A stretch of DNA of 64,000 nt from Polytrichum commune (Eukaryota; Streptophyta; Polytrichopsida; Polytrichales; Polytrichaceae). The stretch spans positions 248,001 to 312,000 of the forward strand of contig OX485809.1 in assembly GCA_950295325.1 (NCBI GenBank). Reading direction: 5' to 3'. The translations under genes were made by a program, and so were the position numbers. This document shows, one piece after another, positions 1 through 64,000 of the stretch. Under the pieces are notes generated by a model that saw nothing but the letters and a program-made list of their open reading frames with translations, did no database searches and was not told where the DNA came from. Every line of letters begins with the position of its first letter. The stretch's first letter is position 1.

Positions 1-51
1 TGGATACTCTTGAAGTGGGATATGGTTTGTTGGGGTGGTGTTAACCGACAG

Positions 52-293
52 ATGACATTATGCAAGGGATCGAGCTGCTGACTTCGAGTGGAGTGGCTGT
101 GCAGCCAATGAAGAACATGCTTCACCGAGTGGGATCCTCAGAAGGCCTCCATAGTGTAGAGATGGATGGTTTAGTTAAAAAAGTGTCAAATGAAGTGGAT
201 CCAGAAGACGATGGTATAAGTTTCATGAATTTCCGCGGCCTTCTCATGCGCATGCCCGACTTGCTCACAAATTTTGACATCTTTACAACATAG
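52..293 (+). CDS. Possible terminal exon of an EF-hand protein (partial)
   Basis: An open frame follows a plausible splice acceptor (CAG ending at 51) and stops at 291-293. The last 35 residues look like one EF-hand: a helix, then a loop starting VDPEDDGISF, then a helix ending in RMPDLLTNF. The loop is one residue short of the canonical 12 and lacks the final Glu, so calcium binding is doubtful. The pattern resembles the EF-hand stretch that precedes the membrane part of NOX5/RBOH-type oxidases, but here the protein simply ends. Upstream exons lie outside the window. It could equally be a chance frame or a gene fragment, and no function is assigned. Confidence 0.3.
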
Positions 294-2930
294 GATCACG
301 ACTGTTGCTTGTGATTTCAACAAACAAATGGAGGGAATAAACGAGTGGGAGTTGTTTCAATAGAGAGGTAATTTGCTGTTCCCTTAGGTTAAGGTAAGTT
401 CTGGTGACATGCTTATTTTAGGGAAGAGATAGATAGATAGATAGATAGAGTAAGTGTGTGTGTGGGTGGGTGGCTGGTCAATCGGTTATAGGGGAGGCAT
501 CCGGGTATCCCAATGCGCTTACGAGAACTTGCTCCGGAGATTTATGAGTAGGTTTTAGTTAAGTAGGTTTCGCACATGTTCATGGTTTTATCTACCAAGC
601 AATGACATGTTGGATAGTTTTTGTCCCATCCCCAAATGCCTTACTACTCATCTATCTTACCATCGGTTTTTGTTAATCCAGCTCCTCGTGCCCTCATAGC
701 GAAGACTAAAAAACAACCAATCACAAGGGCGGGAGGCAACACTTTCAAAGGTCCTACATTCTTGTCTCATGTCTAAGTACCGGTGGGAGGGTCGGTGCTG
801 AAGGCTTAAAACCTCCACTTTTAAACCACACCACATCATTTGCCAACTAGGCTCAGCACTAGATAATGTCGATGGTGTGAAGGCCGTGTTTTTAGAACCA
901 ACTTTTAGGCTTAGCTAAAGTCAGGTGGGGAGGGGGCATAAGTGGAACTTGATTGTAGTCTGTGTGTGTTTGTTATTGCTTGCAAGTTTTGGATGCTTCT
1001 ATATGGGTGGAGCTTGGCTAGAAGTTTAGAAAATATCAATTGGCCATAAACTCTAGATTGTTCAAGTATCTAATCTTTGAATGCTCATGCAAACGGTTGT
1101 AATCAGGTGATGCTCTTCAATGTGTGGATATCTGTGATGAATTTCTATACGAATATGCGTAACTAAGTTGACTTCCTGAATATGTTGCCTGATTACCCAT
1201 GAAATTACCTTGGGTCAAAACCGGATTACAAAACCTTTTGATGATTTTTTTGATTCAACCATATTGGAAACACGATTATTATATATTTCTTGTCTTATGT
1301 TACCGTGGTAATAGATTTTCAAATTAGTGTGGAATGTCAATAAATCTGCGTGGGGCGATCTAATTGCACATATTTGTGAACAACATGCAGTATTTAACTG
1401 TGTTTTGACTCTCCTCCATTGTAAGGTATACATACCTTAAATTTTGCAACCTACGTATGATTGGTGACAAAGTTGAATTGTCCATAAAAAATGATCCAAT
1501 AGTAGAGATACAGTAATAAAGTGGCACCATCATTCCTAGCGGCTTGGGCAATCGTTGGTGATGTTCGAGGGAGGTTGAGGCCTTTGAGTGGGCCCTTCTT
1601 AGAAGCTTCTCATAAAGCACTCGTGATATGGATAAATAGCTTTAAGTAAGATTTCTTCCCACAAACAAGGTCCAGAAAATCAGCTAACTCTCTAGTTTGA
1701 TAACTTTCATTAAAACCTTAATTGTAATGAGGCGGCTTGGGCATGCTATTGATTAGCTCTCATATACGTTCGCTACCTCATACGCTAGCTAATTCTCTTA
1801 CCTGGGTACTCCGGGAACAATTATATAACTTATTTGAGTGGTTACTTACTCTAACCAAAGCCTTGACCATGAAGTACGGTTGGACCGTTACGGTCGTTTT
1901 AGACTACGGTGAAGAAGTGCATTGGTCAAGAAATCTAGGGGAATGGAGCAGTATGAGGACTTCAAGCATAGATGAAAAATAATGACATGGCTGCCAACAC
2001 GGAAAAGCTTTTTGCTAGGGGTGTTCTCTAGAGGTTAACTTTCTTGCGAACCATCAAACCCTCCGACAAGAAACTTGACCTTTGGAGAACTCCAACTTGA
2101 GGCTCTTTTTTCTTTTTCTTTTTTGCCCCCCTATATCAGTTTTCCATCTTGTTTCTCCATCTTGTCCGCCACACCACACAAGCCCTTGCCTCAAATAACC
2201 TGTGTCCGGGGCTCCACAATTCTTGACGTGTCTCCAACGTCGGATGGTGCAAGGGGAAGCCACTACTCTCCAGGCGGAGTGCAGGCGGAGTGTTCACGAT
2301 TGAAGCCTTCAATGCCCTTCAAACACGATTTGGCCCTTCAAAAATGCAACCCCAACTTGAAAATGAAGACATCACTCGAAGTCCTCAATACAATCCGCCC
2401 GCCACAACAACCAACAAGCGTAGGGCATTGTCAGCACAAGCAGTGGAGTCGGATGGTTGATTCTTAATTCCTCCACATTGTACTGGAACCACGTACCACA
2501 CATATTATTTTATGCACAAGTTCAACATCAGCTTCGTATTTCATTTCTATATTCTTGGATCGATGGACGTCTCGGATGTGAACGAGCCCTTCAAAATGGA
2601 ACGCCCATGAGGGCTTCAATCTTGGAACACTGGCCGGGTGCGGGCGCGGGCCAGGGCCAGGGCGCGGGCTGCCCTTATCCTGATCGAACGGTGGGCGAAG
2701 GGGTGGCAGCAGGAGTGGATCGCAGCCCCTTCACGTGGCTGCCACCAAGCCCTCGCTCGCTCGCTCCCTCGCCTGCCTATCCCCCGCTCGCGCTGTCGCC
2801 TCTCGCTCGCTCGCTTCTTCTTCTTCTTCTTCTTCTTCTTCTTCCGTTGCTGCCCTCCCTCTTGCCTGCCCCTCTCTCGCTCGCTCGCTCGCCTGCCTTC
2901 CTCGCGTCTCGTTTGTGCGCTTGCTAAGCG
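294..2930. other. Intergenic region and tufA promoter/leader
   Basis: No gene is recognised here. A short GATA microsatellite lies at about 427-450. The first 2.3 kb are AT-rich. From about 2640 the sequence turns GC-rich with pyrimidine-rich CTCG and CTT runs, typical of a plant 5' leader, and leads into the tufA start codon. Confidence 0.6.
2813..2845. repeat. TTC/CTT microsatellite in the tufA leader
   Basis: About nine TTC units lie some 90 bases before the tufA start codon, flanked by CTCG repeats. CT-rich stretches are common in plant 5' leaders and promoters. Any role in expression is inferred. Confidence 0.8.
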
Positions 2931-4887
2931 ATGGCCCTCGCTTCCGACTTGGCCCGAGCTGCCGTGCAGGCGCCCGTGCTGTGCCGGGCGGCTCCGCGGG
3001 CAGGGGTGGAGACGAACGGCAATGCGCAGCTGGCTTTGAGGACGCCCTTCGTGGTGCGCGGTGCCGACCTTGCGTCGCTGCGCGGGCGGACGATTTTGGT
3101 GGACGGGGCTGTGCAGACGGCCGGGGAGAGGCGGCGGGTGTTCACCGTGCGGGCGGCCCGGGAGAAGTTCGAGAGGACGAAGCCGCATGTCAACATTGGC
3201 ACCATCGGCCACGTCGACCATGGCAAGACCACTCTCACCGCTGCCCTCACCATGGCCCTCGCCTCCGTGGGAGGCAGCGTCGCCAAGAATTACGCCGACA
3301 TTGACGCCGCTCCCGAGGAGCGGGCCCGTGGTATCACCATCAACACGGCGACCGTGGAGTACGAGACGGAGAACCGGCACTACGCCCACGTCGATTGCCC
3401 TGGCCACGCGGACTACGTGAAGAACATGATCACCGGTGCTGCCCAGATGGACGGCGCCATCCTTGTGGTGTCTGGCTCCGACGGCCCAATGCCCCAGACC
3501 AAGGAACACATTCTGCTGGCCAAGCAAGTCGGTGTGCCCAACATGGTGGTCTTCCTCAACAAACAGGACCAGGTTCGTCCAGTCCATCCATTTCCTCCTT
3601 TCCGCCAATTGCAGGGATTCGCTCGAATTGAATTGGTTCTCAACGCAATGCGTGTTGGTACAATTTCCTCTGGGGCCTCATCCTCTGAACAGAAGCTGCA
3701 ATTGAGTCCAATTTCGTTACCCAGGAAGAGCTTCATTTTCAGGGGTTTTCCGGGTGAGGGCATGGCTAATTCCGTCCAGGGTCTCCACGCATGGAACATC
3801 ATAGTATAACCTTATTTCGGGATGGCCGTCCTTGGATCCTTCCTGGGTGGAAGGGTAAGGTCGAGCTTTGAACATTTCGTATGTTGAGCTGAATGAGTAG
3901 CCTGTAGGCGCAGGGATTTTGAAACCGAATAGTGTACTGCATTACAATCACGTTGGTATTTCTCCTCCTTTGCATTTTGCTTGGCGAGATACTTAATTAG
4001 CACAATCCTCGTAGGTTACGGAAGTGAAGGGTCTCCTGCGTTGGCATTTGGTGACAAAGCAATCGTTGGTGTTGCAGGTTGACGACGAGGAGCTTTTGGA
4101 GCTGGTGGAGATGGAAATTAGGGACACTTTGAACTCGTACGAGTTCCCTGGTGACGAGGTACCCATTGTGTCCGGCTCTGCATTGCTGGCGTTGGAGGCT
4201 CTGATTGCCAAACCCGAGTTGAAGAAGGGAGACAACATGTGGGTGGACAAGATCTACGACCTGATGGAGAAGGTGGACGAGTACATCCCTGTGCCCCAGA
4301 GGCAGACAGAATTGCCATTCTTGATGGCCATCGAAGACGTGTTCTCCATCACCGGACGAGGAACCGTGGCCACCGGACGAGTGGAGAGGGGTATCGTGAA
4401 GATAGGAGAGACCGTGGAGCTGGTGGGATTGAAGGACACCAGGACCACGACGGTGACGGGACTTGAGATGTTCCAGAAGTTGCTGGACGAGGCATTCGCA
4501 GGGGACAACGTGGGGGTGTTGCTGCGAGGAATCCAAAAGATGGATATCCAGAGGGGTATGGTGCTTGCAAAGCCCGGCTCTATCAAGGGGCACACCAAGT
4601 TCGAGGCATCCGTGTACGTGTTGAAGAAGGAAGAGGGAGGCCGACATTCACCTTTCTTCGTCGGGTACAAACCCCAATTCTACCTGCGAACGACAGATGT
4701 GACAGGGTCAGTGGTGAAGATCGAGAACGACGCAGGAGAGGAGACGAAGATGGTGGTGCCCGGAGACAGAGTGAACCTAGAGATCCACTTGATCATGCCC
4801 GTGGCTTGCGAGGCCAAGATGAGATTCGCCATCAGGGAGGGAGGGCGAACAGTAGGTGCCGGAGTCATCGCCAAGATCATTAGCTAG
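2931..4887 (+). CDS. tufA: Chloroplast translation elongation factor EF-Tu, nuclear gene
   Basis: Exons are 2931-3572 and 4078-4887 (phase 0), giving 483 aa. The product is a GTPase that delivers aminoacyl-tRNA to chloroplast ribosomes. About 76 Ala/Arg-rich N-terminal residues act as a transit peptide; the mature part begins near [18 protein letters not shown]. All G motifs are intact: GHVDHGKT (93-100), RGITI (133-137), DCPGH (155-159), NKQD (210-213) and SGSAL (246-250). Domains 2 and 3 end in VIAKII-S. The intron falls exactly between NKQDQ and VDDEELLEL, and the joined residues match plastid EF-Tu. Retaining the intron would add about 78 residues and a stop at 3809. Its nuclear location with introns fits land plants; most green algae keep tufA in the plastid. 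Exon 1 is very GC-rich. The identification is firm. Confidence 0.97.
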
Positions 4888-7800
4888 AATCTAAAAGAGA
4901 GTCTTGTAGGCGTAGATTATTATTTTGAGTTGCCTGTCACATCTTCTTTAGCCAATGAAAGCCAATTCACACACCAATTCCTGAGTGCAGCAGCTATCGT
5001 TTTGCTTTAGTTGTTTACGGCTGCTTGCTCGGTAGGTGGTTGTCTCCTCAGTGTAAATCCCCATCTCAATCAACATCGTATCGATGATGCTCTCAAATGG
5101 GAAGCATCTACCTAGGTTACCAACACGTCTTGGTTCCAAAGTCTGTTGATGAGGTGGTGAAACGTAGGTCACCAATCTAAAATGTACTGAAGAGCATTGC
5201 GTATTGTATCCCAAATCAACCAGGCCTGCGTATTTGTGCCGGTTGTTTAGACTTCAGTACCAACAAGCTTCCATTTGTATACTGTGATGTGCGAGATTTG
5301 CATGAAAACTTTAATATTAGGTCTCCACCCCAATGAACATTATAACTTTGCTGCTCTCAAATGGGAAGTATCCGTCTTTGTTTTCTACATTCCCTGGTTG
5401 GAAAGTATGTTCATTGTAAGGTGAAAGGTTGCCCACTGAATAGCACTGTAGAGAAACCGATGTTCATGTCCAAATCTAGCCTTCATTTCTGCGCTGGTTC
5501 TGTAACTCAGGGAATAATATATTGCGAACTGTATATAGGCATGCATGAATTTTGCATGAAAAGCTTGATCTTGGGTCTCACTTCAGTCTCCCTTACGAAC
5601 TGCATCAAATGATAGCCTAAGTTCAAATCTTATTTCAACTTTTGCCATCTGCTCCCATCTCTCCAATTTGCCATGTCAATGAGTCCTAGCGATTGAACAC
5701 AGGGCTTTGTTACTGGATAAGTTTGAAAATAGAACTGCTCTAGACGTCTAGACCCCTTGAGATTATTGAAGATACGGTTTTATCTGAGATATACAGAACT
5801 TTACACTCTGTAAGGTCATAAGAATTGGCTTAAATTACACATACTTCATTCAACAAATGCTCTCTTCAACTGAAGTTATCTAATAAAGTTTGATATCCTT
5901 CCCAGAAAACAAAGGAGTTTGTTTCTAAAATATAAATCTATACTTATTTTATCTCCATCTTGCCCGTAGTAATTAGTTGAATCCTCAAAAATTCTGCTTA
6001 AATCATGTTTGTGGGCTTCTGGATAGTGATTGTGTCAGTGTGTTTATCTGGATGGTGCCTGGGTTGTTGCAATAAATTAGTAAATGTGACCTGCCCCAAT
6101 TCTAGTGACAAATACTACACTAACTCACATGACTGAACAGTGCGAGTGAGGAGACTATGCAAGGAAGAAAATATGTGGAGTAGTATCGTATGAAATAATA
6201 GGTCAAATTTCACATAAATTTTCAAGAGGCACATATGTCGAAATTTGAAATTTTCAAAACCAATATTGAAATATATTATCATGACTGATGGATGGAAACA
6301 AAATGATCAGTTAACTCATCATCCAAAAATTAGAATCGTGTGTTTTTCTCCAACGTTGCCCCAAATGGATAATTTTCATTTGGCAAACTCTCCAAAAAAA
6401 TTTTATCATTCCAAATGCCTTTAAATTTGTTCCAAAGGATGGGTTTTGGAGTTGCTTATGCAGTCCAAATAACTTCTTGATCATTTATGTTGAGGAAATC
6501 GTTGGAAAGTGTCAAAAAAAAAAAAAAAACATGGTCGGGTTTGGGCAAACATGAAAGGTGTTTTCCTCATTCAAAACCCTTAACCTCTAAATACCCTCAA
6601 TGAAATCCCTCCAAAAAATACCTCAATGAATTTAAGTTTATCTACACATTTAATACATTGGGTATAACAACTTATGGGTGCACACTATTAAGCAACCCAC
6701 AATATTTAACATCAGAGGTTTGTATTTCAAGTGACAATATTGGTATCAATTGAAAACAGTGTGTCGTTAATTGCTATCTATTCGATTAGTGGTCATCCCT
6801 CCTTGGAGTGGCACGTGCCAAGTAAAGATGTTACTCACCACCAAAACCTTTCTTCAAGAAACACCTCTAGTTGTTTCAAATTATGACATCTCATTCACAT
6901 CTTTATCGCTTTCTACAAGTAACAATCCAACATTTTGTACAGCTTCTCATGCCCTTTCTATAGAGACAAAGATTGCCTCCTAACTCTTAGCTTGGTATTT
7001 GAGCGCATTGGCCATTCAAAAATTAGTTGCTCTTCATCTAGGCTCGGGGGGTGCACCTTTCATTAAAACCTAGAATCACGTGCATTCACTGCATACTCTA
7101 AAAACCCCCTATATACAAGTTATTTTTTGTGAAATGAAGTAATACACGTACAATTGCAACAATAAATATACAAGTGACAATATGTATACACAAAAAAACA
7201 TCCATTCATATATAGTCAGTAACATAAGTATACAAATATACTTTTGAACAATAATCAACCCCTATAATATGTATAACAAAATATCCTAGCTTTCATTAGC
7301 AAAGTCGTTGAAAACTTTTTCATCTCCCGGATGTAACTCATAAACATTTGATTCACCAATATATGTCATTGTAGCCAATGCAATTATTGTCTCTAAGTCT
7401 ACCATCAAATGATCAGTAAGATCATATGTCCACTTGTTGTTAGCCCCTTTTTGATACCAACATAAACCAATCTCCTTGTTACTTTGAGTTGAACGAATCA
7501 TTTCAAAACCCTAATATTGCCTCTTTCCCCGATATTACCTTGACACCTTGTACATGGTTCATACTACCCTATAAGGTTGCTAACAAAAATCGTTAATCCT
7601 AGTTAATCCTAATTTCATCCAATATGAAAACTTATGATATGTAGTATAATAACAGTACCATACAAGTACAACTATTGTATGCTTTTTAAAGGCCTTCCAC
7701 ATATGTACGTAACTATAAATTATAACATGTATACCATATGTATACGTAATACGGCAAGGTCCAAATCAATACCCCTCCTGTGCACTCACGTATACTCGTG

Positions 7801-9071
7801 CATGTTTAGTACAGTGCACCCCCCCCCCCCCCCCCCGAGCATCCAGGTAGTGTGACTAGGCTCTTTGGATGCACATTCTCATTAGCTTTCATTTGATAAC
7901 TTACCTACACTTACAAGATAGTTACGAGATGAAGTTTGCATGACAGTCAAAAATCCAAGAACCCCCCCTCCCTTCTTATGTCAAATTACACAGCCATACA
8001 TGCTTAGTAACAATAAGCAAAGCTGGAACTATAGTATGCTTAGTGCATGCACATCCATTATACTCCTACTCTACTTGAGCATTGATATGAAGTTGGTTTT
8101 CTCTTCTACACTTACCTCTCCTCAACCACACACAACTTCCCCTACCTACATCTCACTATCAATGGAGCACATATAAACCACACCCTACCCACATTGGCTT
8201 GCCACCACCCATCTATCACATGCTTGACAAACAATCACAATACCAACAAAACAACATCACCATCAATACATCATCCTACCCACACCAGACCACACATGAT
8301 TGCTATGATATGAGCAGTGAGCATAATTTCATGAGCAGTGCGCAAACTCTAATGAGCAGTGAGTTCAATTTTCAATCATCAAAAGTGAAACTTTATTTCT
8401 TCAAAATTTCAATAACCGTGGGGCAAGGGCCTATTTCCGTGTTGATATTAACTTAAATTAAACGAATTTAACAAAGATGAGATGATGTCATACAAATTAG
8501 GGCTGACATCACAATATTCCCAAATGAAGTAAATGTGAAAAACAATAGTTTGGGTACTTTGAGAAATAGCATTGATTTAGGGTTGAAACTAATTGAGAGT
8601 AAAGGGTTACCGTTAGAAGAACACAAGAAAGAACACAAGTAAGAACAACATGCAGAACACGAGCGAGAGAGAGTACGAGCATGACCTTGAGGCTAAATGC
8701 CAGCATTGGCACAACCACGTTTAAGAGCCAAAAGAGGTTGACTATTTGGAGTGCAATGAATGGGTGCATGGGTGCATAGATTTAGGTGGATTCATGTGTG
8801 CACTCAAATGTAGTGGGTGCATAATATGCAACTTGTAGAAAATACCACAAACAATTTCATCACAACCAAACCAAATTATAGGTACATGTTCATGACTGTG
8901 GTATTACATTTATACATATTTTGTGGAAAATTGAATATTGCATGCTCAACAACAAACATTGAAGAGTCAAAACATTACATGTATATTGATTTTAATTATT
9001 ACAATCCAATTGAAAACTTGACATTGGAGAATTCTCAACATACATCTTCAGCCAATTAATATTTTTCATTT

Positions 9072-9650
9072 TCACAATAAACTAGAATTTCCAATATATA
9101 TGTCCATGAACATTTCTACTAATCGTCTAGGATGAAGATCCGATGATTGGCTTGATGTCTCTAGTGAAACTTCTTGTTGTTGGGCCAGATGTTGTGCCAT
9201 TGACTTTGCTTGTATTGGTAGCACCAAAATTTGGAGTTGTTGGTACTTTTGCAAACCAATCTTTCAATCAATCCAATGCTAATCATGCAACCAAAAAAAA
9301 ATACAATGTTAATACGAGATGAAGTAATATATTGAAAAATAAATTGAAATATACAAATTTATTGTATGAAATTTGTAATTAGCTTGAAGACTTACTCACT
9401 ATTCAAAATTGGATAAATTGATTGCCACAAATTTGCACCCTTGCTTTGGAGCTACATCCTCAAAATTTGGACCAATACTTGAAGAAGGTTCCGAGGGTGC
9501 TTGAGATACATTGGTTGCTTCAACATTCAAACTTTGGAATAAAGCATTCAATAATCCCATATGTATTTCTTCATATGCTTCAAAACGATAAATGTGTCTT
9601 TCACTTTCTTTTGCAGCATCTCCACCTCTCCCTCCCACCCATAACAAAAT
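9072..9650 (-). pseudogene. Unidentified coding-like fragment with one possible intron
   Basis: On the minus strand a frame rich in Glu, Asn and Ser ends at a strong donor (GTGAGTAAG, exon end at 9400). A second Gln/Ser-rich frame containing MAQHLAQQQEVS runs to a stop at 9072. They could be two exons of one small or decayed gene. The composition recalls transposon-associated SANT/MYB-like proteins, but no diagnostic motif is present. No function is assigned. Confidence 0.2.
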
Positions 9651-11218
9651 GCCAAAGATTACGTGTTAGGAAGGGTCCCATCCCATTCATAGCTCAACAT
9701 TTGGGATCATGCATCAATTAGGATAGTGGGTGCGCAAGGACTCAACCTCGGCCCTTCACATTGAACATATTTAAATACCTCCTGAAACATGCATCCTCGG
9801 CATGTCCACTCCATTATACCCACCCAAACTTATGTGACAATCCAAACACACCTAACCCCCCCCCCCCCAACTCCCACCACCAAGGATACCCAAACCCACT
9901 AATTAATCACAACCCCTTTATTGACACCCCAACGTTGCAAATCCTTTTGAAACAACACATAACCTATTATAGAGCCTCCTACTTGCTTGTAGGCAATACT
10001 TCTAGGAGCTACCTTGAATGAGGTAAACCCATTCAACAAACTCTAGAAAGAACATGCCCTTAATCACGTTGACACTAAAATTGCCTAAGTACACTTTATT
10101 TAATTAGTTATGTACAATGTTGCAAATACTATCACTTATTAAGCGATTTGTCATCTGATTTTCAACCATCCATGACAACATTTCATTACACAAATGTTGG
10201 AATGCAAAATATACCAGATTTGTTTCAACAACCGGAACGGATTTCATGCAGTATGCCACGGAGCATGGGCGAACAAGAGCAAGCACACAACCCGCAAATC
10301 AACATCCCCACACTGCACGTAGGGTTTTGGGCAACGATGAGCTAAAATAGGTTGGGATGACAATACATAATCCTAAACTTATTCATAAGAGGTGTCATTA
10401 GAAAAGTTACGACATTGACATCATTGAATACTATATTCCACACTAAATACAATACACCCCGACCTCCATAATGTCACCCTTTGTAATGTCACTCCTCCTC
10501 TTATATCCCAAAACCCTAGGGGACGCATGCCCTCAATTTAAATCTCCCTCGTTGTCACATTTCCCTCTCATGTATCATGGGTTTTCACATAAAAACAACC
10601 CACCAAAGAATTCGGACTACACGCTTGCATACGTTACATTACATCATCATTGTTGTCATTATTGCAATGTCGACTTTGAACTACTCCATAGTGTCACACA
10701 ATACACTAATTCTCTATTATCATGCATCCATGTTAACACTGCAGACCTCCTTGATATCACGTGCACTTTGGTTGCCACAAGGCGTGATATTAGGGAGGTT
10801 AGAGTGTATTTTAGTGTACACTAGTACGACGATCGAGTGAGACTTATTTTAACTCCACACCAAAACAAAGAGGCCCAGGTGTAGGGGAGGAGGCTAAGAT
10901 GCTAAAAGATAAAGTGGGGCCCATCTCCACATGCCAAGTCTACGAGTCGACCGTAGCCTGCGTGCCTGTGATGAGCTTATCTGGAAACGGGAGCGAAAGG
11001 AACAGGAAGGTGGAAAACATGTAGCGGTGGCGTACATATGACTTCGGTGAAATGTACCCAGGGGGAACAGGGAGGTGGTTGTGTATCGAGTGCGACGAGG
11101 AAGCAACAAGCAAGAGACTCAGAGTTCGCATAGCAAGCTTGCTGCAAGCACGAGGATCTGGCAGTCACCGAGCGAGCGAGCGAACCGGCGAGAGACACAC
11201 ACTAGGAGAGAGTGAGGG

Positions 11219-11227
11219 TTAGGGTTT
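11219..11227 (+). promoter_or_regulatory. Telomere-box-like motif (TTAGGGTTT)
   Basis: TTAGGGTTT lies 176 bases before the bZIP start codon, in the presumed leader. Telo-boxes are known plant promoter or leader elements. Activity here is inferred from sequence only. Confidence 0.45.
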
Positions 11228-11402
11228 GATCGATTGCCGTGGAGCATGGGGAGCGATGGGAGATGAGCAGGGAAGGTGTGTATAGAAAGTTTGAGGGGGG
11301 AGAGATTGGGAGGGGGATTGGTTGGTCGGGGAAGGGGGGGGGAGTGGGGTTTGGAGATTGGGATTGGTTTAGCGGGAAGGGGGTAGGGTCTGGGGTGTTG
11401 CG

Positions 11403-14398
11403 ATGGGGGCTATGGAGAAAGGGCAGGAAGGGGGAGGGAACAATTCAAGCATGCCTCGCCCGCCCTCCGTTGACGACCTGTTTGCACCGATGTGCCGTCT
11501 GGACGTGCAATCGCTGGGAGCGGGGTTGAGCTCCAGCGTCTCAGCCGCGGAGGGCGTGGGGTGGTCGGAAGCAGCGTTTGGAGTGACGAGGAATCTTGTG
11601 AGCCGGATTGTGGAGAAGGCGCCTACCACCTCTTCTACCAGCGGTGAGCAGCCTATGTGCACATTTCGGGAAAGACTTTGCTTGAGCTCCTGGTTTGCAG
11701 TAGTCGGAAAGGTAGGGAAAATTCGAATTTGGCATACGATACGATATATGTTGTCTGTCTTCGGTGACAGTGTGACTCGATGCAGAAGGCTGAGCATGCT
11801 ACAACCAATACCCTAAAATCTTGCACAAGAAGTATATATTGACTGTCAGGCTGTCCACCACCTTAACATCAGGCTCCTATGTTGGTTTTCAAGGGACATC
11901 TACGAATGAAACTTTGAACCCTTAAACTTGTGCATACGGAATTCCAATAAGGCATACTTTGGTGCATTGAACCCCCCTATCAGTTGCTCACGAGAACTAT
12001 TTAAAGTTTATATGGTCAGCGCTTAAAGTGGTGGTTTTGGCACCATCTACCTTTAAGAATTGAGATAATTAATCTCGCGCTTGCATCATGACTACGCGTT
12101 TTACCACTTAGACCAGAAGGTTTTGCCACAACTTCATCTTTGTTGTCTTAGAAGTTTTGATGCACCAGATTATACCAAATGGTATGAATCCAAAAGATTC
12201 TGCAACGAAGGCTTGAGAAGTGCAACAGGACGGTTTTAAACCCTAAGCTCAAAAGTCTTGAGTGCTTTACCTATCAGAGGGCAGATGCAAGTACACCAGT
12301 CAAGCATTTAAATTGTTGTCGAGCTCTGGTGTATTTTGTTTGTGGTGACAGTGTGCTTGATATTTAAGCATTTAGTACAGTTTCTTTCCCAGGAATTCAT
12401 AATCAATCTCGCGCTTGCATCGTGACCAAGCATATTACTGCAGACATATGGTACAAGGTTTTGCCACAAAGTCATCTTTGTCGTATTGGCCATAAAGTTT
12501 GAGATGCACCAGAGTATATCAAATGCTAAAGTTCTAAAGAATGAAGCCTTGAGCAGTGTAATGGGCGCTTTTAAACCCTGAAGGTTACAAGTTTGAGTGG
12601 TTTTCCTCTCAGTGGGCAGATAAAAGGTTCTATGAAAGGAAAAAGTGAACAGCAGCTGTTTAGCATTCAAATTTGTTGTGGAACTCTAATGGCATTTGAT
12701 CTTCCTTTGAAGGTCGTTTGCCTTAGTAAAGAAGAAAACTGTGGGGACTGCAAAAATATCATCGAATACCCTGGTTGGATAAAGATTCTAATTCACCCCA
12801 ATGCAATTGTTTTCATCAGCAGGAAGGCATTGTTGGGCATTTCTGAAGAGTTCATGTCCTCAATGGTATCCTGCTCTATCTTCTGCTTGAAGGATCAATG
12901 TCCTAGACCATACTGACAAATGGGTCATTGAACCACATGAACTTTCTCGAGATATTCTACAAGGGCAAATGTTTGCAACCAGATACCTGAAGCAACTATT
13001 AGGGCCGATTGTGAGGAAGCTGCCCAAACTTGTGGACATGGTGCTCTTCGTTTCCAGATATATTAGAATTCCTAATGTCCTAAACACTGTAAATGAGTGA
13101 GGATGCGTTCACCACTTTCTGACCCGTGGGTACCAGTCAGTGTATTTGGTGCCCCTGCTCATAAAAAGTTCATCGTTAAGGTCTACTATAGTAGCCTTAT
13201 ACTAATTTGCAGCATAAGGTGAGTTTTCACTGCCATTTGGCTCAAAATTTTATTTTCTAATCCTCTTCAAATATATACCCTATGATATCAATATTCTTAC
13301 TTGTCTTTCAACTTGCATGACTCCAAATACTCGTTATTTGGGATTCTTGTGTATTTTTCAGTTAGTTTGTGAAGAAGTGGTTGGTTGTGATACCAGGTGA
13401 AATGGACAAGTGTGGCTTAAACTCAAGGCCTTAACCTGGACCCCATGGGAACTCTGAGGTTAAGCCGCCAAAGGCCAGAATAGTACTCAGATGGGTGACC
13501 TTCCTAGCACTTGATTTCCAGTGCACCCTACCACCTGTGGTCCACTCAATCATAGTGGGTGTATCCTGGTGAACCAATTATTTTCAATCAACTACATGGG
13601 AACCTAGGGGCTTGCCCTTGGTGAAGATAGGTGCAAGTCGGCTTGTCTGCACACGTTCAAGGTGTTCACCTTCGAAGGGAGGCAATAGCCTTCAAGGTCC
13701 CTCTAATTCTCGCAATGCCCGTATTGGGATTACGTAGAGACATGGACCAACTCAAAAATGAAGCAACACTATAATTCGCACCTGTGGCAACATTGGAGTC
13801 GTCTTTCTTTCTTTTTCTCTGATGTTTCTATTGTCACATCACTCCTGATGTTCTTACTGAATTGGTATCTGCAGGAGCAGATAAGAGTACAGACATGAAC
13901 CAACCAGAATTATCAATGGCCTCACGAGACTTGCATGAGGAAACTTCTGCACATGGACATGACAGGGGACGTGACACTAGCCATAGTCCTGGGAAGGGCA
14001 ATCCAGAAGATCATTCAAACTTCAATTCTGATGATGATCAGTTGGTCATAGACGAGAGGAAACAGAAACGCATGATATCAAACAGAGAATCAGCACGCCG
14101 CTCCCGGCTTCGAAAGCAGCAACACCTCGATGAATTGCGGTCCCAGGTTGCACATCTTCGAGCTGAGAACACCCACATGCTCAATCGCTTCAGTCTCGCC
14201 TCACAGCAGTATGCCCAGTTGACTGATGAGAATTGTGTGTTGAGATCAAATGCAATCGATCTAAGGCACCAGCTTCAAATGCTCCATCATTCCACTCCTG
14301 GCCACCAAACAGTGCCTTTACAATCACGCAGTCTTCACCCACTTCCCTTGAACTTGAGCTTATGCTCTGGTCAGAATGAGGACCCTAACTGGGGTTAG
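11403..14398 (+). CDS. bZIP transcription factor, group S-like
   Basis: Exons 11403-11643 and 13875-14398 join in phase (Ser-Gly|Ala-Asp) to give 254 aa. The basic region around NRESARRSRLRKQ has the invariant Asn150-x7-Arg158. A long zipper follows with heptad positions L168, L175, M182, A189, L196, L203, L210 and L217, the extended zipper typical of plant group S1 (bZIP11/53-like) factors. Such factors bind ACGT-core elements as dimers in the nucleus. The N-terminal exon (SVDDLFAPM region) is less conserved and its assignment rests on phase and position. Methionine 88 in exon 2 could start a shorter form. S1 genes are usually intronless, so the 2.2-kb intron is unusual. No sucrose-control leader peptide was seen; short upstream ORFs exist, for example from 11246. 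Confidence 0.85.
12065..12695 (+). repeat. Imperfect tandem duplication in the bZIP intron
   Basis: Two direct copies, about 12070-12340 and 12403-12690, share blocks such as AATCTCGCGCTTGCATC, AAGGTTTTGCCACAA and the GATGCACCAGA region in the same order. The offset is about 335 bases. The copies have diverged and neither contains a convincing reading frame. Confidence 0.8.
13381..13530 (+). ncRNA. 5S rRNA-like sequence (pseudogene or 5S-derived SINE head)
   Basis: Read on the plus strand the segment follows plant 5S rRNA over most of its length: a start like GTTGTGATACCAG, then GGACCCCATGGGAACTC, GGTTAAGCC, AGAATAGTACT, GATGGGTGACCTTCC and a GTGCACCCTACC end. The box C part of the internal Pol III promoter is almost unchanged. 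Extra bases occur in the 5' third, so it is not a functional 5S gene. It lies in the bZIP intron, sense to the gene, and is followed by about 200 bases of unrelated sequence and a tail shared with other loci. This structure fits a 5S-derived SINE. Confidence 0.75.
13708..13815 (+). repeat. Dispersed repeat tail, copy 1
   Basis: The core ACCAACTCAAAAATGAAG plus CAACACTATAATT and GTGGCAACATTGGAGTCGTC recurs at 32.6 kb (inverted) and 45.3 kb (direct). It directly follows the 5S-like element and its body, so it may be the 3' end of that element. Confidence 0.7.
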
Positions 14399-17058
14399 TT
14401 ATGTTGCTCTTGTTGCCCTTTCCAGGAGAAAATTGTGTATATAGATGGAAAGGATGCCTAGAAGGTTTTTCAGATTCTCTCAAATGATTTGTAGCCTGTG
14501 TTTGGCAGAGGGGAATCCCCTGCAACTGGTTTTGCTATGATCTCCTAGTTTTGCTATGACACAATAGCATGTGTAAATTCTTCTGCTCTGGAGGGCTGTT
14601 CATTTTCAGGAACATTGTCAGGAATTTGGGAAGTCTTTTCCCCTCTGTATTGGAAAAATCAGCAATTTTGATGCAAATTTTGCACATGAACTCTGAAATT
14701 GTGTTGGGTGTGCACATGAATTTTAGAATAAACATGTGCTAACTTGAGATAAAGTTTTGAGTGCCATGATCAGTGAAATGTAGAAACGTAGTCATCAAGT
14801 ACTGGTACCAGGATAGTCATCTGATAGATAAAAGAAAGCCATAATCACACTACTAAATGATCCATACATCTGGTTCAAGAGGATTGTATCACAACATGAT
14901 TGCAGCTTCTATATAAGTTATCAGATGGTATTCCAAAATTGGGTTAAACCCCTAAAGCAGAGAGTATAGAGCACAAGTCAAAGATGCACTAAAAAGTATG
15001 ATTCAAAGACCGAATTTTGGAGTTGATAGATTTAGTCCAGCAGGGTGGTGATAACCTTGTTGGTAGATTTTGCATGTCCGTTATAAGAGCCAAGGTCTAT
15101 AAATGAAGACAGGTAAACCAGCTGCCAAATGATCGCAATGCCTTTGGGCACAATGTTCTTGAGCATGTGTCGAAAAAATTGCCAATCCTATTGAAAGTTG
15201 CCTCAACGCTGCAAGATGCTTGCCCTTTCCTCTGTCACGCAAATGAAGTAGACTCCTTCGAACTCTTCATGTACACCCTACCTGCATCGACAAGATCTCT
15301 ACAATAGATGTGGTTATGTAGTGATCTTCACAATCTGTGCGTGACGATTGGAATCAATAACAAATCCTCCTCTTTTGTAGGACAGACATGATGGCATCAC
15401 ATGTAGCATCCATGGCATGACCTTCACACATACATGGGCAGAGCATGTCCCATGTTTCTTACACCCCAACAAAGTTGACATTCAATTTACGTGTGTTGTT
15501 CAATCGGAACATTTGTATGTCCCATGTACCACCATGGATGACCAGGTCAGTCTTATTATACATTGTCAAACACTACAGGTAGCTCATCCTACCCATATAG
15601 GCACTGCCAACTGCCATAGCTCCCAACAATTTGTTACCCATCTTCATTGCAAACCTTGAATCATACATTTTGATGGTTGTATTGCTCTGGAGTAAGTCAC
15701 TGAGTGTGGTGTTGACGTGAGAAATGTCTGATTAACCAAGAACATCATTCATAAAATGGCCATTCTTGTCAGACATTGGTGAAATGTAGTCCATTGGTCC
15801 ACCTTAAAGGAGCAAAGGGAAAATAGGATATACATATACATATCCTATGACCCTTACCAAGACTTTATATCTATGGATTTGAAACTTTATGTAAGGTAAC
15901 AGAAATAAAGTCATATTTAACTAAGTAAAGATTAAGTGCATCCAAAGCACCTAGGTTGAATACTAAAACCCAAATCTTCAACATCTAAAAGGTCCATTTT
16001 GGGCTTCTCCAAAAAAAAAAAAAAACAAGTATTTAGACTACATAGTTGCACTCTTAACCAATTGGGTCCAAAGTAATGTCATCTCTTTGAGTGGACTTTA
16101 CAAATGGGTTGAAAAAAAAAATTGTGCCATTTTGTAGTTGAGAGTGATACACAATTTATGTACCTCTAACAACTCGGCTAGAGATGCGTTTCCTTCCTTC
16201 CCTAGGTAGGACCAAGTAGTATTGCTACCAGCTGAATCATCAAGTTAATGTTGGCCACATTGTAGAGGTCAATGCACAAAGGATTAGCTTACTTCTTCCC
16301 GACCTTTATGTACTTGTAGACCCGTAAGTCTTCGCATATCATGATCAATATCCTTTCATTGAGGGGTTGTCTGCAGAGCCCTACATTGGGCGCCCATACC
16401 CATGCCCATGCCTATACCCACCCATGCCCATGGGTTTTGGGTGGGCATGGGTGCAATATTATTGTTCATGGGTGGGCATGGGTGCGCACATGTCATGCTA
16501 TGGGTGGGCATGGGTGGGCATAGGTCGCTGCTGATGGGCATGGTCTGGGTATGGGTGCAATTAGAAAGGAAAATGTTGGGCTCTGGTTGTCTGACAGTCC
16601 TATTCTAGATTTCTACAAGCCATGGAATGGTATTTGTGTACAAGACGCAAACTCCCATAAGCATCCATCACCAATACCAATGTCTTGATTAATATGTTAT
16701 CAACTGACCAAGTTTGGAGGCAAGAAGCATCCAGACCATTACTCAAATAGTCGGTGACAAACCCAAGAATGATAAACATCCAAAATATCTTCAGTCCAAC
16801 CCAACTCCAAAACGTTGGGTCCCGCCTTCAAAATTAGTTTTTTGAGTTTTGGACCTGGCAAACTTGATTTATTCATGGACCAACTTTTTTTAATGCCCTG
16901 GGCATTCATCTAAAGAGGGCCTAGACTAACTTCTCGTTGGCTCTTAAGGGGTCACCTCACAAGTACAGGTTAGAGGCAATATTTGCCTACAATTTAAAAG
17001 TAAACTTGACTCTTGAAATTCTGTGACAACAAGAACACAGGAGTACCTAGACAGAGGA
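14399..17058. other. Spacer between the convergent bZIP and AGO1 genes
   Basis: The first few hundred bases are the bZIP 3' UTR. On the minus strand 14990-15830 has long coding-like but interrupted stretches whose composition suggests a decayed retroelement; no motif fixes its class. A GGGCATGGGT minisatellite lies at 16392-16558. No intact gene is seen. Confidence 0.5.
16392..16558. repeat. CCCATG/TGGGCATGGG minisatellite forming a palindrome
   Basis: Degenerate units of CCCATGCC on the left arm are followed by TGGGCATGGGTG units on the right arm, meeting at about 16432. The array can fold into a hairpin, with further TGGGTGGGCATGGG units beyond. Confidence 0.85.
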
Positions 17059-20000
17059 CTAACAGTAGAACATGACTTTCTTAACATTCTCCTTCAGTGG
17101 AGGAAGAGGTCGCACAGATCCACCCCCTGCAACACGATTGGTTCGAGTGGACGTAGATCCTGTCATCATGCTTCGGTTCGCAGCACCAAGTCCACTTGTC
17201 AATGACCCACTGTCTGAGGTTTCTGTGGGATCCATGTAGAAGCGTGCCCGAAATGCAGCGAGATGTGCATAGTAAGCAGGTGGAACTGCAGCCACCAGTA
17301 AAGAGACCACATAAGTATTGAGCACACTATGGAAATCTGTAAATCGGAAGTCCATGTTCAACAAGGGGTGAGAAGTGTAAGGTCTATATTCTTACCAATA
17401 GATACAGAACGGGTGCATCGCGCATACCTGAAATAAAACCATATAAAGTAGGGTTAATAGTAATTACAGAGCATGCACCAAAAATAGTTTCAGTAAAGAC
17501 TCAACCCCATCAATAGAAATGCCTGTAATCAATACAAAATTATTGATGCAATAACAAATTCTACTGGTTCATATTCAACAATGCATCCTAAATCATGTGC
17601 CTAACAGGTCAGTTCTCTGCTACAAATGGGGAAGGGAACCATACGTATAACACAGGTTGTTTGTCAAGGATTGCAAGCTGTCAGCAGAAAACTTGTTCTC
17701 ATCCCAGAGAACATGGTAGTGTGCAGGTCGACTGGTACCCTGTTCAGAAAGTCCACAGATCCACTTACAGTTAAGAACATATCACATTAAAAGCATAAGA
17801 AATCCATCTGAAGACAACCAAAAACGAGAAGAGCATGAGCAGCTTGCTCAGTCATAAAGCGGACTTTAAGATAGAAAGAAACCTGGATTCCAGCATGACT
17901 GCACAAGTAGAAGTCAAATTCTGTAGGGTGGCAGATCTTGGAGTCAACAACTGTCCCTGAAACGATAGATTGCACAGGGGCATTAGTAAACAGTGGACTT
18001 GATTCCAATTTGCACTCACTTCTATACATAAATTATGCATGTATTCATCTACTGCAGGCAGACTCCACAATTTCCTTTGTAAAAAGGAATTGACAAACTT
18101 ACCTGGAAGAATGTTGCCACTGCGATCAGTGGAACGGTTGTCATTGTGATTGCTGGCAAAGAGGCGAGTATGGTGCCTTTTCTGCACCACTACAAATGTC
18201 ACTGGAGGCTGGTAATCTGGCTCAAGAGAAGCACAAGCCTTGCGTATAGCTTCCAGCTCATACCACAGAACTTGGTAGAATTGACCTTCGCTCACACCAT
18301 CCCTGTGAAACATGAAAGCCATTAAGAATGACCAGAAGTAAATGTAGAATCCAGAAGCCTCCTTCAAAGTTCACCATACTTTGAAATTGAAATAAAAACC
18401 TCTAGCATTGACAGAAAGAGTTAAGCACCGACTTTAATTGAGACCAGGTAGCATGGGTTTCAAGTGAAGTGATTTTTCATTAAGTTTAGACCCTACGGTG
18501 TAGGACAAAGATAGAAGTTCACCTATAAAATATGATGCGCAAAGGCTTCTGCCCTGTTGCATTTCGGAAAGATATTAGCAGCTCCCTGTCACAAACGAGA
18601 AAGTTACACCCAAAACACTTCTCCCAAACAAGAATAAATCGACAATATGGATGTCCAACAACATATTTTGAAGGGATTTTGAAATTAGCTCTACAAATGT
18701 GCAACAAAAACTGTATACTTTACATGGAGGGCTGTCCACTCGAAACCCCAATTTTTTCATGACCAACATTATCCATTAACATTCCACATAGGATTGGGAA
18801 GCAAATAATTAAATTGGCAACAGGAATACATGAATTAAATCTGTACTTCCCCTTGCGCCAATAAACTATCTAACAGAAACAACTCAAAAGGAAAAGGAAG
18901 GAATGGGGAGCAAAGACCCCAAGAACATCTACTTGATCATTCCTCCAGTGCACATTCCACGCTGGGGATCCATCCATGTCTTGTACAAATCCTGAATCAA
19001 CTCCTGGCGGTGAGCTTGAGCACACACCAAACCTGCATATTTTGTGACCTCTGGCCAGTCCTGTGAAGCCACTACCTGAAACCCACACCATTAATGTGCA
19101 GTTAAGATCAATGCTGATATCATTTTGAAAACCAAAATGATATCATGGGCAATTAAGAAAACTAAATTATTCCTTTCGTCCAATATGGATAACAAAACTA
19201 TGTGCATACTTTATGTCAACAAGGTCTTAGATGTGGGCCTTATGTCTGCAAACATAATGTTCCTTCTCAATATCCCTACACAAATATCTCACATAGGTCT
19301 CAATGCTCAGTAGAAAGCTTGCAAATTCTTCAAACTCGTGTTTATAATACTTACAGCTGCAATTGAAGGGCTGGAGTCCTCTCCAGGATGAGGGTGAGTA
19401 ACATCAGCACCAAAAATGATTGTTGGAATATCACTCACAAGAGGAATTCGCCGTGTAAGTGCATCAACCAGCACGGTGTTCCGACCACCCACCTGACAGC
19501 AAAATCACAGAAATCCAACACTTTGAAGCTATCCTTCTGAGAATCTCTAGTATCCACAACTTCTTGTTTTGCATTCACAGAAAACATAGGTACCCCACAT
19601 TAAATTCCAATATGCAAGTTTCTGGGAATACAAAAATGCTACCTTCACATTGATCTTCAGAGCAACATTGGCCAAATACTGCTTGCTCATTTTGTAGACG
19701 TGTTTAGTCAAACAGCATTGGGACACAACTCCCAGAACGGTCTCACATTGCTTCTTCAAGTCACCTGCATAATCAACAAGATGAGAATACTGGTGACAAT
19801 TGCATCCATGTTAGAACACAGCATTTTCACCCTCCCACTTCATACCATATCTAGTAGGGAGAATCTGATGAAATGCATTTTAGTAAATGATCACTCACCG
19901 TATAGGGTCCCATTGTTATCAGGAAGGATGGCAACCAGAAGATCAAGACACTTCCCCTTGGTAGTTTGATTGACTTCATCACACAGATGCCATAATGCTC

Positions 20001-23000
20001 GTTCAGAGTGCTCAGGTCGCACACTCCGAACAGGAACAATTGGCTCACTATTAAAAACCTGCAAAAACAACAACTGATCAGCACCCCTCCGAAAGTTTGT
20101 GAATATCAAAGACCACATCAATCAACAGATCATGATATTCAACATCAACAGGATAAAGTTTTGGAAGTTAAGAGAGTGATACCATGCCAGATGTCATGCA
20201 CATTTGAGCTAACTCGTAGCAGAAACCACGGGCAATACTATCTTGCACACCTCGTGAAAAGTTGATGCATGCCCAATTGTTGACAACTCCTCCATTAACC
20301 ATTTTCTACATTCAAGGAAAACAGCACCAGATGAATTTGTTCTATCAATTCCTTAAAACTTTCAGAGACTACTCAAAGTATGGCTGAATAACTGCATGAT
20401 GATAGGGGACGAGTGGCCACAATGTAGCAATGATTTCAAAACATATAGAGTTCACTGGTCTAAGGAGAAACATGACCATCACATGCCTTACACCAAAATT
20501 CATTTACTTGCAATAGAACAGTACCTTGTTCATCATGTTCCACTGCCCAACCTGAGGAAGACACTCCTTTTCCCTGCCTGTATCATGATACTTGAGCTGC
20601 ACGCAAAGTGGACATTAGATCTCAATGATTTGAGGCAGGAGTAAATCAGGAAATCTGAGAACCACTAAATATCCTGTAGACAAAGTTCAACTCACCCGTG
20701 GAGCTGGCAAAATGCGGGCTTCGACCTGTGCAAGTTGGTCGCTGATTCGAATCCCAAACTCTTGAGCGTATGGATCTTGATGATACGCATTGTGGCTCAC
20801 AGTCTGTAAAGTGGAACCCAACAACATATGTGATCTACTATAGAATATATTACTATGTGCAAATTTCACACATGCAACTAAATTATGCAAATTCATCATC
20901 AAAACGGAAATTTAAAACAAGCTTGGCTCCCTAATTCATCATCAAAACAGAAGTTGAGGAAAATCCTTCTGAGAAGGCAGCTTTTCTATATAAGAACTGT
21001 AAAGTAGAAGGATTCTGCATTGTATACCCAGAACCTGAGTCAACAGATTCTTTCTAAAATATTGATGCATACATACCCACAACTACAATATGATGATTAC
21101 ATAAAGCATTTAAAGAAGTAAATACCTGAAGAATATCTTTCTCGCGGTCCTTGGGTCTCTGGCATGTAACTTTAAGCAATGCTGTGATTTGGCGCTCGTT
21201 CAACCGTTTTGAATACCGCTGCCCTTCAACAATCTTGCACACCTCTATGGGCAGGTAGTTGGGGCGCTGTTGATTTCCAACTTGAAGGCAGGGCAAATAA
21301 GGATGTCGGATAATGTACCCATAAGTTTCTCGGAAGTACTCAGTAACAGACTTCAAAGTTCCCTTTTCATCAACCGGGAATCTGGAAAAAGAAGTCCATC
21401 TACATTAGGATTCAAGTTACTCCCTCTCACACAACTGCAGACCTAACATTGTCCTCATCCAGACCTGCTATCCAGGATGCAACTTACACCCTTGCCATGA
21501 AAGTCAAAAGAAATGAAGCGCATATTGACAACATCATACGTACTCAAGTTCATTAGTGGCTTGGGGCGTGAGCCCAGATATGCGGTACTTTCGCCTCATA
21601 CTCCCTCGGTGGGTAACTTCCACTTTCACACCACGTAAGGCCTTCTTGATCTGTCCATTTAATATGCATATGATTCAAGATGGCAGTTAGATATATAAAA
21701 ATACTGCTCCACGTCATTCAGATAAGAATGCACTATTTGGTTGGCCACAGCTAGGGCAACTTCATTCCTCTGAGGCACAGATGCATCCTCAATATTTGAT
21801 AGTCATGGAGGAGAATAGGAAGCATACCTTGTTCCGATCAGTGTCGCTTAACCCACGAGATATATCTTTGTTCAGAAGTTCACGAATAAACTCCATCACT
21901 GTTTTTGGTTCAATGAAGGCAGTGGAAGACATGTCTGCAAAAAGTTCAAACAGATGTCAGACTGGATCTTTGAGACTTCAGAGGATAAAAAATCTAGGAT
22001 CCAACCTAAGAAACAAGTTGGCAAGAAAAATAAAACTTATCAACAAAAGACAATATAAGATATGTTCATCTTTCAAAGTAAGAAACTACCCAATAACTAG
22101 AAGCACAGCCAGTTCTTACCAATGTTCAGAGACAGGCCCATCTGTGTTGGGCGGATACTTTGGTAAAATCCACGCCAGCTTTCAAGTCCATCCCCTAAAG
22201 GCTGTCGTGTGCCAAGATTTGGGGAGTAGAAAGATCGTCCCACAGGTGAATACCTGAAAAAAGTAACAGATGTGTGAAAAAGCTACAAGAACACTTCAAT
22301 CGTTCAGTTGCCCAATTGTGCAGCACTTAACAAACTTCAGCCCTTTCCCTTCAGCTCTGGGTCTCACTTCAAATAGTGCTCCTTGTAAGGAATGCAGAAT
22401 GACTTAATCAGTCAATGGATCTAAGGCATGTATCTCTGAAAAAGTAGGCACGGTATAAAGATACACTGGTAGACAAGATAGGTGCACAGTAAATCCACAT
22501 GCATGACCTGAGGCTGCCCGTCTGACACACTGATACTCTCTCCGTTGCAAAAACAACAACATAAGTAATTTATTCGTGGTAATAGCAATGCCAGGATCAC
22601 AAGAATGGGAACATACCGATGTGTGGGGAGCTCTCTCAGCACAATGTCAAGGACTTGTAGTGCTTCCTGCGGAGCATCAGCTTGACGGCCGGCCAGGAAC
22701 TGACCAAGGTGATGCAGATCTGCTCGGGCAGCAAACTTGATAACCACTTTAAAAGTGCGTTCTCTCCTACAACCAATATATCCATTGAATATCAAGGCCT
22801 TTGTGGATTTAACGACAATATATGAATAATAAGCTTAACTCCGTCATTCCCATGAACTCTAAATAAAATCAAGGATAGTCTTATAATGAGCAGACGTAAC
22901 TACTCCATCTGTACTCTTTGTTTTGACAAAGATGACGAAGAGAAAAGAAGGGAAAGACTACCCGACAAAAACACAGGTCTCAATCTTCACAGAGTTCCAG

Positions 23001-24346
23001 CCCCACCCTACTTCTCAAAATATCCTGATTCAGATGTAAGCAAAGATTCTACCTGGGAGCAGCACTGCCATCGTCCTCATCCATTAGATTGATTTGGAAC
23101 TCCCTGCTCTGAAATGGCAGTGGTCCAGCAGTGTACAAGCTCTTTCGACCATCATAGGCAGGAAGCCTGGAGCCAAGAGCGGACTCCCTGTGAAGTTTGA
23201 CTAACTGTTCCATGACAGCTCTGTTTACACCTCGGGATGTTACCTCTGGAGAAATATTGACCTATGAAAAGTTGAAGAAAATTTAGAATAATACAACTAG
23301 CACACTAACCTTCCAGAAGAACATGCCATCCCAAGCAGAAGTCCACAGAAGCTAATTAGTTGTAATGACGATACAAGTAAATTGTTCTCTTTGTCGGAGA
23401 GTCGATGACTTCTCATGGAATATATCAAAATTTCTGCACGGCCGACAGTTCACCTTCAACATCAAAGCAAAATATCTGACAGGACGCAAATCAAGTGTAC
23501 CCAGTATAGAAAAATCAAGAAATTCCCACATACATCATATTGGTGTAGGTCCTTGTCCGGAAGGTCAGCAAAGAAATGGTTTGCCTTCACAATACACCTC
23601 TGGCCTGTCCGGCCTTTCCCAGGCCTCAATGGAAATCTTAAGCCCTTGCTGGAGACCGGTAATGGACCAGCAGCCTGAGGAGAGGGAGGTCCTTGATCCA
23701 TAGCCGGGCTCAGGACAGGGGTCAGAGCCAAGCTTCCAAACTGCTCTACCACATTTCGAGTGGGACCAGAGCCCCCTCGAGCAGGAGGCCCTGGCATTGC
23801 CCGGACGTCTTGCACAGGAGGAACGTTTGACTGTCTTGGATATGTGGGCGCCGGTGCGTTGGCCTGTGGTCGCTGCACAGATGGTACCATTAGGGGTTGA
23901 GTGGGCCTTGAGGGCTGTTCATATGGTGCGGGCTTGGGCACATATGCTTGCTGATGAGTTCCAGGATGTTGATGTTGGGTATTTCCAGGACCTCGATAAG
24001 GACCAGGGGTACCATAATTAGGGTTATTGTACTGCTGCTGCTGAGGGTGGCCTCTACCCCTCCCACGCCCCCTTCCCATACCAGATGGTCCTCCTCTCCC
24101 TCTCCCAGAAGATCCGCCGCCAGCTCCTTCTCGAACCTGGCCTCCCGGCTGCTCTGCAGGTCCAGGTGGGCGGTTATGCTCTGACGATGGTCCAGGGGCC
24201 ATGGTTGCTGCCGGGGGTAAAGGTGCAGGAAGCGGGCCTTCGGGGACCTCCTCTAAAGGAGGAGGCTCAGAACCTTCTGAAGGTTCAGCACCTTCTGCTC
24301 TCCTGCTCTCCTCAATCTCCCTCGGTGTCTTTCGTCTCCTCGGCAT
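17059..24346 (-). CDS. AGO1: Argonaute protein, AGO1 clade
   Basis: Twenty exons, all in phase, encode 1110 aa: 23534-24346, 23053-23261, 22617-22766, 22120-22253, 21828-21934, 21544-21650, 21126-21381, 20696-20803, 20525-20596, 20183-20305, 19899-20058, 19643-19764, 19355-19492, 18933-19075, 18523-18585, 18103-18302, 17883-17956, 17645-17739, 17396-17427, 17059-17285. The product loads small RNAs and slices target RNA. The N-terminal 230 residues are a Gly/Arg/Pro/Gln-rich tail, followed by N domain ([14 protein letters not shown]), PAZ, MID and PIWI. The slicer tetrad is D817 ([13 protein letters not shown]), E858, D903 ([11 protein letters not shown]) and H1043 ([11 protein letters not shown]). 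D817-to-H1043 spacing equals that of Arabidopsis AGO1. The C-terminus ends [11 protein letters not shown]. The start MPRRRK is the first ATG of the long frame. I did not recognise a miR168 site. The gene looks intact and active. Confidence 0.97.
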
Positions 24347-25752
24347 GATGGGTCAGAACTGGATCTCTTCCTGGTTGAAATCGGCTTGTCTTACAAACCC
24401 GGCCTTACCAACCTCGAAACATTCCTTCAAAGTGATACGCACCTACCTTCCCAACCGATAATTTTAAAAACCAAGTTAGTGTATCGCAAGGGCTGTGCAC
24501 ATCACAATCAATACTGCCGCTGAGAATTATGTCGGCAATTATAACAATTGGCAATTATGGTAAAGTGTTTTCCCTCTCGAAGCTGCTTTCACAACGGCAT
24601 ATATGTGTCAAACCCCATTTCGCAACTCGTGGAACTAAGTAGCACGTCTAACAGAGATATCACTTAGCCGAGATACAAAACGTGGTCTTTAATATCACAA
24701 CAGGGGGATGATACGGGACTACTGATGGAGACAGTTCGTGTCCAGGACATAGGTAACACTAAAACCATCACAGAAATAACTCCACCTCTATCTCATAACA
24801 CTGTTGCACTGCAGAAAAGGCAAGCCTACATTATTCCAGTTCGACGAAAGCCAGATGTCTTTGTGGGGCTCATCAGACACCGTCACAGCTAATCAAAGCC
24901 TGCAGCAAGAGAAAACGGCAAGATGAGCAAATCAGGGTCATCCAATCGTTGATTAATCCTGTCGTACGACGAGCGTTTGGTCTTCCACAGTAGCATGTCA
25001 GTCCTTTCAAGCCAGAACGCATCCTAGGACGTCATACGCATAAAATGGCAAACAGACGAGCAAGGACCAGAACTCGACCAATATGCCAGCTCGGTCCATT
25101 AAAAGAAGAGCATAATGTAGGCGGCTGTAAACACATATACCTTTTACCATAGTAAGTCCACACACGCAGAAGTCTGTGAAAACCACCAGATCACACAGCT
25201 GCAGAGTAACCTACGACCAACAAAGCCTCTAGAACCCTGAACACCGCATACCACGATCTGCATCGTACAAGATCTTAGCCACCATTTGTTATTTGCAATA
25301 CGGACATAACTCCACCATTTCTCAAAGGGGCTACTTGACAACCAAGGCCACTATTAAGAGGAAGTGTAGTCAATGTTCCTGTACAGATGAGCCACTTTTT
25401 AAGTTCTCCCAAGTCCATAATGCCTCATCAAAAGCTGGTGGGCCATTCAGAGAGACGTTTGAGTTGAAACTGCACTGGCGTCAGTCAATTCACAGTAGTC
25501 TCTCCAATGCTACTATTCCAAGTAAGAAGGGCCGTCAGGCACCTAAAGCTGATCAGCTCCCCCACTTGACAGACAGAGATTAGCAGAAGGCCACCAAAGA
25601 ACGAAGTTCTAATTCAACCTGAAACCGGCAACCTCGACAGCTGCTGCAGCAGTCGTCTCAGTTATCGACGGCCACGACTCCAGTCAAAATTTAGGTCTAA
25701 GCTGCGCATTACATCTGGAGAGGAAAGAGGAGCGATCCGTGAAGAGCTGATG

Positions 25753-25791
<39 letters not shown>

Positions 25792-26900
25792 TCTCCCCAT
25801 CTGCTCTCAAGCACGTGAGCTACGAAGTTGACACACTACATAGCCCGCCGGTTGAGTCACTTTCAAACGACCAGAAAGGCAAGTTCACACTCCACTCTCA
25901 AGTGTCGACACTTTCAACACACCCACCAACTCATCCGTCGACAAGTGTCACACGCTAACGACAGCTCAATTACGCACGCCCTAACTTATCCCCCCCCCTC
26001 TCGCCACCAAAGCTCCTCCGTAGGGCCCCCCTTCCCCCACACAAACACGCACACGCACACAACTCAACCCCACCCAAGCCTACACGGACACGCTTGTCCA
26101 ACCAGAAGCCCCCACAGTCAAACTCTCACTCCCGCGACTGCTCACCACCAGCGCTCCAACACTCACAGACACTCACTCCCACTCCCCACTCCCACACCAC
26201 TCCCGACACCGCAATCCTCCCCCAAAACAACCAAGAATTCGCCAGCAACAACGATGCATGCACCCACGACACCCCCCACCCCCCGACTCGCACGCCACCG
26301 GCCCGGCCGCGCGACTCCCAATGTACCCTAACCTGAAAACCCTACCCCGGCCGGTGCATTGTCAGACAGCTGCGGCAGCGCCGGCGGACCGAAGGCCGGC
26401 ACAGCATAGCCAAAACCTCCCTACTTCCTTACCTCAGTTAGCTCCTGCGCGAGACGCAGAGCGTGGCGATCGATGGCGACAGCGAGAGAATGAGAAAAGA
26501 AAAGCAACGGAGGGCGGGCGAGCGAGGGCAAGAGAGAAGAAGCGAAGCCAAAGAAAGGAAGGAAGGAGGAGGGGGCGAGAGAGAGAGAAGGAGAGAGAAG
26601 GGGCGAGTGTAGTGTAGTGAAGTGGAGTGAAGTGTGTTGTTTGTTTGTTTACCATGATGGGAGCCTGGTGAGCAAGGCTGGCTCTGTCTGCCTGCACAGA
26701 GCCCCCCACCCCCCCTCGCTCGTCGTCGTCGTCGTCGTCGTCGTCTCTTGCTCTTCTGCCCTGGCCCTGGCCCCTTGTTTCCTTGTATGGTTGTTGTATT
26801 TTGTAATTAAGTAAAGTAGCCTCGGACTTCACTTCCTCTTTCCCGATGCCCCACCGTCCCCTCCCCTTCCCTTCCCTGCTCCCTGCTCCGAAGGTAGTGC
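24347..26900 (-). promoter_or_regulatory. AGO1 leader and promoter region
   Basis: The minus strand upstream of the AGO1 start has a tiny upstream ORF at 24405-24422, a long (GA)n tract near 25755-25789, a telo-box-like TAGGGTTT at 26337-26344, and purine/pyrimidine-rich low-complexity sequence at 26.4-26.9 kb including a CGT run at about 26723-26745. A 5' UTR intron is likely but its ends cannot be fixed from sequence. No coding gene is recognised; the ORFs here are low complexity. Confidence 0.55.
25756..25789. repeat. (TC)n microsatellite
   Basis: About 17 TC units (GA in the sense of AGO1), in the presumed AGO1 leader or promoter. Confidence 0.9.
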
Positions 26901-26905
26901 GGTGA

Positions 26906-27592
26906 GTTTCCATGTACTAGGTCTCTCTTGCCCACCACCATTTTTTATTTTTAACTTGGGGAACAAAGGACAAATGGCGACGGAATCCGCCGGTTGGGGG
27001 GGGGGGGTGTTCGTATGTGCTCAACCAACCCTCGCTATTTCGACCGTTCAATGTTCGTATGTTGTCGACTAACTATTGTTGTTTCAAATGTTTAGTGGGG
27101 TGCATGGAAGTCTAGGGGGTCCATGGCCACGGCCTTCCATGTTCTGGTAGGTTACCCGGATATGATTGGATACTTGCTTCTGTTTATGTAGACTTTAGTG
27201 GGCGCACGGCCTACATGGAAACTCGCCCTTAGTTTTCATGTAGGTCTCTCTTGCCCAACACCATTTTTATTTTTAACTTCAAGAACAAAGGACAAATGGC
27301 AACGGAATCCGCCCGGGGAGGGGGGGGTCGTCGTGTTCATATGTGCTGAACCAACTCTCACTAGCTATTTGGACCCGTTCAATGTTCGTATGTTGTCGAC
27401 CGACTATTGTTGTTTCAAGTGTCTAGTGGGGTGCATTGAAGTATAGGGATCCATGGCCATGGCCCTCCACATTCTAGTGGGTCACTTGGACATGAATGGT
27501 TACTTGCTTTTGTTTATTTACGTGAGAATACCTCCAACCCACTGTTGCCAAGAATTCAGTGAATACACGGCCTACATGGAAACATACCCTTA
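26906..27592 (+). repeat. Imperfect tandem duplication of about 340 bp
   Basis: Unit 1 (26906-27229) and unit 2 (27231-27592) both start with TTYCATGTA..GGTCTCTCTTGCCC, share GAACAAAGGACAAATGGC and TTCAATGTTCGTATGTTGTCGAC, and both end with CACGGCCTACATGGAAAC. Each contains a G-run at the same place. No coding potential is seen. Confidence 0.85.
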
Positions 27593-29504
27593 ATGCCCCT
27601 CCCCCCTACTACTAAGTTAGTACCTCCTTCTTCCAATAGATGGAGGAGAACCGGCCGCTAGTTACAATTGAACCGGTTGAATTTGAGAAATAACCGGTTG
27701 AAGTTGGAGACTTGAATCAAGAGAATTACCCATAGTTTTAGAGGAATGTAGAGAATATACCCCCAAATTAATAAAGAAAATTTGAAAAAATGCCAACATG
27801 GAACCGGTTGGACTTGGAAACACTGGGATCGGACACTAGCCGCTTTCACGACTAGTGTAAGTAGTTAGTTGCCCCTCCACTCCACTAGCCACGGTGGTAC
27901 TCTAGTGAGACGGAAACTTGAATTTTCTTGAGGTGAGTGTAGTTATGACTCAGCCGTCTCCCGTTTCTTTTCCTTTATTCTACGTAAGGAGTGTGTACCC
28001 ATCCCTAAATCTGGGTGTATCGTGTACTTCTCCCCGCCCCAAACTTAAATGCCGTCTAAGGTAAGTTAGAGAAACCCTTGTTCGGCTACCTTATCTTAAT
28101 TGCGCGCATTTATATATATTTGAGTGGTATGTGGTTAGGGCGGTAGGGTAAGAATGGATACTAAAAAGACACATGTTTCAAACAAGAGTGGACTACATGT
28201 TTAGAATATGTTAATTGTTTTAATCTCAATAATCGATCTAATTGAGGGAGGGGGTATGAGCTTCTGGTGAGAATGAGAATCTTCACCTTTTGACAATGAA
28301 TAAGACATTCATATGAGCTCTGGAAATTATGAAGAAGCCTTGATTTAGGTTTGCCAATCGTCTTGTAGTGATCGCGTGTTTCATATCCTAGGAGGAGAAC
28401 ATCGGCTAGCCGGATCAAAAGTAATTTTTTTTTAAAAGGTAACCATTTAACACCCGTTAACCTTAAGTAGCTAATCATCTTGCTTAATGCCACCTACTTT
28501 ATCTAAAATCGGTACATGTGTCATATGTATTGGTCCAATTTAAGAATACATATGTGTGTGTCTGCATGTGTGTGGACATGTGTGTGTGTATGTATATACA
28601 CATGGAATTATTATTAGGGACATTTGAACACATATACATGATCTAGACTCAATATACAACCCATATATTTAACCACTGATATCGTATAGACTGCCCTATA
28701 TATGGATTTCATGTTGTCGATCAATTTAAAATCATTATTTCAATTCTTGTTAGGGGTTCGTACGATTCATTGTGTATTCAATAACATACACACCCATGGC
28801 CCTTGAAAGAATTGAGATACGTGGGCCTTATGTGGTCACTCTTCTTGATTGCCCACCTACATGATTTGAGCGGCAAACGATAAGGATGTAGTCAAAGGAT
28901 GAGCACCGAAAAGCCATTAGTTACTATGAGATGGACTATGTCCTCCAAAAATATACACAACCTTCTAGGTTTAATAGTAAGCGAGCCTCCACTAGCCACG
29001 CTACTCGGTGGTAACTTGAAATTCCCTCGAGCTACGACTCGGCCGCCTCGTGTTGGTTTTCTTTATTCTACCAAACCCTATAATTTGTTTTTATCCAAGT
29101 ACTTCCCACAAAGCTAATGCGGCCTTGCTATTCGGCTTGTGTGAGCCTCCGTCAACCCGCCTATATCACGTAAGCTATGTGGGCCTCGTGTTCAAGCCAC
29201 TCTTCTTTAATCGAATATTCAAGCGGATCGGTACATGGCAAGGATGTGGGCAATAATGAACACCAAGAAGCAACCTAGTACTCCGGGATTCGATTGTGTC
29301 CTCAAAATACACACAACAATTTACATTCGATATAAGTATTATGTAGCACAACTAGGAGGCCCTATGTGACCACTTGCTTTGATCGTCTATGACCCGCGTG
29401 TCTTGATTTTGATTAAGATATGAAACATGAAGTTACCATCTTTTCTTTTCTTCTTTTTTGAAGACAGAGAGCCGACAGGCCAACACCAAAGCACAAGAGG
29501 CAGT

Positions 29505-29617
29505 TCACGACCTGGCAAGTTTTTCGTCAAGTAGAGAGGAGATTTCACAGCCGGGATTCGAACTTGAGATTTGGGTATCTCTCCACCATCATCCAGTAGT
29601 TTAAGGTCATCTCAGAC
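29505..29617 (-). mobile_element. tRNA-derived SINE-like element, copy 1
   Basis: On the minus strand it begins GGTCTGAGATGACC, carries a Pol III B-box-like GTTCGAATCCC (complement of 29553-29563) and continues with TCTCCTCTCTACTTGACG. A second copy lies at 51407-51537 in the same orientation. It does not fold as a tRNA, so a SINE is the best reading. Confidence 0.6.
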
Positions 29618-30049
29618 CCCGAAGTTACCATCTTTGTGATTCGCAAATGTTGACCGAATGAAACAATTGTAACTCTCATCCAATAGTCTAAATTGTCTAC
29701 AAAGTTGGAGGTACTCGTATTACTGCCACATACTTCATCGTGTCTATGTTTTCTTTTCTATTCCTTGTGAGCCTAACTTCATGTCCAAGTATGTTTTCTC
29801 AACAATATTGACCAAATTAGGATCATTGTAGCTCCGTGGAATTTAATCTTTTGTATGTAAGTTAAGTGGCTTACCAAATGGGAGGCGGGGGTGGGTGCTA
29901 CACTAAATATTGTATTTAGTTTATAAACCGAACCACTCTATTTGTCTTGCTCGATACAAATTGTAAACTACATGTGTAGTGTTACCGACACTAAATTTAA
30001 ACGTAACATTGTTGTCATTCCTCGTAGAACATAGTTTGGGCATCACAGA

Positions 30050-30160
30050 TCTACAACATTGCAATTGCTATCACTTACCAAGTGATTCTTCATCCAATTT
30101 TTAATCATCCATGACAATAGTTTGTTACATAAATGTTAGGCTGCAAAATATACCAAACTA
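30050..30160 (+). repeat. Dispersed repeat shared with 10110-10220
   Basis: Blocks such as CTATCACTTA..AAG, TCATCCATGACAA and CAAAATATACCA appear in the same order in both copies. The minus-strand reading of the 10-kb copy is partly open. The element class is unknown. Confidence 0.6.
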
Positions 30161-30351
30161 CTACTACTACTACTAATAATAATAATAATAATAATGCATT
30201 TCAATTCACCGAGGTGTTGAATTTGACATGAAGGTACATTGGTATAGACATATAGACATGTGCATGTCATCAACTTTTCATGTGCTTTCTACGATCCCTT
30301 GTACTCGATCCAATAAGAGACAAACCATTGTCCCACACAAGTTGTAATGTA

Positions 30352-30482
30352 CCAAGAGAGCGCTCTATTTCAACTTTACTAGTTTTCACATAGGATTTAA
30401 GAGGGTCTCAACCGCTCTAGGATTGACATGTGGCAAAACTTTTAGTGGAAATAAAATGTTGAAATCGAGAGCCCTCTACGGT
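30352..30482 (+). mobile_element. MITE-like element, copy 1
   Basis: About 130 bp with terminal inverted repeats: the left end reads GCGCTCTATTTCAAC and the right end is its imperfect complement (GTTGAAATCGAGAGCCCTC). The interior GACATGTGGCAAAAC recurs inverted in the copy at 32427-32577. No coding capacity. Confidence 0.7.
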
Positions 30483-32426
30483 AGTTAGTCATAAGAGATG
30501 GTAAAGTGTACATATTCACTCTATTAAAGGGCCAATCACATTTGTTGTTGTGGATATTAAGTCCCCTAGTATCGTATAAGTTAGCTACATGTCACCAACT
30601 ACTGCAAATGGATTCACTCTTAAAAGGTATAAGGTGACAAGAACTTAAAGGTTAAGCGTAGCATTACTAGTACTTTGAAACTTAACATGCCGTTGTCCTA
30701 GTTTCTATGCTCTTTCAATGTCAATTAAACTACTCCAAAGCATGCATGTGTGCAACATTACAATGCACCTAATATGTAACACGTAAAGATCTATAATTGC
30801 CAATGTGAATCCAACTCCTTGTAACACCATTTCCTCGAATGCAAATATTGTTTTGCTAAGTGTAGTTTAAAATTTCATTTATTGGGAACGGCACTTGAGC
30901 CTGAGAGGCAATCTCCAAGAAGGGTATGTTATGATATGAGTGGTGAGACATGAAAATAATATGGAAATATTCCCACTAATATCCCATGGCTATGGTAATT
31001 CCACACAATGAATACCAACATTGTTCACAATAATGTGCAAACATATATCAAGTAGCCTATTGGATTGGGTCACTCTACTTTGAAGACTGACAAATGTAAG
31101 GTTGACAAAGAGGTTCAAATATGAATAATGTAGTCATGCTCAATAACAAAAATAATGCAAACACGTGCATGTTGAAGCAATGAACTGATGGATGCAATGC
31201 ACAAGAAACTAACTCAACATTCTTGGCATAGATGGGAACACACTCTTTGCAATTAAACATCCGTTTTGGGCGACCTTGAACACAACGATACAATAAATAT
31301 GTTTGCAATCGTATGCACGCACTTTTATGTAAATATCTTGTCATAATATTTTACAATGAATATCCAAAGACAATCTTGAACTATGCAATTCCCTTCATCG
31401 TTAATTGATTTTTGGTACATGTAGAATATTGCATGTTTGCTTTATTTTTTTCAAATACCTTCATTTGGGTGGTGTGTGTTGACATGCAATTGTGACTGGA
31501 CAACTGCGAAATAAGCAATAAGAATAACTTGAGAATATTTATTAGACCACTTAATGAGGATATCGAATGAAATGTCCATTTCAAGATTAAAGAAATATAT
31601 TCATATGAGTTTAAAATTTGACAAGGCAAATGGTGACAACATTGATTTGGATATGCGAACCAGTTTGAACCAATCACATGTCTTCCTTAACATTAAACCA
31701 ATTTCACATATGCAACTACGATTTGTTCTCTAAAATATTTTGATACATGTGCATCTTATGCCATTATTCATGCTGATATTTACTATACAACCTCATTGAC
31801 TTGTATCAACTATGATTCTAGACATGTATGATTTAGATCAATTTGTAAAAACATAGTTATTGGAATATCAAATGTAGCATGTACGCTCTATCACATGTCA
31901 TGTGCACATCACATCCTCAAAATTTGTGGTACAAGATATCGGGCCATCTTGAGTGTCCTCGCATGAGGGCGGGAGTCCCGAAGGGTTAAGTTATTACAAT
32001 GTACAATGCATTAAGGCGCTAATAACGGTGCATTATGTGTGGTAGAATGCACCGGCACGCTTTGGTGGAATCCAAGTGCACCATGATTATATCAAGATCA
32101 CCGTAAATGGAAATGGTCAAATGGTCCAATGGTGTTGTCAAATACACACTAATTCTCAATCTTTGTGTGGTAAAGAGTGCCAATTAAGTCTAATTAAGTG
32201 CAAAATGTTATCTTCTTGAGAACTTTTCAACAAGCTATCACCCATAAAATACCTCTCATCCATCTAAGCATGGTGAGTCCTTGAAGTTCAGACGATCACA
32301 GTAATAAACGTTGCTCACATCTTGCTCGTATATTGCTCATTTACAACAATAAATGAGTTCTATCATTCTCACCTTTATTGCAATATCAATTATCATCATA
32401 TTGTCAAACTTGAGCACACAATGATA

Positions 32427-32577
32427 CAATGGAGGACTCTCTATTTCAACATATAGTTATTTAATTTCCCCTCAATTTTGCCATGTGTCAATTGTGTGTT
32501 GGCTAAGACCCTCTTGAATCTCACGTGCAAACAACAATCTGGCACTAGTAATGATGAAATAGAGAGCCTTCTATGGT
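32427..32577 (-). mobile_element. MITE-like element, copy 2
   Basis: About 150 bp with terminal inverted repeats (left GGACTCTCTATTTCAAC; right GATGAAATAGAGAGCC). The interior matches copy 1 at 30352-30482 in reverse orientation (TTTTGCCATGTGTCAAT and AAGACCCTCTTGAATC). Confidence 0.7.
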
Positions 32578-32617
32578 AGATGAAGGAGGTTTACGAAGTT
32601 GACGATTGTAAAGAAAA

Positions 32618-32715
32618 AATAGAAAATTATAACTCCGATGTTGCCACTGCGTGGATTATGGTGTTGCCTTCATTTTTGAGTTGGTCTTAATTTACATGCA
32701 ATCCTAAATGCAATG
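32618..32715 (-). repeat. Dispersed repeat tail, copy 2
   Basis: Reverse complement of the tail that follows the 5S-like element at 13.7 kb: it shares ACCAACTCAAAAATGAAG, CAACACCATAAT and GTGGCAACATCGGAGT. Similarity fades beyond about 32715, and no 5S-like head was found next to it. Confidence 0.7.
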
Positions 32716-33454
32716 ACCACGACATTAATGCTACTATATTGTGTGAAGCATTGATCCCAACTTGAAAGCTTGGATACTCAAGGAAGTTGGAGTATTTTCC
32801 TTGCGTCAATACCATTACAGTTTGTTTCTACTAATGTAAATATCACAACAGGAATGGTTTAAAATAAAGGAGAATTCGTGACGAGCCAAATAATGCTTGA
32901 GAGTCCATTGGTTTGGGCCCCCTGCCAACAAGAGCGTGAACTCTCAACATTCATACACAACATCATCCACAAGGCACCCTATCAAGAACAAGGGAACGTG
33001 GCCTTGCCACAAGAAGTTGTATTCTAATATGACATATTGAAGTTGAAATAATCAAAGTTCATATTAACTTGGAATTCTCATTGAGCATCCATCGAGCTTC
33101 ACCAAACCTTATATAGTAAGTTATAACATGCATGACCTGGGCCCAATTATCACTCAAAGGTAGTCTCCACAAATATCTCTATCCCACGATATGCAACATA
33201 GCCAACAACCAAGACCTAGTTGTAATCGTTTCACATAGGTTCGGTCAAGAAATTATCTATGCATTGTAAACCCATATAACAAGTTCAAGCTCTTCAAGTT
33301 GAGAACTTAAATGTGAAGTGGACTTGATTGAACAAGTGCAAGTGAGAGGCTCCTCACTTTGAGCTCTTGATTTTCGAGCTCTTAACCTCTCTCTAAGTTA
33401 GCGTAAAATGGGCACAAAGTTGAAAGATGGGACTCATCACTTGTAACCCATGAG

Positions 33455-33662
33455 TAAATGTAGGATAGGGAACGGAAACCGTGGTGATGAATGAATGAAC
33501 AAACGAGGATCGAGGCCATGGACGGATGAAGGGCTCCTATTGGGACGTACGCATCCACAAGTGCTTCTTAGTAGTTGTTTGCGTGCAAGCAATACGACAA
33601 ACCAACACAAAGCCGTGAGTGAGAGGTCCTTTGCCAATGCGAAGGCCTCTTTTGAAGCTCTC
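33455..33662 (+). repeat. GGATGAATG/AAGGGCTCC dispersed family, copy 1
   Basis: It contains GATGAATGAATGAAC, CATGGACGGATGAAGGGCTCC, ACGCATCCACAAG and GAGTGAGAGG, in the same order as the copies at 34441, 34924, 35087 and 39299. Confidence 0.75.
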
Positions 33663-34440
33663 AATTAGTGTTGGTCTATAGTAGTACCATATATATTTTC
33701 AATATTATCCAGGTACCCATAATGAGGAATTCAAATTTTTCAATACAAACTAGCTTTTAAAATACTACGTTTTAAATAAATGTAGACTTATTCGCGAGTT
33801 TTGGACGACAAATTCATATTTTGTATATGTACTTCTATTGGCCGATCTTACGATAAAATGACAACAACTATTCCTAGATGTGGATTGCGTTTCTTCTTCT
33901 AGCACATATTAGTTGCATGCACATTGTGTCATTTGTGAAAAAATATGCATATTGGGGAATATTCCATCATGTTTATTCTCAAAGTACATATAATTGGGAT
34001 TTTCATCATATCCTTCTAGTTTTTTCCTTCAAATAATTTGTTGTGCAATATGCATGTCTCAACCGTGCAAAAAAAATACTCTCATATGCATTATCAAATT
34101 TGAAATTAAGAATAATTTATTTGTATTACCTAAATCCGAGTCAACACATGACAATAATTATTGTTTATGATGTCTATTTGGGATCTATGTACTATGCAAG
34201 AACCTTCATACCTGGGCAAAATCGCCCCAATAGCAACATGGCTTACAATGGTACGAACCTGATTTTTCACCTCGAGTATTGCAATTTTTATATGCACGTG
34301 ATGGTTCTTTGATTTCGTTATCCAATGTCGGTTCTTTAGTACCATGGCATCGACCTATATATAAGACCAATTCTACTCTCAACCTCCCTAACATGCAAAG
34401 GTGGAATAAGTTAAAAGACGACCCATCACTGAGTCATACG

Positions 34441-34676
34441 TAAACATAGAATAGGGAACAAAATCATAGAATATGGATGAATGATTGAACGGGGACCGAG
34501 GGCATGGATGATGAAAGGCTCCAATGGAAATGGACGCATCCACGAGGGCTACTTATATATACTACGGAAGTTGTTTGTGTGGACCTTTAAAGGGAGACGA
34601 CGAAGCAACGTGAAGCCGAGAGTGAGAGGCTCCCAACCAATGAGAAGGTTCCCCTCTTGGAGTTCTCCACCTTTCT
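34441..34676 (+). repeat. GGATGAATG/AAGGGCTCC dispersed family, copy 2
   Basis: Carries ATAGGGAACAAAATC, GGGCATGGATGATGAAAGGCTCC, GGACGCATCCACGAGGGCT, GCAACGTGAAGCCGAGAGTG and CCAATGAGAAGG. Closest to the 39.3-kb copy in the CATCCACGAGGGCT part. Confidence 0.75.
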
Positions 34677-34923
34677 AACTTAATCTAAAGGGCCTAGGCC
34701 AAACTCCAAAACATTATTCAATTGTTGTCAACCTTTCAATTCTACTAATATTAGTACATGCCCTCACCCAAGTTTCTCAGTCTGAAAATGTCAGTGTAGT
34801 GTTCTGCTATGAGAATAAACCTGGTATAATTTCGAATAGAATTTGGCTTATTGTTGGCTCCCACCCAATGTACAAATTTAGTTAAATCATATTATGTGTG
34901 AAAAATGAGAGTCATGATTGAAA

Positions 34924-35213
34924 ATATAAGAATAGGGACGATGTTTGGATGGATGATCAAAGGAATGGATATTGAGGGCACGGATGGATGAAGGGCTCCC
35001 CCTCCTGCCAATGAGAAGGTCCCTTCCAACCTGTTCAACTTAGCGGAAAGTGGCGTATGTTTGAAATATTATAGTTGTAAACAAACATAGAATAGGGACT
35101 GAAATTTGTATGGATGGATGGATGAATGAATAGAGATGGAGGGCATGGTTGGATGAAGAGCTACTGCCAATGAAAAAGCCCTTTGGAACCTCTTTGACTT
35201 TAGCGGAAAAGGA
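34924..35213 (+). repeat. GGATGAATG/AAGGGCTCC family, two shortened copies in tandem
   Basis: 34924-35052 and 35087-35213 both contain AGAATAGGGAC, a GGATGGATG run, GGATGAAG-GCT, TGCCAATGA-AA and end in TTAGCGGAAA. Both lack the GCAACGCGAAGC middle section of the longer copies. Confidence 0.7.
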
Positions 35214-37099
35214 ACATGCATATTTTAAAGATGTGAGTTATGAGTGAACATATAGTAGACACAAATCCATATATTTTAATTGGACCAAGTGCAATGCTCA
35301 AGCACAGGCACAACCATCAACAACAATCTTGCATAAAGCATCCCATTCGAGTCTCTTTAATAAAGCCAAGGACATTTTCATGTAGTTGATAGTCTCATGT
35401 TAATCAAGTCCTGTTACTATAAGTTTGAATGGCAGTGCAGTCATCCTTACATGATTCTCCGTCTAATTTAATTATTTATTTATTGATAGTGTCAAAAAAT
35501 GGTCTCAAGTTATTGTTCATTTCTAATTTCCTCACACTAATCAAATATATATATCATGGCCCAATAGATTAAATTAACATCACAACTGCATATCAAAACC
35601 ATGTAGTCAATTTCATGACTTACTTTGGTACGGTTTTCTTCACCTCTCAAATTTCTCAATAACCTTCAATAGTCCATAGTCTTTCTTGGGTACATATGGG
35701 CCTTCTAGAGATTATTGACCTTTCATTACTATCTTCAAGGGGTTCCACTTGCAAGAAACACTTATCATCTGTAATTATACTACAATGACACAATATGGAA
35801 ATTAGTTCTTGAGAATGTATCAACACATTGAGACGAATCTTGCTCAAGGTCACATCCATGAATGCTTATCTTTTAGGATATTAATGAGGGACTTGGATTA
35901 ATCTCATCAATGGCATAATATTGTGAGATCGTTCCAAATTAGATACTTGAGGCAATCTCACATCTTGTAATCAATTCCCTATAATTCTCTCAAACAATTA
36001 GTTTCAAGTTATCCTCCCTAATCCATTATAGTCCTCAATGGGTTCTCTTGCATTACATGTTCTCTTTCGTTTGACAATCAATTTGCCAACAATAAATTTC
36101 CTTACTTTATTTAGTAAGTAATCGCCTATCTCAAACAACTTTGGTAATTCTTAGTAGTTTATTATTTTCAAGCAAGCACATCTCTATTCTCACAATGGTT
36201 TCATCTTAACATAGACTATTGACTCCAATTTCTCTCCAACAAAATAATTATTTATAATCGAAATTTTTATACAAATAACTCGATCACAAAGTTTTCCAAG
36301 GTAAGATATAATACTTGGTTCTATGAATCACTTACAATACATGGGAGGCAATAGTCTCACCCTAACAACTTAATAGATTATTCTTACTCAAATAGAATCT
36401 CTCTTAAATCATTTATTGAGTAACTTCCAACGAATCACATACAATGTGCATCAAAGCATAGATACGACTAACAATGAATTTCTTCTCCCAAGACTGCCAC
36501 TTACAAAATTTTATCGATTGTGAAACAAACCAAGTGTTTCAACCATATAGATTAATCAACATTCAAGTAATGTCATAAACTGATACAAATTCACGTATGC
36601 ATGTGATAGCCTAAAAAATCATTCTTTATTACAAGGAACATAACCACTAGTCCTATCAACTAGGACAAATTGATATGAACGAGGATGAAACCTTGATCCT
36701 TAATGCATTATAAGATAATTGCGCTCTCAGCCAAAGTTTAAAAAATATTGTATGTGGATCTGTCTTAAGAAATAAAAACAAACAACACGTCTACTATTTT
36801 CTTCCATCTCACTATGTTTCTTAGGGTTACAACCCTTCCCATCAAACCATAATCTTTCAAAATCTCCCTTTCTCTATTTCCTAGGCTATGGCCTACATTT
36901 TGGCTCATGTTAATTAAATTTATAGTTTCTTTTGATTTGCTTTCACATTGTTTTCTCATTGGAGCAAAAAATGCAAATTTTTTACTCCACATGCATCGAT
37001 ATGTTCATGAGGGTGAAAAAAGAGCATGTCATGTCAAGTTGTTGGTTTGCTACCCTTTTTTTTATATATGTTGTCCTGTGATCGTAAAGGTCGTGAGCC

Positions 37100-37860
37100 A
37101 TGAAAACATTGAAGGCCTTGATGAGGTGTTTACATGTCACGGATACAAAACACGAGGTAACCAATAGAGCATATCCCTCTTTGGATAAAATTGCAAAAGT
37201 CAGGTGGTTGATTGATGAGATGATGGTGACATACAAGGGTAAATTTTGCGTTGTATGCCAATATTTGCCCAATAAACCTTGCAAATGGGGGTTGAAAGTC
37301 TGGTGTGTAGGTTATTCAAAAACAAAGTATGCAATGTTACTGGAAGTGTGCATCAGTTCATCTAAGAAGTTGTTTGCAAGTCATGCACCAAGAAACGGGG
37401 GGGTAATGTGGTAAAGCGTCTCATGATTCCATTCCGTGGAATGGGACATGTAGTGGTGATGGATAATTTCTTCATTAGCGTGGAGTTATTCGAGTTTCTT
37501 CTTTCTAAGGGTATGTATCCCACACTCACTATCCAATCACATAGAGGAGAAATACCAAAGTGTCTAGCTAACAAGAAAATTGTTGACAAGAAACGTTGAG
37601 GAAATATTGAGTGGCAAAGACATGAGAGTACACCAATAACACGTGTCCAATGGAAAGACCAAAAAACCGGGTTTATCATTGTCAACACATAGCAACCCTT
37701 TGCCTTCTCGTGGAGAATATATCACGGTCCCCCACCATAAAGGGGGGGGGGTCAAAAATTACAAGTTCCCACCAACCCGGTCCACCTCAAATACAACACA
37801 TACGACATGAATCGATGTTGCCGATCAACTTCGAGGTGTGTACAAGTGTCAAGTGTGCAC
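37100..37860 (+). pseudogene. Decayed piggyBac-like transposase
   Basis: Fragments on the plus strand match the DDE_Tnp_1_7 (piggyBac) pattern in order: VRWLIDEMMVTYKGK with a catalytic-type Asp at 37214, YLPNKPCKWGLKVW, GHVVVMDNFFISVELFE with the second Asp, VQWKDQKTGF, and IDVADQLRGVY at 37811-37843. The frame shifts near 37405, then stops at 37597-37599 and again before 37700, and lineage residues between VRWLI and DEMM are missing. The element is dead. Its ends and terminal repeats were not located; a run of ten G lies at 37742-37751 inside it. Confidence 0.8.
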
Positions 37861-39298
37861 CCATAAATGATGACACCACCTCTTCTTCTCACTCTATACA
37901 ATAATTTGCAACTTGTAGATGATGCACACAACTTTGTGCAACCAACTTGATCCTACAAAGGCACTCAATCATCTTCATTTCATCACCAAATTGGCAACAT
38001 GTTTATCCTTTGATCAAAGTGTTCTCACATGTTCAACTCCCAAAAACCAAGGCGAGCATTGGCTCCAAAGGGTGAAAGCTTGAAAGGTGTGCATGTACGT
38101 GGGATCCGGTGCCACACAATGTGTGCTCCATGTGGAGGGAAACTTTTTGATTTGGGCAAATGTTACATGTTGGCACATGGGGGCAAGGTTATGGGGGTGA
38201 AGGTTTTGATTTTGTTTTTTTAAATCTTTTTCTTCAGAGTGCAACATTTGTGTTGAGCTTCTTGGATGATGTGTATGATCAAGAGGATTCCAACACACTA
38301 AAGAACACATCGTTGGGATACTATATGCAAAAGCTACAAGGGTTTGAAGTTGCGTTTGGAGGTGGCCTCAAACCAACACCCATAGGCCATCGGCCACCCT
38401 AGGCCTCGACTAGGTTGTTCGTTGGAAGTTATGTAGGCATGTGAAGCTTGCAAAGATTCCATCATGGGTTGGGCCCAACACTGCACCTTTTCTTGTTTCT
38501 ATCAGATGTGCAATGAAGCTTAACATGTTGATTCAAGCACACCAATGCTCAAAGTTAAAGTAAGTTTGGTTTTGTTTTACAAAGTTGTGAGCGCTGACTC
38601 TCAATGGACATCTACCATTGGATTTTTTTAGTTTGAATATGTATTATTCTTCAATGAATATCTAAAGTGTTGTAGTTAGTTGTATGTAGCACTACCAAAT
38701 TTGTCATTGCAAGGTCCATAAGATATCTAAACTTGAACGTTTATTCACAAGAAAATTTGGAGTTGTTTATCTGGATGTTTTCAAGTCACTCATGTGAAGG
38801 ATGCAAGTCCATTCATTCAAATGGCTACACTATGCGACTCATGGAAGCATGAACGTTGTTGACAAAACCACCAACTATGTTAGCACCCCTTATTTCAAAT
38901 TTTATAATCTTGCAATCAAGATAGTGAAAAGTTTTGAAAATCCTCTCATATACTTCAAGATCTTATGGATAGGCTGACCTTATTGTCTCTAATTCATCAC
39001 CGAAAATCTATATGCTTGATGAACGATGTGCAGTTGAAAATGGCCTCTAAGACCCTTGGGAAGTTAAAAGTTTACTTAGCTGAAAGGGGCCTGTTTTTAA
39101 AGATGGGAGTCATAAGTGAACATAATGGATCGCTCATTCAAGTGGAGGACACTTCCAACAACTCTCTTACATTTTTTATTTTTTTTGTAAAATATGGCAT
39201 GGCTAGTTTCCTAAAGCTTTGGTTTGGAATTGGTAATTTGAGAATATGAATGCTTTGATCTGTAAGTTGTCGCCGGTTCTCCTCGTTCATTGTGGAGG
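37861..39298. other. Intergenic region after the transposase relic
   Basis: Several plus-strand stretches (for example 38220-38400 and 38420-38570) have protein-like composition and may be further decayed parts of the mobile element or passenger DNA. No motif identifies them. Confidence 0.4.
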
Positions 39299-39519
39299 AT
39301 ATGGAAAAATGGATGAATGGGGATGGAGGGCATGGATGAATGGATGAATGTGGTTGGAGGACATCGAGGGATGAATGGATGGTGGGGATGGAGGGCATGG
39401 ATGGATGAAGGGCTGCCATGGAGATGAACGCATCCACGAGGGCTTCCTTACTAGCTGTTGGCGTGCGGGGGGGACGGCAAAGCAACGCGAAGCATGAGTG
39501 AGAACTTAAGCTTAGGGTT
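39299..39519 (+). repeat. GGATGAATG/AAGGGCTCC family, copy next to the UBP6-like start
   Basis: It has several GGATGAATG units, GGGCATGGATGGATGAAGGG, ACGCATCCACGAGGGCTTCC and GGCAAAGCAACGCGAAGC. It ends 150 bases before the UBP6-like start codon and therefore lies in that gene's promoter or leader. Confidence 0.75.
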
Positions 39520-39520
39520 T
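39512..39520 (+). promoter_or_regulatory. Telomere-box-like motif (TTAGGGTTT)
   Basis: Located 146 bases before the UBP6-like start codon, at the edge of the repeat copy. Function is inferred from known plant telo-boxes. Confidence 0.45.
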
Positions 39521-39665
39521 GGAGCTTGTGGAGAGAGAGAAAGAGACACACACTGCAGCGACGCTCGTGCAGCATCAATCGCAAAGCAAAAGAATTATCT
39601 AAGCTCGTACTACTTATTCCTGTAGTGCCATCATCAATTGAATTCCGTTCCCGTGTCAGTGAGCC

Positions 39666-40205
39666 ATGCCGACTGTGAGCGTGAAATGGCAGAAGCAGGT
39701 GTTTCCTGCGGTGGAAATCGACTTCGAGCAATCGCCATACGTGTTTAAATGTCAGCTCTACGACCTGACGGGGGTGCACCCGGAGCGCCAAAAGATCATG
39801 GTGAAGGGGGGTTTGCTCAAGGACGATGGAGATTGGAAAGCTCTCGGGGTGAAGGATGGGCAGAGGCTCATGCTCATCGGCACGGCGGACGAGATTCCTA
39901 AGGCGCCGGAGGAGAGTCCTGTGTTTGTGGAGGATTTGCCGGAGGATGAGCAAGGGACGGCAGTGTTGGGCCACACGGCGGGCCTCGTCAATCTCGGCAA
40001 CACGTGCTACATGAACTCCACAGTCCAGTGTCTACATTCCGTGCCGGAGTTGCGATCCGCTTTGCAAAGTTATAATGCCGCGGGCGCAAGCGGGATCGAT
40101 CCCTTGTCTCACACCCTCACTGCCGCCACGCGGGAGCTATTCGACGAGCTCGACCGCAGCTCTCGCCCTGTTGCTCCTTATCGATTCCTCAAGCTGCTCC
40201 GAGAC

Positions 40206-40241
<36 letters not shown>

Positions 40242-42152
40242 ATCTTTCTTTCCGCTATACTGAACCCTAACGCTTTTGGTCAGTTTGTCAAGATATAATT
40301 GGTCAAACATGAATTGCTCAAGCCTGACTCTCTCTCTCTCTCTCTCTGGGATGAAAAATCTATGTTAGGGTTTGGGGTGTTTGTGATGATGTTTGCATTT
40401 AAGGCGGTCTCCAGTACGTTCACAATGTAATTTGTGGGAAAATGGAGGAAGCCTGAGCTTGATGGGAAGTTATTTCTGTGGTAGTGAAAGAGCAGCCACT
40501 CACGCACTGCCTCATCTTTCTCTTTAGGAGTTGAGGAGGCACATGACGAGGTGTCAGGATAGTCGTACGATCTAAGTTATGATAATGACATGCTCATCTT
40601 AGAATTCACAAGTCCCTTCATGTCTATAGCAACAATTTAGGCACAGTTGTAATGAATCAGGTTGCCCTTCGTTCATGTTTGATGTGCTTTGTTGTGTGTT
40701 GTATTGAGACCTGGGTTGGATAATATATCTGGAACTTCGTGAGTGGGATTGTGGTCATAACAAACACTTCCAGGATTTTAGGTCAGCAGTATCTAGTTGT
40801 TGTGGAGTTCAAAGTGACATAAGGATACATATGTCCTCATTTAGCACCTGTGACAATCGGCTATTATCTTCCTCCAACATTTATATTGTATGAATCATGT
40901 GCTCTGTAAATGTGATCATGTACTCATAGAAATGAGAGTTCTTTGTTGTGAGTAGCATAATTTGTAGTAGTGGACCTACTCGTTCTTTTATGCTTATAGA
41001 ACTATGTAGTGTGATGATATTACAAGTGGATTCTCACATTTCGCTAGGGTAAGATCTACAGGGTATTGTTTTGGCGCCTTCCTGTCAGTCATGACTGACG
41101 TCCTTCTGTCATTGGTTCTACACTCCAGCTTCTCTATCAAGGGTGGTAGTGTTTGCTTACATCCTGCACGTGTCTCACCTGCATACCAATGCTTATTTGG
41201 CAGGTACCCTCAATTTGGTCAACAATCAAATACTGGCATTTACATGCAGCAAGATGCAGAAGAATGTTGGACACAGCTGGTGTACGTGTTATCACAGGGG
41301 TTGAGAAGTCCTATGCTCAAGCAACCAAAGTCAACAACCTGGGTGAAGGAATTGTTTGGCATTGAATTAAAAAATACTGTGAAGTGTTTAGAAAGTGGTG
41401 AGGAAAGCTCAGAGCTAGAAACTGTTTTTACGCTGAAATGTCACATCTCACAAGAAGTCAATCACCTGCATGAGGGTTTGAAGCATGGATTGAAAGGTGA
41501 GCTTGAGAAGACATCACCTGTACTCGGACGAAGTGCTGTTTATATGAAAGAGTCCCATATTGAAAGTCTTCCCCTATACTTGACGGTTCAGTTCGTCCGT
41601 TTTTTCTGGAAGAGGGAATCGAACCAAAAAGCCAAAATCCTGCGGAAGGTAGACTATCCAATGGTCTTGGATGTTCTTGACTTCTGTACAGAAGAACTGA
41701 AGGAGAAATTAAAGGAACCTCGCCGGGCTCTTCGAGAAAGTGAAGATCTGAAGGCAGGTATAAAGAAAGATGAGAAAGGGAAAGGAGGAGCAGAAGGTGT
41801 GAAGGCACTTGAGACTCCACCATTAGCAGATCAAAGAGACACAGCTGTGAGTATGGATGTGGAAGGGATGGCAACCACATCATCTGTTGAGAAAGTTGAG
41901 GGTGAACCCTCTGCAGGACCAGAAGTCACTGGGTTGTATGACTTGGTAGCAGTCCTCACACACAAAGGACGCAGTGCTGATTCTGGTCATTATGTTTCTT
42001 GGGTTAAGCAGGAGAATGGGAAATGGGTAGAGTTTGATGATGACCAACCCACTTTGCGCAGAGAGGAGAATATCACCAGTTTATCAGGGGGTGGTGATTG
42101 GCATATGGCTTACATCTGTCTATACAAAGCACGGACAGCACCTTCTCTGTAG
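39666..42152 (+). CDS. UBP6: Ubiquitin-specific protease, UBP6/7 (USP14) family
   Basis: Exons 39666-40207 and 41204-42152 join inside a Lys codon (LLRDK|YPQF), giving 496 aa, close to Arabidopsis UBP6. Family knowledge: the enzyme docks on the proteasome through its ubiquitin-like domain and trims ubiquitin chains from substrates. Residues 3-75 form the ubiquitin-like domain. The Cys box GLVNLGNTCYMNS holds catalytic Cys114; QQDAEECW follows at 196-203; the His box ADSGHYVSWV holds His443; WVEFDDDQP follows. A Glu/Lys-rich insert (about residues 370-420) separates the last two blocks, as in plant relatives. The intron donor (GTCTCTCT) sits in a TC microsatellite. The gene is complete; UBP6 and UBP7 cannot be told apart here. 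Confidence 0.95.
40208..40237 (+). repeat. (TC)n microsatellite starting at the UBP6 splice donor
   Basis: About 14 TC units begin with the GT of the intron donor. A second TC run lies at about 40328-40348 in the same intron. Confidence 0.9.
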
Positions 42153-43247
42153 AAATATTGCATCCTCCCTCATACTTGCTGGGGATATTATGTGGTCTTT
42201 TATCCACCTCAGTGATTTGCAATTTTAGATTTTGTAGGAAGGCGATGTGCATATCTGAGACTTCCCATGAATAGAGGCGGATCCATCAAATGGAGTGTTG
42301 ATGGTTGAACGATTAAGTGCCTAAGAGGATTTCCAATCATGATCAAATTAATACTTGAGAGTGGTGAAGTGTACACACTACTGTTGCAAGTGACATTGTA
42401 TATTCTTGGAGGTTTTAAACTGAGTACATACCAGTTGTCAGTATGGGAATGAAAATCAGTTAGTAGACATTGTGGGTGAGTAAACCTCTTCCATTTCTGG
42501 GTATAGCATCATATTCTCAGAGAATTGCCATCAAGGCCCTCATATTCCATTACTCTCTTGATTGGGGTTTTTGTTTCAGTTTTTGGATCTTATCCAGATG
42601 GGATTAAATATGAGATGCATTAGTTCATACACAGTCCCAGGCTAAGGCACAAGATGGCATCCTTTTTGGAATGAAAAGAAATCATCTATAATGGTGTCCC
42701 AGTTTGTGAAATCAAGGACGTCTGTGCCATAGTGCTTGGAAATGTGTTGTTAGGTGTGTTAAGTGAACATAAGAACATCTGCATATCTTATGTGCTAAAT
42801 AGGCCGATGAACCTAAATGGTTTGTATGAGTCACTTGGTGCACTCTCCTCTCCTCTGATAGTTTATACCCAAGAGTCATAATACTTTGCCACATCATTAT
42901 GAAGATTTCTGGTTGTGTTAAATGCGATGTAGTTAACTTCACTCTGTTTGTCTACACTCAGTCCAATGCACTTGAACTTCACAAGTATCCTATTTTTCTC
43001 CACTCTATGCTACTTCATATGCTGATATCTCGGATTTACACAACGACTCTTAGCGAGGGATCACTTGAACTCATTTGAATGTGACTGCAAGAACCGCAGA
43101 TCGCATTGAAATACATATTTATGTAAATTTCACGATCAAATAAATTAACAAAACTTACAGTTGTGAGATCTAAAGCTTCATGGTCCTTATTAGGCCCGAG
43201 GTAGACATGCCTTAGATGGGCACTCTCCTCTCTGCACCCACTTCTTG
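42153..43247. other. UBP6-like 3' UTR and intergenic sequence
   Basis: No gene or repeat recognised. The first several hundred bases are probably the 3' UTR. Confidence 0.5.
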
Positions 43248-44338
43248 TAGGACTTTAAGTCCCCCCCCCAACTTTTTGGGGGAGGAATATTCGGGCAGGG
43301 GCAGCCCCCGTCGGATTTTCTGGACCCGACCAAAAACTGCTACCCGTCCACCCGACTTTGAAAAAACCATTGTCCTTGCATTCTTGAAGGTCACTTGTAC
43401 ACAAATCCCATATTGAGTGCACTTCATTTTTAAGGTCCCAAATCCAATATATATGTTCATTTTCATTGAGTAAGAAAGCAATTAACTTGGATTTCATTTT
43501 CAAAGTGAAACTGCCAATAAAGCATGTAATTAACTTGGAAGTCAAAAAATTTACAAAATCCTCATTAGCATTGAGGTTATAATTTGTGTGACTTACAATT
43601 GAAAGGGTATTTGTCATTCTAAAATGAAACTAAAATTAGTGATTTAATTTTTATATATTATATATTATATATTTCATAGTTAATACCTTCTACTAACACA
43701 AAGTTTTCATCCGCATTTAGACTAGTTAAGTGTGATTGAATGCAACTAAGTCTAATAAATTCATATTAATCCTAATTAATTCTGTTGACTTTGAAATATT
43801 TATGCCATGGTTTCAAGGATACTTCCAATCAAATGATGACATGTGTTGTTTATCACAGTACCTTTACCACATCGGCACTAATTAAACTATTTGAAAGATA
43901 ACTTCATTTTGAGAATTATATTTTTAAAATCTCATAAATAAAAAAGGGTAATTTTGATTTAACATATTAAAAATAAATCATTAATTTTAGTTTCATTTTA
44001 GAATGACAAAGACCCTTTCAATTGTAAGTCACACAAATTATAACCTCGGTGCTAATGAGGATTTTGTAAAAAATTTGACTTCCAAGTTAATTACATGCTT
44101 TATTGGCGGTTTCACTTTGAAAGTGAAATCCAAGTCAATTGCTTACTTACTCAATGGAAGTGCACTGGATATGGGGTTTGTGTATAAGTGGCCTTCAAGA
44201 ATCCAAGGACAATGGTTTTTTCGAAGTCGGGCGGGCGGGTAGTAGTTTTTGGTCAGGTCCAGAAAATCCGAACGAGCGACTGCCCTTGCCTGAATATTCT
44301 TCCCTGGAAAAGTTTGTGGGGGGGGGGGAGGACTTAAC
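43248..44338. repeat. Large imperfect inverted repeat (hairpin or fold-back element)
   Basis: The left arm (about 43248-43652) and right arm (about 43972-44338) are reverse complements over nearly their full length, at what looks like 85-90 percent identity. Shared blocks include CTTGGATTTCA, AAAGCATGTAATTAACTTGGA, CAAAATCCTCATTAGCA, TTATAATTTGTGTGACTTAC and AATGAAACTAAAATTA. Both tips carry a C/G homopolymer next to GGACTT. The left arm has an extra segment of about 40 bases. The loop of about 320 bases contains a separate repeat found at 46.1 kb. No protein is encoded. It fits a fold-back element or large MITE. Confidence 0.85.
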
Positions 44339-45801
44339 GCCCTCCCTTCTTGTATGATATGAATCACACAATTCATGCAAGACAGTTAGCAACTCCAAAT
44401 CAAGCATGTACCCATTTTCTTCATTGTTTTTGGAGCTCATATGAATATCTTATAATTATCAAAATGAAGATTCTTGTGCTCGTTAGCTGGTTAGATAGGT
44501 CCCCCCCCCCTCCCCTTGATCATGTTGACTATTGAGGTTGGAATGGATAGCATATTTTGAGCATGTAGTCCTTCTCTTCTAAACACATGTCATTTTGGTG
44601 CCAAGTCTTTGATCCACACTTAACCACACACCACTAAATTATAAGTGTCCAAATCATTGTTGTATTTGATTTAGGCATGTCTATCGTAGGTAATATAATT
44701 TTCAACATGTGTCTCGTAATCTGAAAGATACTATGTGCAATTATCATACCACTCAACAAAACAAAGTCAATATTAATTAATTTCAAGTCACAAGGTAGAG
44801 GTCAACAAAACTTTGTTCAATGCTTATCTATTTCATGATACATCCTCGTTCTCGTATTTCCTTTCCAATAAATAATGCCATCTATAAACTAGATTCAAAA
44901 CTCTTGAACTACAACTTCCTCAAGATGAAAATTGCCTCAAGACTAAAAAATCTTGAATCCTTTCATGGAGCGAGCAATCCAAGTAACAAGTGACAAAGTA
45001 CAAGTAATACGAAACCCTTAATGTTTAACCATCATTGCAACCCGTACACACAAAAATTGTACATGTTTAATGATTTTTTGGGACGATGACATGAAATTGT
45101 GATGTATTGGCAACATGTTGAATTGCATTGGAACCACCACCATCATTAAAAAAACAAAAATAAAAAACACACAAAGTAGAAGTATCGTACTTGAATTGTT
45201 ATTGTGAAATATATTGAGGTTCCAGAATAAAGCTAGGCTCATGAATTAAAACCTCAACTATCATAAGGAGATAATACGTTCATTTCACTATTTGTTCAAA
45301 CAAAAAAATGAGCCAACACCATAATTAATGTCAGTGGCAACATTGTTGTTGTCTTTCTGTCTTTCTTTCGACATTATGTGTTAAAAGTATGGAGTTTTAA
45401 ATTATGTTATCTTATGAACAAAAGGTCAACCATCATGTCATTCGCTGTATGAAATGCTTACATATTACGTTTAGAGTTTATGAACCTTCTCCGTGTCATA
45501 ATTATCAACTCATGGGCAAGGTAATCATAACATCGCCTCTACCATCGATATCATAACAAATTACTAGTAGTTTGCTACATGGCTCAATATGAGCACAGCA
45601 AATTACTTTGTTTTGACATAATTTAACATTGATGACGCACATTTTTTGGTCATTGTATATTTTCCATTAAATGACAAGCCGGATGACAACAATGTGAGAT
45701 ACCCATATCCAATCATTAATTCCAAAAACAAATGAATTTTGATATGATTGTATTCGTTGGTATAAATATCATGTTTCAAGTTTGTTTCAAGAAAATGAAA
45801 G
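44339..45801. other. AT-rich intergenic region
   Basis: No gene recognised. A run of ten C lies at 44501-44510, and copy 3 of the dispersed repeat tail lies at 45300-45372. Confidence 0.5.
45300..45372 (+). repeat. Dispersed repeat tail, copy 3
   Basis: Shares AAAAAATGAGCCAACACCATAATT, GTGGCAACATTG and GTCTTTCTGTCTTTCTTTC with the copy after the 5S-like element, in the same orientation. No 5S-like head precedes it. Confidence 0.65.
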
Positions 45802-48389
45802 TCAAATGTAGTGCCGGCGATTCCAAGAACAAGGAGTCTTAGCACGGATATGATCGGCTTCGATTTCAACTTCCTTCTCCTTGCGTTGGTTTTCTTTCTT
45901 CAAGCACTCGCTCTGCAAGATGAGAAATAAGTGTCATTTTGATGGTGATGTGCTATGACACTTGGAAGCATGCTGAATTTTGACAATGCTAGATGGCAAT
46001 CAAGTCCATTTTCTCTATTTAAAGGCCACAATGTTTAATTTTATTATTAGATTTGGCAATCCGGTTGGAAGGAAAAATCAAAATTTTACATTTTTTATTT
46101 TATGATATTCTTAAAATATAATCCTCAAAAAATGAAGTTATCCTTCAAATAGTTTAATCAGTGCCGATGTGGTAAAGGTACTGCAATATTCTAAAACAAT
46201 GTGTAAACAACACATGTCATCATTTGATTGGAAGTATCTTTGAAACCATGGCATAAATATTTCAAAGTCAACAAATTAAAAATATATATATAGTTACTTG
46301 TTTATTTTCTTCCATTAAGCTCTTGAGATATTCTCGTTTCTCCTTTATTTGTATTGTGGTTGCGTCCAAAGAATGTGGTCCAGAATACCTGTCCACATTT
46401 CAAGTATGTAAATGAGGATATTTTACTTATGTTGGGTGTAAGAACTTATGTGTTTTCAATTCCAAATATTGTTTTATAAGTATTTTGACGAATCTAAAAA
46501 AATTAAACAATTTTCTTGTAAATCAGTTACTAAGTTTATTATTATGTCTTAGTTATTGAATTAATAACAAATGGTTGTGACAAACTTGTTGCAATATTCT
46601 TGATAATAAAATTGGTTCAGCTCGTCTTTCTTAGCGAGTGCATTGTTCTTGTTCTTCAAATTCAATTGGTCTTCCATCGCTTTTCTTGTTTCGACCCTGC
46701 ACGAAACATATCGCCGATGTTTTCATACTTGAATTGTTTGTAGGTTTTTGTATCAAATCTCTAGAGTCGCAGTTGATGCAAGTAGTTCATATGACCTATA
46801 CAACATTTTATATCTCTTCAATTTGGTCTATTTTATTGCATTTCGATTACCATATAAGAATTATGAACGTTTGACTTGGATCCAATATTGACATAGTACA
46901 TCTTACAAAACTTTGACATTATGATGCCTTTGAGGATCGGTGACCAACTAAAAGAGTCTCATTGCATCAAGTTGACATGCTCATTTCAATTCACGTGAAG
47001 TGATTTGGGTGATATGATTATTATTATTAAGAAGCCATGTGATATTCACATTATTGAGTTTAAAAAGTACGGGGTAGCGAATGTGACAATCACATGCGCG
47101 TGAAATAATTGATTTTAATCTATATATGTGTGCTGAAAAAAAAGATTGTTCAACTTGATGCATTGAATGTGATAATGGTTCTTGGTTGTTTTGTAATGAT
47201 GGCAACACAACATAAAGAAATGTGACTTCCAAACACAAGAATGTTATTTATATATATATATAGTTTAGAATGCAACAACTATCTATTAGATTGACACACA
47301 TGTTATTATAAGTTATAACAAAGGCTCACATCATGGTGGATGTTTATGTTGCTCACCTTTATAAAAAGCCATGACACTTTGAGAGTTCTTTAATGTACCA
47401 TCACCATTGTTTATTTTTAGAATGCGATGTAGACATTGATGAAGCAAAGTGGAGGCAACATCATATTACGACACCAATCGCAACATTCATTTTTCACTTA
47501 ATAATTTTCTTCCCTTCATACATTTCCATGCAAAGTTGTGATGAGGATGATTAATGGACCATCATCAAATTCATCAATTTCTTTTTTTCTTTGTTCTTTT
47601 CTTGTGTCATACGATATATCTTTAAAATACCCATAAAAATCAATCAAATCCATTGATGTGTGTGTATGTGTTGCAAATTTATGCACAATGATTCAACATT
47701 ACTCACTGTATTCGAAGAATATCATCGCGTTTTGGAGACACGGTCACACGAATATGCTCCACTTTTTGCTCATGCAATTCTTGTTTCTTGTAAAAATCTT
47801 TTAATTGGTCTTTAAATTCCTTGTCAATGTTCTGTTCCCACTTCAATTATGTTGATACTCTCTTCATATATACAAAAGTTTATGTTAGTCAATTACATTG
47901 ATGGACATTATTAGGTATTAAAAAAAGTATGTACATGAGTCAAAATCATAAACTCAAGGTATTTGATATATATAAGGAATCATGTTTTTTGGTAGTTGAT
48001 TTTCAGTTGTTAGGCGCAAACTACATTTTGCTATGGCCAGACTTCATAGGTTCATATGTTTTGTATATGTAAAATTGGTTGATATTATTTATGTTAATTT
48101 CATAGTTGAAACACGTTAATAAGGTATGCGGATTAAAGTCATGTCCTTACATACTAGTGAGCATAGCCAACAAACAAATCCCACTAGTACGGGGCACTAT
48201 TATGTCGATTTTAGCCAATTTTAGACACAAGTCAATAATAACATAATTAGTTGTGTTAGTAAAGGTGACACTTAAAGACAACAATTCTTTACTTTTATTC
48301 ATCAAAAAACAGTCAATTTGTACCTCTTCATTTTTAATGGAAGGCAATTTCATCCGCCGATTCATAATGCTTGCTCTTATTGGCATCAT
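45802..48389 (-). CDS. Cryptic five-exon gene for a small charged, probably coiled-coil protein
   Basis: Exons 48324-48389, 47707-47840, 46586-46696, 46298-46388 and 45802-45912 have GT-AG borders and join without a phase break into a 170-aa frame ending at a stop. The protein is rich in Lys, Glu, Gln and Asn, with helix-forming stretches such as EEWEQNIDKEFKDQLKDFYK, TRKAMEDQLNLKNKNNALAK and IKEKREYLKSLMEENKQ, and few Pro or Gly until a short tail (TPCSWNRRHYI). I do not recognise the family. Size and composition recall small axonemal or ciliary coiled-coil proteins, which would suit a plant with motile sperm, but this is a guess. The start (ATGATG in exon 1) is the first Met after an acceptor, so an upstream exon is possible. 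The exons stand out against very AT-rich introns, one holding a repeat (46093-46272). It could be a decaying gene. Confidence 0.5.
46093..46272 (-). repeat. Inverted copy of the hairpin-loop repeat
   Basis: Reverse complement of about 43784-43945 with high identity; shared blocks include GTGCCGATGTGGTAAAGGTACTG, ACACATGTCATCATTTGATTGG and AAACCATGGCATAAATATTTC. It lies inside the last intron of the cryptic coiled-coil gene. Confidence 0.85.
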
Positions 48390-51300
48390 CGTGGAGAATC
48401 CTAAAATTTACACGTACCACATGTTAGGCTCTATGGACGGATGGTTATTTCTTTATCACCCATGATTGTATTGATGAGATTGGTGACAACAATATCAAAT
48501 ATGAAGTAAAACAATCCAATTTTTCTTATTTTGATTGACATTATTATCGACATTATGAAATGTTAATATTTGTTTCAGTATATAAAATAGTTTAGTTGTC
48601 CAAAGTTTTAGAGGCCGGCCTCCAACCCAAAAGGGGCGGAAATTTCATGTATTAATTGGCCTTAAGAAGTTTCAAATTCAAATGCTATCATCATAAGGCC
48701 TTCGCCAATTTCAAATCATTCTATTTTGCTATTCTCTTCATATAGAAGGACTCTAATACTTGGTATGTCAACCTTGACATAGAAAACGAGTGTCAAAACC
48801 ACAAGTATATATATTTTTAATGGTAATTTCATATATATATAAAATCAAAAAATAAGAGGATTGATTGGCTTGCAAATTGCAACCACTTGTTTGAATTGCA
48901 TTTTCAAGTAGTGGCTACCAAGTGAACACGTTTTTAATCCAAGATATAAAACAAAATTTGCTTATGTACAAGTCTAGTGAAATATGATTTAGGGTTACGA
49001 TATCCTTGCAATTATTTTGAAGAATTTGTACACCTTGAATTGTGTTGCGCTGAACCTATTTACCATTCTATGGATATGATATGCATGAAAATGGTGAAAG
49101 TTGTATTCTAAATACCCAAGAAATAGAACATCATGAATAGGACTTATAAAGCGTTATCGATATGATACAACTCTCATGTCTAGTGCCTTGAAATAATATT
49201 TGTATATCATCAATGGTTGTTGCAATTGTGTTTAAACTTAAGCGTAAGCAATTGACACGTACCAATGATCTTAGATGAAAAAACATTTTCTTTTCATGCT
49301 TTGGGCGGTTTGGTATTACGGTAAGATTTTTTTTGAATCAATGTTTATGAACAATAAATCTCTGTTGTATTGCATTCAAAAAGGGGAGATTGGTTGGACT
49401 TTGAATATTTACCTCTTTGGGTTGATGCTACTCGAGCTCGAGGAAGTGAAATTTCGGTTTTAAAACACCAAATGTTTGGATAATGTCATTGTCCGGATCG
49501 ACTACCTAAAAGTAATGTGATGTTGTTGTCGTTGCACGATCTACCGAAGATTTTCAGGCTTATACAACACACTTCATTATTTTCCGGTTACTTGATATTC
49601 AAATGTAACATGTTGTCTTGAAGCATGAGGACATTCAGGTGGTAGACTTTTTGTGTGGAAATAAAAAAACCAATGAGTTAAACTGGTCACAAATGTGGCT
49701 TCATGCTAAAATTTCACAAAATTTCACATATTCATCACATGTTTGATAGAGTTCTTTTTTTTAATCCTTGATGTTGAACTAACAAGCTTGACATAAACTA
49801 CACAAATATTATGAAAGGTCTTGTTGAAACCTATTAGTGCATTTAGGTATACTTGCAATTGAACAAAAAAAAATACCAAACTTCAAAACTATGACATTAA
49901 GGATGCCTCCAATTACAAAGAAGACAAATCACACTTGCTGGTAAGATGTCAATTGATCATGTTCATAAACATAAAGCCAAAAACCTATACCACATATTTG
50001 CGAGTACGGTGCAACCAAGATTTTTTTCCCCCTCAACTAAATCAGCAAAGAATGTGTTGTGGTGCATCAACTCACACCACAATGCTAGAAACATACGAGT
50101 CTGACAAAAAACGCACAACAATCGTCACTCGAAGACACTGCAACCATAAAACCAGTCTCCCAAAAACCTATATGTTATATCTCGTGTTCAAAGCATAGTT
50201 TAGGTTTTCGCCAATATTTGGATGCTTAGGGTTAGACTACCTTCTTTTTTTTTGCAAGAAAAACAACTTCTTGGTAACCTCCATCATCGAGTAATGTACA
50301 AATACTAACAAATTTGGAGATATAATATCAAAGTCTCGAAATCCGTACTTCCACTTCACACCGTTGGAATCTAATACCGTACATTTTATATGATTATGTC
50401 AACGAGATTTTATGTATGTTTCCTTGGAAAAACAAGAAGGGTGTGTTTGCACACGAGGTATAGGAGGATCGAAGTCTGAGGTTTAGGGCAATTTTATTTA
50501 TTTATAATGAAGTGTGAAATGTAGCATATGACTTTAGATTTCACTTAAGATTTAAATTCATCTAAGCAAGTTCCACCTCATAGAGAAAGACATGCATGCA
50601 CATGGGAATAATTAATGTAATACCCAATTTAGTAATTATATGATACCCATTTCAATAATTATATAATACCCATTTTAGTAATTGTATAATACTCAATCCA
50701 ATAATTATACAATACATGATATATCAATGTATGCATACTCTATATATAAATTGCTCCGAGTTTAGACCATATCATTATCTTTGAAATGAGTTGAGAGCTT
50801 CAAAATCTTCAAGATATGAATAAACTTGGGTTGCAACAAATCATCTAGAATTCCTCTCATTGTTCACACCTATATCAAGTTTATATATATATACATATGT
50901 TTTGTTTTTTTTTTTACTTTTAAAGATGTTGAAATGAGTGTAACTTTATGTTTATTGTTGCATTGGTTGTATTAACAAATGATAAGTGGTGTGAATATAA
51001 GATCAAACACACTGTTACTATTATATTATATTATATTATATTATGTTTATGGCACTATGGGAGGCTCCATATTGATACGAGTAAAAGTTGTGCATTGTAA
51101 TTTCTCCCAAATGTGATAATTTACTTTATAGATGTTGATTTTGTCAAGTTGGTAAGAGTGTGATCACGGGGACCAAAGGATCAGTCTTAGAGGATCAAAA
51201 CCCACCTCATACTAAATATCTAGAGGTTTTGAGCCCGGATATTTGGGGTTACGAAGTGATGTGTTCTCGACTTCGCAAAATGAGCAAAGTCCGCAAGACC

Positions 51301-52990
51301 AATTCGATTTTCATTGACTTTATATGTATAAGTGATTAACTAACTTAGTATGTGTCGAAGGTTGATGAACTATGTTGAAATATTTTGTTAATTTCTTGTA
51401 ATATGGCACTTGATGACCTGGCTAGTTTTCCGTCAAGTAGAGAGACGATCTCATGGCTGGGAATCGAACCGCCAACCACTCCGTTCGGTTTGGGTACCTT
51501 TCCAACATCGTCTGACGGTTTAGGGTCATCTCAGACCAAAAAACAAATGCTTTTTGAAGACACGCATCTAACATTTCTATCACATAATAGTCACAACAAC
51601 CTTGAGGTAAGTATGCAAATGAGGGGGGGGGGGAGGGGGGAAACAATTCTTGGAGCATTGACTCCCGTATTATAGCATGCATCTTTGGCACTAGAACAAA
51701 TTTTAGGGCTAGTCTTTTTATAGCTAAGAATATTGGAATATGAAGAGTTAGAGTTTGTCTTTACTTGAAATTAAGAATGACGAACATTCAAAAATGCCAA
51801 ATAAAAAGGCCACACAAGTGATAAGGCATGTGTGGTATCTCTTCCTAACTAGACACCTGTATTTGAGTGGGATATGATATTGATGGACCTTACAATTTGA
51901 TGTTCTCTTAAAAAGATTGAAAATTAAAACATTCTGAATAATTTTGATAAATAATAACTTTTGGTGAAGTTTGCCCTGTGATACTTGTAATTTTAAGAAT
52001 CAAAATTGGGAAGCATATGATTGTATTGTAGCATGCTTAAAAGCAATATACAACTTGTGCTTTAGGAATCCACTATCTAAGGCCTACAAAAAAATGCCAA
52101 ATTAAAACAACTTGCATAAATAACTATCTATACTAAATGTTTGTAACAAAATATATACATATTTATAACAAGGGAGTTGCCACCCCATGTAACCATTGTC
52201 CATGTAGCAATTCACTCACTCGAGGATGAAGGTGTGGGTGCCCATTGTGGGCATTCTCAACTTGCGTATCTGTATGGTTGTGGGCTGAATGTGCTAAAGT
52301 GGTATTGTGAAAAATACAAATCGAGGTGAAGCTCTATTGTAAAGACACCAACTTGAGGTTAGAGTGTGCTTGGAATGCCATTTATATGTCCCTTCTAAAG
52401 TGTTACATGCAATGTTTAAGAAGAGAATTGTGCCTCATCGAAACAAACATGTGTCGTATGTGCAACTTTGCCTATGAAGCACTTGCAATATACATGGAAC
52501 TGGTTCCAACCTAATTACAACATACGTGCAACATGTAGTGTGTCTTCAACCGTGTTGACAAACAAGGGCCCACATTTCTTCAGTTGCCTAAACTAAACTT
52601 CACAATTGTAAGTGATTGTTTGTGATTGGGTTCTGGTTGTATGCTCCAAATGATATGTTCGCATAATCAAAGCATGGACAAATTAATGGTGTTTAATATC
52701 GAATCAACGACCCGAGCCAGCTAGCCACTTAAGACAAGTGACCATGTAAGGCACACACACACGCACACACACATGCACACACTATTCAACTCCAATGTGT
52801 GTTATTTGTTTCCATATGAAGCCTTACATGCTTGCAACATACTATCGGTAACGCTAAGTGGCCTGCCATGAGAACGATTACACCACACACAACAAATTCA
52901 TCATTAAACATAGTGGAAGGCTATAACAATGACATGCATATTTATGGGTTGATACTCAATCAACAGTTCAAGATGTGAGGATCAACAATT
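48390..52990. other. AT-rich intergenic region
   Basis: No gene recognised. Contents: TA-rich microsatellites, a TTATA run at about 51018-51043, a SINE-like copy at 51407-51537, a run of 11 G at 51623-51633, and a CA run near 52755-52780. Confidence 0.55.
51407..51537 (-). mobile_element. tRNA-derived SINE-like element, copy 2
   Basis: The minus strand begins GGTCTGAGATGACCC and contains GGTTCGATTCCC (complement of 51459-51470), a full match to a Pol III B box, then ATCGTCTCTCTACTTGACGG. It matches the copy at 29505-29617 over its whole length. Confidence 0.65.
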
Positions 52991-55222
52991 CAAACCATGA
53001 AGCTAGGCAATCCAAAGTCAAGTAAAACGAGTGAAAGCGATACGAAGTTAGGGAGGGAGAGCATCGATGGCCTCCTCGAAACAACTACACCTAACACAGA
53101 TCCAACACCACTAAATCTAGTGATCGAAAGCCAACACACTAACAAACAAAGAGAGACGACGCTAACCGTTAAGGCTGCCGTGAACGAGGGACGCTTCACC
53201 TTGATCAGAGCCGTGGACGGGTTTAATGGACGTGACTAAGGAACAAGTGCCGCCCGCTAACGTACATAGATACGTGGTTTGATACTCGAGACCACATAAC
53301 GTCGTAGCTTAATACCAAGACCTCAAGATGGAAGGAAAGGAGGGAGCTAAGGAGGAAGCGATCCAAAGGCAAGTGAGAGCAAGCGGCGAAGCGGCATGAA
53401 GTTAAGAGAGAGGCAGACAAAAGCGGCGTGGGTATAGGGGCCTCTTCGCACCGCAGAGGAGAGGAGAGAGGGAAGGGAAGGGAAGAGAGGGGGAAGGTTC
53501 GAGAAGGAGCTTAACTGGAGAGCGAGCAGGGCAGAGGAGAGAGAGAGAAGAGTCGGAACCTGAACAAGGGAAGGGAAGGAGAATGGGAGAGAAGGGCGGG
53601 GTTGGGGTTGGACGGAGGGGATCTATGACCGCGGGCCATTAAGGAAGGAAGGGCCGCAGCATTAGGGTTTGACGCTCCAGGGGGGGAGCGAGCGTGAGCG
53701 AGGAGCTAGGTAACATAGAGGAAGCACTGTGGTCTGAGGAGGACACGCTTGCGCGGGTGACATACTTCACGTACTTGGCGGATGCTGCAGTATGCGAGCG
53801 AGGATGCACAGGGGGTGAGCTTAGGCCACGAGTGACGCTGGGTAGTTCGGTGGGGGGAGGAGGAGGAGGATGAGGATGCGGTGAGAAGGAAGAGGAGGGA
53901 GGTTGCGAGCGAGGGAGGGAGCGAAGGAAGGAAGGAAGGAACGAGTGGCTCGGCTGCATGCGTGCATGGTGATGGCATCAGCTCGTCGTAGGGTTTGTGG
54001 CGGTTTGAAGGTCGCCCTGGCTCGTGTGCCGTTGCTGCTCTCGTTCGGTGGCTCGGGTCGTCGCCGGATATTTGGAGCGATTGATTGTACGTGATAGGGA
54101 GTGGACCTAGGTCGCATTTCCATCGAGTGAGTGTGCGTGCAGGTGCTGTTTCCCGCCCTCCCTGGAGGTGGCCGGGCATCGCAGATGGTGTGGTGTGGCT
54201 GCTGTTGCTGCCGGTTGTGTTATCATGTTTGTGTTGTTGACGCGAGATTGAGTGTATTTTCATGAAGCTGAAGGACGGCGAATCACCATATCGTGGATGT
54301 GAAACTTCAGGGCTGCTGGTTGAATCTGGACCTCTGGCTTACCGGAGTGTATGGAGGCAGGGGTTACCTTGGGCCGCTTGTTTTTTTAAGTGCTGGGGGA
54401 GTCGGATTTCCTGTCATGCATGAAGGTAATTTGAAGAGTTTCTATCGACATTTTTATTAGCATAAAAAACCTTAATCAATGGAGAGCACATAACTCGGAC
54501 TACGGGGATGGAAGAATTCTCAGAATAGGATAATTGGTTGAGATCATCAAGTGTGGAGGTCTTCCGTAGTATCCTCATGTGCCTGTGAGGTTCTTTTGTA
54601 AGCATATCAATTTTGCAGTGGGTTTTCATTCTGCATAGCTGAGTTCTCTCTGTACATTGCCCGAGCGTCGATGGATCGCCCAACCCCATTTCTTGGTATG
54701 GGAAGATTGTGCTAGTCCTGGAGCCTTTATTGATGTAGTAGCAATGGCTGAGTGCAGAGGATTATTATACAGAGGGTCGATTTTTGTGCAAATGCATCGC
54801 AGGGGTGTAGAGAAGCGAGAGTTCATGCGGACTTGCCAATCTATGCATCTAATTCTCCCGTAACTTTGAACAGTCATGATACTCTCCAACAAAGTTAGCG
54901 AATCAGCTGGTGACCGATGATGAGATGGAAGACAGAAATGTGACCTAATTGAGCACTTCGTCAGTCCTCTATTTTATCTGTAGGTTTCATACTTTGTTTT
55001 GGCATGTGAACGCATGACCTAATATTCTAAGCAACCATTATTACAGAGATTTAGTGCCTAGCTTGTGTTTTTAGGCACGGTCTATCACATGTGTCATCTC
55101 CCTCTCTCCCTTTCTCCCTCTCTCTCGATGTCTGTGCCTCATGGGACTGCTGTGCTGCTGACAATTAATTCTCTATTTTGTGGCAAGCAGGAGCTCGAGA
55201 CTTGTGGAATGTTAGTTAATTG
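52991..55222 (+). promoter_or_regulatory. Promoter and 5' leader region of the ATXR3-like gene
   Basis: Sequence turns GC- and purine-rich from about 53.3 kb. A telo-box-like TTAGGGTTT lies at 53662-53670. Non-coding leader exons probably occur here: a splice acceptor (AAGCAG ending at 55190) precedes the coding exon, and an in-frame TAA at 55217-55219 shows the coding frame does not extend upstream. Low-complexity ORFs on both strands are not considered genes. Confidence 0.55.
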
Positions 55223-58200
55223 ATGTTGGACTGCACTGCGGCAGCAGCAGCAGATCAACTGAACTGTATGGATAGAAGCCGAGGTTTTAGTGGGCACCAG
55301 TTTGAAGAACAGCCTCATCTTGTTCCGCGGCCAATTGAGTGGACTCGTAATTGCTTCAGTTGTGGGCAGCCAGGACATGTGGCCAGGGAATGCACTCGGG
55401 GCCATTTTGCCAGGAATCTGGGCATACAGGTTGGGTTTTTTGGAAGGGCTTATCCCCAGGGCTGGCTAAATCCTGCTCTTCGCCCCCTGCCTCTGCATAG
55501 CAGGGAACCTGAGTTCCTAATTAATAGAGAAGATGGCCCACAAGCATGGCAGCAACAGGTTTCACGGGACTTTCAAGAGTCTCGTGGTTTGGCCGCTAGG
55601 AATCTCTCTTTCATGCAGAATAGGGTGGTTGATAGGGCCAGAGATAGGCGGTCAGGGTGGGCGGATTCTGGAACCCAGTCACATCTTTCGGGATGCCCTC
55701 GTCCTTCTGAAGAAACCTTCGCCAGCGCATTGAAAAAGAATAATATTAATAAACAGCCACCACCTGTGAGGCGCCCTATCGCCTCGAAAAGGAGCTGTGG
55801 GCATAGGAAGGAACTAGAGGGTAGTGACACATTGTTGAGGGCGTTCACCAATTGCAGCACCAGTGCCTGTGATGACAGAAGGGGTCCTAATTCAGAGGCC
55901 GCTAGTGGTTCTTTATCGGAGTATTCTCATGGAAAATCAGGTAACCGAGGGCAGAGGGATTGGGGAGGTGACCTGGAAAGAAGGAATTCCGAACCCGGGA
56001 CATGCTCTCCTGATTTACGTGGTGGTGATTTCAGAGATGGTCAATCTGGGAATACTAGTGCTGTACACAGTGAGAGGGCAGGAACCAGATACCAAGAAGT
56101 ACTCCCGGAGAGTTACGGGCCATGTGGAATTCCAGCGCAAGTGGTGATGGTGGACAGGTTGGATTCAGCAGATGATTTAGAAAATGGGGAAATTTCTAGG
56201 GAGGATAATGTTGATCATGACTTATCGGCTCCTTCAAGGGGTTTACAGTTGGACATGGACAAAGGTGACACATTATCCTCTGCGCATGCTCTGGATCATG
56301 GAAAGAATCAACCTCCTCATCAAGAATCGCCTACCGAGAAAGTTTTCTACAATAATAAGGAATTGGACGAGGAAAAATCTGCAAGTCTGCCTGCAGACGT
56401 GCATGTTGTACGGCCAAAGTTGGAGATAAAAGATAAACATGAAACGAGGCTTAGGCCTGGCAATAATTCAAGTGTCCGGCCCTCTTCAAACGACAATGGG
56501 GTGAACATGCGTGTAGAGAGAAAAGTGGACGGAGAGGATAGAGAAGGATCTGAGTGGTTTTCATCCAAAAGAGACCTGGATCAAGTTGGAAATGCAGGTG
56601 TCTGCAGGTGTGTTTCACACAGCAACAGCGGCTGTGCAGGTTTTCCTTATTGTATTGAGGCTAGTAACCGAGGAGGTGAAGTGAATTCTTGGCAGGATGT
56701 AGACCGGGGTCAACCCACTTCTAGCGAAATGGTAAACCGATTACATCATTACCAAGTTTTGGAGGGAGATATGCAGACCTGTAACTCAAAACTTGAAAGG
56801 GAAAACCCCCAATGCCATACTTCCGACAATAGGGAAACAGTGTCTGTTGCAACAAACCCACAACCTACTGGAGGTTCTCAGCCTCTGTTTGGCAGAGGTT
56901 TTACTTCCGGACCTGTTTCTCACCACAACTCAAGCATGGTGTGGAGAGGGCAAAACTCAAGAGGCTGGGGTAGCGGCCATGTTTCAATTGAAGAACCGGT
57001 GATTTTAAGGTCAGGCATTGGTGGATGTGCTGGGAACAGTAGTACCAGAGGTGCATTATCAAGGTCGTCAGGTTTTTCAGATCCTAAAGAATGGCAAGTG
57101 GAGTCAGAAGACATGGAGAGGACCCTTGGAAATAAGGGGCGATTGATGTCAGAACATGTATCCTGTCTGCACATAAATGGCATGCAAGAGAGTGGGCTGC
57201 AACGCAACCGAGACATTCCAATGTTTCAACCAGATGTGGGTGCACATGTGCTGAATGGAAGTGGTGGTTTTTCAACCAGTGGTTCTCAAAAAATGGATCC
57301 ATCTCTTCGCAAGAATATAGATCATATTGAGAGAAATTGTCTGCAGTCTGATGGAGTCCAAACAGAAGTTTTCGAGAAACATTACAACATTGATGCACGT
57401 GTGGAGAAGTTAATGTCCAAATTTCCACTGGTTCAGGGAAGAGAACAAGACAGTGTTGCAGGTATGTCGACTGGAGAATTCAGAAATAGATACATTGCTA
57501 GTCGGAGTTTGAATGTGTTGCTGGCATTTACTTCTTTACTTTCTGAAGAGCTGGGATTTCTAGCTTAGTGTTCTGAGTTTTATCAATTTACGGAAGATTA
57601 TGTGGATGTGGTATTTAGTTGTTATTGGAGCAAATCTCAGCTGGGTCCATACGAGATGTTTGCCATTGAGGGTTCTCATTTTTTTGATGTGTTGAGAAGT
57701 AGATCATCCTTCAAAAAATGACTCATTCTTATTGCTGACTGGATGCACTTTCTACTGTGAGGGAGATTATCCTGTCGTGCTGCCTGTTGCTTTCAAGTCC
57801 TTGGAGGGCATTTTGCAACTATCCAAATGTCTATTCTTCTCCCCTAATGGTGTTAGAGGCTTAGGTCAGCAGGATTGACGAGGTGATTTCATGAGTTTCT
57901 CATGGATCACGTTTTTTTATTTTATTGTTGCAGATGCTTTAATGGCTGCATCGCAGCAAGTTAGTGAGGATGAGTTCGAGGGCGAGAGTGAAGGTGGGTA
58001 GAGTATCAATCCACCACTTAAATGCACTTTCATTTTACTGGGTTGGGAAGTTGTGAAATTTGTCTTCTTTCTAGTTTCTCATATAGGTCCGAGCATGTTC
58101 ATGACCTTGATTCGCACATGCGAAACTATCATGGTAGCAAGGATGTGGTTATATCCTTTCTGTGAACAGCTTGAGGGCCTGCAACACTGTCCATATGCAT

Positions 58201-61200
58201 TTTGGTTCAACTTGGGCTTGAAATAACTTACGCAATCTGTTCTGCCTTCAGCATGTTGCATGAGATACAGATCAGGATACAAATTTATACCTACCAATGT
58301 ATGAACAATATTTTATCGAGCTTTATAATCCTTACAAATCCACAGAATCCATAGATGACAGTTGTTGCATGACAGGTTGGCTCTACTACTTTTAAAGGTC
58401 CTTAGTGTAAGCTTGTTAGCTATCTCATGGGCTTGGTTGGGTAGATGCAAAGTTTCTTCATAATATCGGATAGATGTCTCAAATGAAAGATTCGCCCAAC
58501 AGTCCTGAGGGTTTCTTGGGTTATGATTGCAAATATGCTATATATATATATATATATGAGGACTTGTGATATGCATCAAAATTGTCTACATATGTTGTGT
58601 CCTTCGTTCATGTGGTTTGCAAGACTCTAAGGTTGTTGAGTAGATAAATCTATAATTATTTGTAGGATAAGGCACTGCATGAGTGAAGGATTTCTGGAGA
58701 CATGAACTCTCTCTGACTGGTTCTATGTGTGAGAGAATCATTCACAAAGATTTTGCAGTAATAGTACATCGTTCGTGTTTGATGCTATTACTTGTAAAAC
58801 CTTGTTGGAATCTAACCATTGACAATTCTTATTGTTTACGGTCTGCAAGTGTGGTTGAGATTATTTGCGTCAGTAAGTAAATTAATCTGCTCAGGAATTT
58901 GGCATTCCGTGACCCTCAGTTGCTAGCTGGTGATGTCTTGTTGAAGCAATTTCAAGGGCTTGATATAAATGATGAAAGGGTAGCTGAGGGAGTTTCATCC
59001 ACAGTTAGTTGGGCATTGACCAGACTGTCCTGTAGCGGTGTAGTTCTATTAAGAGGTTTATCCAATTACTGTGAGGACTTTACAATTGAATAAGCATTGA
59101 TAATGTATTTGAATTGATGGATTTGCAGGTTTTGAATCCATTTCTAAGATCTCTATTGAGGTCCAACATGTGGAGAGCAAATCTGAGGCACCTGCAGAGC
59201 TCCAGGTTCCTGATGTATCTACAGATGTCCCTTCAACATCTCCTGTTGGAGTGAAATTGAGCTCTCAAATAAGCAACCCACATTGTTGGAAGTTTCCTAC
59301 AGCAGGAGGAGATTGGAGACTCACCCAAACAGAGAGGGCTGACTCAACAGGGGTTGTGGTAGGACGACTTCCAAGCTGGAGAAAGGAAGTAATGAATAGA
59401 GGAGTTAGCCTTTGTGAGATCGAAAACCGGGGGCTGACTGATCCTCGAAAACAGCCTCATGGGGCTGTGTTGCAGCAGCTGCCAAAATTGGACATACCAG
59501 GCTGGGCAATGGGATGTGTTGACAAGATTGACAATGCACTGGATGAAAAACCTGCTCACTATCCGCAATTAAGTGGAACATTACCTGGAAGATCTGGGCC
59601 CCTTCTAAACTCTCAGCTATCCATACCTGACTCCTCAACAACCACAGGGCTTGTAATTACTCCCAGATCCTCTAGAGCATTAGCTAGTGGGGCCAATGTT
59701 ACAAGTGGAGCCGTTGGAAATCAAGTGAAAGAGGCAGGCAAACCTATGAAAGTGCGGAAGCCAGGGCAATCGAGAAGCTCAGGACACAAGCCTGAAAGCT
59801 CAATTATCAGCAGGAAAACTATCCCGGCTGCTGAGCAGACTGTGGGCACTATCACAAGCAAGACCTTGTTGCCAGGTGCTACTGGTAGCAATCATGTATT
59901 GGATAACCAGAACAACAGAGCTGTGAGCCAAAAGCCTGGAGAGCAGTTGACTAGTCTCCCTCCTCTTGCCAGCCAAAATAATGCAGGTGATCAGCAGAAT
60001 ATTGCCTCATTCAGATCAAGGGCTACCGCTCACACTTCTAAATGGAGCCGCAATTCTTCCTCTGTTGTCTTACGAAGGCATGAGTTGCAGCTAGACACTG
60101 GATTTTGGCACTATGTGGATGCAGCAGGTCATGAGAGGGGGCCGTTCCTCATGTCTGCCTTGCAGGCACTTGTAGCAGAAGGAAGGCTTCCTGATGGAGC
60201 CAGCGTTTTTAGGAAGACTGACAACATCTGGGTACCTGTCTCACACCTAATGTCGTGTTTTCAGGCATCTGCTCTGCCTCCTGCATCAAGTGGGATGCCA
60301 GGGTCTTGCTCTAGCCACTTCAGTGAGGAAACTGACTGCAGCCCATCAGAACCTCTGCCACCATCTGTCCTCTCCAGACTTTCTGAGGCTTTTGCTTCCA
60401 AGGAGTTGTACACAGCCACTTCTATGTTGGGTGGTAATTCACCATTATTTCATGAGGAACACCCACAGTTTCTTGGGTACACTAATGGGAAATTACATGA
60501 ACTTGTGATGAGATCGTTCAGGGGAACTTTTCCAGGTTTCTTGAATGATGCTTTGACAATGTGGTTGCTTACAAGGAAGTCAGTCACAGAGTCAACAGGA
60601 ATGGCCCTTGTCTCAACTCCAGACGACACAGCTATAGCAGCGAGTCCAGTTGCAAATGTTGTGGTGAGTGGGTCAACCTTCATGGAGCCATCTGCTGGTT
60701 CAAGGAAAGTTGCTGTGAAGATGTGCAATGAGGGTAAGCAGGCCCGTGTATCTGCAAAGTATCAGGAGACCATCATAGAGGCACAAGTAAAGGATGACAA
60801 CTGCGACTTGGATGGGATTGGGAAGAGGAATCTACGAACGACTGGGCTTATTAAGCCTTCAGGGAATAGCTTATTGGGAATACGAGATGTGTCCAGCCCA
60901 ATTGACCATTCACTTAGTTTTGTGACTGATGCTGACCAGGTCTTGTCACAGCAGTTCCCAGGCCAGAGTCCTGTTTCAAGTCAGGCTTTTGATACCGAAT
61001 CTCCGTGCAATCTGAAATCAAGCAAATCTAGAAATGAGATTGCAGCTGATAGTGCTCCCTTGGGTTCAGGTGTGTACATACTACATGAACCATATTCATT
61101 TCATTCTCTATGTGAGTTACTGGTATTAATTGAGCAGTAATGAGTCTTACTTGGTGCATCTTAGTTATTGATGGCTTGAAAGGAGTAGTTTTGTCCTGTT

Positions 61201-64000
61201 GTTTACATGCTATGTGAAGTGTCTAACGTTTTACAATTTAGTTACAGAGACAGTTTCATCAAATGTGGACGGAAGCCCATCCATTGCTGAACATGATTCT
61301 TGGGGTGGAAGTGGACGTCATGCGGAAGATGTCCAGCTTTGTAAGCGGAGACTACTGCAGCTCAGTACTGTTGAACTGGACGGAAGTAATAGTAGCACAA
61401 CATCCCAAGTAGCAACCTATGCCACGATGACAGTGTCAACGGAAACCAAAGCCAGGGAAGGTTCATCAGATCAGGAGATTTCAAAAACAGCTGCAATGGA
61501 TTCAATGGAGTTAGACATGGATAGGCCAGGAATGTTGCGGGATGGTTTGATACAGGAAGGATGGGCAGGACTGTCATCTAGAGTGTTGAAGATGATTTTA
61601 CGGCTGCTATGTGGGGATCCCAAATCTTTGGCAGCAGCAATGGCAACTTGCCAGTCATGGAAGGAATGTGCTCAGGAGATCAAAGTCTCAATGAGACATG
61701 TTGATTTGTCTGGTTTAGGGTTGCATTGCACTGATGCAATCCTCAATTCTTTGTTGGTACGTCTCTCTTAATTATTATTCTTTAATATACTGTTTACCAA
61801 TATCTGTTAGTGCCGTCTGAAACATAATACTTGTAAGGACATTGTAGCAGATTCCAATGTGACTAATGATGACTGCTGTGACAGGGATATGGTAATGGAG
61901 ATCTGAAGCGTATCACGTTGGACTATTGTACAAATGTGAGCTCTGAAGGACTTGGGATTTTACTGAAATCTTACCCGGCAATTCTTGAGGTTCAGATTAA
62001 TGGTTGTACACAGCTGAGGGAATTGGTCAACCTCTATCCTAAGATTAGATGGCTTGGAAATCCCTGGGCAAGGAAGAGCTCTGGAGGTCCTCGAAAATCG
62101 GGTCATCACAAGGTGAAAAACCGGAAGCGCACTGGTGAGAGGCGAGAAGTTGAACAAGGTTTTGATGGTTACAGTGGGTGTTCATTAGATGAAAATGGTT
62201 ACCCAGATAAAAGTGCAGAGGAAAGGGAGAGTCCAGGAGCAGAGCGCACATTGGTTGATATTTTAGGCCCAGTGGTTGCAGAAATGCGGCAAGTGGGGCC
62301 AGGGCAGTCTAGGGAAGCTAAGCGTCTCAAGTTGAGCAGAGGGAAAGGATCACAGAGTGGATTTGGCTCTGGGATTAGCAAGTACCCTGAACAGCAGAAA
62401 ACTGGAATCAACTATGAGAAGGGAATTCAAACCAAAGTGAGTAGGGATGAATACAGCACAAAGCGAAAGGTGAAGTCTAGACTTGCCTACAAGAAACAAG
62501 CCAATTTGACCCGTCCTTCAAAAAAATCCACATCAATGAGTCGAAAGCCTGAGACTCCTGGAAAGGAAGTAACGCGGAGTCCAAAACATGCAGAGAAAGA
62601 TCTGGAGAAAGCATTGGCAGCTGCACTGAAAACTGTTATGGAGGCTGACTCTGATCAAGTGTTCTTTCGTCTGGTATTTGTACTAACTTATGTCATACAT
62701 TCTCTAGGGATCAGTTGCAATTAGGTTGCTGCAAGGCACTTTTTTTTAGGCTCCATATTTATGTTGCTAAACTGGTGATTCATGGTAGTTAATGTTCTTT
62801 TGGCTAATAACTGGCAGATTTTTCTCTTGGAAAACTGAATTGAATTAGAGTCCATTGCAATTCAAATCCAAAAGATTGGACATAAATAAATAATGATAAA
62901 TTGGTCCAATTGATTTCATGCGTTAGATACGAAGAAGACACAAAGTCACGTGCCCTACATCTATAGAATGAGAAATGGGAACAGGAATTATAGTGACTTT
63001 TCCTCTGTATCTTTGGTCCTTTCCACAACAAGATTCACAAGTAGTGATAAACTGCTTCCTTGGGGATGTACTTCTTATTAATTGCTCTTGCTCATCCACC
63101 CCTGCACTTTTTGTCCTGTATATTTATAGTGGTGTGAGTCTAGTGGGCAAGCCATTTCACCACTGAGATCATAATGGAATGCTTGCCTAATGGTAGGCAA
63201 ATGAGCAAGTGCCTGATGGCAGAGGAGCCTCTTCCAAGACAGCTCAAATGGATTTCAGCACTGTCCAGAAAAAACTTAAGATGGGCCTTTATGGAGGGAA
63301 AGACGGCACCAGAACTTTCAAGGAAGACCTTTTTCAACCTCTACGCAACGCTTTCAGGTGGTTTGGCAGACCTCATAGTGGGAAGTAGTTTCCTGCATTC
63401 CAATCCTGTGGCTTTCTTCATTCATTTCTGGGCAGGTTGTGAGGGGAGCTAGCCATGGAAGAACTAAATAATTGTCCTGTAATGTGAAGACTGTGCCCCT
63501 ATATAAGCAGTGCCATTTGCACATGATCTTATCCTGATGTAACCACTGCATCAATCATTGAAATGTGCAGGCTGGAGCATGATTCTCCAATGTACAAAGC
63601 AGCAGGAAGAATCTTCAAGGTGGCCCATCAAGTGGGAAGGCAGCTGGATGATAGTCTGGCGAGTCCCCAGTGGAGCATTCCTGCTCAAGGTCAGAACAGG
63701 GCCCTTGGAAGTTGCACAAAATCAAGAGGTGCTAAGTATTCTGTGGAAAGACAACAAGGTACTAAGAGAACTTGGGAGCAAACTGCTGGAAGTGGACGAG
63801 TTAGGGGAAAGGTCTTGAGCATCAATAACAACAGAGCTGATGGAGTTGTTGGGAGTGGAGACTTCGATATTGAAGGACCTTTTGAAAGAGACCGAGACCG
63901 GGAGTCTCGTCATGTTCGAATGAGGAGAAACCAGTGGTCAGAGTCAGAAGCTGAGAGTTCAGATGAGGAGGATGCAGATGAAGCACTCTCTGATGAACCA
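55223..64000 (+). CDS. ATXR3: Histone H3K4 methyltransferase, ATXR3/SDG2 type (N-terminal part, cut by window edge)
   Basis: Exons 55223-57461, 57934-57993, 59129-61069, 61242-61756, 61885-62673, 63197-63357 and 63571-beyond the edge join in phase for about 2045 codons. Family knowledge: ATXR3/SDG2 deposits H3K4me2/3 through a C-terminal SET domain, here off-window. Blocks shared with Arabidopsis ATXR3: a LENGEIS motif; IDARVEKL; GGDW; a GYF-like segment at residues 1088-1140 (GFWHYVDAAGHERGPF, SVFRKTDNIWVPV); HPQFLGYTNGKLHELVM; CGDPKSLAAAMATCQSW with VDLSGLG and CTDAIL; the CTNV repeat; and the MKNGYY-like segment as KKLKMGLYGGKDG. An N-terminal CCHC zinc knuckle (C44 to C57, CFSCGQPGHVAREC) and a long Ser/Gly/Asn-rich disordered region precede these. 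The first of two GYF-like segments in Arabidopsis is not visible. The start is ATG 55223, after an in-frame stop. Confidence 0.88.
58895..59037 (+). other. Possible optional exon of the ATXR3-like gene
   Basis: Within the 57994-59128 intron, an open stretch follows an acceptor (CTCAG ending 58894) and ends at a donor (GCG|GTGTAG). It encodes protein-like residues including FRDPQLLAGDVLLKQFQGLD. If the preceding exon uses a second donor at 57998 (GG|GTAGAG), the exon adds 49 codons without breaking the frame. No match to Arabidopsis ATXR3 was recognised. Confidence 0.4.

Follow-up and report, generated by a model that had tools for sequence, protein, structure and literature searches.

Gene content and exon structure of the locus

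The DNA analysed here, referred to below as the window, is a stretch of 64,000 nucleotides from Polytrichum commune (contig OX485809.1, positions 248,001 to 312,000 of the forward strand), and all coordinates are counted from its first nucleotide. Genes encoding an EF-Tu, which we take to be organellar, a bZIP factor, an Argonaute (AGO), a UBP6-type deubiquitinase, and an ATXR3-type methyltransferase were located in the window, the full names of these neighbouring genes being in part our own presumption (Table 1). Pfam domains were in accord with the control genes, with matches above the cut-off for UCH, ArgoL1, a zinc knuckle, and EF-Tu domains 2 and 3, and matches under the cut-off for the GYF domain of the ATXR3-type gene and for an F-box-like domain. 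Scans of the window for tRNAs and Rfam families found nothing. Between the gene for the UBP6-type deubiquitinase, to which it lies tail to tail, and the gene for the ATXR3-type methyltransferase, to which it lies head to head, a candidate gene composed of five short segments is present on the minus strand.

Table 1 Coordinates of the candidate gene and of the neighbouring genes in the window
Feature	Position	Strand	Remarks
Exon 1	48324..48389	-	66 nt; from start codon to donor GAG/GTACAA
Exon 2 (from 47831)	47707..47831	-	125 nt; acceptor GAACAG/AA (site score 3.0), donor ACA/GTGAGT (site score 3.3)
Exon 2, optional in-frame extension	47832..47840	-	9 nt; encodes Trp-Glu-Gln
Exon 3	46586..46696	-	111 nt; acceptor GTGCAG/GG, donor CAA/GTTTGT
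Exon 4	46298..46388	-	91 nt; acceptor GGACAG/GT, donor CAA/GTAACT
Intron 4	45913..46297	-	contains a 205-nt stretch (46075-46279) with an inverted copy at 43776-43960
Exon 5	45802..45912	-	111 nt; acceptor TTGCAG/AG, ends with stop codon TGA
EF-Tu gene	2928-4887		Pfam EF-Tu domains 2 and 3
bZIP factor gene	13823-14398
Argonaute (AGO) gene	about 16000-24352	-	Pfam ArgoL1
UBP6-type deubiquitinase gene	39666-42152		last exon ends at 42152; Pfam UCH
ATXR3-type methyltransferase gene	55220-64000	+	Pfam GYF match below cut-off

When the five segments were read and concatenated, they formed a single uninterrupted frame of 504 nt, encoding 167 amino acids and ending with TGA, in which the cumulative phases at the four junctions are 0, 2, 2, and 0 and all introns begin with GT and end with AG. 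These minus-strand segments, with their splice borders and phases, had been proposed in a first-pass annotation of the same DNA, and all of them were reproduced at the same ends. The annotation had also held that the gene would escape searches for long open reading frames, which is borne out by its exons, the largest of which spans about 41-44 codons. Inspection by eye suggested one more exon near 47620-47540, which was set aside because its length is incompatible with the frame. When five polyadenylation-like hexamers were tried, a single one, AATGAA at 45284, was found within 600 nt past the stop codon, and TATA-like strings are located at 48584, 48813, and 48841.

Scores and base composition of the exon chain

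A scorer for spliced genes was written for this study, combining codon log-odds and splice matrices with costs for start, stop, and intron. Its splice matrices and a helical, Lys/Glu-rich amino acid composition were set by hand, and the candidate was already known when that composition was chosen. Real sequences were compared with shuffled ones in which dinucleotides were preserved, either within 100-nt blocks (local shuffles) or over the whole region. In a blind version of the scorer, the composition begins as an average one and is re-estimated from the best path of each sequence, real and shuffled alike.

The blind version returned the five-exon chain with a score of 29.4, a value that none of 3000 local shuffles attained (maximum 25.2), and, because the composition was learned blind, the bias arising from a helical composition written with the candidate in view is removed. 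With the helical composition, the real sequence scored 25.8, with five exons that begin at 48365 and use the acceptor at 47840, and when 2000 shuffles were made for each of three block sizes, none attained this score (maximum 14.8); in a separate run, 0 of 4000 local shuffles reached the real score (maximum 20.5). Under this same composition, the opposite strand and the complement scored 0 and the reversed sequence 6.9. A composition set halfway to the average gave 18.7 for the real sequence against a shuffle maximum of 16.5, so that here, too, none of 4000 local shuffles came up to the real score.

Fixed average compositions gave different results. With neutral codon usage, the region 45500-48700 yielded a model containing exons 3-5 that was not significant, its score of 3.2 being equalled or exceeded by 14 of 200 local shuffles and reached by 1 of 200 whole-region shuffles, and over 44600-53000 the top model was another single exon, 51574-51422. 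Combining the average composition with the codon usage of the other genes of the window produced only a two-exon fragment in 45500-48700, consisting of exon 5 and part of exon 4 (score 1.2), and a top model at 43370-43212 when 43200-53000 was scored. A flat model, which contains no composition, found no gene with a score above zero in the region. Because the flat and the fixed average models fail, the case stands on the agreement of composition, frame, and splice sites, and not on frame and sites by themselves. The earlier statement that such agreement is unlikely by chance is upheld with the blind, helical, and half-average compositions, but not with the fixed average composition or the flat model.

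As a control on real DNA, 78 tiles of 3200 nt were scored on both strands with two models, using 200 shuffles wherever a model emerged. Tiles that exceeded all 200 shuffles by more than 1 unit were found only on the EF-Tu, AGO, UBP6, and ATXR3 genes or on the candidate. No tile contained the whole candidate, and the one that scored, with the helical model only (15.3 against a shuffle maximum of 9.9), spans exons 3-5 and has a spurious start; under the average model, the candidate was absent from the tile cases in which at most 2 of 200 shuffles equalled or exceeded the real score. Four further tile cases, one of which is the strand opposite UBP6, exceeded all shuffles by 0.4 or less. A ranking of real tiles by raw score without shuffles was abandoned, as GC-rich tiles outscore the candidate through an ill-fitting background.

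The blind test was also applied to 26 tile-and-strand controls in AT-rich DNA, of which two gave no model and none had a real score that all 100 shuffles failed to reach. The lowest values were obtained for the tile spanning exons 3-5 (1 of 100) and for two plus-strand tiles that overlap each other within 48500-52800 (1 of 100 and 2 of 100). These two plus-strand tiles contain no known genes and may represent a further small gene or a chance result.

The base composition of the exons was then set against that of their surroundings. The ratio of observed to expected CpG is 1.08 in the exons (exon 2 taken from 47840) and 0.56 in the remainder of 44500-52900. Random placement of segments of the same lengths in 20000 trials matched the CpG ratio in 1.07%, the CpG count in 0.19%, and the GC content in 3.7% of the trials, and GC content and CpG ratio jointly in 0.05%, and sliding the whole exon pattern along the region gave 0.8% for the ratio, 0.4% for the count, and 4.3% for GC. 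Neither CpG nor GC is a direct input to the scorer, the GC value being partly dependent on the picking of protein-like segments. Individually, exon 5 has a GC content of 0.46 and 7 CpG, and exon 1 shows no CpG excess over its flanks (2 CpG in 66 nt, as compared with 3 in 120 nt of flank). The GC contents at the three codon positions are 0.45, 0.26, and 0.43. The surrounding DNA had been described as too AT-rich to code, and it is indeed poorer in GC than the exons, but at 0.33 elsewhere in the region against 0.38 in the exons the wording is too strong.

A chain of open segments put together by chance in AT-rich, purine-patchy DNA would be in keeping with the shuffle counts of the fixed average model and the empty flat model, and with the 3 of 26 blind-test controls, the tile spanning exons 3-5 among them, whose score was equalled or exceeded by no more than 2 of 100 shuffles. 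The outcome of the blind test on the whole chain and the enrichment of CpG and GC in the exons, which lies outside the direct inputs of the scorer, argue against such an origin, and we judge it improbable. Our preferred reading, to which we give a probability of about three in four, is that the five-exon chain constitutes a genuine protein-coding gene of the plant nucleus, intact and spliced, that encodes a basic and probably mostly helical protein.

Exon boundaries and neighbouring repeats

The donors of the candidate score 3.3-4.7 and its acceptors 3.0-7.2, which is inside the range for the predicted AGO and UBP6 introns, a comparison set that consists of the scorer's own predictions, some of them doubtful. 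When all 376 AG sites in the AT-rich region are ranked, the acceptor of exon 3 belongs to the top 0.3% and that of exon 4 to the top 2.1%. Coding scores differ among the exons: exon 5 has the best score of the five under each of four models, exon 1 is weak, with log-odds of 0.8 to 2.6 over the four models, and exon 4 is also weak, ranging over the four models from -1.8, obtained when codon usage was taken from the other genes of the window, up to 4.5, and from 1.2 to 4.5 under those run with neutral codon usage.

A second possible acceptor for exon 2, at 47840, lies 9 nt upstream of the one at 47831 and in frame with it, and its use lengthens the exon to 134 nt and the product to 170 amino acids. 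These are the longest segment and the product length given in the first-pass annotation, which therefore match the version with acceptor 47840. With a score of 0.82, this site falls short of 47831, which scores 3.0, and ranks under every one of the 27 acceptors in the predicted AGO (24) and UBP6 (3) introns; nevertheless, it is preferred over 47831 by the whole-gene scorer, and either of the two may be the acceptor of exon 2. Exon 1 has in-frame ATG codons at 48389, 48386, 48365, and 48353, the third of which is chosen as start by the scorer. Across the possible starts and acceptors, the size of the product is roughly 158-170 residues.

The weakness of exon 1 and the shifts that the scorer makes in the start codon and in the exon 2 acceptor are what would be expected if the gene were real but began differently, with its actual first exon located at another place or with missing exons that leave out a recognisable domain. 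This is possible, though we think it distinctly less probable than not having mistaken the 5' end, as scoring of 44600-53000 with the helical composition gained no further exon, a result that a domain of another composition could escape.

Between the candidate and UBP6, positions 43261-44323 form a large inverted repeat, whose arms of about 400 nt are separated by a spacer of 293 nt and are 81% identical when gaps are counted, with 90% and 85% identity in the two best stretches. In appearance it is a mobile element bounded by long terminal inverted repeats. The copy of the intron 4 stretch listed in Table 1 is located in its spacer and is 84% identical, which would mean that intron DNA was taken up by the element or that a third repeat is present at both places. 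Elsewhere, positions 28276-28390 are 70% similar to 44353-44474, immediately outside the inverted repeat, and a 23-nt unit forms a tandem array at 50615-50729 in AT-rich DNA.

The recurrence of intron 4 DNA within this inverted repeat could be read as a sign that a transposable element has spread the candidate, which would then be a pseudogene or a fragment of a gene. The shared part is, however, confined to the intron, no exon is repeated within the window, and the frame and splice sites are intact, all of which makes such an origin very improbable. Nor did Pfam give any transposase family, as might be looked for in a transposon-derived coding sequence.

Protein product and possible role

The predicted product contains 14.4% Lys and 12.0% Glu, followed by Arg, Asn, Ile, and Leu at 7.2% each, in agreement with the Lys/Glu richness reported in the first-pass annotation, and with 36 Lys and Arg residues against 29 Asp and Glu residues it is a basic protein. 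The annotation had further called it helical and a coiled coil. Folding covered the peptides of exons 2 and 5, each folded alone, and predicted a helix at residues 7-33 of 44 for exon 2 with its extension (mean pLDDT 67) and helices at residues 2-25 and 28-35 of 36 for exon 5 (mean pLDDT 87); as charged peptides often come out helical, these predictions for two of the five exons lend slight support to the first term. The second was not sustained: for windows of 21, 28, and 35 residues, 509, 733, and 389 of 2000 permuted sequences reached the best heptad score of the candidate, which therefore does not stand out from permutations, whereas that of the window's bZIP factor, used as a positive control, was reached in only 86, 35, and 28 of 2000. 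A hydrophobic-moment test for amphipathic helices was dropped as insensitive: with the shorter windows, most permutations equalled or exceeded the candidate, and the bZIP control behaved likewise.

Searches for relatives were made at several levels. Pfam gave no relative for either form of the product, the weak matches to four families (E-values 0.067 to 6.7) being each under the respective cut-off and not accepted. Likewise, no credible relative was found among PDB sequences for the whole product, two overlapping parts of it, or the alternative form; a centrin chain (E-value 0.36) and a chain of 40S ribosomal protein S3 (E-value 0.046, in two weak stretches) were not accepted, and the few remaining matches had E-values above 0.4. 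In viral contigs, the 103-residue part encoded by exons 3-5 gave 7 pattern matches, and in prokaryote genomes the whole product gave 59, none of which was confirmed in either case. Judged by sequence, the product is without recognisable kin among solved or Pfam-modelled proteins, and the statement is limited to these.

In its short exons, canonical splice sites, and intact frame, the candidate resembles small multi-exon plant genes of unassigned family, and it is probably a real small gene whose function is unassigned and whose family is not placed. It shares high charge and, for two exons, predicted helix with short leucine-zipper-like coiled-coil proteins but differs from them in having no heptad signal above permutations. 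With the TPH and RIB43A kinds of filamentous microtubule inner proteins it has in common a charged, Lys/Glu/Gln-rich helical make-up; it differs in that no PDB chain of these kinds was listed among its matches. TPH/RIB43A-type proteins are several hundred residues long, unlike the candidate. Both families were unlisted in the Pfam search at E-values up to 10, a range in which HMMER filters discard most weak matches.

We propose that the protein would be mostly helical and rich in Lys, Glu, Asn, and Gln, without clear leucine-type heptads, with helix breaks likely at Ser-Pro and Ser-Gly-Pro stretches. It may act as a small structural part rather than as an enzyme, with charged helices that follow the surface of some bigger complex, such as the cytoskeleton or a nucleic acid. 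Its composition, its length, and the absence of a recognised domain make such a structural helical role the likeliest one.

A more specific proposal is that the gene belongs to the sperm flagellum and encodes a small helical protein that follows the microtubules of the axoneme, the basal body, or the multilayered structure. The short, basic, Lys/Glu/Gln-rich product and the predicted helices of the two folded exons are consistent with this, as is a Q-L/I-x-x-K pattern in exons 3 and 4-5, which may resemble filamentous microtubule inner proteins. PDB chains include axonemal structures, and no credible match was found among them or in any Pfam family. The first-pass annotation had guessed at a ciliary or axonemal role and pointed to the MIP/CFAP families; Pfam and the PDB sequences gave no axonemal match, at a sequence level that a distant member could escape. 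From composition, a ciliary role is possible, and we regard the placement in the sperm flagellum as tentative and on the unlikely side. The 1 kb upstream contains one match to the motif of the sperm regulator DUO1 (consensus RRCSGTT, PMC6290024), at 49304, where 0.34 would be expected, a count that speaks neither for nor against the proposal.

A narrower form of this proposal, which we consider doubtful, is that the product represents a new family of short, helical, microtubule-associated proteins, specific to plants and to the flagellum or multilayered structure of swimming sperm, that has no solved axonemal counterpart and that was overlooked because its five exons are all tiny. Searches of open-licence papers listed no plant inventory of sperm-flagellum parts.

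The locus provides a worked case in which five exons too short for long-ORF searches, with a composition hidden in AT-rich DNA, were recovered by a self-trained scorer. If the product is indeed a protein of the sperm flagellum, it would add a plant-specific part to that structure.
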